64,000 bases of DNA from Climacium dendroides (lineage: Eukaryota; Streptophyta; Bryopsida; Hypnales; Climaciaceae), in assembly GCA_950106755.1 (NCBI GenBank), contig OX467090.1, positions 9,362,001-9,426,000 of the forward strand, written 5' to 3'. Of the stretch, positions 1-64,000 are shown piece by piece. Each line of letters begins with the position of its first letter. Position 1 is the first letter of the stretch. The notes under the pieces were generated by a model. It did not search any database and was not told the origin of the DNA. It saw only the letters and a list, made by a program, of their open reading frames with translations. The position numbers and the translations under genes were made by a program.

Positions 1-509
1 AAATGACTACGTTTCTTTCTATCTTTTACTACTGATTCATACAATTGACGGCTATTTCAAATACTAGCTACTTTAAATATAGATCTTGACATGTGCAGTC
101 TTTAATGAAGTGTTTTATCTGTTAGTTCATTTGAATATTAAAATTGTATAACTGCTAGTTACCCTTTGCCATAGATTTTGAATTCTTTTGTCAGTGCTTC
201 TTGCTTACCATTTTTATTAGAGTTGTAAGACTTCATTGTGTTATTTCTGTCTTCAAGGAAGTTTGAATTTGTAGTACATTAGCTAGCGTACTACCGTTCT
301 ATCGCACTAGCGCATTAGGTAGGTGTCATGTTTTGTTGATGTGATGGAAGATGTATGAGAGATTAAGGCATTACGTATTTGTTACTTTTTCCATGGCTTT
401 GAAAAGCTAAGTAAGGTAGTTTTGGAACGTACTGTTTGTTTGAAGTGTTTCTAAATGATAGATAGTTTGGAGGTGACGAAAAGGTGCTATAGTGATGGTT
501 GTTGTGTAG
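1..509. other. AT-rich DNA upstream of the first recognisable exon
   Basis: I see no coding segment or repeat that can be named here. If the gene beginning at about 510 belongs to an element organised like the one at 33673-48397, this stretch would be the region between the divergent gene pair, and the transposase would lie outside the window on the left. That placement is inference. Confidence 0.3.
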
Positions 510-1798
510 AGATGTACGTGTGATAGATCAAATGCTTGAAGAAATCGAGCCCACTGAGTCTGAAGTTGCAAGTAGGTTCATAAAGAAGAAGAGAAGAAGA
601 CACAAATTGTATTACACAACTCCAAAGGAAAGATCAAGAGCTAAGATGAGAGGGGCCAAAGTTGTAAGTAGAGGATTGCAAAGTCATAGTCAGACGTCTA
701 AGGCACTTGGTTTCGGTGACGAAGACGTGGCCGACATTGTTGACAATGGTTCCTTACATCTTATTAAGATTATTGAAGAACCAGAGGTTGTTGTTGGAAG
801 AGATGAGGGCAATGTAGATGGCGAAGAAGACGACGTAAGCGAGTTGGAGAGTGATGATGAAAATGAAGAAGAAGATGAGGAGCCCACGGAAGGTAGACAA
901 GATTTGGTAAGTATATTATATTATTTAAGCATCTGAAGTGAATGTTTTGAAAAGGATTTTGTAGGGTTTTATTTAAAAAGACCATTGCCAAGTACTTTTT
1001 TACTAGCTAAAAATGTGAAAGTGTAAGCAGAAGCTTGAAAGTGTAGAAAAATGGACAATGAGATTATCAGATGGTATAGTGAATGAATATGATTATTTTT
1101 GTTGGAGGTGAAATGGTCACAAAACACATTTATGTGCAGTTTGAGAAGACGATTTTAACGGTATATAGCATGCAAAAAATGGATGCTTATTGAGTGTTTT
1201 ACGGCCTAAAAACAAATACAGCATATTCGAATCTGGCTTGAAATCTTCAGATCCGGAAGATTTTCAAGCCAAATCTTGCCCTCCGTCTTTTTTGCAAACT
1301 TTGAGGATTTTTATAAAATCACTGGTGTGTCCAAAACTTCTGAAAAAAATTGAGGTCAAGGCTAAAGTTATAATCTATGTGTGATTTTGTTTTTGATTTA
1401 AAATCTTTAAAATTGCAAAAGTTATTAACAAGATTCCTTTGCCCTAAATCTACCAATTTTATACTCTTTTTTTTTTTTTTTTTTTCTTCCCCACTTTTAG
1501 TTAGCATCCAAGTTCCTTAGGGTTTAGGCATGCTGGCTGATGGCTCGTCAATGAGGCGGTGTTTTGTTCACACTTCGGGGCGGGCGACTGTTGCAGATGG
1601 AGGAGGAAGAGCTTGCGGCGAGTTTTCCAATGGGGGCGCATGGAGCGCACGAAGACGCTCAACCAGAGATTGAGGTTCGCACTTTTATCTTATACATTTT
1701 TTTGTGATTTTTTGTGATTTTTTGATCAATATGAATAGCAATTGAATAGATAGAAGTCCTTCGTTAGTTTAGGCTTTTTTTACAGGCGGTGCGATTGG

Positions 1799-2090
1799 AA
1801 GAGTCCTCGTTGACGAGGATGCCCAAAACTGCAGATGGTCTAATCTGAATTTCTGTGAATGTTTCGTTAGAGGCTACCATTTCGAGGTGTCCTCATTGAC
1901 GAGGATGCCCAAAATTGAATCTAACCTTAGTAATCTAGTCTGGATTTCTGCGAATGTTTTGTTACAGGATACCATTTCGAGGTGTCCTCGTTGACGAGGA
2001 TGTCTAAAACTGAATCTAACCTGGTCCAAATTTCTGCAAATGTTTTGTCACACTCTAGCATTTCAAGGTGTCCTCGTTGCTGAGGACACT
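1799..2090. repeat. 90-100-bp minisatellite, left part
   Basis: About four imperfect units repeat the order TCCTCGTTGACGAGGA (itself a palindrome), CCAAAAYTGAATCTAACC, TTTCTGCRAATGTTTTGT and a GCTACCATTTCGAGGTG-like segment. The array is cut at 2090 by the retrotransposon and resumes at 8088. It lies in the big intron of copy 1. Confidence 0.75.
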
Positions 2091-2790
2091 TGTAAGGTAA
2101 CTTAAGATGATGGATGGATGAATGAAATCTTCTAATCACATGTGGCAGTGTGTAAGTAGAGGATGAGAGGAATCAGACTACTCCCAGTTGAGAATGGATG
2201 CACTGGAGTCAGACCGCTCCAGATTGAGAACATGTGCACTGGAGTTAGACAGTTCCATATTTAGTGCACTGGAGTTAGACCGCTCCAGATTGAGAACATG
2301 TGCACTGGAGTTAGATAGCTCCATATTTAGTGCACTGAAGTCAGACCGCTCCAGATTGAGAACATGTGCACTGGAGTTAGACAGCTCCATATTTAGTGCA
2401 CTGGAGTCAGACCGCTTCATATTTAGTGCACTGGAGTCAGACCGCTCCAAATTGAGAACATGTGTACAAGAGTTAGACAACTCAAGATGAGGTGCACTAG
2501 AAGTAGATTACTATGCCATATTTAGATGGTAATAAAATATCTTTACTCTAGATATAGGAGTAAAAGGATAGAAAGATAGAAAGATCTATGAGTTAGATCT
2601 AAATTTGGAATAGAAAGTAAAAAGGACTTGAGATAGACTCTAGTTCCTTTAGAAAGGAAATAGTATAGAAAGGCTCGGAGGTGAGAAGGGACAACACTTT
2701 TTGAGTGATCTCTTCTCTATGGTTGGGTGGTGAGCCTTATTATATTAATTATTTAAGAGTTGGTGGCAAATCTGTGGGAGGTTTGTTACA
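2091..2790 (+). repeat. 5' LTR (700 bp)
   Basis: It begins TGTAAGG and ends TTACA. An internal tandem array (about 2199-2480) uses a compound 66-bp unit, made of a 36-bp part (GCACTGGAGTCAGACCGCTC type) and a 30-bp part (ending CCATATTTAGT). This LTR has one 66-bp unit and one 30-bp part more than the 3' LTR, which accounts for the whole 96-bp length difference. Apparent ORFs across the array on both strands are repeat artefacts. Confidence 0.95.
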
Positions 2791-2791
2791 A

Positions 2792-2805
2792 GTGGTATTA
2801 GAGCA
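2792..2805 (+). promoter_or_regulatory. Primer binding site, tRNA-Met type
   Basis: TGGTATTAGAGCAG starts one base after the 5' LTR. It matches the common plant tRNA-iMet primer site TGGTATCAGAGC with one C-to-T change. Confidence 0.85.
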
Positions 2806-2808
2806 GTT

Positions 2809-4020
2809 ATGGATCCTATTGAGGGTTTGGAGGATAGGATTGTGAGAGCAGTGAGGGTAGCATTGAGGGGGGTCCAAGGTTCTATACAATCGGGAGCTCC
2901 ACCTCTTCCTAGGGAGGCTCCTCCAGACACCCCACGCCCTCCTTCATCTTCACCATCTAAGTCAAGAGAGGTAGAGTCCAATTCAACATCTATTTTGAGG
3001 GGTTCTAGTCATAGACGAGTTGATATTTAGGAGGACTTGAAGAGGTATCCTTTCAAGCCTTGTTTTGGAGGAAGGAATTGCAAGCCCGAAGAAGTCAAAT
3101 CTTTTATTTCCATATTGGAGGACTTCTTCACTTCAAGTTACTAAGATGATGACAAGATCAAGGCCACAGTGATTTGTCTTCAAGACAAAGCTCGTGCGTG
3201 GTATGACAATTTGAAGAGCGATCGGGAGAATCGTGGTCTTCAACCTCTGTCGACTTGGAGCACCTTCAAGCAATTGTTTCTTCAAGAATTCCTTCCTAGC
3301 AATTATGGAGAAGACATGCGCCAACACTACAAGAAAACCTGTTCAAAATGACAGAAACTCATCCTAATTGACAAAAATTAGCCCCTCCTAATCTACAGAA
3401 AATTGACAGATTTTTGTCAATTCGGACAATTATCTGTCAATTCGGACAATTTTTTGTCCTAATTGACTGAAAATTGTCAAATTTTTGTAGATTAGGAGGG
3501 GCTGATTTTTGTCAATTAGGACGCGTTTCTCTTGTAGTGCAAGGACTCTATAACTTGAAACAAGGAAGTTTGTCTGTCACCCAATACAAGTCAAAGTTTG
3601 ATTTGCATATTGTCTATTTTCCTAATTGGGGTGAAAGTGATAGAGTTGAGTTCTTTGTTCGTAACTTAAAGGATTCAATCAGATTTAAAGTCAGTGCTTA
3701 TCATCCAAAGACTTTAGATGATGCTTATGGTTTGGCTATGAACTTTGAGAGAGAGGTTAATAGCAAAGTTGGAGAGGAATAAGAGTCAATTAGGAAAAAG
3801 GTCCTCAGAGTTCAATCGGTCTGCTAATCAAAACTTTAAGTCTTTGAAGTTATCTCATGGTTCTAATCCTTCTCAAGGTTCCAAATTCAACCCAAGACAG
3901 AGGGGTGCCATGTTGAGCAAAGAAGAGCAAGAGGAGCATGTGAAGAAAGGTTTATGCTTTAGGTGTCATAAGCCTGGACATTAAAGCTTCGAGTGTCCAT
4001 CCTCCAAGAAGAAGACAGCA
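2809..4020 (+). pseudogene. gag of the chromovirus (broken, split by a MITE)
   Basis: The reading frame starts at an ATG just after the primer site. It encodes a proline-rich N-terminus, a retrotransposon-gag core (ARAWYDNL, WSTFKQLFLQEFLP, then LKQGSLSVTQY beyond the MITE) and a zinc knuckle of form CX2CX4HX4C at about 3955-3995. Lesions: TAG at 3028, TAA at 3142, the 215-bp MITE at 3325-3539, a frame change near 3745-3782 and TAA at 3982 inside the knuckle. The frame before the MITE resumes correctly after it once the insert and one target copy are discounted, so gag was open when the MITE landed. Confidence 0.9.
3325..3539. mobile_element. CACTA-type MITE (215 bp) inside gag
   Basis: Termini CACTACAAGAAAA and the inverse of TCTCTTGTAGTG bound a near-palindromic sequence whose arms share segments such as CCTAATTGACAAAAATTAGC. 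The 3-bp target duplication CAA flanks it at 3322-3324 and 3540-3542, as expected for CACTA (En/Spm) elements. It has no coding capacity. Confidence 0.9.
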
Positions 4021-4470
4021 GCACTAGAGGTGGAGCAAGATGATGATGATGTATCTGATGGAGAGCCAAGCAAGGATGCAGTCCCAACTATCTCAACTGC
4101 TATTATGAACATGGAAGTGGAGAAAGATCCAACGGTGCTCCAGATCAAAGGCTTTCTGAACTCTTCTTTCTCTTCCATGATTCTTATTGATTCTGGTAGC
4201 ACTCATAATATGATGTCAACTGCATTTGCTTACAAGCTAGGACTTCCTTTAATTCCTATCAAACCTTGCTCAGTTTGGTTACCAAACAACCAAACAAGTT
4301 CTATCACTCATCGTATGTTGAAGGTTCCTGTGAATATTCAAGGTGTAGATACTGAGGTAGACTTTGAAGTTTGGAATGGAGCATGATATGAGGTGATATT
4401 GGGGATGGCGTGGCTAAAGCAAGTAGATGCATGGATTGCATGCAAGGAGGGAGCAGTCCATAGAAAGCTT
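4021..4470 (+). pseudogene. Aspartic protease region of the chromovirus
   Basis: Following an acidic linker, the motif LIDSGSTHN at about 4183-4209 is the retropepsin active site (D-S-G). ILGMAWL at about 4396-4416 is the usual hydrophobic flap-side motif. A TGA at 4384-4386 interrupts the frame between them. The frame is the same as that of the downstream reverse transcriptase. Confidence 0.85.
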
Positions 4471-6330
4471 CACAACGGTAAACCTTTTTCTATAAGAGGT
4501 AAAAGATCTTCACCAAGTGTCCCTATGCTTTCTCATTTACAAATGAAACGGTGTATTAGGAAAAATCATGAAGTATTTCTAATACATGTGAGTGAAGTTG
4601 AGGGTGAAAGTAAGGGCAACAAAGGAGTGAATGAATTCTTGGATGACTTTAGAGATGTATTTCCTGAAGAATTAAAAGAATTGCCACCTAGGAGAGATGT
4701 TGATCATGCTATAGATTTAATTGTCGATGCTGCTCCTGTGGCTAGGGCACCCTATCGCCATTCTTTAGCTCAAAATGTTGAGTTGGAGAATCAATTAAAA
4801 GATTTATTGAACAAAGGTTACATTAGACCTAGCAAATCACCTTGGGGTGCCCTGGTCCTCTTTGTTAAGAAGAAAGATGGATCATTAAGATTATGTGTAG
4901 ATTATCGGGGTCTAAATAAACTCATTGTCAAGAATAGGTTTCCTTTGCCCCATGCTGATGATATTTTTGATCACCTACACGGATCAAAAATATTTTCCAA
5001 AATAGATTTGAAGAGTGGTTATCATCAAATTCGAATTAAAGAATCTGACATTGCGAAAATAGGTTTTAGATCACGTTTAGGTCATTATGAGTACATTGTA
5101 ATGCCTTTTGGGCTTACAAATGGTCCTGCTACATTTATGACTTTGATGAATTCATTATTTCGTAATCATTTAGGTAAATTTGTGCTAGTATTCATGGATG
5201 ATATTCTTATATATTCTAAGAATGTAGAAGAACATAAGAAACATCTTAAACAAGTTTTTGAAATTCTGAGAGCAAATAAATTATATGCTAAGTTAAGTAA
5301 GTGTGCTTTCTTTACATCTCGTATTGAATTTCTTGGTCACATCATTTCGGATGAGGGAATCTTAGTAGATCCTAAGAAGGTCAAAGTAGTTGCTGAGTGG
5401 CCAATACCAAAAGATAAGAGTGAGGTGAGAAGTTTCCTAGGTCTTGCAAGCTATTATAGAAGATTTGTCAAAGGATTTTCAAAAAAAGCTGTTCCTATGA
5501 CCAATTTGTTGAAAGGCAAGGGTAATGTGATAGATTGGACTACTGAGTGTGACTTGAGTTTCCAGACATTGAAGTCAGTGTTAACCCAAACTCCCGTTTT
5601 GACCATTATGGATCCCTTGAAAGGAAACATAATCTTGTGTACCGACGCTAGTGATTTAGCTATTGGTGCAGTTTTGATGCAAGATAAAAAGATAGTTGCA
5701 TATGAATCTCGTAAATTGAATTCTGCTGAGTTAAATTATCCAGTACATGAGAAGGAACTACTTGCAGTCATTCATTCTTTGAAGGTTTGGAGACATTATT
5801 TACTAGGAGTAAGGTTTAAGATAGAAGCAAATCATCAGTCTTTGAAATATTTATCAACTCAATCGAATTTGAGTAGAAGACAATGTAGGTGGATGGAATT
5901 GTTACAAGAGTTTGATTTTGACATAGAATATGTTAAAGGTAAGGAAAATGTGGTTGCTGATGCTCTTTCTAGAAGACCGCTAGCAAATGCTATTTCATGC
6001 ATCAGAAATTCTTTGATGGATGAGATCAAAATGCATTATCCTAATGATGATTCCTTTAGAATTCCATTTGAGAGTCTATCTAAGGAAGCTAGAACTGTGA
6101 ACGAAATCGATAAGTTTAAGTCTTTTGAATTGAAAGATGAAGTTCTATATTATAATGGTAGAGTTTGTATTCCCAAAATTGGAGAATATAGACTCAACAT
6201 TATGAATAATCTTCATGATATCCCAATAGCAGGCCATCCAGGTTTCCAAAAGACCTATATGGCAGTCAAGCGTCATTATTATTGGCCAGGAATGAAAAAA
6301 GATGTCAAAGACTATGTTGAAAGTGCTTGA
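4393..6330 (+). pseudogene. Reverse transcriptase / RNase H / integrase N-terminus of the chromovirus
   Basis: One open stretch of 645 codons. Reverse transcriptase motifs run in order: [34 protein letters not shown] and the catalytic [10 protein letters not shown] near 5190-5220. RNase H follows with [20 protein letters not shown] and the family's ADALSRRP tail. The integrase zinc-binding N-terminus ([20 protein letters not shown]) starts near 6232. The frame ends at a TGA within the CxxC half of that zinc finger, where a one-base loss near 6323 moves the rest into the next frame. Confidence 0.95.
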
Positions 6331-7469
6331 AATGTCAAGTTTCTAAGTCTGAACAAGTGAAGAGTCCTGGATTGTTGCAACCTCTTAGTGTCCCTAATTT
6401 AAAATTTGAATCAGTCAGTATGGATTTTATTGTTGGATTGCCTAAGACTCAAAGTAACTTTGATAGTATCATGGTGGTTGTAGATAGACTAACCAAAATA
6501 GCTCATTTTATTCCTTCAGTTACTATTGTAACTGCTTATGGAGTAGCTGAGTTATTTATGAGAGAGATCTTCAAACACCATGGAATTCCGCGTGAGATTA
6601 TAAGTGATAGAGATCGTAAGTTTGTGAGTGAATTTTGGACTACACTTTTCAAATTGTGTAGGACCAAAATTAAGTTGAGTACTGCATATCATCTTGAGAG
6701 TGATGGACAGACTGAAAGAACTAATAGGACTCTTGAGGATATGTTGAGAATGTATGTTGGTAAGAAACAACACTCGTGGGATAAGTGGTTGCATATGATT
6801 GAGTTTGCTTACAATGATCACATTCATAGTAGTATTGGGGTAAGTCCATTCTATGTTTTGTATGGTCAAGAATGTAGAACTCCCATTACACTCTCTACTC
6901 CTACTACTAGATTTGAAAGCATTAATGACATGATTAAAGAAATGAATGAAATTAGAGAGTTGGCAAAGTTGGCTATGAAAAGTGCTCAGGATAGAGCTAA
7001 ACATTATGTTGATAAAAAAAGACTTTTTCGTGAATTTGAAGTGGGTGATAAAGTATTTTTAAAGGTAGCTCCAAAGAGATCTGGACTTAAGCTTGGTAAG
7101 TCAAGGAAGTTATCACCTCGGTTTTGTGGGCCTTTTGAGATTGTGAAGAGAATAGGACAAGTTGCTTATAAACTGAGGTTACCTGAAGATTGGCAGATAT
7201 ATGATGTATTTCATATAAGTTTGTTGAGAAAGTATGTATCGGATCCTAGTCATATTCTGCTTGATCTTCCAAAAGATGCTCCTGAGGGAGAACTACTTGC
7301 TCAACCTGAGAAGATTTTGAAGATGGAGAATCAACAGCTAAGGAATAAGACATTCCGTAGATTCTATGTGAAGTGGAAGGATTATCTGGAAGAAGAAGCT
7401 TCTTGGGAAAGGAAAGTTGATTTCAGGAGGGATTATCCTGACTTTGTCATTGAGGACAATGACTTTTAA
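6324..7469 (+). pseudogene. Integrase core and chromodomain of the chromovirus
   Basis: It begins with CLKC, the second half of the HHCC finger. The DDE core follows: SMDFIVGLP (first Asp), ISDRDRKFVSEFW (second Asp) and DGQTERTNRTLE (Glu). A GPFEI-type linker, DVFHISLLRKY and a C-terminal chromodomain (RRFYVKWKDYLEEEASWE) complete it. The chromodomain places the element among the chromoviruses, which often target heterochromatin. The frame is open to TAA just before the purine tract. It is out of frame with the upstream part, so it is not expressed as one polyprotein. Confidence 0.93.
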
Positions 7470-7483
7470 TGGAAGGGGGAGAT

Positions 7484-8087
7484 TGTAAGGTAACTTAAGA
7501 TGATGGATGGATGAATGAAATCTTCTAATCACATGTGGCAGTGTGTAAGTAGAGGATGAGAGGAGTCAGACAACTCCTAGTTGAGGATGGATGCACTGGA
7601 GTCAGACCGCTCTAGATTGAGAACATGTGCACTGGAGTTAGATAGCTCCATATTTAGTGCACTGGAGTCAGACCGCTCCAGATTGAGAACATGTGCACTG
7701 GAGTTAGATAGCTCCATATTTAGTGCACTGGAGTCAGACCGCTCCAAATTGAGAACATGTGTACAAGAGTTAGACAACTCAAGATGAGGTGCACTAGAAG
7801 TAGATTACTATGCCATATTTAGACGGTAATAAAATATCTTTACTCTAGATAAAGGAGTAAAAGGATAGAAGGATAGAAAGATCTATGAATTAGATCTAAA
7901 TTTGGAATAGAAAGTAAAAAGGACTTGAGATAGACTTTAGTTCCTTTGGAAAGGAAATAGTATAGAAAGGCTCGGGGGTGAGAAGGGGCGACACCTTTTG
8001 AGTGATCTCTTCTCTATGGTTGGGTGGTGAGCCTTATTATATTAATTATTTAAGAGTTGGTGGCAAACCTGTGGGAGGTTTGTTACA
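7484..8087 (+). repeat. 3' LTR (604 bp)
   Basis: It is colinear with the 5' LTR from TGTAAGG to GTTACA and carries two fewer repeat segments. It is preceded by the purine tract GGAAGGGGGAGAT at 7471-7483, the expected plus-strand primer site. Confidence 0.95.
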
Positions 8088-8575
8088 ACACTCAAAACTA
8101 AACCTAACCAGCCTACACACTGATTTATGCAAATATTTAGTTAGAAGCTACCATTTCAGGTTTTGTACATGAAGGAGGACATCCAAAATTGAATGTAACG
8201 TAGGCATTGATTTTTGCAAATGTTTAGTCACTGGCTACTATTTCGGAGTGTCCTCGTTCACGAGGACACTCAAAATTGAATCTAACCTAGACACAAATTT
8301 CTACGATGTTTAGTCATTAGCTACTATTTCGGGGTGTCCTTGTTAACGAGGACATTCAAAACTGAATGTAACCTACTCTAAATTTCTGCGATGTTTTGTC
8401 ACTACCTACTATTTTGGGGTGACCTTGTTCATGAGGGCACTGAAAATTGAACCTATTGTACCCTGAAATTTTACAAATGCTTATTCACACACTACCATTT
8501 TAGAGACACCTAAAACTGAACCTATTCTACTCTGAAATTCTAAGAATGCTAGGTCACTTGCTACCATTTCGGAAG
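8088..8575. repeat. 90-100-bp minisatellite, right part
   Basis: This continues the array at 1799-2090, with about five more diverged units sharing CTACTATTTCGGGGTGTCC, CGAGGACA and CAAAATTGAAT segments. The five bases at the junction (ACACT) are the target duplication of the retrotransposon, so both halves were one array before insertion. Confidence 0.7.
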
Positions 8576-9238
8576 GTCTTTGTTCAGTTCAAACATACAC
8601 ATCATACATTTTTTAGAAATCTTACCTAGTTAAAAATTCAATTTTGACTTTCCAATTTCAGATTACTTTGAACAATGACTTCATTATCAAAACAATTGAA
8701 GACTTCACTTACAAAGGAAGTGTTCTCTTTTTGTTTGAATCTTCTACAAGATGGACCTTTAGTGAATCCTCATTGACGAAGAATCCTTGTCTCTATTGTT
8801 ATGTCACTGATTTCATATTTCTGATGTATACTAGGATTGTGTAGGCAAGAATCAAGTGTAAGGCAATTTTTTTGTTTTAACTTTCTTTACAAATGAAATA
8901 ACGCTTACATCAAGTTTAATGTTTTGAAAAAATCAGATGAATGAGGAAGAAGAAACCGAAATTACATATGTAGAGGAGGAAAGAGACAACGAAGACGATG
9001 GCATGACGGTTACCACACGAAGAACACAAAGAACTGTAGCACCTCCTATTGTGCTCAGGGAAGACTTGCTACTACAAGTGGTCCAGGTATTAGTCATTTC
9101 TATATATTATGAAATTCTTATTTTTCTTATTATTTTGTGTATATACAATTACTGAAGTCAAAACCTCTTAATACATCAATTTCTTTACAGTTCTATTCTA
9201 AAATTCTCTAATGCAATTTCATTTGTCATTTTTTGAAG

Positions 9239-9830
9239 GTTGCATCTATTAATCTTGAAGATGATGATGAACCAAGGTGTGAATGCCCACCTACTGTTAC
9301 TAGCGTGTTTAAGAGTGAGCAACTCCACCACAAACAACTCAAGGTGGATACTACGGGACTAATCAACACTTATGCATTCAACCATCTACAAAGTCTCGTC
9401 TTGAGGTCCCTTTATGTCGAATGATTGTTATGGATGAGGTTCGACCACTTGGTGAAATGGGTGTTCAAAGATTGGAGAGTGAGTTCACGAATGGCTATCG
9501 AGATGGTGACAGAGTTTTATACATTTCACCATACAACAATTTTGAGAAAACTATGGATGTGACTAAAGAGCAGATTGCAAAGTGGGATCCTCATTGGCAA
9601 CGTGTCAATGAGGAATTCGAAAATGAATTGAGGGCAGATGATGATTTAGCAAATTTGAGAGGTAAGATGTTTTATATTTGGAATGGAAATCATCGGGTTT
9701 CAGCTTGAATGCGACACATTAACAATTGTCACCCTGGAGAATATGACTGGCACAAACAAGTCCATTCCATTATACTAGATCCAAGAGGTCAAGTGGCAAA
9801 TTTGCTCAACGCAATGAGCGACATCAATTG
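9239..9830 (+). pseudogene. ParB/sulfiredoxin-like domain exon of copy 1
   Basis: The exon reads a conserved VPLCRMIVM-type strand near 9403-9432, then GYRDG, KWDP and WNGNHRVSA at about 9679-9705. Gly-Asn-His-Arg followed by a small residue and an aromatic position is the signature of ParB/sulfiredoxin-fold domains (GxHR or GERR in the families). Copy 2 aligns throughout, with an in-frame Trp where this copy has TGA at 9706. A one-base shift near 9378 separates the upstream part (LINTYAF) from the downstream part (PSTKSRLE). Restoring register there would give a gap-free alignment to copy 2, so the shift is a lesion and not an intron. Confidence 0.7.
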
Positions 9831-12025
9831 GTATGTAAATTTATCATTTCATTCACATGTATTTACATACAATTAGAATTTGAATTCATTGCCAATCACT
9901 TTCATTTCACCTTCACTTAAAATTTATTGTACAAGTCTACTGAGCACGACCATGTTAAGAGCACAATTCCAGCTCGATTGCGCCGAATTAGAAACTTTGG
10001 AATTTTACCCTTGTCCGATTTCAAAGATCTGATCTCTCCCGAAGAATATCTTTATTGTGAGAAGGTGAAGGCGATGAGGCCAAGTTGGTTTTCCTTGACC
10101 GTCAATGTCTTCATCTCTTTCTTGTATAAGGTAATACCTCTTTTTTCAATTTGCTTATGTTCATACATGTATACATGATTTTTGTAATTTGTTTGACATT
10201 TTTTTATTTGTAGCGGGAGATTGCAGTGGCCGCTAATGAAGTAGCTCAAGAGTATACACTGTGAACTCTATTACAAGAGAGGAGTGCTCCAGACATTTGG
10301 GAAGCCATGAAATTGGCTTCAGACAAGTTTATCAAGGCCATTCATGCCAAAGACTTTGATAAATATTTAGTTGTGGCACATCCAAAGAATGGAAATGACT
10401 TTCTCTAAGAGGTATAAACTCATTTCTACGCTACTTGAACTTGCAATTTTTGAATTTGTCATCATATTGCTTTGTTTCAATCTAATATAAATGTTGTTGT
10501 GTGTTTAGATTGACCGACACTTCAGTGAGAACCTAGTTCCTGAAATGACAATTGAAAAGCATCAAAAAATTGCCACCACCAATGTTGAAGCAAAACACAA
10601 GGCACGGTGGTTAAGGTGGTGGAATGCATCATTGACTGTACGACAATCTTACTGCTTTCCAGGGTCCAAAGACAAGGACCTCTTCTAGAATTCTTGGATC
10701 AACAAAGCATCTTTTTGGGCTGAGGTATTCAACTATGATTACAAAATATTTTTGGACTTATAATTTTCATGGTTTGATTTTTTTTTTAATTTTTCATTTC
10801 ATTTTAACAGATGGAGGAGGCAGTTGTAAAGATGATTACAAACATTTGCAAAGACGAGAATATTGTTGTTGATTGGACCATTCAAGGTATTCAAAAGCTC
10901 TCTGATTATGTCGAGAGTTGGCGCATTCTTCTTTGGGACAAAGCATTCATTCCATTCTTTGGAAACAAAGATGAGAAACTTATACAAAGAAGACTATATT
11001 TAAAGAGTTTTCTGGAACTGAGAGTGTGGTGAGACGTGTTGTATACAGGTACTATCATACATTTGCATTATTGCTTTGATTTCTTATTATTTAGTTTTTG
11101 GTACCTAAAAATAATATCATCTTTTTGTTATTGTTTTTTTTACAAGTTCATAAAAATGCTTTTTTTTATATTGTTTATATTTCATAAACCATTTGTTGAT
11201 CATAATATCTTTTTCTTCAACTTCAGGTACTTCATACGGATTCTACTTCCCAAGAATGCAGTTTCAGAGGAAGCTCTACCACCTTTTTTCCTTTCTTGGT
11301 TGCAAAAAGACTCTGATCTTTGCATGTTTACGTTTGAGCAATTGAAGAAATTCAAAGCTCCACACTTGGAAGCTGGAGGCTAGTACCTTGATTGTCATCG
11401 AAATTACACCCCTGACTTAGAGATTGCTGAGAGGACGACTCTTGATGGTGGGATACCTCCTCTTGTAGAACTTGACGAAGCACAAGAAAGGAATCCCAAA
11501 GAAACTCAAGTACAAATAAAGGCACCAAAAAAAACGCGGCTTACAAAGAAGGAGAAGGAAGAGATAGAGAGGGTGGAAAAAGAAAAGGCACAAAAAGAAG
11601 AAGCTGAGAGAGGAAAGTCTCCAGAAAATGAGGTTGTAGTTGTGCCCTTAGAGAGTCATGAGACTACACCGATGTCAGACCCCGGTCATGATGAGAGTGT
11701 TGCACCCATTGCTCCAGGCTCCTCGTTATCAAATGTTGTTCATGCCACTGGAAACCGGATTCAAAAGAAGAAACATTTGATGTTTCCTTCAGCGAGTTCT
11801 TCTATGATGGAGCCTAAACACTCTCTTCATGTCTTTGTAGAGTGCACCTCTCTCATCACTCTCTTGAATAGTTTACAAGAGCCCACTGGCCCTGATCCTC
11901 GATGGGTCAAGTTGCATGAAACTATAGCCAAGGTATTATATTCTAAATCCAATTTCAAAATTTTTCCTTTTATGCCATTGCTTTTGAAGTTTTTAATTCT
12001 AACTTCCGATGTATGGAATGTGTAG

Positions 12026-13075
12026 ATTAGTGCTAGTCGCAACCGTACAGTCACATCGGACTTCTGCAAGAAATACAAGCATATAGGGCTTGATTTGATC
12101 ATTGCAGACATTCTCGAGAATCTCCCTGTTCCAAGCATTTTGACCTCAATTCCAAATTGGAATTTGCGCAAAGAAAACTACGTTGAGATTATCTTTGAGA
12201 TGGTAGATATGTATTTGCATGATGACGATGCCCTCCTACTCATACACTGCGATGACCGCAATTTGCTAAAAGAAGTTGATGAGCTAGCTGACTAATATGA
12301 TATGAAGTTGGCCAAAGATTGGTGGGGGATCAATGAGCTACATCTTGCATCTGCACACAACCCATCATTGACGGTAAATAGACAATTTGCTAAATTCTTT
12401 TTGACCATTTGTAAGGATTTGGGAGGGTGGTTGAATTGCAAAGGTTATGTATGCTCAAATTGGGTTTATGATTTGTAAAGACAATTTTTCTTCTAATAAT
12501 TAACTTTGTAATGTTTCCAGTCTGTTCGATTTTGGATTCAATTGTTCATTCGGCAAGACATTCTTTCACGGTTCTCATTCCAAAAAAAACGTGAATCTTC
12601 TTATGATGGTGAACCTTTGGAGAAAAATGATACTCTCTTCAATCTCACGGACATTGAAAACCTTTCTATGAACAAGAAAGTTCCATGGAGAGGGCCACGT
12701 GAGAAGAATTTACCCTTCATGCGAGATCTCATCCTACAATTTTGCAAACCTGGAGATATTGTTCTTGATTGCAAAGCTGCAACAGGTACTTTTTCTTCTA
12801 TACTATAAAGTTTAACTCATCATTTTTTGAAAACCAAATTTTCATGATTTATTCATATATCTTTTGTTTTTATCAGGGTCATCCATCAAGGCTTGTTTGG
12901 AGACTGGACGGCACATCTTGGCCTTAGAAGATGATCCTCTCATTTTCAAGGCCATGATTGCTCCATTTGCCCCTACCCTAGCTTCTATTCCTACAACCAA
13001 GGCTAGAATCACTACCCCACCACCTGATCAACCACCTGCAAAGAAGCCAAAGAGGAATCAATTTACTTCTTGTGC
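12026..13075 (+). pseudogene. beta-class amino-methyltransferase-like domain of copy 1
   Basis: Three exons encode, in order, a motif-IV-like segment (DLIIADILENLP, about 12090-12128), a linker, a motif-X-like segment (PWRGPREKNLPF, about 12684-12719), and a motif-I-like segment split by an intron (GDIVLDCKAATG, then ACLETGRHILALEDDP). The order IV-X-I is that of beta-class N6/N4 DNA methyltransferases, where the usual signatures are DPPY/SPPY and LDPFxGSGT. Here PPY is replaced by LEN and FxGxG by AATG, so enzymatic activity is doubtful even before decay. A TAA interrupts the first exon near 12293. Confidence 0.65.
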
Positions 13076-13416
13076 GTAAGTTGTCATTCATATGTTTTGT
13101 CATCATTTTTTATGTTATATGCATTTCACAATACTTACATGATTTCTCCATTGTATTTACTAACCTTTTTTTGTCTTGTAGAAACACTACACTAGAGCAA
13201 GTGCAAGATGCAAATGATTGAAGTCCTCCTTTCAGTTTCAATCTCCCAATTTATGCAGAAAAGATTGCTCAAGCATGTATTGATGCCCCATCTCCAGTAG
13301 TGAATCGGCATAAACTTCACTATGATCCAAAGGTGAAAGAGTTCTTGGATATAGAGGCAAATGAAGGAGAGGAAGGTTTAACCTTTAGAGATTCTAGCTC
13401 TAGTGATGATCTTTGA

Positions 13417-14270
13417 GTGGTCTCAATTTTTTAGTCTATATTACTCTTGTGACTCTGAAGTGCCCTACTTATGGCATTTGCTTTATTATATGCATATTAT
13501 GCAGGCATTTAGTTTTGAGCTTTTCATTTTGAATGATGTATCCAAGTGCGCCACATGTTTTAAATTATTGTATTTTCTATTCTTGGTAAGTATTTAATTT
13601 CTCCTTCTTTGCATTATCTCAAGAAAATATTTGTATGTAAATGTTTCAATATTGTTTATAATCTTAACAATTGCAATATCATGCTATATATATATAATTT
13701 TTATGATGGTATTTCATTATTGTAGATTTTTCTTTTAAATTGCTTTTAGCTACTTAATCTTACCATTGCAAGTCTTAAAATGACAAAAATCCATGGTCGT
13801 AGATCTCCTTCCACTTTCATCAAAATTGTAAATCATCATTTTATTAGTTGTCCTAATTTTTTTACATTCCGTAGAATTACATGATCTTTTTAAATATAAA
13901 AATTAAAAACTAATGACAAATACATGGTAATAAGGGGGCTCTTGTAATTCATATTTTAAACTTTAATAAACCATTTTTGGCTCTAGCATCTAAACTCTCC
14001 CCTCTTATAGAAGGTTATAGATGTTTAAAAATTATATAATCCTCATGCTTAAATCACACACTTTCAGGTTTAAGCTTCCAGGATCCCACGACTTTAGGTC
14101 AAACTAGGATAAAAAAATTTCAGTCTAATTGTTTTGTAGCAAATTGATTACATGATTTTAGATACATTTATTTATAGTAGTAGGATTAAAAGTGGTCTTT
14201 TTCCTAAAATCCCTATTCTATGCTCACTTTTCCCTGCTCCCCGCTCCTTGCTCACATACCAGCATTCCTC
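13417..14270. other. 3' flank and probable right terminus of element copy 1
   Basis: After the last exon of copy 1 the DNA is non-coding. At 13791-13805 there is CCATGGTCGTAGATC, close to the inner terminal-repeat motif CCACGGTCATAGGTC of the complete element. At 14219-14270 a GCTCAC, GCTCCCCGCTCC, TTGCTCAC and CAGCATTCCTCG series matches the right end of that element (GCTCAC, GCTCCCCGCTCC, CTCGCTTGCTAGCATCG). I read this as the end of the older copy. The matching left end and target duplication would lie outside the window. Confidence 0.6.
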
Positions 14271-14336
14271 GTTCCGGAATGACCTTCTGTGAGCAAGAGA
14301 GTTAGGGGGAGGTTGTGCGAGGCTTCTTGTGTGTAC

Positions 14337-16374
14337 ATGATGACTTCTAGGGTGATGTGGCGCATGCTGAGGGAGGAGCCGGAGGAGTTAGCTCCAGCGC
14401 TACAACCGCGGATGAAGGCGATTCTGGTGCTATAGGTGGTGCCGGCAATCCCAACTGACGAGGTCCGGATGGAGCGTCTTCGGAAGAACCTCACAAATAT
14501 GAGGTGCACGGGATTGATGGATGTCCCTTGGGGCATCCGGGAGGAGAGCCTGGTGGCGGACCTACTATGACCAAAGAGTGGTATCTTGGATACCACCCTC
14601 CGTACGAAGCCTGAGTAGTGGACGGTGGACGAGTAGAGAGCCATCTACAGGCTCCGGGTGGTGTCAGACAAAGTGATAGAAAAGAACCCGGAGTACATGG
14701 AAGGTGAGTTCCGAACGCCGGCGAATCTAGAGGAGGGTTTCTAGATTTCAGACCTAATAAACCAAGAATCTCGGGATGTGGTAGGGTTTCTTAATCCTAT
14801 CCTCCACCCGACCAAGCCGAAGTGGGTGGTGTCCAAAGTGGCCTCTACCATCCTGAGAAGCCTCTAGAGAAAGATGATGGTGGATTGGGCGTTCATCATC
14901 TTTGAGGTGGTGGAGGATCTCGTAGGGAGCCCCCTTCCGGCTTATGTCTCCCACTTGTACGCCTACCATTCTTTACTCAAGAAAAATGAGGAGGAGGCCT
15001 ACGCGGAGCTGGTTCAGCTCTAGCAGTATGGCAAAAAGGAACCCTTTCACCGGGATGGTCCGGATGACGAGGAAACGAAAGAAGACGAGTAGTCCACTCC
15101 TCTGAAGAGACAGACGCAACGAACTGCGACATCACCGATGACGCAGAAGGGGAGTCCTTCCGCTCCAGAGCGAACTGAAGAGGCATATAGAACAAGAAGA
15201 ACTCCGGAGCGAACCGACCAGGCGAGGGAACCAGAGAACGCGCTAGACCGGACAGAAGCCGGTCACCCTCAGACCAATCCACCAGAGGAAGAGGAGGAAA
15301 AAAGGACTGAGATCCGACTAGGGGGGGTCGCCCTACGAGGACATTACAAAGATGGCCCAGCACATCGTATGGTGGGCTGACGACATTATGAAGGTTCTCT
15401 ACAATTATGAGGGGACCTTCAAACGGGTGTGCCAGAAGATGGCACTCACCAACCGGAACTCCATCTTCCAGAGGACGGATGCTTTAGTGACGGCGAAAAA
15501 GCAGAACGATCTGCTGATCCAAGACCAGAAGAAGATGGTGACGGAGCTAGGTGTTCTCCGGGTGGAGAACTGGAATATATTGGAATGGGCCGAGGGATTA
15601 GAGTTCACTTGCGCCCGGCTAGAGAACAAGCTGCAGATGGCCCAAGAGAAGGCCAAATTCATGGAGGAAGAACACCACCGGCAAACCGAGGCATTGGGCC
15701 GGGGTGTTACCCAGCTCCGGCAATCCTTGGAGATTCTATCGGATTGCATCAACAAGGCTCGGTTATTTGAAGCCAACTTCGATGTATCCGCAAGCTCAAG
15801 CCGGGTGTCAATTGTTAAGTGTTTGCTAGAGCAGGCGAGGAGGATGAACGTTTCGCGAGTAGAGATGCAAGACTTGATGGCGCGTTTGGCACCCGCAAAA
15901 CAAAATCCAATAGACCCTTCTCCTTTCTCTTCCACCCAGACATTGTAGGTTCCAGAGGAGTTTCCAAAAACAATTGTTGCAAGGGTTTTACCGGTGGTAC
16001 CTCATGTTGCAGAATTATCACCTCCACTCGAGGGATCAAGAGTGGATTGGGGTACCATTGTATCCAAGGGGAATGAGGATCTCCTCCATGAGAACCCAAT
16101 CATAGACCTTACAGAGACTCCTCCGAAGAGTAGGATAATTTAACCCATTCACTCCTTTCCCCGTGTGAAGGTTATCTGGAGAAATTCCCGGGGAAGTCCG
16201 GGAGCTCCAGTAGCTGAATCCCAGGGTGCAGACAGGGGTGCCGATGCCTCTGGAGGTTCAAGTTTGGTAGGGGCCATGCCGGCAGCAGGAGTCCCTAGTA
16301 TTTCTCCTCCGAGGAGCAGCCGGAAGAGGATATACCAGAGCTTATTGAAGGAGGTGATTCCTCCTAAGGAATAG
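14337..16374 (+). pseudogene. Decayed coiled-coil transposon ORF, family not recognised
   Basis: A single GC-richer reading frame of about 680 codons runs from the ATG at 14337 to the TAG at 16372-16374. It has one frame change at a run of seven G near 15321. Stops within it are seven TAG and one TGA up to 15090, then TAG at 15946 and TAA near 16141. Segments include TGLMDVPWGIREESLV, an acidic and Arg/Glu/Pro-rich middle, and a long heptad-rich part at about 15430-15900 (VLRVENWNILEWAEGLEF, RLENKLQMAQEKAKFMEEE). The layout recalls the gag-like or putative-gypsy-type proteins of plant retroelements, but I cannot name the family. Its base composition differs sharply from the flanks. Confidence 0.55.
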
Positions 16375-19300
16375 GGTACAGAAAAGTAGAAAGTAATTTT
16401 GTATATACTTGTAACGATGCTGGAGTCCGGTCACCGATCCGAGAAAGTAGGATCTAAGCGGATTACCAGATATCTAGCAGACCAGTAGGGAGTTTTTTGT
16501 GTGATTTTGAGATAATGATAGGTTTAAGTATAAGTTAGATTTTGATGGACCATTGAGGTCACTTACACCATGATTTTCAGTTGTACCTTTAAGCTTAATT
16601 TAAAGTGTTTGGAGACATTCCATTATCTTTTATACTTGGTGCATTATGTCATGTGTGGAGGTCCATTCATGTATTTCCAGATGCTGAGAACTTACCTTGG
16701 TTAGCAACTGTCGAGTTATGTATGGTTTCTTATTGCACTAGATTGATGGGGAGATCGGCCGGATTGTTCCGGAGGGAGTATTAGTGTGCTACCTGATTGG
16801 ATGCCGGTATAGCCTAAGGGGAGGATACTATCTCGTGTACGAGGGTGTCTAAGAGTCTGAGAACAGTTTCCGTATACGGGAGTTTGTAAGAAGTAATCTG
16901 AGTTCCAGAATATCGGGATTCCCCCATAGACGAAGTCAAAGCTCCGATGTAATGTCCAAGAGAGTACAAGGATGTCCATCAGGTTGACGGGAGACTCAGT
17001 GTTGGATTAGTGCTAGAATGTTGTTGTAGTCCTTGACTGTCCCTACATGACCTGGTCCGATAAGCCTTCCGGATTTGTAAGGTGATGGAACAGTAAGATA
17101 TTTTCGGTCTCTGAAGTTAGGTTAGCACTAGTATTAGAGGTCAAGTGAGAAAGAGAGAGTCAATGTTTCTGGGGACAGTAAATATCCGAACGGTGGATCT
17201 GGCCACTTGTCATTTAAACCCATGGATCCCGGAAAGGGGCAACTGAACGGTTTTCGGAATTTTCTGGAGCCTATCCGATACTAGTAGCCGGACCGGACCT
17301 CTGGTCCGGATTGAAAAGAAGGAGAGAAAGGAAAAGCTCAGACCTAGTTTGCCTAGATCTGTGAGCCTTGAATCCTCGTGGGAACAATTCCGGAGCAATT
17401 TACTCTAAGTTGGTCTTTAGCAGAAATTAAGTGCTAACTAGAGGAATACTCATCCGACTAATCACTACACATTGAAGATTTTGAATTTCTTGAGTTAACT
17501 TCTTACTCTACTAGGTCTAGATTCATAGTCATAGCTCTTGATCAAGCATTGAAAGGTTTTATATCTTAATTAAAGACATTTTCTTTGAACCATGCACCAT
17601 TATTAGTTAAATAGAAATATTCTAGAACTTAAGGGCTTTCAAATTGTGGTATAATAGGGCATGTTTTACAATTGAAAGTAAAAAGTTTCAATACATGCTA
17701 GTATTTATAAAGATAAAATTAAAAAAATTCAAAGAAGATAAATTCAAGAAAGGGTTTAGGGCTTTAGGCGCTAAGGGGTTAATGTCTATATGTGGAGAAA
17801 ACTTTGTCATTGTCTTCAACTAGGGAGTGACAAAGTAGCTTTCTGTTGTAGCTAGGTTAGGATTTATATGAATGTCATTTTAAAGGTTATGGATTTTGCA
17901 AACATGATCTATCTTCTTGATTGTACTACAAATTCTTTAGTGAAAGGCTTCCAATCTATATTAGTGTTTAATGCATTCCTAAATATTAAGTGATTTGAAA
18001 GAATCCGATTGTTGGATTGTATGAATAACCGCAAGTGTACTTGAGAGGAGCATGCTTGGCTCAATAAATTCATTCCGTAATTTCATTAGTTGGTGTGAGG
18101 ACTTTGAAGCACATGGACTAGATACTAGAGGAATTTGGAGTAATGTCTCCTCAACACTTTACCTTTATTTGTTGGTTTGAAAATTGAAATATGGCTTGTC
18201 AATTTAGTGTTTATGTCTTAGATTCTATATATTGATTTTTGTAATTCTAGAACACAAATCATGTTCAAATCAATTCTAATAAGGAGGTAATGGAACCTCT
18301 AGATACGTTTCCAACTTAAAGTTTCGATGGTGTCAAGTAGAAAAAAGAACGCTTTAGGAATACATAGAGTATTTGGTTGCGATTGAGAATAGTTTGCTAG
18401 GAAAATGAGTCAAATTTTTTAGTCTTTGAATCTTCAAACTACTTCCCATTGGCTTATTCTATATTTATTCTATATGGATTCAAAGGTCAAGATAGGTGAT
18501 AAGAAACCACAAGTTTTAGACAGATAAAACGGGACGACTAGATTATGAGCTAAATCATTCAAAAAATTGGCTCTTAAACTTCAAATTTACGGTGACTAGT
18601 AATTGTGCCTCACTAATAGGAATGACAAAAAAGACCATGTAGGTGATTAATCCCACTTTGTTGCCACAAACATAAAATAGGACTATTATTGAATATTCAC
18701 ATAACTTGCAATAATGTTTATAATGCAAAAATGAAAATAACAAACCTTCAAAACTAGCTAGGAATAACAATAAAAAAACAATGAGCCTCCAAAACTAAAT
18801 ACGAATAACAAGCTACAAGCCACAACATACAAGTCTTCAATCTTCTTATCTTCAAGTCTTGAGGTTTTAAATCTTCAAAAGAAACACAAATCTAAACCCA
18901 CTCTAACTACATTCTTCTCAAAATAAGAAGGCAATAGACCTTTTTTGCTTCAATACTTATAAATTTTGTAATTTTTATCAATTAAGAAATTGATAACTTT
19001 TGAAAAAATTGACAAATTTTTCTACCTTTACTAAAATTTTCACTTGCAATTGATTTTTCAAGCAAAATCTATAGCCTTACAAAGTTTTAGATTTTAAACA
19101 ACAAGGGCAGTAGACCTTGTGCCACTCAAAAACCCATAGCTTTTTCTAGGAAGCTCCAATTGCCTTAAATGATGACTCTTTGAAAAAATAAAAAAGGCCT
19201 CTCTAATGCTTCAAAATTTCAAAGAGATAAGCAAAAAATACAAAGTTTGGTGGCCACTTAAACCTTTACTACTCTTAATAGACTATCCTCCACTCACATA

Positions 19301-20039
19301 CTTATAACTTTTTGTTCCCAATAATAAATCATACAAAAAAAGTCTTTTTGAAACATCATGGACCTCCAAACACCCATGGGTCCAAGGAAAACACCAAAAG
19401 GCAAGTGCCTATTTATTTTTTAAGACCAAGGAACCTTTAAGGTCAAAACTAGAAGATAAACAACTTCTATTTCCCTAACTTTCAATCCTTAACATACAAA
19501 TAGAGTACAAAAAGCTTAAATTAGTTACAAAACTTCAACAAAAATCAATTGGAAGTAAAAAATTGAAGTTGAAGATGTGCTTGATAGTATTTGCGATGTA
19601 ATTTGCAAGTTTGGCCTTTATTAAAGGATTCATTGGCCCTTTCAACTAATGTTGGTAGCCAATGCTTCCTTTGATTTGCTTAACCATACAATAGTAATGG
19701 TCGTCGTTCGGGCTCTTCTAACTCCCTTCAAGTATCACTTATTGAGTATCTGATTTAGTTCATTTAACTTGAAGTAGAATCATCAACATACAAGTGTTTT
19801 TGGGAAAATTATCATGCTAACACTGCTCTGCACAAGGTTTCTTTGGCGAATGAAAAGGTCCAGTCTCATTTTACAAATGGATTGATAATGGTGTAGAAAT
19901 CGTCGGTTGAGATGGTTGAATTGGAAACTCTGATAAAGAAAGCTCTAGTTCAGCCTCTAGTTGAGACTTCAAATTTTGCAACTCTATAAAAATCCTTTAG
20001 TTCGACATTTTAGAATTGAACTTCAAACCCACACATCAA
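16375..20039. other. Non-coding; first 1 kb probably belongs to the decayed element
   Basis: 16375-17400 keeps the higher GC and CCGG-rich style of the ORF before it and is probably its 3' region, but I could not find paired LTRs. From 17400 to 20039 the DNA is AT-rich with no coding or repeat signal I can support. Confidence 0.35.
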
Positions 20040-20342
20040 GGTTGCACGGACATCCAATGTTCCGGATGTCCCGTGGATGCAAGTATTAGCCCTAAGACGT
20101 CCTTGGGCTTTCGCAATTTGACATTTTTGCGGTTGGGCAACAGACAGTGGACTTTGGATAGGTGAATAGCGGACGGGTGGTCAAAAATTTATAAACGGGC
20201 AGATGGACAGTCGACTTAATAGACAAGCCGACCGCCTTGACAAATACGCAGATGGACGGACGGTAATTAGACGGACACACGGATAGCCCCTTCCAAGCTG
20301 CAGTAAACTTATTTTGTCATTTGCAACTTCATGTCTTGGATT

Positions 20343-20412
20343 TTGGGGCATGTAATATACCATTGGAAAGATCTTGAAAACATCTTTTCAATGGTATATT
20401 ATATGCCCCCAA
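20343..20412. repeat. 70-bp hairpin
   Basis: TTGGGGCATGTAATATACCA on the left pairs with ATGGTATATTATATGCCCCC on the right around a short centre. A sister hairpin is at 20636-20707 and a partial one at 23755-23812. Confidence 0.75.
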
Positions 20413-20635
20413 ATACCAAAAACTCAAGTCACAAATGACAAAAGAAGTTTGGTGCTACCAATGCAAATGGATGGACAAGCAGGTAGATGGGTTGACCGCC
20501 TTGGCGGACGGGTGGACGACAACTGGGCAGATGTGCGGATAGTAGTTGGGTGGATGCGTGGACAGCAACTGGATGGACTACCCCTTCCAAGCTGCAATAA
20601 ATTTCTTTTGGCATTTACATCTTCATTTTTTGAAT

Positions 20636-20707
20636 TTTGGGGCGTGTAATATACCGTTGGAAAGGTCTTGAGAATACCTTTTCAATGGTATATTATACAC
20701 CCCAAAA
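20636..20707. repeat. 72-bp hairpin, sister of 20343-20412
   Basis: TTTTGGGGCGTGTAATATACC pairs with the reverse complement of GGTATATTATACACCCCAAA. Flanking text (CTTCCAAGCTGCAATAAA, CAAAAACTCAAGTC) is shared with the first hairpin. Confidence 0.75.
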
Positions 20708-23700
20708 CACCAAAAACTCAAGTCCGCTTGTCCGTTTGCCTACCTATCCATCCATTCGATAGCACCAAAATTTAAACTTCAAATTTCTTTAAATGTGAAT
20801 ATTAAACTGTAGTACATAGTTAGCCCCTTCCAAGCCACAATGAGTTATTTATTTATATTTTAAATATGACTTGGAAGGTGCACTCCCCTTTTTTTTGATG
20901 TTAGTGTGTGAACAAAACTTTGAATCCCTTATATACTTTTTGAATTTTAAATAAAATCAAATGAAAAAAATATGAATAGATTTTTTTATTTTAATAGTTT
21001 ATGTTTTGAATTATTAATATTTTTATTTGTTAATAATAATTAGTTACAAATTTTTGAAGTAAAAAGATACACTATAGGATTGAAAAGTAACTTTCACACC
21101 TCTATATTACCCTACGCTCGGGTCAGATTTGTTAAAAAATAAATCAAAATATAAATAAATAGGGTATGAAATGAAATTTTCAGAAATTATAACATGGTGT
21201 ATATGAACATTGTAGAAAATATTAATGAAAATAATATGAAATCTGAAAAAATAAATTGTAGAAAATACTACAGTTAAAGTTGAATAAAGCCTCCTCAAAG
21301 TGTGGAAGCCACTTATGGTCCCACAAAATTTAGGAAAAGTTGAACTAGTAGCAGTGTAGTATAGTTAAGCTATAGTGCCTTGCACTATAGTCCATGAATA
21401 ATTCAAAATAAAGTCAAATGAAAATTTATAAATTCTAAAAGTAGATAACAAAGTGGATATTTGGCCAAAAAAACCCAATTTGTATGGGGTCTTACGAGCT
21501 TGACCCCAATGTATGGTATATAAGAAAAAATTGTCTAAAAATTGAACAAAAAAATCCTAGAAATAACTCTCTATTGAAAGCTCATTTTGAGTTGAGTATT
21601 GATGCAATGGTCATTTAAATGTGTTCTCTAAAAATATTTGAATTAAAAATACATGCTATTTTAGTGTTTTTTAACCCCTTCTAGAAATCATTCCATATTT
21701 TGTTTGAGTTTGAAATTTGGGGAGTAGAATCCTATAGTCATTAGTAAACAATGCTCAAAAGTTGAAGCCAAAATTATAGTTTATTAGAAACCACTTGTTC
21801 ACATGTGGTTTGTTGTAGAAGAACTAAGTGTACCCCTAGGAACTCCAGGAAATGTGATTAGATATTATTTTATCAATTATTATGTGACACTTCTATAAAT
21901 GTTGAACATGTAATTATAACCTAGAGTGTTTTTAAGTTTGTTAAAAAATGCATTGATAGTTTGAATTACTAAGGTATGCTTAATATAAATAATTGTATTG
22001 TTTTGTTATTCTATCATAGGAATATATAGGATGCTATTCAAAACAATGTTTTTTTTTCTCATATCTTTATACAAAATCATTTGTACATGCATTAATTCTT
22101 GGTATACATTTTAATTCTGTTTATGCAAAAAATTTGTTCTTTGTACTTGATATTAAGTATTGAAAATAGTTACCCAATTTTTTTGTAAAGTTTAGAAAGT
22201 TTAACTCCTAAATGCCCAAGGCATATTTTGAGCTTCTTAGAATATCCTCTAAATTGAACAAAATGCCAACATTTTGTTAAATTGTATCATTTTTTTGGAA
22301 TTGTAATCGAACAAATTTAAACTAGATATGTTTGAGATCTTATAGGAAAAGAAAACACAACAATATCATTTATATAGTGAAAGATTATAATGTTTGACCA
22401 TGAGGGTGTTAAAACTACAAAAGTGATGTAAAGTCCTTCAATACTCTTTTCACAACTCAAATCTTAAAAATTAATAATAAAAAATATGAGGTTAAAGGGC
22501 CTAACATGTATGACCCTAATCAATTTATCACTTTTAAAAATCTACTATAATTTTTTGAAATGAATTTTGAATGTGATTTATCTTCAAGATCTAGTTTATT
22601 TGAGGCTCATTACAAGAGCTTTCAATAGTATGAGAAGTCAAGATTGCAATGGGTACCCTTGTACAAAATCTTGAATAGAAAAATCACTACCATTTAATTT
22701 CAATATTGGTTTTTGATGCTAAAAATATACTTCAAGAAGAACTTTTTAAAAATATACACTGCTAAAAATAAAAACTTGCATGATTAAGTTTCATTTAACT
22801 TCAAAATTTTGGAATTGGTGCCTCAAGTATTTAGGGGTTAAAAAACCATTTTTTGAGGTAATACCCTTCACTTAATCAATAATAAAGCTAACATATTTGC
22901 CTTCATTTAAAGAAACTTGTATTGTATGGTAACATTGCATAAAATTTTATTTAGATATCACATATACATGTGATGACAATAATACACATTAAAACTTGTG
23001 CAATCTTAGGTAGTAATTAAATTAAATAAAAATAAAAATAACAACATTTTGAATAGCATCCTATATATTCCTATGATAGAATAACAAAACAATATAATTG
23101 TTTATATTAAGCATATCTTAATAATTCAAACTATCAATGCATTTTTTAACAAACTTAAAAAACACTCTAGGTTATAATTTCATGTTCAACATTTGTAGAA
23201 GTGTCACATAATAATTAATAAAAAAAACTAATCACTGTCAAAACATAAATGAATAACTCATTGTGGCCTAAATATGTACTATAGTTTAATATTCACATTT
23301 AAAGGAATTTGAAGTTTAAACATATTCCTCACATTCTATCAATTTTTTAGTAACTTAATATCAAATGTAGGGTTTAGGCTTTAGGATTTCAATGTGTCCA
23401 AATTTAATTTGTATTTTCATTTTCATACATGAATGCTACATTCTATGTTTGCAACATTGAAAAAAAGTCTTTGAAAGAGCATTTATACTTTTCAGAATGC
23501 AATGTTTTAATTAATGGGGAGTTATCAAACGAATAGCTAGGTGGATAGCTTGAATGTTAAATGGGTGACCATTATAAGCTAATGGGTTGCAAATGCCAAA
23601 AGAAGTTCACTGCAACTTGGAAGGGACCGTTTGCCCAAATGCCATCCATCCGTCCTTACATCTGCCAAGGCAGTTGGCTCGTCCACCTGCTTGTCTGCCC

Positions 23701-24304
23701 ATTTGATAGTACCAAAATTTGTTTGTCATTTGTGACTTGAGTTTTTGGTGTTTCGGGGCGTGTAATATACCATTGGAAAGGTATTCTCAAGACCTTTCCA
23801 AAAATATATTAGGGGTAGCCACACCTTTTTCACTTGGCACTTGAAGAATGGAGAATGAGAAGTTGGTGAGGTTTTGAAGGAGCCAATGGGAGGTCACAGA
23901 GGGTGAAGGTGTGACACCCCTAAAAGATGTGTTTAGGGTAGAGAATGAATAAATGGAGAATCCATTTACCTAGAAATAAAGGGAGGAAGTAATTGCCTTG
24001 GATCTCGGAGCCAATGTACGGGGAGTACCAACATTTAGTTACGAGCTAGCCGGTTGATTTTGAGAATTTCCGAATGAGGTAGAAAAGTTTAGGAAGTGGT
24101 TCGGAATGAAAAAAGGAGATTTTTGGAAATGGACTGGTCAAGAAAAAAAATTCGGCTATTTTGCCGTCCGCCCTAGGAATATGTAGGAAAATTACCAATT
24201 TATATGCCTTTTTTACGGCAAGTAACCGACCGGGTACATGCTTTTTCAGAATTTTTTTTACATGTACATAGAATTTTTTTATATATTCAATGTATTCTTG
24301 GGAC

Positions 24305-24522
24305 CACTATAAGAAACCAAAATTTATTGATGTCAAAAGGAACGGATTTTAGGTGATATTGAAAAAAAAAAAACCATGTTTTTATGTCAACAATGATGTC
24401 CAATATAACATCAATGGACATCGTTGTTGACATAAAAACATGGGTTTGTTTTTTTCAATATCACCTAAAATCCGTTCCTTTTGATGTCAATCTGTCACGT
24501 AAAACAAGGTTTTCTTATAGTG
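24305..24522. mobile_element. CACTA-type MITE (218 bp)
   Basis: The termini are CACTATAAGAAACC and the inverse of GGTTTTCTTATAGTG. The 3-bp target duplication GAC is at 24302-24304 and 24523-24525. Nearly the whole element is a foldback: ATTTTAGGTGATATTGAAAA on the left is mirrored on the right. It has no ORF. Confidence 0.9.
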
Positions 24523-25028
24523 GACTTGGGACTTACATAGTGCATAGTAAAGCAAGTAGGTAAGTGAGTTAATGATACTGACTGATTTGTAAATTTTGCA
24601 AAAGTGAAAACTGAAAAATACTCGTTGTGCTTACATGTAAGGCTGTAACCTGCTTAGTGTACTGCGATTGTCAATCAATCACACACAACTGATACAAGGC
24701 CAGTGCTTCTGAATTGGGGTCTACTCAAGGGTTTAGGATTTAGCCATTTAGGTTGTTTTGAAACTTGGCGCGCTTATTCACTGCTCATTGCCTCTGTGCC
24801 TCACTCACTCGCTGCTCATGCAATCAACATTTAGGAAAAACTGAATTGTGTCAAACTCTGTGACTACCATTTGTCTCCTACAGCAGCCTCTTGCTCGCTC
24901 TTCGCGCACTCGCAAACTCGATCGGGATTGTGTGTCATGTAGGTTTGCATGAAATTCACCCTCACTAGCTGCCTAACTCACTCACCTCGTTGACTTCACA
25001 GGCTTCAATGTCATGATCGGTTTAGGGT

Positions 25029-25343
25029 TTCGTGAGCCATCGTCATTGTTGCGATATCGGGAGCTATCGTGACTGCTGCGGTTTCGGGAGCAGCGTGACT
25101 GCTGCGATTTCAGGAGCACCGTGACTGCTGTGGGTTTTGGGAGTATCGTGATTGTTGCGGGTTTTGAGAGCACCGTGACTACTGCGGGATTCGGGAGCAC
25201 CGTGACTACTGCAGGTTTCAAGAGTACTGTGACTGCTGCAGGTTTTGGGAGCATCGTGACTACTGCAGATTTCGGGAGCACCATGACTGCTGCGGTTTCG
25301 GGAGCATCGTGACTGCTGCGGTTTTTAGGAGTATCGTGACTGC
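25029..25343. repeat. Minisatellite, about 27-30-bp unit, about 11 copies
   Basis: Units of the form CGTGACTGCTGCGGTTTCGG followed by GAGCAC repeat head to tail with base changes. Apparent ORFs on both strands are translations of the array. It ends about 240 bp before the start of the dead hAT transposase and may be part of that element. Confidence 0.85.
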
Positions 25344-25585
25344 CTGCAAGTTCGGACGTGTTTTGCAAATCAAGTACATTTGTCGCCTTTTCCTTTGTCT
25401 TCGTGCATTGTGAATTTTGTGTAGGTTGGTTGCATGTTTTTTGAACCCTTACATTTCTGAAATTTGCTTCCCTGTTTTGGGGGTGGGATGATCACATGCT
25501 TAGTTGTTATCGTTTTCTGAGCTTGCTCTTTAGTTTCTCAAATTGTCTGGTACCTGGTTTTCCGCTAAGATGTGTGGCAGTTTCC

Positions 25586-27859
25586 ATGGCAAAGTGGCAG
25601 AGGAGCATCCGTGACAGCTACTTTGTCAAATCGAGGGAAATGGACTTAGAGGAGTTTCCATCCTCCACCGAAAGCTCTAGATCGAGCAAAACTGCAAGTA
25701 TAAATCTCACTCCCCCTTCCCAAACCAAACTTGCGCATGGTTTGTGGAAAGAAGGGTGGTCGACCTAGTTTCCTTGGTTGGAGTTCTCTGCCGAGGTGGG
25801 AAAACTATTCTGTAAAGTTTGTATGGAGAAAGGGGGTCGCTCAACATACACCAAAGAAGGTTCAAAAAGCTTCAAAGTGAGTGCTTTCATGGATCATAGA
25901 AGATCAAATGAACACCGCCACCTTGCCTGGGCGTGCAACAGTGGTGGAAAAACAATAGAAAAAGCAATTCTCAGTGGCCAGCGTGTTTGTGACGGGGCCC
26001 TCCATACTCTTTTTCGAGCGGCCTACTTCATAGGGAAGCAGTCACTGCCTTTTGCAAAATTCCCTACTTTGTGTAAATTGTTGTTGTCTGTCAAGGCTCC
26101 GATCACTACTACCATGTACCAGGATGAAAAAGCTTGCGGTGATTTTGTTCGGTGCCTTTCCATTGTAATCTAGAAGCAGATTCTTTGTAGGGTTCGAAAT
26201 TCAGGTTTCTTTGGCATTATGATTGACGAGTCGACAGATATTAGTGCCACGGGCCATCTTGTCATGTTTGCAACCATTGTAGAAGAAGGTTTGCCGCTTA
26301 CTGTTTTCCTAAGACTATTGCAATTGCAAGGCGGAAAAAAGGACGCTGCCACCATTTTTGATTGTATCATCTCTCAGTTGTGGCTATGGGGTCTTGATCT
26401 TAGTAAGTTTGTGGCCTTCGGCAGTGATGAAGCAAGCACGATGGTAGGCTCCCAAGGCGGTGTTGCAATACGGATAAAAAATGAGGTGAACCCGTTCCTT
26501 TTGTCTTGTCATTGCGTGGCTCACCGAACTAACCTTGCAGCCCTAGATGCTTCCAAGGCACCGGATTGTAAGGATTTGTCTAATGAAATTGATTCGTTGT
26601 TAAATTCAATTTCTTCCTTTTTTAATAAGTCCAGTAAAAGGAAGTAGGGTCTCACGGCCTTGCAAGAGAAGTTGTTTGATTCTAAAAAAACAATGAAACG
26701 GTATCATAAGATCCATTGGTTGAGTCATTGGCAGGCAGTCACAGCTTTGTGTGATTCACTTGAATCGGTACTTGTCTTTTTCAATGGACGGTAAAGATGC
26801 AAGTTAGGCAGCTGTTGTGTTAGACAAGCTAGGGCAGTTCAAGTTTGTTTACATCTTGTTTTTTTGGCTGACATTCTTCACTCTCTAGCTATGTTGTCTA
26901 GGATTTTCCAACTGAAGTTTGTTGATGTCACAACAATAGGTAGTATTGTTTGCACTGAGATTGCTCAAATTCGCATGATGTTTATTGTGGACTCGTGTGA
27001 TTTGATTGTTGATGTATTCAACGAGTGCACTGATTATCATGTTTTGCCTGAATATGGTCCACATGGCGGTTACCTGCGGAGACTGCAGTCTGAGCTGAAA
27101 GGTAATATGTTTCATGATTTTCAATTGCAACGATCCAGGTTGGATTCTGACCTTGAGGAGGCATTGGCATTTCAAAAAAACTTTGTTGAGGCGGTTTGTG
27201 CTGGCCTAGATGCGGGTTTTAGGGATAATGATGTGATTTCTTGTTTCAAAATCCTAAACCCTTCTAACATACCATCAAAGCAAGTGGGCTTGTAGAATTG
27301 GTGCATTGCTGAATTGGAGACTTTGCTGCAGCATTATGGAGTAGACCGGTCGCACTTAGGTTTTTCTCTCCCTCCTCTTGTAGATCAAGCAGCTTGTAAG
27401 CGTGAATTCCTTGCCTTCAAACTCCAATGCACCACGGAATGGGGAGAAAAAAATTTTAGGGATTTGTGGGGCATGATTACTTGGAATCACGCTTTACAAA
27501 CCCAGTATCCCAACCTTCTTGTTCTTGCTGAATTAGCTCATGTGCAATGTGTTTCCACAGCAACTTATGAGCGTGCTTTCAGTGTGCAGAATTTGATCAA
27601 AACTAGAGTTAGAAACAGATTGGGCAGCAAGAACTTAGAAGCAATGCTGCGAATTGCACTAGAAGGCCCTGAAGAAGAGATAGATTATATTATTAGTGAT
27701 GCCATTCCTATTTGGAAGAATGACACAAAGTATCGGTTTTTGTTTGCTAACCCATCTTCTTACTTGAATTCTCCAAATGGACCTAGTGTGAGTGATGCAT
27801 CTTGTCCGTCCAGTGCTCTTCCTCTTGATACTGACAGCAGTGATACGCAACTTTCTTGA
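25586..27859 (+). pseudogene. hAT transposase (DUF4371/ZNF862-like type), decayed
   Basis: Starts MAKWQRSIRDSYF at the ATG at 25586. A zinc-finger segment (FCKVC with later histidines SNEHRH) is followed by the first catalytic region MIDESTDIS at about 26219, the second region AFGSDEASTMVG with CHCVAHRTN at about 26410-26540, and the C-terminal hAT dimerisation block (VSTATYERAFSVQNLIKTRV, LRIAL) at about 27550-27665. The whole protein is in one frame except a short out-of-register stretch near 26790-26865. The stops at 25766, 26171, 26645, about 26805 (shifted frame) and 27293 are all TAG. It is a dead copy. I did not find its terminal inverted repeats. Confidence 0.9.
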
Positions 27860-27989
27860 CTTGGGGCCACATTTAAAATCAGCATGGGCCTGTGCAGTAC
27901 AGCATACTGTATCAAAAATTTACAAATTAGGGCCAGATGATTGAAATTCAACAATTCGGTAGTCAATAGTTATTTAATTTTTTAATTAT

Positions 27990-28420
27990 TTAATTCATTC
28001 AAACTTTGAAATTCAATAACTTCCAAAAAGTGGAGTGTGAGAGGGTGCATTGTAGGTATAAAAAATAAAATTTGCACAAAGGAATGAAAGGATTGCAAGG
28101 GCTTCATGTTGTGGCGTTTGGAGATGCTCTGTGCAATTTATAGGTTTGCCAAAATAAAAGATAATTTAATTCAAAATTTTAATTTACAAACATCCATAAC
28201 TTCTACATTGTAGGTCCAAATGCCATGAAACTAACACAAAAAGAAAGCTTTGTGCACAAAAAAGGTCAATTGTTCAGTTCCATGGCGTTTGGATATGCTA
28301 TATGAAAGTTGTGATTTTCCCAAAATTAAGGATAATTTATTTCAATATTCAAATTCATAAAAAAAATTGAAATTCTATAACTTCCACATCGTAGGTCCAA
28401 ATGCCACAAAACAAAGTCCA
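27990..28420. repeat. About 185-bp tandem repeat, about 2.3 units
   Basis: Segments TATAACTTCCACATYGTAGGTCC, ATGGCGTTTGGATATGC and AAAATTAAGGATAATTTATT recur in the same order. There is no coding potential. The function is unknown. Confidence 0.6.
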
Positions 28421-28697
28421 TGCACCCTTCTTCACAAAGAGCTCTCGAACAATACCAAGAATGCCTAACAATATCTTAAATCTTAGAATAACAAAAAAAA
28501 CAAAAAAAACAACCTAATTTTAAAGTATGCATATATTTGAAAGCAAAAAGCAAAAACTACACAAACTTCAGACATAATTTCCAAGAATATAATTGGATAA
28601 ATTAAAAGAAGAAAATTAGAAGTGAAATACATACAACCCAATCATACTACTAGAATCATAAGTCCCTCTGTAATATCACAAATGCTACCATTAATAC

Positions 28698-29500
28698 TAG
28701 GGGCTCGTGCTTGCTATGCTACGCATTCATTGTATCACATATTAGTAAAAATTTGATATATTTGAATAGAATGCATGGTAATGATTTTGATAAGTCTTTA
28801 AACTAATTATTTTAAATATTTAAAAAAAATATTTTCAATCATGCATATATAGAAATCGTATTTTCACACAACGTGATATTACAAAAATAGAGTAGCAATT
28901 TGCAACCACTTCTGTAATGTCACTTTTTACAAAGGGTGATATTATAGAAATAATATAGTCATTGCAATTGAGGTGATATTAAAGAGGATCCATAGGGTGA
29001 TATTATAGAGGTAGCAATTCCATTGCTTCTCTTGGCTTTGCACTTCTTTGCACTTCTGTACTTTTGTGAGCTTTGAGCTTTTATGATTTTAATTTTCTAT
29101 TGCTACTACCAAATGATTTTGAGAAATTTATTCAATTGAAGCAATCTAGGATTCCACAACAATTAAGTTGTTCACAAAGTTTTTGAGATTTATAAGTTTT
29201 TCTTTTCAATTCTTCAATTTGGGTTGCCATTTTTTGTAATAATGGAGTCAAGTTTCTAATGTATTCTAATGTATGTGTATCTTTTATAGTATTTACCATT
29301 GCATATGTTTCATTCATCATTCAATAAATTTCTATTTTACATTTCAATATATGCTTATTTATAAAAAAAAATTATACAAAGATTTTAGTAATTTTTATTT
29401 GAAGATTTATCAAAAATTTTGTTTTGCATTCTATCTAATACATAAAAATTCTTATAAAATTCTAATGATGAATGCGTAGCATAGCAAGCACCAACTGCTA
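28698..29500. mobile_element. Non-autonomous element with 24-bp inverted termini
   Basis: GTGCTTGCTATGCTACGCATTCAT near 28707-28730 is exactly inverted near 29468-29491. Both ends abut CTAG/TAG, which could be a short target duplication. The outer terminus GGGCTCG resembles PIF/Harbinger ends, and a PIF-type transposase lies 0.5 kb downstream, but membership is inference. The interior is AT-rich with no ORF. Confidence 0.6.
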
Positions 29501-29977
29501 GTAATTTGATAAAAAAATAAAGAAAGGACTAAACTACATAGAGAGCAATTTCAAAATTGTGTGTAATTTGTACAACAACAATTCCAAATCATTCTACATC
29601 ATTAGAACTTCTAATTGAATGTGAAGGTCAAAAAATAATTTAACTTCAAGGTTCTAACTCTGGTTTTACGGTGTTCAGTTCAAAAAAATAATTTAAGAGA
29701 AAAAGTAAAAGGGAATCAATTCAAAAGAGAACATTAGTTTAGTAAAAGAAAAAAAAGTTAAAGATTGAAATCAAAATAGATATATAAAAATATACACCAA
29801 CTTCTCCAAATCATTCTGTTGTACTAACATCATTAAAAGTTCCATTTCTATTTATTCATATTAAAATTTTGATATCTATTGATATATATAAAATACATAT
29901 ACATAAACATATAGATACATATAGTATACATTGCCTTCTATTTCATCATTTTTTGTAAACACTATTCATTTGTAACA

Positions 29978-31164
29978 ATGCCTCAACGTAGTGAACGAGT
30001 TGAAGTTATTGAAGACCTTGAAAATCATCTTACAATGCACATCATTTCTAATTCTATGGAAATGGTACCTTCATTTAGTGATGATTCAAATGGAGTAACA
30101 AACAATTCTGATCCTTATGATAGTGATGATGACTTCCTCATAGATGGTGTCCTCACAATCTACAATTTTGTAAATCACAACGGTACTTCTTGGAAAGAAA
30201 ACATGAAAGAGTAAATTCATCACTCATGGAAAATGATTTACTTCGTCTGAACTCTACAGGGTTTAGGGCAAGATTCAGGATGTCACCCATTGCATTTGAT
30301 AGAATATAGAAAATGATTAAAGATCATCACATCTTCACCAATAAAAGCGCCGTTCCTCAATTTGATCCACGGATGCAATTCTTATTGGTTCTCCATAGGT
30401 TTGGAACCTATGGAAATGGAATATCTAGATCAAACATTGTAGTGAACGTCAATATTTCCACAGGTGCTACTTCAAAGTTCACAAAACGGGTTATGATTGC
30501 TTTTCTGAGTCTTGAAAAGAGTGTTGTTTGTTGGCCTAATGAAACAAAAAAACAAGCCACCAAAGCCTCCATAGAAACTTCACATGGATTTCCTGATGTC
30601 ATTGGCATTATGGATGGTACTCATGTTGTGCTAGCCACCAAACCAAGCTACCAAGGGGAACAATACTTCAATAGGAAAAGTCAGTACTCTGTTTCATGTA
30701 TAATAGTCAATGACCAGAATTGTAGGATTACACATATTCATGCAGGCTTCCTAGGCTCTGCCCACGATAGTCGTATTTTTGTCAATTCCCAAGTATGGCT
30801 TAAACATGCAGAGTTCTTTAAAGAAGACGAATACTTACTAACCGACACTAGATACTCTCTAACCAAAATTACTCTACTACCTTACAAGCAACCCGCGTCC
30901 AATAGAAGGGAAAATCAACGCTTCAACAAACATCTCTCTTCTATTTGTGTGAAGTCTGAACATACCATTGGACGATTGAAGGTCAGGTTCCAAAGCCTAC
31001 GAGGCATGCTTACAATGATTAGGAAAAAGGAAACACATACACTTGCTCTTTGGATTCGTAGTTGTGTCATTCTATACAACCTCCTTCTCCAAGATGGATA
31101 TGATTTGAATTGGGAAGGTGGACTAGAAGAACTAGATAGCAATGTCTTGGAGGACACTTTATAG
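29978..31164 (+). pseudogene. PIF/Harbinger transposase (DDE_Tnp_4 type), nearly intact
   Basis: The N-terminal part (29978-30214) is acidic. The catalytic part from about 30229 contains IGIMDGTHV (first Asp), YSVSCIIVNDQNCRITH, GFLGSAHDSRIF, a second Asp in LLTDTRYSLTK, and the Glu region VKSEHTIGRLKVRFQSLRG. This is the order and spacing of DDE_Tnp_4 transposases. Lesions: a frame change near 30195 and one TAG at 30307-30309. Otherwise the frame is open to the TAG at 31162. PIF elements carry a second Myb/SANT-like gene. A candidate is convergent on the minus strand at 32555-33672, itself split by the 14.7-kb element. Confidence 0.9.
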
Positions 31165-32554
31165 GGTGCTAACCCAGTGCTTCCCTACAACGACATTTTT
31201 GCTAAACACAAAAGATAAAACATTAAAGCACAAGTGTTGAGCTATCATCAAGATGGAATATGATGTATAAAGTGTCTCTTAAGTCTACAAGTCTTAGTCT
31301 TGATTTATATACAATATGTTAATTTCACTAAAGTAATCCTTGTATTCTTAGTAGTAAGCTTATGAAAACTATAATAAAGTGGAACAACAATTGTTCCCAA
31401 TTTTCCAATATTTATAAACTTCTTTTTGCATAAGTGAATATTTTTAATTCAATGTGACATGATTGCTTTAATCAACCTTCATACCCCATTCTTTGACTGG
31501 AAAAGCATTACAACTAATTATGTTATAGGTTTTAGAGTCCCCTATAGATATTTTTAGTGCGTTCATGCTAAAAATACTCTCTAATTCCTACTTCTATGGA
31601 AAGTACCAAATTTATAAAAAATCTTGGACCCTTGTTACCATAGGATCTTGTAAAACACTACTTTGGAAAGATGTGGAAAAAAATCAGAAATTTAACACCG
31701 TGTACTTTGCAATAGACACACTTGCACAATATGTACAATAGAAAAATCATAATCAATCATTTTTGAAATTACAATCATGATGCTAAAAGTAGACTTCAAA
31801 AATAATTTTTCAAAAATATAAACTACTAGAACTACCAAGTTAGTTAGGTTTAGGATACTTTAAAGTATTGCCAACACCCAAATTTGTTGCCTTGGGCATT
31901 TAGGGGTTCAAGAAAGTATTTCTAATTATCTTTTACATAAGAGAATCCATGACCAATTGCAAGCTAAAACTCCTCATGACTATCATAGCCCATGATTGAG
32001 ACAATTATGTAATAAATCTTATCACAGTAAGTATTGATAAATTAAATGAACAACATACTTATTTGTTTGGCAACTTCAAAACAACAAACTTATTTTGTTG
32101 GCAAATTGGTTCATATGCAAACTAAAAAAAATGAACAATTTACTTTTGAATTTCATAAAATATTGTGAAATATTGCATTCTTAAAATGGTGCAACACAAA
32201 ATGCAAAATATATTTCTTCATCAATGACCAATACATAAGAGCAACATCATCAAAACACAACCAAAAAATCACACTTGTTATAGACAAAGATCTCTTGGCA
32301 AGAAAACCACCATCTCTATTGAAAAAACCCGGCAATTCAATTTTAAATGAATCCCAATCTTTCCTAGGCTCTGAACCTAAAATGCTGCCTAAACCTATAG
32401 AGTACCAAATCAATGCCTAAACATTTCATTTCTAAACTTTGTTACTAATTGTAATTCCATGTGCAAACAAACACTTATAAATTGGCATCTCAAAAGTCCT
32501 TTGAGAGCTAATGAAGCACATAGAAAAATCGTAATTGCAGAAATAAGGTGTCAC
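31165..32554. other. AT-rich non-coding DNA between convergent genes
   Basis: I see no supported feature. A minus-strand 86-codon frame at 32153-32413 has no recognisable motif. Confidence 0.3.
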
Positions 32555-33672
32555 TCAAGAATTACGGAGTTTTTCAAGCTCAACCAACAAAGCCAACTCA
32601 CGAACATAAGATTCCTGAATTTGTAGTTCACGTTCCTCAGGTAAGTTCTGAATTCGTAGTTCACGTTCTTCATGTAAGTCTTGTTGTTGCTAGTCCATCC
32701 TCATGAATTCAAGATCCAGACGACAAGATTTGAGAGTATACTGCTGCTCTCCATGTTTTTTTTGCATGGAGAGTTTCTTTTCCATGAGAACATAGTTCTA
32801 CTCTTGCATATCTTATATTGACTCTTGGAATGATTTTGGTTTCTTCTTCTTCTCTTTAGATTTAGGATTGAGAGTCCCTATCGATTGTGTTGCCTCAGGT
32901 ACTATAGGTATATCTACAAAGTAAACAATAAAAGAATCAGTACTACAAATTTGATAATCAAAAATTGAGAAATTAAAGAGTGAGTATTAGAGATTGAACA
33001 ATAAGAGAATTACTATTAGAGATTGAACAATCAAACAAGCATAGAGATTCTATACACCGTGAAATGAAAAGAAGAAATTAGGTCATTTTAACTAGGCAAC
33101 TTTACTTTTTGCCAAGGGATAAATTTATTCCTAAATCCCAAAAATTTGGCTAAAATGAACTTGTAAGTCAAAGAAGATCACCCTAAGAAATTAGGATAGA
33201 TACATATCTATTAAGGGTAGGTATAGAAGTTCATTCTAGATAGGTCCTTTTAAACATGTTAAAAAAATTAGAATTTAAAGATAAATGATAGAAGTGAGAC
33301 CTTGAGAAGGGTCCTGTGGAATGGATTCCTCTTGTGTATGAACTTCTACTTCAAAATCATGCTCCTCCTCAATACTTAAATTATAAAATTATTGTCTTCT
33401 GAATTAAGGTCTTTCCCCTCTTCAACTATCGAGTCATGTAATCCTTGCCCAATTGAAGTACCGAATAACAATTCTTCAAAATTTTCATTCATGCCAGTCT
33501 CACCAATGTATGGTGGATTGACAAATACAGTCTCTGACTTGAATGGTTTAACTTGGTAGTAAAATGATCAAATGGAAAGAACCTTGTCACAAATTTTAGT
33601 AATCCCCATTTTTTCATCAAATGAGGTTAAACCTTCACCTATATTTCGCAAGTAGTCCTCTACTTCCTTGAA
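32555..33672 (-). pseudogene. Myb/SANT-like gene, 3' part (split by the 14.7-kb transposon)
   Basis: Reading the minus strand away from the transposon junction, the frame gives FKEVEDYLRNIGEG, ICDKVLSI (then TGA) and YQVKPFKSETVFVNPPYIG down to about 33350. It slips register at ATTTTATAATTTAAG and continues acidic (EEEHDFEVEVHTQEESIP). A second exon (about 32925-32555) encodes KSKEKKKKPKSF and a heptad-rich tail (EERELRIQNLPEERELQIQE, LALLVELEKLRN) ending at TGA. TAA and TAG stops occur in that exon. The style fits the DNA-binding partner protein of PIF/Harbinger elements or an L10-interacting-Myb-like protein. Its missing 5' part lies at 48398-48715, beyond the insertion. Confidence 0.7.
33663..33672. 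repeat. Left target site duplication of the 14.7-kb element
   Basis: CTTCCTTGAA here is repeated exactly at 48398-48407, immediately outside the opposite terminus. A 10-bp duplication is within the 8-11-bp range known for Mutator-like elements. Confidence 0.9.
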
Positions 33673-33810
33673 CAGGGTTGCTATTTGGCGAGCCTATGAG
33701 CCTGAGCCTATGAGCCTGAGCCTATGAGCCTGCGAGCTTGTGAGCGTGAAAAAAATGAATTGAAAAAATTTAGAATCTTGTAGAGTTGACCTATGACCGT
33801 GGGTATTGTG
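33673..33810. repeat. Left terminal inverted repeat of the 14.7-kb element
   Basis: Begins CAGGGTTGCTATTTGGCGAG, then three tandem copies of a 14-bp CCTATGAGCCTGAG unit from about 33694, then GCGAGCTTGTGAGCGTGAA, an A-rich part, and GACCTATGACCGTGG at 33788. Each block has a counterpart in inverted order at the right end. Confidence 0.8.
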
Positions 33811-34404
33811 CTGTGTACAGAGTGGTTAATGTGAGATCTGTTTTTGAAAGTCGGTTTAGTGTCCTGTTATTATTTTTCAATCTTTCTTATAGGCAAAGAC
33901 AAAATACTATGAATTGAAGAAAATGAAGCAAGTAGAAAACATGCAAGAAAATTGAACACATGGAAGAAGTATCCATAAACACACAAATCCATCTACAATG
34001 AAAATCAACACATAATAGTTTGACCCATTAAAGAGATTTGTCAATCTCATGAATCTAAGTTGTTTAGGACTCTATCAAAGAATCAGAACTCGAAGATGAC
34101 TCCGAGGACTCTCTACCTTCGGATGCTGAAACATCTATATACTGTAAGACATTTAGAGCGTAAGTGTCTTTACGGCGTTTGGGTTTGGAGCAACCAAACT
34201 CCGCGAAGGCACTCGCCATTTGCTCGGCATAGATTGGGAGCTCAAAAGACTTCTCCGGACTGATGAGAAGACTTAGTTGGGGTAGGGTGTCATTCCTTGC
34301 CATCAATCTCCCATCTCTGCAATAGAAAAAGACATATTGTCAATATTGTAGAACATGAAAGTCTTCATCCAAGCAAAGATGAAAGAAAATGCCAACTTAC
34401 TTAC

Positions 34405-35421
34405 TGGATTTTCCCTTGCGAACGAATTTGCGAGGCACCACTGGCATATCCTCCGGATCTTGTGAAAGGTGAACTATTGGTGGCACAGTTGGTGTCACCA
34501 CTACGGGTGTTGGTGACTTCCTCATGGGTTTCAAAATGGCATCATAAATGTCTTTATTCCCTTCCAAAGCCACAATGTGGTGGCCGGTGCCACGGCAAGC
34601 CGTAATACATGCACCTGGAGGCAATGAAATCAAAATGACTTAGTTCCATGAAAGAATTGGAAGAACACATTTGGAGGAGTAAACTTCTGAATGGAATCAT
34701 TACCTGTAGATGCGGTACAATCCAGAATCAAGTCTCCTGGAACGCTTGTTGCCTCCAGGAGGATAGTGAAGAACCTTGGATCTTTTTCGCGTTCACCTCG
34801 CCAAGGTTTGTTTCCATTCATAGCCACGTCATCTACATGGGTGTAATTGATCAGCATGTCATCGATAGCCAAGTCCACACCAGCCTTCATTGTGGTATTA
34901 GTCTTTTTGAAGGAAAATTTGGATTTCCCTTTGGAGCCAAGGTCCTTCACAAGGAGGGTGATTCCAAACTTTTGTGTCTGCAACGTCCATAGCAAATGTA
35001 CGTAAGAATGCATTGAATGGAGTGCATTGCAACTTGTTCATAAAAGTCAATAAAATTCTATGAAAATTACTGTCTTTGTGTTGTCTATAGCCGAGGTGAT
35101 GTGCATGCGGTTCATCCCCATCCAGTCCTTCTTCATCAGCAAGTCATACGCCTCACATACCCCAGCAATGTTCTCTTTGGATTTGATGTTGTAGGAGTGA
35201 AATAGAATGATGCACCCATCATCTTGTAGATGCTCTGCGGCGAAGCTACATGCCAACTGGAGAGCCTCATCATCAGCATCTGCATTCCACATTGGCACCT
35301 CATGGGTCGGTGTAGAGAGCCCAGGTACGGGTAAGTTCTCCAGACAATCAATGAATATGACATCCACCCCCGGTCGAGCATTTGGCACTCCCTCGAACAT
35401 GCGAGTCTTTCCGGCCGACAT
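34405..35421 (-). other. Methyltransferase-like domain exons, copy 2
   Basis: Exon 35421-35071 holds DVIFIDCLENLPVP in the place of the DPPY motif IV, followed by LQDDGCIILFHS. Exon 34977-34704 holds KPWRGEREKDPRFF (motif X position) and GDLILDCTASTG (motif I). Exon 34614-34405 continues with ACRGTGHHIVALEGNKD, the usual second half of the SAM pocket (an acidic residue after a beta strand). The IV-X-I order is diagnostic of beta-class amino-methyltransferases. Loss of PPY and of FxGxG suggests a binding role and not catalysis, or a divergent active site. There are no stops in these exons. Confidence 0.7.
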
Positions 35422-37839
35422 CTGCAAACATGTAGAACATGGTGAAGTTAAAAATAAGCACAGAAAACATTCATGAGACATGAAAGCACAAAATGCGCTT
35501 TTGAGTACAAAGATGCATATGCATACCTTTTTCAAGAAATGCAGCACCTCGTTGTACCACGTGGACTTCTCCTCAACCATGTCTTTTGCCAGGACTTCGA
35601 TGGAGATGTTGAGGATCAAATCCTCCGTCTTAGAAACATCACCTTCTGTAATGACCATGGCTTGTGTCATACGAGTGATAACTTCCTTGGTGAGCTGTAG
35701 GAGAGTAGCCTTCTTCTGTACTGCACTTTGCGCCTGTGAATCTTCATTTGCGGTGGAAGATGGTACCACCTCGCCTCCCGCTTCCTCCTTCTTCTTTCCC
35801 TTTCCCTTGCCTTTAACCTTCTCTTCCTTTTCTTTTGCCACCTTTTTGTCAACGAGCTCGGATGCCTTCATCTCCTTCGCTTCAAGGTGGACTTGGACCC
35901 GCGCCTCTTTCTTCCGGTCCAGAAAATCCCTCCTTGCAATGGCCTTCTTTCTCGCTTTGTCATCCAGGCCTGTAAACTCATTGATCTCTAAGTCCAGGAC
36001 CCCTTTCCCGTCCAAAGATCTCCTGAATTCAACCTCGGAAGGAGGAGTGAACTCGAGGAGACAATCCAAGTACCATCCTCCACCACTGAGATGAGCTGTA
36101 GTGTAGGTGCGGAGCTGGTGTGTGGTGAACATACAAGAATTGGATGTGCGATCCAGATATGATGATAGGAAGGGGGGAAGGTCTGAGCGATCGATGGCTC
36201 CTTTTCCTTCGAGCTCAAATTTGAAATATCTACAGCACAAGCATGATTTTGCATTCAGGAGAATGTAAATGATGATCATGGAATCTCTACAACATACATC
36301 TGTGAGCAATTCCGGATGGTAAGACCAACGAACTTGTGAAGAATGAATGCATTTCCAGTATAAGGGCCTAATGGAGACGTTGCAGAAGAGAATTATCATA
36401 CAATTGTATACCGAAAGGTTCTAAAATAAGGAGTTAGAGTTGAAGTGAACATTTGAAACCTCATTCTAATGGACTTCAAATAGTATAGTGATTTTTACAA
36501 GAACTTGCTGTCCACCAAGTTATTAGACATATTCTAATATTGAGATAGTGGAACTCACCGGTACAAAACTCTGCGCACAGCAGCGGCTGACGCTTCGTGA
36601 GCCATGAACGAGTTCCCCTTTTTGAAGTAATTGTGCCCTTTGAAATATGTCTGAAACCCGTGCTCCCAAATTGTGCGCCTCCACCCTTCTATGTACTCTA
36701 CCAAGTACTGTGGTTGTGTTGGAATGCTGTAGTTCACAGTGATGTTGTCCTGCTTCACCACCAAGTCGAAGTACTCCACTGTTGCATCTTCGATCTGCAG
36801 AGTACAATGCATGCTAAAAATGTACAATTGAAGACGTTCATGGTCCCATTCTAAACTTCTGAGTTACAATTTGAAAACCAAGTATCGCTTGGTATAGTTA
36901 CTTGACTACAGAAATCAATTCCCTTACCCCAGCATACCAGACGCATTTTGTAAGGAAATGGGGCAGGAGATTTTCGGAGACGGGCTTTGGTGGGAACTTC
37001 TTTGCTTCACGAGATGGCGCGGAGGAGTTCCACCACTTCAAGATCTTGATCTTGTGTGTAGGCGCCATGTTGCATGTGGCCACCATTTGCAACTTCTCCA
37101 ATGTCATTTCAGGCACTTCATTAGTGCTCCAGTGCCTCTCCACCTATGACAGCAACACATTCAATAACTCTTGGCGTTTGAAAACAGAAGAAGTAAATTT
37201 GTAGTTGTGTAAGGTTTCAGAATTAGACTGACCTCTTGTAAAAAGCCTGGCCCGTTAGATGGTTGAGCCACTGCCAACAACTTCCCCATTTTCACCATCA
37301 GAGTTTTGGTTTTCTCCTTTGCTCCCGCCCTCATGGCAAGAGCGACTTCTTCAGGGGTCCTCTCCTCTTCTGGTGTAGCATCGGTATACTTTCTCACTAC
37401 AGCATCCGCAGCTTGGGAAATCTCTTGCTGCACATTCAGACGATAACATTGAATTAGAAGTTAGGCATGTGAAGAGTTTTGGGAGCAGACTGCAACAAAC
37501 TGAAGGATTCCAAATTTGTATAACACATAGTGTCTTACCCTGAAAATGAACGATGTGAAGACCTCCACAAGTATGCTATACCATTTCCTTGAAACCTTGA
37601 ATTGCAAACACCTTTTCTTCTCCCCGGGCTTGAGGAGATCAGCAAATCGGTTGATTGGGAGAAGACCATACTTCTGCACCTGGTACAGAGTGTGTACCAA
37701 GTTTGTCTTCACGTGTAAATCCTCCACTGACCTGGAAGTAGATGACTATTTTAGGAAATCCAATAAGCCTCCATGATTTTACAACTAGGGCACATAAAAA
37801 CCAAAGACCGGAAAAGCAGCTCAAGAAGGAAAAACTCAC

Positions 37840-38537
37840 TTGTTGATGTCATGCATCACTTGCATAACAAGCTTGGTCTTCCCTTTGGTTTCCAGTACAA
37901 TGCAGTCTACGACACAGTGCCATTTTGGGAGCAATGTGTAGCACTTGTCAATGAGGTTCATCCATGCAATGCGGCAATGGTTGCCATCGCAAATGAAGAA
38001 CTTCAAGTTCTTGAGGAACTGAAGTTCAGGTCTGGAGTCGAGGTAGTGTGTGAACACTTCATTTTTCTCTCTCTAGCTTGGATCCCACTTGTTCATCTCG
38101 TCTTCTGCGAACTCTTGGCTTTCTCCTTCCTCATTAGTGGTAGAGACATAGAACACTGCCGCTCCATCACGGTATCCACCTGCGAATTCTTGCTCCAACT
38201 TCGTAATGTCACAAGCGAGTGTGGGCCTCACCATGGGCATAACGACAAGTCTGCAAAGCGGGATGTGTAGCCGGAAGAGTTCTTCGGGCTTCATTCGCAG
38301 AGTGGAGAGGATATCTACTGAGTCGCCTTTTTGTATGCGCCGCAATTCATCCTCCATGAGTCCTTGATCTTTGTCTTCTAGGTCATCTATTTGCATGGGA
38401 TCTTGTCCTCCTCCTTCTTCGTCCTCTTCTTCATCCTCTTCATCTTCGTCCCCAATATGCGGCTATGTCGTTTCATCTGTTCCCGGAGTCTCCAAGATGG
38501 TCTCTTCTTGAGTTACTCCAGTGGGTGAAACATCCAT
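37840..38537 (-). other. Exon with acidic stretch and ParB/sulfiredoxin-like domain, copy 2
   Basis: The acceptor AG is followed directly by ATGGATG. The exon encodes an acidic run (DEDEEDEEEDEE), a strand like HIPLCRLVVMPMVRP, GYRDG, KWDP and FFICDGNHCRIAWM near 37960-38000, then WHCVVDCIVLE. Position and pattern match the GxHR box of ParB N-terminal and sulfiredoxin folds (CTP- or phosphate-binding in the families), but the Arg expected after GNH is Cys here, while copy 1 has Arg. TAG occurs at 38463-38465 and 38073-38075; the latter aligns with Trp in copy 1. Confidence 0.72.
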
Positions 38538-38761
38538 CTGCATGTACAATTCCAGTCAGAGAAGATTGCACTCGCAAATTAAAAAAGAGGCCAAGTCCGT
38601 GCGAAGAATTTATATTGAGACGCAGTTGAAAATTCTTTACTTCAATAAAAAAAATTACACTTATAAAATGGAAGAGTGGTAAATATATGAAAGAAAAACA
38701 GCCTGCACATGGCTTGCATGTCTAAAACCGCAGAAGGTATGTAATTGGGGTCATGAAACCC

Positions 38762-39201
38762 TATTGGATGATGTCCACGTCATCATCCTCATCTGAGTCT
38801 GAGCTAAGAATGATGACTTCATATGTGTAAACTCTACCAATTCCAATACTCTCACTCACTTCCTCAAACGAGGGGCTAGAGCTAGCATTTGAGAGCTCAA
38901 TGGCGGAGGAATATTCCATCTCCGAGCTCTCAGAGGAGAACTATGGCCCAGGCCCTTGGTTCCAAGTAAGCCTATCTCCCTCGAAGTCATTTACAGCACG
39001 CTCTGCAGCGTCCATGATGTCTGCAAAACTCACCAAGTTCTCTTCATCATCACTAGAGTCACTTGAAAGCACTTGGCGTGCTTGAGGCCCCTTCTGTGGT
39101 TGAGAAGGCCCTACTATCTGCAACGACGTCAAGGTCTGGTCAATTGGGGCCTGCTTCTCTTTAGATGTCACCCTTGGGCGCTTGCCTTTGCGTTGGCCAA
39201 C
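38762..39201 (-). other. Possible alternative terminal exon with SUMO-interaction-like motif
   Basis: Exon 4 can end at the GAA|GTGAGT donor at 38860. The same frame also stays open beyond it, apart from the TAG at 38941, and ends with VIILSSDSDEDDD and a TAG at about 38762. Hydrophobic residues followed by Ser-Asp and acidic residues are the form of a phospho-regulated SUMO-interacting motif. A short isoform made of exons 1-4 is therefore possible, with the main ParB frame starting at the ATG right at the next acceptor. This is inference from open frame and motif only. Confidence 0.4.
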
Positions 39202-39861
39202 CTGGAGGAATGAATACAATGAAATTAGAGTTGAGGTTCAAGACAAGGTCTAAGAGCCATTGAATGCAACTGTAAGCAAGGAAACTTCAATTTACAAATC
39301 TCAACATGTACTATAAATACCAAAGGTCTCCGTAACCGAACTTCCTGTACATGTAGGATTCATTCCCCTACATGAGTTCTATACCTACATTGAAGTGTAA
39401 AATCAAGACGCATATGTCTTGGCAAGGTAATTCTCTCTAACAATATGTTATAACTCTTTTAGAAGAACAAAACATGCATTTGCAAAGAACACAGTGCAAT
39501 AGCAATTCAAAATCCAAGACAAAGACAAAGACATAGAGAACTAAAGGACGAGTCCTAACGAATAATGTAAGCAAAAAAAATTGGGAACTTGAGAACGAGT
39601 TCCCTAAGACAATCAGAGCTTGGGGACGAGTTCCTAACGACATTGAGAGCACTAAGCCTCAATCCCAAATCCGAATTCCCTCTATTTCATTACTTAAATA
39701 TAAACAAAAAAAGACAGATACTAATACCTCATCAGAGATTGATTGTGTGCCATCGAACAACTCCCCATGACTATCAAATGTCTGAAGAAAGCAAATGCAC
39801 ACGTCAAGATTGAAGATGGACCCATATAGCAGTTTTGGAGAACAAATTGAGTAAAAACAAC

Positions 39862-39969
39862 TTGGGCATGTGAATAATTCCATCAAGCTAGGGTGTCACC
39901 GTGAACACTGTCGGATCCGACAGTGTTCACGGTGACATCCCAGCTTGATGGAATTATTCACATGCCCAA
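39862..39969. repeat. Palindrome P1 (108 bp)
   Basis: Two 54-bp arms meet at GTCGGATCCGAC with no spacer and two mismatched pairs. Outer ends are TTGGGCATGT and ACATGCCCAA. It lies in the intron between exons 2 and 3 of the ParB/methyltransferase gene, so it is expected to form a long stem in the pre-mRNA. Confidence 0.95.
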
Positions 39970-40089
39970 ATCTCTAATTCTCGCAGACTCATTATAATGA
40001 GATATGACCAGTCCAAGCCGACATTAAAATCCTACAAGATAAAGGCCAGCCCACATCCAATTAGATCCACGCCAGTCCACGTGGGAGTT

Positions 40090-40197
40090 TTGGGCACGTC
40101 AAAAATGCCATCAGGCTGGGGTGTCACCGTGAACACTGTCGGATCCGACGGTGTTCACGGTGACACCCCAGCCTGATGGCATTTTTGACGTGCCCAA
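40090..40197. repeat. Palindrome P2 (108 bp)
   Basis: Two 54-bp arms with a single mismatch around the same centre GTCGGATCCGAC. Outer ends are TTGGGCACGT and ACGTGCCCAA. It is homologous to P1, but several base differences from P1 are present in both arms. Same intron as P1. Confidence 0.95.
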
Positions 40198-40272
40198 GTT
40201 CTCTCTCAAAATCAGATTCCTCTCAAGTAGCACCGGGTCACGGTGGTACCGGGTCAGGGTAGTCGCTGGAGT

Positions 40273-40382
40273 CGTCTGCCTCAAGAAAACATGATCAGCC
40301 CGGGGGTGCTGCTTGAACACCGTCGGATCCGACGGTGTTCAAGCAGCACCCCCGGGCTGATCATGTTTTCTTGAGGCAGACG
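40273..40382. repeat. Palindrome P3 (110 bp, perfect)
   Basis: Two 55-bp arms are exact inverse copies around GTCGGATCCGAC. Arm sequence is related to P1 and P2 (TCAGCCCGGGG against TCAGGCTGGGG; TTGAACACCGTC against GTGAACACTGTC) but has changed in both arms together. Same intron. Confidence 0.95.
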
Positions 40383-40507
40383 TGACATCTCCCTTCTCAC
40401 ACTTCTGATGTTGCCGCCCCTTCCTGAATCCCAGATTGGAAACTCAGCAGTGGAAGCCAGAGCAATCGATTGAGCAATACAGATTCTAACTGAATCAGGC
40501 ACTCAAG

Positions 40508-40625
40508 AAAACAAGCATTACCCGCGTGACGTGCTTGACACGACTATCATGCACCGCGCGTGGCGCGGGTGATGCTTGGACTGCGCGAGTGACGCTGCTG
40601 AAGTTTGGACTGCGCGAGTGGCGCT
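40508..40625. repeat. GC-rich hairpin and duplicated 23-bp motif
   Basis: AAGCATTACCCGCG pairs with CGCGGGTGATGCTT about 60 bp away. Just beyond it, TTGGACTGCGCGAGTG followed by RCGCTG occurs twice. It lies between P3 and exon 2 of the same gene. Confidence 0.65.
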
Positions 40626-41064
40626 GTACTAGCTTGGACTCCTAGCGCATTGGACTCACACGATGGACAAAAAACTAGACACTAACCTGAAGCGCGTCGT
40701 CCGGCTGGGCATCTGCCATCTTGGAACAACTGCGAGTACTGCGGGCCATTGCAGCTTCGTCCTGCAGATCAAGGAGTGCCAAGCTGTTAATAATTGATTC
40801 ACAAAATGAAAATCCCAGAAGTTCTCATTCCAACACACGCGGCCGTTTGTGGCTTGTGATATCGTCAAGCACCAACTTCTCAATGCAAGGTCCTCCACCG
40901 TCCAACGCGTATCGTGAGCGTTGCGCGAGTTTGAATGTTTGCCGCCTACGTCCACAGGAGGAATCCCTGGAAGCTTATTCGTTGGACGGCGCAGAGAGAT
41001 ATCCGCGAGTCTGTCTCGATATAGATTCACTTTCGCGGCATCCAGGACTCACCGACGCGGCATC

Positions 41065-41146
41065 CGTGAACACCGTCGGATCCGTGAACACTGTCGGATC
41101 CGTGAACACCGTCGGATTCGTGAACACCGTCGGATCCGTGAACATC
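41065..41146. repeat. 18-bp direct repeat array (4.5 copies)
   Basis: CGTGAACACCGTCGGATC is repeated head to tail at 41065, 41083, 41101 and 41119 with single-base changes, then a half unit at 41137. The unit equals the half-arm core of palindromes P1-P3. It lies in intron 1 of the ParB/methyltransferase gene. Frames read across it on either strand are artefacts. Confidence 0.95.
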
Positions 41147-42405
41147 CGTGAATTTGGATCAGAAGTACCTTTTCGGAGGCATTTTGGACGCTTGGAAATC
41201 AAGAACCAACTTCCTGGAGCGAGCGGTGCTCCAACTTCGAATTGTGGCTCCGGGCGCTCGACCGATTCTAAGCTCTTATTCAATTTCCCCGATTTCCAGT
41301 TTTAGACTCACAGTTGGAGACTGAGGACTCCCACGACTGGCTTCTGGATTGCTAGTTCAGAGGACGACTAACTTCTGAGCACTCTTTCATTTTGAAAACT
41401 CCAAAGCACCCCTGCTTGTGATTAAATTGCTTTGGCATTATAGAACTTTAAAAAAAAACATTTTCTTTCTTAGTGACATTAGAATGTCTACAAGCCTTCA
41501 AAGACTATGAATGTTTGCAAGCTTCATGTGAACACCGCAGACAAATTGTTCTTGTTCATACAAATGTCTGGCCTTGACCTTAAACACCCTTTCCAAATTA
41601 CAGAAACGTACTTCTAAAATAAGGGATGTTCTACTTGTCTCTTTGGAGCAGCACCAGAGCCTTCAAGGCCTTCACTCCATATGAGAGTACTTATCACTCT
41701 CATATGATCTTATTTGTCAGTACTAAAAATTGTACAACAACAACAGGAATGCAAACTTTGCGTGTCTAGAAATGCAACTAAACGCAAGTTCTCTCAATGC
41801 TTGTCCATGACTCACTAAAAGTCTAAAACTGAAGGTCTACAACTCAATGTCTGGAACTCAAAGTGTACAGCTCCACTTTGACATAGTCTTAAAATGGCCT
41901 ACTAAAAGCACGTCTGTGCCATGCAGAGGTGTGTATTCAGGGTAAGTCTCCGATATGATAATGGTCAGTCTCTAAGCAATGTAGTGCACAATCCACTACA
42001 ATTAGGTATCATAACCAAGCTAAAGTCCTTTGTCACTATAATCTAGGTTGACGCCATGACTGCAATATATGAGAGGAGTTCAAATCGAAACTCACATTCA
42101 CCGTGTCGTCTCCTCCAAATTTGCTAAGTCCTGCACTCTCTCTGATCCCGTCATGCACAGTGTGCAATGGGAGACCCACTTCATCTACTGAAGGTGCATC
42201 ACCCTCTTGGAACTAGATGGCTCTTGGTACCTCTCTCTCTACACCCTGCCTCGTCCTTGAAACTGTTTTCTTTGCTCTCGTCATCTTGGATACCCTCAAA
42301 GCCTTTGCTGTGGAAAAGAAGAAAGTTCTACGTCTCTTCCTTTTTGTACGATGTGACGGAGCTAAGATGGCCGAGTTTGGATTGCCTACAAGCATGAGAC
42401 AGCAC

Positions 42406-43147
42406 AAACTACATGATTACTAAGATGCAATGCTACTACCACAATTAGAGTTGTAAAATGAAAAGGCTTTGAGCAGGTCTAAGGTACAGCTTATAGTTGC
42501 TCTTGAACGAGGTTCGCATGCTCGAAATTACTGCATTCTTCTAACTGGCCAAGCTATAATTAATCTCCTAAGATCAATTGACACGTGAGTATTGGCGGCT
42601 CCATGAAAGCGCCATGCATTTATTTTGCTTTGAAATCGGCATACTATGCTCTTGAAGTACTAGCAGCCCTAATGACTTTGAAGTCCGTCTCGTTTTGACA
42701 AAACTGTCATGCTGTCAGTTGAGTTTGCCACGCTCCAAATCCTCCAATGTCGGCACAATATTTCCTCCGCCTCCAGTAATTAATTTTTGAAAATGACAGC
42801 GGAGTTGGGCACTCCTAACAATGACAGAGCTCCTGCAAAGTGTGCATGTATTGGCAATGAGTTTGGATACCTAATACATCATTGCAAAAATTTGGTATCA
42901 TTGCTTGACGGCTAAGGTTATTAAACTATTCTTAATTTCAAAATTCTAACCTTTATTGGCGGCAATACGGAAAGTAACTTAATTGAGTGGCAATAGAAAT
43001 TTGTACTAACCTGGACCTCGTTGTCTTCGTGAAAAGTGATGATCACAATGATTGCAAGGAACTCCTCAACAAAGTATAAAATCCTCAACATCCTTCTTAA
43101 AAGCCAGTTCTCTCATCAAAAATTCCTGCAGTCATCCTACTTACACT
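42406..43147. promoter_or_regulatory. Intergenic interval between the divergent gene pair
   Basis: About 740 bp separate the first recognised exon of the ParB/methyltransferase gene from the ATG chosen for the transposase. A bidirectional promoter is likely from the arrangement, but I could not single out a convincing TATA box, and an upstream 5' exon of either gene could still be here. Confidence 0.4.
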
Positions 43148-46100
43148 ATGGCTTGTATTAGAGTAGACGGTCATGAAATACCTTTGGTGTTTCTAGTGAA
43201 TCACGAAGGACATGCTAGAGTACTCAATCACCTTTTGCATGTCAGATTCAAGTTCCTAGAGTCTTCAATCTATGTCGAAGAAGAGAGAAAGTCGGAATCA
43301 GGGGAATTAGAGCATTCCATTCCAGTGGAGAAGAGTGTAGAAGAAGAAGGCCACTGTTGGTATCTGCGGGCAGGAAACTATAGAGCTTTTGGGCTTCCTC
43401 TTAGTCTTCTTGGGGCAGCCACTGAGCTAGGTAGTCGGCAATCAGACAATTCTACAGTGGACATGCCTTACATGTCTCCAAGACTTCCAGCTAATCTACC
43501 AAGTGACTGCTTTCCTATACTCCCAAACAATACGATTCTTACGAAGGTGAAGAGGGAGAAAATGGATACCATTGTAGAGTTGTCTAGTGAATCTGAGGGA
43601 GAGTCCCCGCAAGTTGCACTTCAAAACGCCACGTTTGCGGTCCATAGTATGTTAGATACAAAAGTCACATCAACCACCCCATCCAATAGTTTACAGTCTC
43701 CTGTGTTTCCATGCCCTCCACTAACAGCAAATCTTGGTACCCAAGTGAGTATTATGGATTGCTTGAAGAGATTGTCCAGTATTCGTCGCTCTAGAAGTGA
43801 ATTGTCCACAACAAACTTTGATGTTATAAAGCACCATCGGGTGCAGTACCTTCCCCCTTCCTACAATAGAGATGTACTATTTGAGTTACCTCCGTGTCGC
43901 TCGTCCTCTTCATCATCCGCAGCGAAGAATTTGGAGGGAATGAACAAGCGCTATGATGGACATATATGGTGCAAACTCGTCACTACAAACATCCACAACG
44001 TCGACAACCTAAAGTTCCGTAAGTCTTTCTGTGCCAGTCACCTTGCTTGTAAGAACCATGAGTGCGAGTACTTGAAGAGGGCTGGAAAAAGGAATGAGAC
44101 AGAGTGGAGTGGATCCACAGTCTTCCCGTTTGCAGTAGAGGATGGTCCACCCAAAGACTGTACCCTAGTGTGTAAAGTCTGCAAAGTGACACCCACTTGC
44201 CTTTACACATGCGATACTAGGATCTACTATTGTTATAGCGACAATCCAAATATGACAAGGGCATCTATTCACTTTGGAGCCCATACTCATCCAGTAGGAA
44301 AGGGCATGTATAGAGATTCTAAAAAAGAAATTAGCGAACTCCTAGCGGAGCAGGTTGCGAAAACACCGACAGCCACTAACTCTGCTATAGCATTGTCCGT
44401 TAGCAAAGATTTCCTGTCGAACTACTTATTTCACCATGGAGAGGGAGAGAAGAGAATGTTGAAGGGAGAGGAAGTGGATGAGGTGATGGATCGATTCCAA
44501 TATCTAAGTAGCCCTAGTATACGCAACGTAATTTCTTCCTTCCGCTCAAATAACCGAGGAGGGGTTATTGACAACATTATGACTATGAAGAGAGAGTCGA
44601 AGTTCGAATTCATACACGATAGCGTCTTCCCAGGACAAGGCAAAGAGAAAGTATACGTTTTTAAAATGCTAACTGAAGGACCAGGAAGCGGAGTGGATAT
44701 GGTGAAGCGTATGCAACCAGGAAAGGACCTTGAAAACGCGTGGATGATGTTCGACCACGTGAAGCGCGTAAAAGATTGGACCACCATGGCTTGCCACGTG
44801 TACGACTGTCAGTACAAGAAGGTGATGACCATCGTAGTATGCGATATGCAGTCTGAAGATACCCAGGTCCAAGTACAATTTTGGAGGAGTTTGAATGCTG
44901 TTATGGCACGACATGGCGTGCCTGACCCGAACTTCAAAGGCTTCATGGCAGATAGTGCGATGGCTAATTGGAATGCGGTCCGTATAGTATATGGGAGTGG
45001 TTCTGCGAACGAGGTCATGGAGAACCGAGAGAGAACGTGTTTGCTACATTGGAGCACTTCCCTTCATAAGCACACACAGAAACACATCAAACAGAACTTT
45101 CAGCACCAACACATTACGCTATGTAAGCAATACAAGGAATCGAAGACCATGGATGAAGCTGAGCTTCGATACCTGGCAATCCGGTCATGGTGGTTGTCAT
45201 CTGGAGCCGCGAATGAAGAAGCACTTCATCATTTAGATCATTGGCTTGCATTCTGGCACTTTCGATACCTGCAGTGGGGAGGCTTTATGACAATGGTAAG
45301 TGACCGTGTCATCTCTCTATCTATATGCATGGGGAGGCTTCATGATATACACATATGCAAACACCTAAACATTTACATGTATATGAACATACGTGTATAT
45401 GGGTGTTTTTGGTAGTGTAGAATTTTTTTGATTCAAGTAGTTTTTTGAAATCCACGTATTCTTAGGGCACAATTCTGTTTTAGTGCACTACTGTTTTTGT
45501 AGTGAATTATTGGTTGCAGCCTAGATTTTTTTAATTTTTTCTCTTATTTGAATAGTATTTTGTTAGTCTAGACTTCTTTTTAGGATAGTGTTTTTTTTTG
45601 GCTTGATTTCCTTTATTCCTTTTATTGATAGTCTAGTTCTTTTGTTTTAGACGAATGTTCTTAGCCTAGTATTTTTTGGTAGTGTGCTAGTCATTTGTTC
45701 ACTCCTAATTTTTTGTCAATGTAATATTCTTTTGAATATAGAGCTTTTTTCAGCAGAGTATTTCTTGGGTAGTTCACTAGTCTTCTAAACACTCCATTTT
45801 TTTAATCCATTTAATATTTTGTTGGAAGTCAATTTCTTTACCCTTCTCATATAAGTGCTATCTTCCAAGGAAACTCTCTACTGACCTCACAGAATGTATC
45901 TTTCATTTCCAATTTCCAAAATTCATTGGAAGTAGTGGAAGGTAGTCCTTCCATTTTTTTCCCTGTGACGTTCAGGGACTACAAAAGGGAGTACCAATAG
46001 AGAACATTTGGACATCCGTCGGATCCGACGGAAGTTGGAGTGCTCACTTCGAATGCTACTATTTGGGATACCTTGCATGAAAATATGTAAATTTTGGTCA

Positions 46101-47539
46101 AAGGTACAAATCCATAATTGGAGACTGAAGTATTGTAATGGGTGCATTTGCAGGGCTTGAGTTTGGAGGAGATGGCAGACTTGCCTTCGTGTAACTTGTC
46201 TGAAACAATGCACAATAAGTGGCTTCAAATGTCCGGAAACAGAGGGAACAATTTATTTGACGCCACTTGTGATGACAGTATTCGTGCTTGGATGCAAATG
46301 ACAAAGTATCGCGCCTACCTCAAAGGTCATGCAAGTGGGTCCGGCCCATCTAAGGGGGAACTGAAGCTGAGAGCTGCAAGACGTAGTGGTTACCCAAAGA
46401 AAATTGCCGAGGCCTTGAACACATTACCTGAAGCACATGGTGTGGGAAGTCGTGTACCACATTTGGAAGGAGAGGAAGTATTTGGAAGCACAAAGAGGAA
46501 GTTGGACGTACCTATTGGTGATGCTGGAGACTCCCATAGACCAGATAAGATCAATTTCTCTCAACCACGTGTCCGAACTAGGTCAACGAAGGCTTCAGAA
46601 GAATTGATGGATGGTAAGGGCAATACAATTGAGGGTCGCCCCTTGCAGTATGTGACCGTTGCATTTGAAAATGACTGTGACACATCGAAGTGGCACATTG
46701 CAAGGATTAGCCACAAGTCAAATGCCAGATGTCAAGCTCAACAACGGACGTCAAACATCAAGTGTAACACAAAAATTGCAAAGGGGAGGAAGGGAACCCC
46801 AGCTCCCACTTATCGCAGGAGGAAAGAAGAATATGGGAGTAGGCGCGAGGTGGTCTCAGACTTCTGGTTCTGTTGGGACGACATTGAAAGGTGCGTAAAA
46901 GGCTCAAAGCGGAAATGGGTCATTGATTGGCCTGAGGTGCCGAAGGTTTGGCCCGTATTGATTGGGACAAATCTCAATCGAGACGAAACTTTATTGCTAC
47001 AGCATGCGGGCTTCCACCTCCAAGAACGACCTACCCTGTCGCCTCGTCGATTGTTCACCATGTCTAAGATTTTTGAAAGTGTTTTGTATGACCAACCATC
47101 GCCCAAGAATCCAGATGCTTATCCAACAATCAGGAACAACCGAACCATCAGAAGAATTGCAAATGCTCCAAGTACGGAACAACGGAACAAGTGGGAGAGT
47201 GCTGGGAACATTAAAGGACAAATTCTAGGAGTGACCCTACTCCCTTTTCCAGGCCTTGGCGCAATAGTGGAATTGGAGACGGGATCTAACCCTACCAAAA
47301 ACGTATATCGAATTACGGTGGGTATGCTCCCCTCGTGCACTTGCCCGGATTTTGTGAATATGGCCGTCTCGGCAATTGGAGGAAGGCAGCAGTATGTGAA
47401 TTGTAAACATCTATATTATTTGTATAGGTATTTTTGCAAGATGGATATCCATGATGACAAGTTCATTCATGCACCTAGTTATAGCTTCAATGAGTTGCTA
47501 CTTCTACTTCGAGCGGGACTCATCACTATCCCTGAGTAG
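43148..47539 (+). CDS. Mutator-like transposase with GCM/WRKY-like and SWIM zinc-binding regions
   Basis: Two exons, 43148-45295 and 46154-47539, joined by a GTAAGT..CAG phase-0 intron, give about 1,177 codons with no stop. The N-terminal third ends in TIVELSSESEGE, a SUMO-interaction-like motif. The region 43940-44300 has many Cys/His (SFCASHLACKNHECEYLKR, CKVCKVTPTCLYTC, HFGAHTHP), like GCM/WRKY-type fingers seen in Mutator-like transposases. The catalytic region has YDCQYKKVMTIVVCD, FMADSAMANWNA and CLLHWSTSLHK (a CxxH-type box after the second Asp). Exon 2 has a SWIM finger, CTCPDF with YVNCKHLYYLYRY. The first ATG with a good context is 43148; upstream in-frame codons start without ATG. 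This is the only intact long gene of the window and the likely mobilising enzyme of the 14.7-kb element. Confidence 0.82.
45296..46153 (+). other. Intron of the transposase gene, with a degenerate GTCGGATCCGAC palindrome
   Basis: T-rich intron of 858 bp. At 46016-46031 it contains CCGTCGGATCCGACGG exactly. Beyond this core the arms match only in part (for example TGCTCAC against an inverted TGTTCTC), as if an older palindrome of the P1-P3 family had decayed. Confidence 0.75.
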
Positions 47540-48214
47540 GCACAATTGCAATTTTTGATAAATTCATGCATATTGTATTCGTTACTATATCTGGCAATAG
47601 AAATGATTTCAAGCATGTACCAATCAAAATGTTCCTTCATTTGCAAAGTGTGGAAGTATGTTTCAGAAGTGTCATTACTAAATTGTGTGAAATGAAATAC
47701 CAATGCATGGCTAGAACCCTAATCCTATACTCTCGTGCTACCCTACACATACGAAGACTAAACTCATATAGATTTTTTGCTTTTCCACCTCTTCCCTACA
47801 ATCTTAGTTCTTGTCAGGTTGGAAGGCAAAAAATTAGAAATTTAAAATACATGAAGTAAATCACTTTACAGTCAAAATTAGAAATCTACCACATTTGTTT
47901 GTAGTAGTCAACAAACCTTGACCTTTAGCTTGGCTAACTCTTCTATACCATTCCTCTTATACTAGCACTTGTTAGAAATAGCAATCATTATGGGATAGTT
48001 ACTAATTAGAAGCCCTAGTTCTCCGTGCTCAATTTATCCCCTTCAAAAAACACTGTAGTGTTCTCCGGAACTCATGATGGTCTATTTTATAAAAAGTGTT
48101 ATACCCCTACTTTTGTGTAGTAGGATGAATAAGAGTTTCAAATATATACATAATTTTACAAGTCCGAGAAGTTAGCAAATGAGGAACCCAAGCCTGAAAT
48201 TATAAATTCAATGT
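47540..48214. other. 3' flank of the transposase gene
   Basis: AT-rich DNA between the transposase stop and the right inverted repeat. I see no further gene. Confidence 0.4.
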
Positions 48215-48397
48215 AGACCACGGTAATAGGAGCCACGGTCATAGGTCACAAAATTTACTATAAATAGTAAGTTTTTGGATGAAAAAAAATTGGATGAAAA
48301 AAATTTCCAAAAATATACTTTTGGTGCTCACCGCTCACAAACTTCACGCTCGCGGCTCGCAAGCTCCCCGCTCCAAGCTCGCTTGCTAGCATCGTTG
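48215..48397. repeat. Right terminal inverted repeat of the 14.7-kb element
   Basis: Contains CCACGGTCATAGGTC at 48233-48247 (exact inverse of the left inner motif), a T/A-rich spacer, then GCTCACCGCTCACAAACTTC, GCTCGCGGCTCGCAAGCTCC, and the terminus GCTTGCTAGCATCGTTG. The GCTC-rich block mirrors the GAGC-rich block of the left end. Confidence 0.8.
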
Positions 48398-48407
48398 CTT
48401 CCTTGAA
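48398..48407. repeat. Right target site duplication of the 14.7-kb element
   Basis: It is an exact copy of CTTCCTTGAA at 33663-33672. Removing the element and one copy rejoins the Myb/SANT-like reading frame on the minus strand, which independently confirms both junctions. Confidence 0.9.
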
Positions 48408-48715
48408 TTTTTTCTCCATGTACCTCATCTTGCTCATAATCTATGCATGGCTTTTTTGTATCTGCAATGAGTGTAAGTACTAAAAAATGATTTTCGTTAC
48501 CACTCTTTTGGTGAGTCTCGAGGACTTAGTAGATCCACTGGAGGTTTTGGTGCTTGCACACTTCCATTTGTCATAGTTTCCAAGCAACTCTAACCATTGA
48601 ATCAATTGAGATTGAGTTCCCTCGATCCATGCTTCATACATCGATTTCTGAGTTGCTTCAACTTGTGATGTACTGCTTGTTTCTATGTCACTGGAGGAGT
48701 TGGTGTAGAATAAAG
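48408..48715 (-). pseudogene. Myb/SANT-like gene, 5' part (other side of the insertion)
   Basis: On the minus strand, 48715-48520 reads SSSDIETSSTSQVEATQKSM followed by YEAWIEGTQSQLIQWLELLG and YDKWK. The tryptophan spacing is reminiscent of Myb/SANT-like domains. After a probable small intron, MSKMRYMEKKFKE begins at 48437 and runs straight into the target site. Across the 14.7-kb insertion it continues in frame with FKEVEDYLRNIG at 33672. The upstream start was not found; TAA stops lie just before 48715. Confidence 0.65.
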
Positions 48716-51700
48716 ATTTCGCTTTTTAGGTTACTTTTTAGTTTTTATTGGAAAAGTATATAGAAAGTAGTCTAAAAAGTAGGAAAAATAGCTTAAAAGT
48801 AGGCTAAAAACACTAAAAAGTAGAAAGTAGCTAAAAGTAGTCCAAAAAGCAAATTTCAAACTTTATGCAGTGTAAATAGGGAAATTTGGATGGATGAAGT
48901 ATCAAATGGATGCAAACCGCGTAGATGGATGGAAAATTCCCAAAAGGTGTCAAAAGGATGAATGGGGTGCCAAATTGTATGATTAGGGCACCACCACCAT
49001 CTTCCTCACCTTTTAAAAACTGAAAATTAAAAAAAAATGAGTGCAGTGTATTCAGAGAGACACTCGTCATATGTAATTTTTCGCGATTTTAATTTTTAAA
49101 AAACTTTGTAGCACAAATCTGTGTTAATTGTGTGATTGTGAAACATTCTTTTTGCTGCAATACTGTGATTGTGTGAAGTATATTTTTTCTTTTTGTGAAT
49201 CTGTGATTTGTTTATTTGAAAATTAAAAAAATTGCCGGAAGTATTGCGGAGGAATTTGAACTGTTTTATCAATCTTACTGTGTTGATCAAAGCGAGAGGA
49301 ATCTCGGTGCTGTTGCGAGAATAAGCGACAATTTCAAGGAAGTAGCTAACTGTGGCGATCAAATGGAATCTCATTAGAAGATTAGTAATATCGGAGTTCA
49401 GAAATTCGGTATGCAGGCGCAGTGAGGTCGGGGTGATCGTCGGAGGAGACCAGCAATGATTGCAGACTAGAGACGGCGGTTGGAAAGGTAAGATTCGGCG
49501 CTGTGATCAAAACGATCAAAGGCGCAATGGGATTGGAGTGTTTCGGTGAGGCGTCATCATGGGTGGAGGAGCGATCGTGTGCATGAAGACCAGCATTGGA
49601 GGAAGAGTCGGAGTCACTGAACAACCTTAAGTGATCAAAGTGATCAATTGATCTGTAATTGAAGGATTTTGATTCCCAAATTTTTAATTGTGAGACTGAG
49701 GTTGATTTCCCGAGCACGAATGGAAGAGTTGGGATTGGTGGTGCTCCGAAGCTTGCAAGGCGCGCGGCAATGCAACATCGACGAAATTAGGGATTCGAAT
49801 CCCGATCTGTTGCCCTGTTGGTTTCCAGACCTGTTTCTTCGGACCCATTCAGACGTGTTGCCACGGTCTCAGGTCACGATCCACGGTCTTTGGATATAGC
49901 CACGGTCATAGGATAGATCGAACAGTAATAGATCTTGTTTTCCACAGTTTTAGGCCATTGGACCATTTAAATTGAAATTTTAGGGTTTTAGGGGCTGTTT
50001 TGGGAATTTTAAATTTGTAACTATGGTTTTAGGTACAAATTTGGTTGATTTAGCCTAATTATTTGGTCAAAAATAACAAATTAAAATAAAGGTCCAAATT
50101 TTTCGAACGGCCCTTTGGGCCGTGCCCCTAGTTTGGGCCTAGGACATAAAATTGGAAAGACAGAATTTGTAAAATTAGTAATCTTTGTGACTGATAAATA
50201 TTTTTGTATGTTTTAGGAACAACTTACCCGTGATTTTGGACTTGTTGCCCTGAGACTTGTTGCCCAATCTTAGAAGAAAGGAGAAAGCTCAAAAACCAAG
50301 AATCTGGTAATTTGTCCTAAACAATTCATACTTTGTATACTAGACGTGTTGCCTACTGAGACTGCCACGTGTAGTCATTTTGCACATAGATTTGAAAAGC
50401 TCATAAAGAGCAATTACTGGCCCTATTGCCCCAACACATAAAAAGGTGTTAATTAACGAATTATTTGTATACTTTAAAAGTATTATCTTGTATATATATG
50501 ATTAGGTCATAGGCTGCATCCATGTATAAGACGTGTTGCCCACGATATGTTGCCCACCCTAGAATACTATATAGGACCGGGACTCTTAGAACATTGTGTC
50601 TACATTAGCGATAATGGACTGTCCACCAAATTGAGAGAACCTGGGAATAAGGGAAAAGAAAGAAAGAAAAAGAATAAAAGTATAAGAATAAAGTTTCCAG
50701 GTATATTTCACAAAGTTAATTTACACGTAACCTAAATCTACTTTAAAAGTGACATTAGATGCACCAACAATAGACTACGTTGGCTTATCCACCGATGAAC
50801 CTCGTACTTGACAAAAAGTAAAAGTTAGTGAAAAAGTACCTCACAGTTGGCAATATTTAAATCTGGGAATGCCATCAAAGGATTTGGCATTGGGGCCCGT
50901 GGACATGATTCCGGGGATGCCATCAAAGGGTTGAGCAATGGGGCCCGTGGATGCTTCCGTTGTAGTACCTACGAGAGTTAGACTTGTCCAACTGGAGGCC
51001 TTGGAGAATTTGTGTAGTCCATTTGCAAATATTTAAAAAGCACATGGCATTAATCCTTTTTCAAAATAATCCCTAAGACAAATCAAATTGAATCCCTTAT
51101 CCCTAATTGAAATCTCTATATGAAAATTCCTAAAGCCTAATTGAAATCCTTAATTGAAATCCCTAAGTGAAATCTCTAATACATATAAGTAAAAATCTAT
51201 TAGTAACTACACATCCTAACCTCACATAAGTCTACATTCTTGGTGAATCTTAATGGACAATTTTGTGGCATGTGTGATGGATGCCTAAACATAGATTCTC
51301 AAATCCTAACAGTAGTTTGAGCGAGATAGCACTTTAAGCAATGAAAATTTAGAAGGAATAGTCCATGGCCCAAAATTCAATCATACCTAAATCAAAAATT
51401 TCATCAACGCTACAATTATAAACAAAAATAATTGTCATAGGAAGAGTCTTTACCAAACAAATTTATGAAGAATCATGCACTTTGAAACTTGGGTGGGATG
51501 CAACCATGTCTGAGTCTCTTATTATCCATTTTTATATGAACTCGAATTTTATAAATTGCCATGATTTTCAACAACAAACAAGTTCTGGGTATTGCACAAA
51601 TTTGAAGTTCAAAAAAGATCCAATGATTTAACCCCTAAAGTTTCAGGGCCATTTTATTGTCAAAACCACTCAAAACTACAACTTTTGCTATATTCACCTA

Positions 51701-52380
51701 AGATATAATTTTTTAGAATCTAACCATAGGGTGTTGTTCTACACTTGTCTTAGATCACATGATAAAAAAATTTGTGATGTTTGACCATATAGATTGAAAG
51801 ATATTAGCATTTAAAGTGGAAGAAAAAAATTTCTTTCAAGAAGTTGCAATGATAGCCCACAAAACAAGAAGCTCAATAACTTTCACATCACCAAACAAAA
51901 TGGAATGAATCAAAGCTTCCCATTTAGAAAAATATATAATGTACAATAAAAAAATATGAAAATTTATATTTTAATTTTTTGAAGATTTATTTTGTTGCCC
52001 AGTCTTCTCCATTTTCAGATTATTGTGGCATAACTTTTGCTCTCGAGCACCAATTGAAATAAAAATAATACTCTCCAAAAGCTCATAAGTTTTTGTATCT
52101 TATGAAAAAGTTTTAGTAAAAATTGAGATCATAAGAGCCTACCCAAAATCCATTTTGTCCCCCGTAGGGACAATGGAACTTTAGGGGTTAAACTGCATTT
52201 GCTTAAATATAACCATTCTAACCCCTCATTTTGTATACACATGCAATTCATCCTAAACTCTAAACCAAAATGCCCTATCAAGATAATTGAACACCCTAAC
52301 TTCTAAAAATTTAATTTTGTGAAGAACCAAAATACCTTCAATTTATGAGCCACTACCACCACAATCCATGCAACTCTTTA
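48716..52380. other. AT-rich DNA, mostly without features
   Basis: Noted here: a CCACGGTC-rich stretch at 49861-49915 resembling the inner terminal-repeat motif of the 14.7-kb element, and an imperfect 52-bp duplication at 50868-50962 (ATGCCATCAAAGG, GGGGCCCGTGGA). A minus-strand frame of 111 codons at 49382-49717 has no motif I recognise. Confidence 0.35.
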
Positions 52381-52693
52381 AATTGAGAGCTCCAACAACA
52401 AAAATAAACTGAGAACTCCAACAACAAAAATTAATTGAGAGCTCCAACAACAAAAATTAGTTGAGAGCTCCAACAATGAAAATTAACTAAAAGCTCCAAC
52501 AATGAAAATTAACTAAAAGCTCCAACAATGAAAATTAACTAAAAGCTCCAACAACAAAATTTAACTAGAGCATCAACAACAAATATTAACTGAGAGCATC
52601 AACAACAAATATTAACTAAGAGCTCCAATAACAAATATTAACTGAGAGCATCAACAACAAATATTAACTAAGAGCTCCAACAACAAAAATAAA
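52381..52693. repeat. 26-bp tandem repeat, about 12 copies
   Basis: Units of AGAGCTCCAACAACAAAAATTA followed by ACTG are arranged head to tail with substitutions such as AATGAAAATT and CATCAACAACAAATATT. Confidence 0.85.
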
Positions 52694-52919
52694 TTGTGAA
52701 GATCATCACGGTGCTCTCTACCAGAATATGAGGTCCAATATGGCAGCAGAAGATAGCAAAAATCTCTACCAAAATACAAGGTCCAATGCGGCAGCATGAG
52801 GCAATAGAAAAGAATTGCGCAGCTTAAACGAAACAACACAGGTGAAAAGAACAATGAAGGTCAAACTGCAGTGATCAAGGGGAAAGTGCCAATTGAAAAA
52901 GGAAAAAGGAGAGCATAAA

Positions 52920-53021
52920 AGAATAAACTTAAGTACATATATCTTCCGCGCGCACTCCCAATCTTCACCTCCGGAGGTAAAGAGTGGGAGTGCGGAAGAT
53001 ATATATACTTAAGTATATTCT
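52920..53021. repeat. About 100-bp imperfect palindrome
   Basis: AGAATAAACTTAAGTACATA and CTTCCGCGCGCACTCCCA on the left are mirrored by TGGGAGTGCGGAAGATATA and CTTAAGTATATTCT on the right around CCTCCGGAGG. The stem has a small bulge. It could be a foldback MITE or a hairpin RNA source. Confidence 0.75.
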
Positions 53022-53094
53022 ACTGCGAAAGGACAACATCAACCGAACCCCAACACACCACGTCCATGTTCTCCATTCTTCAACTTGAGTGCGA

Positions 53095-53480
53095 AGAAGG
53101 TGTGAATATCCCTATTACACACCCCACAAATCCAAAAAATGAAGTTGCAAATGCCAAAAGAAGTTTATTGCAGCTTGGAAAGGGCCATCTGCTTGTCCGC
53201 CCAATTGTTGCCTATGACTCTATGCATCCACGGATCCTCCAAAGTGGTTGGTCTGTTTGCCTTCGTTGTTTACCTCCGCGTTAGCCATCTACCTAAAATT
53301 GTTGTCCGTCGTTCAGTGTCCGCTTCTACATCTGCCACTATCCGCGTTGCAAAAAAAATTTGCTTTCCAAGAATGGACGTTCAGTCGATAGAGCGTCCAC
53401 CAAATCCGGACGTCTAGACTTTGGACGTGATTTTGCTTGAATGGGACATTCATTTTGTGCAACCCTGCCACACATAGATT
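53095..53480. repeat. Dispersed repeat related to 20.0-23.8 kb
   Basis: ACACACCCCACAAATCC, AAATGCCAAAAGAAGTTTATTGC and CAGCTTGGAAAGGGCC match, in reverse orientation, segments beside the hairpins at 20343-20707 and the copy at 23590. GTCCG-rich runs and a GGGACATTCATTTTGTGCAA end recall the GCACGGACATCC end near 20041. Confidence 0.55.
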
Positions 53481-53540
53481 CTATAAAAATTTTAAAAATA
53501 TTCTAAACTCGTGAAGCTTGTCTAGGTCTTTCATTTTTGC

Positions 53541-53893
53541 TTGCATAGAACCACGCCAACTAGGCCGACGCACTTTTTTTGTCGTTTAAAACACATCAAT
53601 TGGCTGGTCGATATTATAGTTAACATTGTTTTTGCCATAATTACTGTGATTGTACTAGCAACATTAAAATATGTTGCTAAATACTTGAAGAAAATTTTTC
53701 TTCCTGCGCAAGTTGAAGTAGATAAGTCCGTATCCGCCATTCATATATAGAATGAGGACACACAACCAGGAGTTGTGAGTATTCAAATACATCCAGCAGA
53801 ACATGCTGTGCAAATAGATCCAATAGAACATGCTGTGCAAATTAATCCAAACGAGGATACACAACCAGGAGACGGGAAGATTTGGAAAGCTTA
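53541..53893 (+). pseudogene. Short membrane-type ORF with C-terminal repeats, one stop
   Basis: The frame has a basic N-terminus, one strong hydrophobic segment (IIVNIVFAIITVIVLATL), KYLKKI, then TAG at 53748-53750. It stays open for 47 more codons holding repeated NEDTQPG and EHAVQIDP/EHAVQINP motifs, to TAG at 53891. A duplicated segment (VNTERRDYGNL, VNTEKGDYENL in differing frames) follows at 53915-54030. I do not recognise the family. Confidence 0.35.
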
Positions 53894-54518
53894 GATTTTT
53901 TATTTGTTCTTGCTCGAAAATGTCAACACCGAAAGAAGAGATTATGGAAATTTAGATCATTCTTGTCCATTGTTGTTCATGAATATGTCAATACCGAAAA
54001 AGGAGATTACGAAAATTTAAATGTTCTTGTTGTTCTTGTTCGTGAATTTGAGATAGTAAGTGCATTGAAGTGTATTTATATGAGACTCTTTTCAAGTATG
54101 TGATTCACATGCAAATGCACTGGACATTCGAACATTGTAATCAGTCTTTCATTTTTGCTTGCATAGAATCAGGCTAATCATTTTTTAAATAACTCCATTA
54201 GCAACAAATGTTACTTTGAAGCCACTGAAAGTGTCACCAATAAACTATGTCCTTCAGATCATAGAATCCCTTCAAATATATAGAATAAGTATATATCTTC
54301 TACAGTCTACAGATTTACATCAAGTTTTAAAGATCACAGGACAAGCTCAAAACAACACTTGAAGAGTTGAAACACCATGTGGTTCATTGCATATGTGTTT
54401 TCCAAGTTAAAGGAGGATGTTGTATTTTTCCCATTAGAAGAAGACTTCAATGTCATGTCACATTTGGATGTCCTTCAAACCAACGAAAGGTCAAGATTCA
54501 ACCTCAATGTTTACCAAG

Positions 54519-54521
<3 letters not shown>

Positions 54522-54559
<38 letters not shown>
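54522..54559. repeat. (AT)n microsatellite
   Basis: A run of about 19 AT dinucleotides is followed by GTATATATG. The IYIYIY-type frames across it are artefacts. Confidence 0.95.
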
Positions 54560-54567
<8 letters not shown>

Positions 54568-54608
54568 GTAATTTATTTTGGTTGGCATGTCTGTCTAAGT
54601 TGACGGAC

Positions 54609-54720
54609 TAGAATTGCTATTCTATAAGCATGTAAGTGTGAGTTTATGAGCCTATAAACATACAATTTTTTTGAGTGAAGACGTATGATTGTGGGTAGTG
54701 AAACTTATGACCGTGGATAT
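54609..54720. repeat. Diverged terminus of the 14.7-kb element family
   Basis: CTAGAATTGCTATTCTATAAGC, GTGAGTTTATGAGCC and CTTATGACCGTGGATAT occur in the order and orientation of the left terminus at 33673-33802 (CAGGGTTGCTATTT, ATGAGCC, CCTATGACCGTGGGTAT). No matching coding remnant was seen to the right. Confidence 0.5.
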
Positions 54721-56676
54721 TAGAATACTAGAGAATTACAGTATAATTGAAGTACTAAATTAATCTTTTTATTTTGTTAATAAATGGAAAGTATAGGTAA
54801 TTAGATGTTGGTCAATGTTCTCTCATGGTTTGGGATTTTTTAAAGACTATGGAGGTAATTAATCCTTCAATCTTGATGTGTGGATTGGTAGATTTAATCA
54901 TATTTTAGAAAAGGTAATTTGGTGAAGAAGGATTGATTTTATACAAAAAGATCTTTGTCACACTAAATTTTATTTTGGTTAATCATTGTCTTGTAGCATT
55001 ATAGGTCTTTTTTAGGACAATGGGAGGATATTAATATTTACTTCTTGATTTACAAATCAATGGGCTTGTTTAGATTTTAGGAAAAAACAATTGTTGATAG
55101 GATTTCATTAAATGTAGAAAAAGTTTTGTTGTATTAAATTTCATTTTTTGTATCACCATCTTGTAGCCATGTGGGTCCTCTTAGAGTGAATGGAGGTACT
55201 TGCAACTCTAATTTGATGTGCTAGTAATCATACTTGTTAAGATTTTAAAAGAAAATATTTGGTTGATAAGGATTATTTTTGTAAGGAATGAACTTAATTA
55301 CACCAAATTGTTGATTAGTTGATCATTATTCTCATATAAGACCTCTTGAGGGATTCAAGTCTTTTATGTTGATTTGATGGTTGTTTGATTTATAATTTAT
55401 TTACTACCCTTTTGTTTTTTGGGACCTCTTGGCACCAAGAGGAGGATCAAGCACTTGTCGTCTTGATTTGCTACTTGTAGAACTTTGCTAGATTTAAAAA
55501 TAAATAAATTAGTGCTTGAGATTGTTTTGAAATGGAATGAAGTGATTTCATTGAGATTGAAATTTTTATAATATTACTTGGGACTTTTCAATGTCAAGAG
55601 GAGCCCCTAGCTATGGGAAAAAAATTACATTTTTGGTGCATCTGACCAATCTGGACACTTATCATATTCCTTAACAATAAATATTCTACTTGATAGTATC
55701 AATGTTTGTCTCTTGTTTAGTTTTCAATAAGACTAGTGCAAAAGCTAGTCAAGTCCTTGTTGAAATTATTTGTCACATATTAACTCAAAGTATTTATAAA
55801 TTATAAATCTATATCTATTTTTTGAAATTAAATGTAGCTATTATTCACCATTTTTGTCTATATTGTGAAGACAATTATAGACACTATTCATAATTTTTGC
55901 TTATTTTGTGAAAACAATAATAGATAACATTCATGCTATACGTTTATATTGTGAAGACAACTTGTAGATTACAAGCACCAACATGTCTATTTTGTGAAGA
56001 CAAAACTAGACTACATGTATTATCATTGTTTATTTTGTAAAGACAATTATAGGCAACAATTACCATTCAAGTCTCTATTCAACAAAAAATTATCATCTTA
56101 AATCTAATTTTGTCCATGTCCAAATACTATTGTGATTCATCATAGACTTACAATCAATCAATGTAGAATATACTCATATATTCAAAAAATTTACAAGCAA
56201 AAAACATTGTAAAGTTTCTAAAATAAGTAGCAACATATCAACATTTGTTGAGGAAGAAAATCTACAAGCTTGTATTGAATGTTTTTCTAAGAGGTTTGAG
56301 GCTTTACTTGTGCCCATCCCAAAAACCATACAAAATTGAGGAATTAGTGACGATGCAATAGATGTGTCAAGCCTTAAATGCATACCATAGCTATCACAAA
56401 AAAAATCACACAACAATAAGTATACAAAAAACCTCAACTAGGTAAAGAAACTTGAATAACATTATTTTGTATGGAAGCCATGGACTTTGTTAGATGCTTA
56501 AAAAACTTCATAGCCATTGGTAGTAAACAACATGTGCTTTAAGTATCAGAGCTAAAGTCTAGTAACTATCTTAGCTTTGATATAGACTCCTTTACACAAA
56601 CATACAATAACAATACTAACTTAGTACATCAAACCGAATGTGGGCTTGGCTTAAAAATTACACAGGAATAAAAATT
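54721..56676. other. AT-rich DNA without a recognised feature
   Basis: Several loosely similar phrases such as GATAAGGATT and TGTGAAGACAA recur, suggesting old low-copy repeats. No coding frame is supported. Confidence 0.3.
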
Positions 56677-57041
56677 TACTACTAGAAAATGCATGTTTTA
56701 AGACTGTAGAAATATCACTGATTGGCAATTAGTTGCAATTATATTTTGACTTTGTATTTCATGGGTGTATAGTATACGCCTATTGGGAATGGCAAATATT
56801 TCATAAAGAACCATTGGGAACATATTTAGGGATGTGGAGTCATATTTTTTTGAGTCATATTACAATCATATCTCCAAAGTGATTACATTTTTTAAATTTT
56901 GAGCAGTCCAAAGTAAATTTGGGCAAGAAAATTGTTGAAAAAATGCCCAGTCATATTTTTGGTTTAGTTATATTTCTAGTCATATTTTGGGGTATAGCCC
57001 TAAAAAAAAATGGGCAATCCAGAAAATTATAATTAAGCCAT

Positions 57042-57205
57042 TGTTTTAGGATGTTGAAACCCTAGCCACTACTTTTTTAAGATTTTGAAACCCTAGCTGC
57101 CACTTCTTTCGGGTTTTAGAAATCCTAGCTGCTACTTCTTTAGGATTTTGGAAACCCTAACCACAACTTTTTTAAGGTTTTGAGACCCTAGCCACCATTT
57201 TTTTG
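57042..57205. repeat. About 36-bp tandem repeat, about 5 copies
   Basis: Units like GAAACCCTAGCCACTACTTT followed by TTTAAGATTTT repeat with changes. It lies inside the CACTA-type element. Confidence 0.75.
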
Positions 57206-57299
57206 GACTCTTCTTCCTTGCCTTGTGTTGATTCTTACCTTTTATTTCTTATTATTTCTTGATTTTGCCTCTTAGTTTTTGCCTTTTGTTGCTCTTTAG

Positions 57300-57640
57300 T
57301 TTATAGTTTAACTTTTTGTTCTTTTTGTTCTTTAATTCATGCTCCTTATTCTTATTGTTGCATTTAAATTGTTTCTTTTTCTTGCATTTTAACTCTTGCT
57401 TCTTTTTGTTTTTTAGTTTATGTTTCTTATTTCTTGTTGTTGCATCTAAATTCTTTCTTCTTCTTGTATTTTGACTCTTGCTTCTTTTTGTTCTTTAGTT
57501 CATAATTCTTGTTTCTTCTTATTGCATCAAAAATGTTTCTTTTTCTTGGTTTTTAGTTCTTGCTTTTTGTTTTCTTGTTGTTGCATTTTAGTTCTTGTTT
57601 CTTGTTGTCTCTTAGTTGTAGCTCTTTGTTGCATTTTAAC
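57300..57640. repeat. T-rich imperfect tandem repeat
   Basis: A unit of roughly 85 bp containing TTGTTGCATYTAAATT, TTCTTGYATTTTRACTCTTG and CTTCTTTTTGTTCTTTAGTT recurs, then shortens. The hydrophobic frames at 57471-57811 come from it and are not real genes. Confidence 0.65.
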
Positions 57641-58119
57641 TCTTGCTTATTGTTGTCTCTTAAAACTTATCATTTTTGCCTTCTTTTTCAATTCATTACC
57701 ATTGTTATTCTTTTTACTTTAAACTTGTGCTACATATTTTGTATTGTTGTAAGTTTTTCAAGGTTGAGCTTTGTTGTTCATTCACTAAAAATTAACCTCC
57801 CATTTTTTTAATTGTATATGTAGACATGAAAAGTTGAAACAAAGTCATTGAAGGCTATTCACAACTCAATAGACCATCTTCACATTATTGTAAGAAAAAT
57901 AGACCGTATTGGTTTGTCTAAATGCTTCATTGTAATATATATGTTTTTATATTGATGACTAATATTAAATGTCGTTGAAAAAAATCACATTTTTTCTTGC
58001 ATGGTTGTCTCTTGTAGTCATATAATACTCATAGTCATATATGCCAAAAGGTGGCTTTGTGCTTTTAAAAACATGATTGCAATCACTTATAAATTACCAA
58101 TTACATTTATGTAAACTAC

Positions 58120-58535
58120 TACATCAACTATAAATATGACTCATAAAAGTCATATTTCACATCAGTAAAAAAATATAACTCACAAGAATAAAATTCTACA
58201 TCATTTAAAAATATAACTCGAAAGAGTTATTTTCCACATTAGCAAAAAATATGACTCACAAGTATCTTATTCTACATTAACTATAAATATGACTTATAAG
58301 ATCATATTCTACATCAACAAAAAATATGATTGTACAAAATTATATGCTATGTCATTCAAAATATGACTTACTGCAATCATATTTTATATCTATCAAAAAT
58401 ATAATTCATCGTAGTCATATTTCATATCAACCAAAATATGATTCACCATAGTTATATTTCAAGTCATTCAAAAATATGGCTCATTGTAGTTATATTCTAC
58501 ATCAACCAAAAATATGACTATATGAAGTCATATGC
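58120..58535. repeat. About 39-bp tandem repeat, about 11 copies
   Basis: Units like AAAAATATGACTCACAAGTA followed by TCATATTCTACATCAA repeat with substitutions up to near the right end of the CACTA-type element. They probably act as its subterminal transposase-binding region (inference). Confidence 0.75.
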
Positions 58536-59224
58536 CAAATAGGCTTTTTTTCCTCCTTCTTGGGCAACTCAAGAGAAAGTCAAGTCCTATAAAGAATAAT
58601 CAACAAATACGTTACATTGGCAAAAAATGGCTAATTATGGCTAATTATACTTCCAATGTATATGATTGCTAATATGACTAATGTTCAATATAAATTGTTG
58701 ATAATGATTGGATCCAGTCATGTTCCGAATCATCTACAATGATTTTGGCATGAGTCATATTTTAAGATTTTTTAACTCATTGTAGTCATATTTTGCAGTC
58801 ATAAAACATACATTTTCTAATAGTGATTTTGTAGTGTGAATATTTTTGGTTAGTAATACTTAACCCCTAAAGGTCTCAACATTATTTTTTGACATCATAG
58901 CAATATTGGGTAGCTCACTACAAATGAAAACTAACTTATTTTTTTTCTTTGAAAATTTCACAAAACACGTTGTCGGGTAGAGAGGCCTTGCCTTGAGAAA
59001 TTGCGGGGAATCTAGCTGCAACTAGATTTGGCTTGGAATAATGAAAGAACCCGAATCAAATACTCTCATCATATATATATATATATATACTCACAAATGC
59101 CCCATATAATGATATATAGGCCAAGTAGAGTAGCCTATTCTCATAAAACTCCCATAATATGCTATAGAGTGTAAGAAAGTTTCACATGTTTGTAGAAAAT
59201 GGTAGAAGATACACCAAAACCTCT

Positions 59225-59690
59225 ATAACTTCTCTTAAAAGAGTACCTAACACTAAAATGAGTGCCACAAAAACTTCACAACTCCAAATCAAGAGTGTAA
59301 TATCTCTTTGAAAAGCTAACATAAATTTCTACAAACCCTGAAAATCTCAAGTAAAACTAAGATACTTTCCAAATTCTATAGTTGTTTAAAATTCACTATT
59401 CACAACTCAAAGGCAATTCACCACTATTCTGCTTCCATGCCTATAATTTTTGCATGCTAAATCCAAACTAAATGTGAAAAGTTTCTTTGAAAAGCTAACA
59501 AGAATATTTACAAACCCTGAAAATCTCAAGTAAAACTAAGATACTATCCAAATTGTACAGTCGTTCAAAGTTCACTATTCACAATTCAAAAGCAGCTCCT
59601 CACTACTTTGCTTCCAAGTTCATAACTTCCTCATGCTAACTTCATATTAAGAAAATGATATCTCTATGGGAAGCTAACATCTCAATAAAC
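59225..59690. repeat. About 178-bp tandem duplication
   Basis: CTTTGAAAAGCTAACA, CAAACCCTGAAAATCTCAAG and TTCACTATTCACAA recur in order at about 59304 and 59482, and a third unit starts near 59658. It is non-coding. Confidence 0.65.
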
Positions 59691-60888
59691 AACTTCACCA
59701 AGTATCATGAGAAAATACTTCCTCACCACATAATTATGAGCCCTCGAAAGTTTAGCCTCCATTCTCCATGGCAAACATCTATCCTTCCCTTCCTCAAGCA
59801 TAACTTTTGCACAAAAACTCCAAATAGAGCGAGTAATAGGGTTTTGAAAAGACAAAAGTATGAAGAATAATCTTTCAAAATTTCATAGCCAAAGTCCTCC
59901 TATCCAAAATACAATGACTTTCTAAAGTCACGGTTTTCTCCAAGCAAACCTTGAGGAGGAGGAAGAAGACCTTTCACCTCATCCTTCACCTTAACCTCCA
60001 TACCATCCACCTAAGCTAGTGGATTAAACCCTTACAAGTGCCATATGGACCACAATTTGTTCATTGGTCACTTCTTTTCTCCTATAATCCTATCCTTATC
60101 TCCTACGTGACTTTCTAATCTTTTAGAAGTCAATAGAAAGGTCAAACAAGCTTTACCTTTCCATTTAAACAACTTTAAATACAAACTAAAAAATATCAAA
60201 TGACTTCAAGTGTAAAAACAAACATTATAAACCCAAATAATTGTTTGATAGAGGTAAAAAAGGTTGAGTTCAATTTGTATGGATGGATTAGACTCCCCAA
60301 AAAAAACCTCTATTTCAACAAGAAGTATTTATTTCTACATAATGTACATATAAACAACATGACAACGTGCCCAAAGAGTAGCTTTAAGGCACAATAATTT
60401 TTATAACTTTTGACTACATGGTTAAAGAATTATTGCATCATATATAATTTTCAACATTTGGCAAGCAACTTGGGCACCCCAGAAAACTTCTTTAAGAATC
60501 ACTTTTTTTAAAAATAAAAATTTGAATTTGGTTCTCTAGACTTATAAATATGTGAAAAGCTTTGAATCATTTTATTTCAATTAATGAGATGGAAGTTATG
60601 AAGAGTTTTTGTTTGTGAATAGGTATGGAATGTAGAGATGGAATCTTATATTATGATAAGTGAAAAAAATCAACTTACTTTATAGGGTACACATAGTACA
60701 ACTAAAAATTAAGTCATATTACAAATGATGAGGCTAGCAAAGAACATGAAATTTTATGATATCTTAGTATATCCCAAATAACTTTAAGGCAATTATTTAC
60801 TACAACACCCCAATTTCAAAATGAAGTCATTCAATAATTTGAAAACATATTAAAGACTTGAAAATTCATGATATTTCCTTAGATCATG

Positions 60889-61310
60889 GAACTCCACTTG
60901 TAGAAATTATGATTAATGGATCCTTGATATAAGGTATCCAAGTTGATAGTGGATCAAGTGTCAACCTCATGAATAAGGAAACTATGGATGAAATTGGTCT
61001 AACTAATATTGTCCTTACTTCAATTATTTTGAAAATGGCATATCAAAGTCCCTTTAGGGTTAAACCTTTAGGAATGTTGTCTTAAGTCTATACTATAATT
61101 GGGAGACTTGAATTTAAAATCAACTATATTATTTTTAAACTCTTTGAGACAACTTCATCTTATCCTATATTATTAGGAAGACCATAGCTATATTTAGAAA
61201 AGGCCAAATATGATTGGACAAAACATACTATATCCTTGGCTAATTTCAAAGATTGGAAATGGTTTCTTCAACTATGTAATCTGCATTTTTATTGACCTAG
61301 CTTTAAGGCA
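60889..61310 (+). pseudogene. Ty3/gypsy aspartic protease remnant
   Basis: One frame reads TPLVEIMINGS, IQVDSGSSVNLMN (retropepsin D-S-G at about 60945-60953), a Gly-rich middle and YPILLGRP with LYLEKAKYDW near 61165-61215. This is the pattern of plant gypsy protease domains. TAA precedes the active site, TAG follows MLS near 61083-61088 as TAA, and a TAG replaces the expected Trp after GRP. No LTRs were recognised, and downstream DNA to 63900 has only faint reverse-transcriptase-like wording. Confidence 0.7.
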
Positions 61311-63972
61311 TGACAAAAAGTGCCAACCTAGAGATAAAGAGAGACAAATGGTTGGAGTTGCGATATATATACAATAGGCTTTGAGACCAAATGTTCTCCA
61401 TTAGGATACAATAAATTTTGTAGTTCATTAAATTGGATGTGCATTAATTGTGATTTATTGATTTATGATTGCCTTTAAGTCTTTGGTCCAAATTTAATGG
61501 TCTTATAATTAGATGAATTTCTATTTATTTACAATTAATGGATCAATCAAAGAAAATAAGAAGAGATCTTTCTTTCCAATGATTTTACCAATGATATATA
61601 TGAATTTAGACTAGTATGAATTTAGACTTCTAGTTACAATGCCTGGGGGAAGCACCCATTAGAAAATGTATAAACTACATGCAAACAAAAGGCTATTTAA
61701 TGGAGGCTATGAAATAATATGCACATTCTAAAAACATTGAATGAAATTAGAACACGCTCCGACGTCCATTTTCTAGACGATGAACAGATTGAAGTTCTTG
61801 TTTTTGTCTCATTCATGCTTGGATGAAAGTCATCCTAACATTTGGTGATACTTTATCAAGTTCTTGTCTTATCTAATGGTTGGATTTGGTGTTCCTAGAA
61901 TACAAATTTTTCTAAAATTACAAATGCTAAAGTATATCAAGTGGTCAAATTGCATTGACTCTAGTTCAAAACTAGGTTAGCAAAAATGAGGTCATAGATG
62001 TAAAAAACACAAAATTTTTTAAAAATCACCATGTCAAGAAAACCTCGTTTTTAATCCATTCCAATAAGTTTTACTCAAAAAACAATAATATTTTGCTTGT
62101 AATCAAATATTGAAGGAATTTTAAAATTTTCCTTTCCAAATTTATAGAAAAATATTGGTGATAGCATTGGTGAATCTAACCGTAGAGATAGAATCTAAAA
62201 TTCAAAATCTACAACTTTTTTTTGTATATCACTTCTAAAATATTCTTCCAAATAGCACTTTATAATGATTTTCTCCAAATCGTCAATTCTAGAGAAGAGT
62301 CTAGACGCTCCAGGGTTAAATAATATATTCTGAAAATATTTTATCCATATTCTCCAAATTGGTGCTTCATGGGTTGTTTTGGAACTACTTGTATTTGGAA
62401 GTACTTGATTTATTACATTTTTGAATAAATTGGATCCTATCTTTGCTCTCATGTAGTTTTCAAGATTTTTGCATAGTGAACTCACCTAGTTACAATGGCA
62501 TCAATACAAGTGCATTTTTGATAAAATAGCCTTTTATATAGATTCCTTATATTTGATCCTATGCTAGACTTTCTACCTATAATTTCCACTAGTAGTAAAG
62601 ATGATTCAATGAGTTCAAATTTCATATTGCAATGGATTGGTATAACTATAAGTCCATGTTCCACAACTAGCCTTACTATTAAATATTCCAAGTTTGGAAT
62701 TGAGGTAACACAGTGACCCTCAATACATCTAGATTTGATGTGTTTATGTAGAAGAATTGGAAGTTTGAATTGTAGTAAAGAATTACCTCCTCAAAGGATA
62801 TTTTAGGGCTTAGAGAGGCTATCCAAAATTAGATTTCAAAGTCTTTGTGATTTGGGCATCATGACGCCTTCTAAAAAAGCCAATCAATAATGAGCTTCTA
62901 CATACCCTATTCAAGGCAATAGGCAACCCTCATTTCTACTATGCAAAATGTTTGCCAAACTTTCCAATGCTTGAATTACACATTCAAATTGTCATTTGAA
63001 ATCCAAAAATTAGAATGATATATGCATCTTTTAGAGACAAAGAGAGTGATATTAAGAAGTTGATATATCAATAGTTAAATATTGGAATTGTTGTCATGAA
63101 GATTTTTTGAAAACCAAGCCCCTTGAGTTGGGTCCATTCTTTAAAGGTTAAGACATTCCCAAGGTATTGATGAACTAAAACTTGACCTATTGAAATAGTT
63201 AACTCTAACCTACTTGTTACCAACACTAGCAATGCAAGAGAAATAGAGGAGAGATGACCACAATAGCTTGATTAAAGTGTAAAGTTGAAGGGAAGACCTA
63301 AAACAATATAAGTTGATATGGACACCTACTTGACTAGTTTGATGTGCTAAATTGAATAACACTAGATGGAAATCAATACAGAATACAGATCATAGGAATA
63401 TTATTGTTTTGCAAGCTTGGTGAAAAAGATCAAAGTCGAAAATAGAAGTGTAGGAGAATTGATTAGTGAATGTTAGTGTTTAGAAGGAATACATCTAATG
63501 TGCTTGCAAGCACTATTCCAAAAATGATGAACAAGCGAGTTACAACCAAAGATTTCAAGCTTTTAGTCCTATTGAGAGTTTTTCTTTATGGTTTAAAAAA
63601 AATATGATTGCACAATTAAATAGATGAATCTTTCATGGTATGAGCTAGTGAAGGAGAGACTAACAACATGAGATGACCATTCAAGAGAAAATTCAGATCA
63701 ATTTATGAAAAAAGAGCCAAAGGTTCAAGCCTTGGAGACATAGCCTTCAAAAGATTTTGGCCCTTGAAAGTTGGTGAAAAACAAAAATCCAAGTAGCTTC
63801 CATGAAGGTTGACAAAGAGCTCACAAATTTCTAAATTTAGACTAAATAAGGGACCTCCACCTAACACCAAGTTGTGTTGAAGAAGGATAATGACCTACTC
63901 AGAAATTACCCTATTGGTATAATAAGTTCATTCCAAGGGAGACAGTCAAGTAGGAAATTAATGCTAATGAAA
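61311..63972. other. AT-rich DNA, possibly degraded retroelement
   Basis: This may be the remains of the pol region following the protease fragment, but I cannot identify a conserved reverse transcriptase or integrase motif. Minus-strand frames at 62195-62485 and 62482-62691 carry no motif I recognise. Confidence 0.3.
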
Positions 63973-64000
63973 CACTACTAGAAAATTTCGTTTTTCTGTT
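63973..64000. mobile_element. Start of another CACTA-type element, cut by the window end
   Basis: CACTACTAGAAAATTTCG matches the terminal form CACTACTAGAAAA seen at 56677 and in known CACTA elements. Only 28 bp are visible. Confidence 0.5.

Follow-up and report, generated by a model that had tools for sequence, protein, structure and literature searches.

Plant transposons counter host silencing with sequence-specific proteins, as in VANDAL elements, where VANC binds repeated motifs in non-coding stretches and removes methylation, and the mechanism of bacterial ParB, which loads at palindromic sites in an NTP-dependent manner, is well understood. In VANDAL21, repeated motifs are reported in introns and upstream regions (PMC6446971, PMC5735166). 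TET/JBP dioxygenases are reported from several lineages of fungal DNA transposons, which are thought to escape silencing (PMC12730594), and cytosine methyltransferases from retrotransposons of dinoflagellates and charophytes (PMC5890265). Fusions of the ParB fold to PF01555 are described as more frequent in phages (PMC12704722). Among the papers listed in searches of one open-access library, none reported by title or opening of abstract that a eukaryotic transposon carries a gene for a ParB or ParB-methyltransferase protein. The locus described here, lying in a 64-kb window (the whole stretch of DNA analysed), is one of many copies of a DNA transposon of about 15 kb, which carries a transposase gene and a divergent ParB/methyltransferase-like gene (Table 1).

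Table 1. Features of the element and of the second element overlapping the window (window coordinates).
Feature	Coordinates	Strand	Remarks
Left target-site duplication	33663..33672		CTTCCTTGAA
Left terminus	33673..33760	+	CAGGGTTGCTATTTGGCGAG, then GAGC-rich short repeats
Inner 15-bp inverted motif, left copy	33788..33802	+	GACCTATGACCGTGG
ParB/methyltransferase-like gene	34064..38537	-	10 exons, 1111 codons including stop
Exons 8-9 of this gene	34401..34977	-	AdoMet-motif-I-like stretch LDCTASTGACITACRGTG
Exon 7	35071..35421	-	Methyltransferase motif IV position; DCLEN here
Exon 1	37840..38537	-	Acidic stretch and predicted ParB/sulfiredoxin-fold domain, GNHR motif
Third gene	38761..40749	-	Exons 40749-40687 and 39201-38761; 167 codons plus stop
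112-bp palindrome	39860..39971		Centre GTCGGATCCGAC; within intron 1 of third gene
108-bp palindrome	40090..40197		Core GTCGGATCCGAC
118-bp palindrome	40269..40386		Core GTCGGATCCGAC
Four 18-bp tandem repeats of half-site	41062..41138	-	GGATCCGACNGTGTTCA; upstream of third gene
Transposase gene	43148..47539	+	Exons 43148-45295 and 46154-47539; 1177 aa
Single palindromic core	46016..46031		CCGTCGGATCCGACGG; transposase intron
Inner 15-bp inverted motif, right copy	48233..48247	-	GACCTATGACCGTGG
Right terminus	48310..48397	-	GAGC-rich; inward reading CAACGATGCTAGCAAGCGAGC
Right target-site duplication	48398..48407		CTTCCTTGAA
Second element, part inside window	1..14270		Whole read as -5961 to 14270, 20232 bp
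Central tandem repeats of second element	1762..2106, also 8123-8571		About 86 bp; inverted repeat TGTCCTCGTNNACGAGGACA
Second-family ParB/methyltransferase-like gene	9370..13374	+	Divergent, broken
Second-family transposase (locus L084)	-429 to -4650		Just left of window

Boundaries, copies and gene linkage

The initial annotation had reported a 10-bp duplication flanking the element and an exact inverted 15-bp inner motif, and both are present; the identical repeats at the two borders therefore delimit the element to exactly 33673-48397. The inner motif was exact in 18 of 20 left halves (one mismatch each in L013 and L024) and in all three right parts that reach its position; a fourth right part, L014, stops short of it. 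In all 20 left halves the terminus starts at one and the same point while the flanks differ, with GGGTTGC in 19 and a variant in L013. An ungapped inward alignment of the termini exists, as had been claimed, but is imperfect, with 21 of the first 40 bases identical (99.9% random level, 20; maximum among 5000 random pairs, 22). The reading frame said to be rejoined across the insertion is an open run of only 45 codons, and for this reason the flanking frame was not counted and a host gene rejoined at the insertion point was dropped as evidence.

Dozens of copies of the family occur in the genome, which has the look of a plant genome. Among 29 further end-paired copies, target duplications were exact over 10 bp in 23 and over 9 bp in one, contained one or two mismatches in four and were lacking in one. 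Recognisable 9-10-bp duplications, within the 8-11 bp of Mutator-like elements (MULEs), thus flank the window copy and 28 of the 29, and the proposal of a multi-copy transposon with recurrent termini and duplications was borne out. The transposase and the ParB/methyltransferase-like gene (the passenger) travel together. In the genome searches, 40 of 177, 561, 312 and 763 candidates were scored. For 32 of the 40 passenger matches scored in this first family, a scored transposase match lay no more than 25 kb away, correctly ordered and oriented. The passenger is also present at three or more transposase matches that lack a scored passenger match (L010, L012, L024); in the second family, matches of at least 76% identity were paired in 19 of 21 cases. 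The results set beforehand as speaking against the proposal did not appear, and a chance composite of two genes is ruled out by the 28 duplications together with linkage in two families. Database relatives of the transposase and of the ParB-like protein, two pairs on equal-sized contigs (185737 and 583271), are suggestive of linkage elsewhere.

A second related family

The genome holds at least two related families, each with a transposase divergent to an accessory gene. The second has the same divergent layout and overlaps the window, where its copy contains a nested Ty3-type retroelement and is bordered by the duplication GTTCCGGAAT (14271-14280) as compared with GTTCCGGAGT at the far end. 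Passenger blocks of the two families are 28-45% identical, the aligned proteins differ at over half of their residues, and 27 of 40 bases are alike at the right termini. The two genes were paired in all nine close copies of the second family and in 10 of 12 looser ones, and in none of eight short matches at 67-69% identity. Transposase matches near 70% DNA identity had no detected ParB neighbour, so the gene pair may not be universal.

The transposase

The fold predicted on a relative of the transposase was nearest to the IS256 type, within the DDE IS256/MULE fold. The Pfam MULE profile PF10551 matched neither the window transposase nor 22 relatives, and profile-profile comparison with six host MULE frames, with low diversity on both sides, gave no match. 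PF10551 marks 41 genomic places, none of which, compared by eye, lies in the set of element copies used for the comparison. The Mutator-like label agrees with duplication length and fold, but neither Pfam nor host MULE profiles gave a match; the best reading is that of a divergent Mutator-like clade. The segment at about 45999-46090 was treated as intron because an in-frame TAG is common to all four aligned copies and the splice phase at its far side does not fit; a middle exon at this place was rejected, as was an exon beginning directly after the TAG, which also misfits in phase. A viral source was discarded: a single scan of viral contigs with P0001 yielded no relative.

The ParB/methyltransferase-like gene

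The two large divergent genes reported inside the element are real. The left one is divided into 10 exons, all 10 preceded by AG and all but the last followed by GT. The gene is disrupted in most copies read, including that of the window (in-frame TAG at codons 25 and 155), while in copy L022 the frame is open throughout and the splice sites are complete.

The predicted fold of exon 1 is of the ParB/sulfiredoxin type; every Foldseek row for this prediction stayed short of E 0.001. The GxxR phosphate-binding motif (Box II) was recognised across 43 relatives (G, N and H invariant, R in at least 90%), and its GNHR reads GNHC in the window copy. Sequence searches (PDB sequence, Pfam/NCBIfam) retrieved no ParB protein; the ParB call made initially is upheld by the predicted fold and not by sequence similarity. 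A protein search with exon 1 alone gave 165 matches at E up to 1, and one with the whole passenger gave none, probably because exons were read separately and excluded by length limits. Pfam matches to DndB and DUF1015, both ParB-superfamily relatives, were too weak for use (E 0.03-0.06); other weak Pfam names for pieces of the passenger (some at E 0.054 to 0.45), among them a helical toxin domain that scored well under its threshold, were taken as noise. The accessory protein may be an NTP-binding, DNA-associated factor.

The C-terminal end appears weakly related to beta-class DNA methyltransferases. All four PHROG matches were methyltransferases, all weak (E 0.12-0.22); PF01555 matched positions 45-206 of the second gene below its cut-off (E 0.034); and the motif order, IV then I, aligned weakly and collinearly with DpnA (E about 1.2-1.7), an unrelated row ranking higher (0.41). 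The motif-I-like stretch is retained in both families with an altered glycine pattern. The catalytic motif IV of beta-class N6/N4 enzymes, DPPY, is lacking in both: the 13 first-family rows printed read DCPEN (9), DCLEN (2), DCPES (1) and DCPKN (1), with DCPEN in L072, and the second family reads DILEN. Methylation is doubtful because of this replacement, and the passenger has probably ceased to function as an adenine methyltransferase; the methyltransferase call thus survives, weakly, for ancestry but not for activity.

Between subfamilies, passenger dN/dS was 0.165 (NG86) or 0.25 (YN00), and the methyltransferase-like part was also under purifying selection (dN/dS 0.030/0.159). Shared premature stops were not depleted (7 vs. 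7.8 expected), and part of the shared variation is therefore decay.

A third gene and central palindromes

A third gene adjoining the passenger was absent from the gene list of the initial annotation. It encodes a small acidic protein with a basic patch and with acidic motifs of a SUMO-interaction-like type, and has one in-frame TAG in the window copy.

A repeated palindromic motif, different in the two families, lies at the centre of the elements. The core in the transposase intron was exact in three of five copies read, with one mismatch in the other two; the corresponding site in the second family is weak (four mismatches, one good half). Among the three proteins, the transposase itself could be the one that binds these palindromes; alternatively, they may give rise to hairpin RNA and contribute to silencing.

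Proposed role of the accessory protein

Selection maintained the passenger during the spread of the element, which makes it probable that the gene serves the element by acting on the element's own DNA. Our main reading, to which we give a probability of roughly 0.55, is that of a palindrome-finding, cis-acting accessory protein that most likely sustains expression. In this reading the element is a large cut-and-paste DNA transposon with a transposase of IS256/Mutator-type fold, and the accessory protein would locate it through its palindromic sites near promoters and act in cis on its DNA. The likeliest effect would be continued expression despite host cytosine methylation, as with VANC for VANDAL; aid to the transposase or to excised DNA would be a less likely one. 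A more specific version, rather unlikely as it stands, is a transposon clade with its own ParB/parS-like system, in which an NTP-switched ParB-fold protein would load at central family-specific palindromes, spread, and shield the element or mark it as self, the former methyltransferase domain serving as a DNA- or AdoMet-binding part.

The accessory protein might instead be a transposition co-factor like mudrB, acting in integration or the handling of excised DNA and not in expression. An ability of ParB-type domains to nick DNA would fit such a role. In most copies tested the gene is paired with the transposase, which agrees with it, as do reports that mudrB is apparently needed for integration of MuDR (PMC6446971) and that a ParB-methylase nicks DNA (PMC5512222). 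The palindromes, however, lie in the central promoter region and in introns, away from the termini expected of a synaptic factor, and we hold the co-factor role to be possible but doubtful. A DNA methyltransferase that remains active with its motif IV changed and marks element DNA is improbable: purifying selection on the methyltransferase-like part, the retained motif-I-like stretch and retrotransposons known to have active cytosine methyltransferases (PMC5890265) speak for it, but DPPY has given way to D-C-P-E in most first-family rows and D-I-L-E in the second family, and the motif I glycines are altered. That the gene was merely captured and does nothing for the element, a view already disfavoured, is very improbable given purifying selection between subfamilies and identical linkage in two such divergent families, even though MULEs are reported to acquire host gene fragments often (PMC6446971), the gene is broken in most copies read and shared stops are undepleted.

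Comparison with known systems

If the main reading is correct, a second, unrelated protein type would do a VANC-like job, giving a testable model of transposon self-recognition; the eukaryotic ParB fold would extend beyond sulfiredoxin, and a transposase clade absent from current profile libraries would be added. As reported for MuDR (mudrB) and VANDAL (VANB/VANC), the element makes duplications in the 8-11-bp range and has extra genes beside the transposase, and motifs recur in its introns and upstream regions as they do in VANDAL21. It differs from these elements in its palindromic motifs, its short, imperfect terminal repeats and a transposase missed by the Pfam MULE profile; unlike their accessory genes, its passenger joins a predicted ParB/sulfiredoxin fold to a methyltransferase-like part, both of them components that are otherwise familiar mainly from bacteria and phages. 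Fungal TET/JBP transposons likewise carry a gene for DNA modification, but are described with another enzyme fold, fungal hosts and other transposase superfamilies. The methyltransferase retrotransposons are also mobile elements with a DNA-methyltransferase gene, but theirs are C5 enzymes of proven activity, and the abstract mentions no ParB domain. Phage and bacterial ParB-methyltransferase fusions have the same order, a ParB fold followed by a beta-class methyltransferase-like part, and the fold matches include a phage DNA methylase, whereas the passenger is longer, is divided into 10 exons in a plant-like genome, has a replaced catalytic motif and is paired with a eukaryotic transposase.

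Element ends, copies and target duplications

The element ends proposed in the initial annotation of the window (C39:9362001-9426000) proved exact: the 10-bp repeat CTTCCTTGAA stops at 33672 and restarts at 48398. The 412.6-Mb genome was searched with the left and right 300 bases of the element, and the best 40 of 177 candidates (92-100% identity over the main match) and the best 40 of 312 candidates were scored, respectively. Pairing of these scored ends gave 30 elements, including that of the window: 22 spanned 14.7-15.3 kb and 8 were longer (up to 31.9 kb), presumably owing to nested insertions; 10 left and 10 right scored ends remained unpaired. Both junctions were read in the 29 paired copies other than the window one (copies and other loci are designated L plus a number). 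An exact 10-bp duplication was present in 23 (L022 and L024 among them; L024 was counted with T as the first element base, and L010 and L011 were scored with the same shift), an exact 9-bp duplication in L025, and a duplication with one or two mismatches in L010, L011, L019 and L046, while L068 had none at the junctions read. The count of copies with duplications called for initially was thereby obtained: they were recognisable in 28 of 29 paired copies. Base counts at these duplications revealed no strong common target sequence.

Linkage of the passenger gene and the transposase

The question raised at the outset, whether the ParB/methyltransferase-like passenger gene and the transposase always travel together, was answered favorably: 32 of the 40 scored passenger-piece matches (best 40 of 561) had a transposase match in the correct order and strand within 25 kb (partners being the scored matches from 763 candidates), and both genes and the right end were present in L022, L015 and L017, the three copies read over their full length. 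In L014 the stretch read ended within the element, and the right end, with an exact duplication, was read separately. Eight transposase matches had no scored passenger match; three of them (L010, L012 and L024) do contain passenger sequence, so the shortfall in pairing arises at least partly from scoring only the best 40. Twenty left halves were compared with the window element (90.6-98.1% identity in aligned blocks longer than 1 kb): 13 were collinear up to the stretch end, collinearity ended between element positions 6341 and 6904 in L013, L018 and L023, insertions interrupted L024 and L028, and L026 and L027 were patchy.

Integrity and selection of the passenger gene, and the third gene

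Nineteen rows were compared for the passenger gene, one from the window and one from each of 18 copies; L024 and L028, being interrupted, were excluded. The gene was open from end to end, with all splice sites present, in L022; L010, L013 and L014 had no premature stops and one or two altered splice sites; L019, L023, L026 and L027 were frame-shifted, with at least 15 stops each; and the remaining rows carried one to four premature stops each, the window copy having two in-frame TAG codons. Variants seen once were neutral (231 amino-acid changes vs. 239.8 expected). Shared variants showed fewer amino-acid changes (90 vs. 109.5 expected; 0 of 500 simulations as low) and an excess of silent changes (83 vs. 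62.7 expected). Shared premature stops were not depleted in the passenger rows (7 vs. 7.8 expected), indicating that some of the variation held in common reflects decay. A subfamily copy, L072, had 1110 open codons and was 92.6% identical to L022 in exons vs. 84.7% in introns, with dN/dS of 0.039/0.239 (NG86) or 0.043/0.175 (YN00); the passenger of the second subfamily copy, L073, was frame-shifted. We conclude that the passenger gene stayed functional during the spread of the family, whereas the majority of today's copies are in decay.

For the small acidic third gene, the same terminal stop of exon 2 was found in all 12 copies in which the frame was printed, four of them (L013, L018, L020 and L023) with premature stops. 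Exon 2 was matched without the start motif being found in 7 copies, and had no match in L028; exon 1 was unmatched in L013, L018, L023, L024 and L028.

The methyltransferase-like part

Passenger residues 927-987 matched four PHROGs families, all methyltransferases, with weak E-values (0.12-0.22). The PDB search placed an unrelated BTB protein first (E 0.41), followed by weak rows for DpnA (1.2 and 1.3) and MboIIA (1.7); the DpnA alignment was collinear at motifs IV and I. PF01555 matched the second-family passenger gene with E 0.034, under its cut-off, as one of 56 weak genomic matches (the best, 0.0083, at another place). The position of the catalytic DPPYN was occupied by DCPEN in 9 of the 13 family 1 rows printed (DCLEN, DCPES or DCPKN in the others) and by DILEN in the second family. 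Judging from these sequences, this end of the protein is probably of methyltransferase ancestry and has probably lost adenine methylation.

A second, divergent family

The PF01555 search led back into the window at 12224-12826, exposing a second-family passenger gene, 28-45% identical to that of family 1 by block and containing stop codons. Five of the six splice positions examined agreed with family 1 exon boundaries, the fit at exon 7 being ambiguous. From its layout, a divergent transposase was expected left of the window, and the adjoining 8 kb (L084) contained one, with 42% identity to its family 1 counterpart across exon 1. Eighteen places loosely resembled the right end of family 1; the one at -5961 was taken as the right end of this element because an end was expected there. 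The 10-bp flank of this end had two near-copies, of which the one at 14271 follows a matching terminal repeat and agrees with the flank at 9 of 10 bases (GTTCCGGAGT/GTTCCGGAAT). The two termini of the second element share 28 of 40 bases. Between families 1 and 2, the right ends share 27 of 40 and the left ends only 17 of 40, inside the random range.

The second-family ParB exon had 29 genomic matches, all scored. A divergent transposase match lay within 26 kb for 9 of 9 matches of at least 95% identity, one of which is the window copy itself, for 10 of 12 with 76-84%, and for none of the 8 short ones with 67-69%; the farthest paired match was 25.5 kb away. Transposase matches near 70% identity without a visible ParB neighbor also occurred (best 40 of 471 scored).

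Coordinates of features in and beside the window
Feature	Position	Strand	Remarks
Family 1 element	33673-48397
Passenger gene, family 1	38537-34064	minus	10 exons
Third gene	40749-40687, 39201-38761	minus	2 exons; 167 codons plus stop
Second element	-5961 to 14270		older-looking; own transposase, passenger and terminal repeats; window 1-14270 plus L084 (C39:9354001-9362000)
Passenger gene, family 2	9370-13374
Ty3-type LTR retroelement (by eye)	2090-7992		nested in centre of second element
Its long repeats	2090-2695, 7483-7992
Its polymerase-like frames	4387-7469
27-bp tandem repeats	25056-25342	minus	open as repetitive protein stretch
Frames resembling hAT-type transposase (by eye)	26174-27859		with C-terminal dimerisation region
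Frame resembling PIF/Harbinger-type DDE nuclease (by eye)	30310-31164

Palindromes and repeats

The family 1 element carried three palindromes (108-118 bp) with a common core, TGAACACNGTCGGATCCGACNGTGTTCA, and four half-sites in tandem, whereas 100 runs of Markov controls produced none. Palindrome number and length differed among copies, and none of at least 60 bp was found in the stretches fetched for L018, L023, L024 and L028. Central repeats at element positions of about 6200-7500 varied by duplications and deletions in L009-L027. A shorter core was present in the transposase intron of all five family 1 copies read (exact in three). Family 2 had an inverted repeat unlike the family 1 core, TGTCCTCGTNNACGAGGACA, which occurred 8 times when as many as 4 mismatches were allowed; controls averaged 0.06 occurrences and never exceeded 1. 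Seven of the eight lie within the central tandem repeats, and the eighth, only one half of which is good, lies in the transposase intron. Searching each family's element for the motif of the other gave no match.

Methylation signature and proposed role

C>T decay per site and row was highest at CAG/CTG (0.065-0.067), with 0.047 at CG, 0.036 at CCG and 0.012 at CHH (all other changes, 0.0034), a pattern that fits plant-like CG and CHG cytosine methylation.

Two kinds of element offer parallels: transposons of fungi that carry TET/JBP genes (PMC12730594), and retrotransposons that encode cytosine methyltransferases (PMC5890265). Titles and opening lines of abstracts yielded no report of a eukaryotic transposon carrying a ParB-type gene, and “methyltransferase” is absent from the main text of a Mutator survey (PMC6446971). 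Sections of a ParB-fold survey give sulfiredoxin as the commonest eukaryotic form, and describe ParB proteins as loading at parS sites and spreading with CTP switching (PMC12704722).

In VANDAL21, the VANC protein binds short motifs that recur in the introns and upstream regions of the element, and methylation is lost (PMC5735166). The arrangement in the families described here is similar: each has motifs of its own, located in introns and in the central promoter region, and the accessory protein is under selection. This VANDAL21-like layout, together with ParB loading at parS, favors a self-recognising accessory protein: by analogy, it would bind the element's own palindromes and would keep the element active, most likely against silencing.
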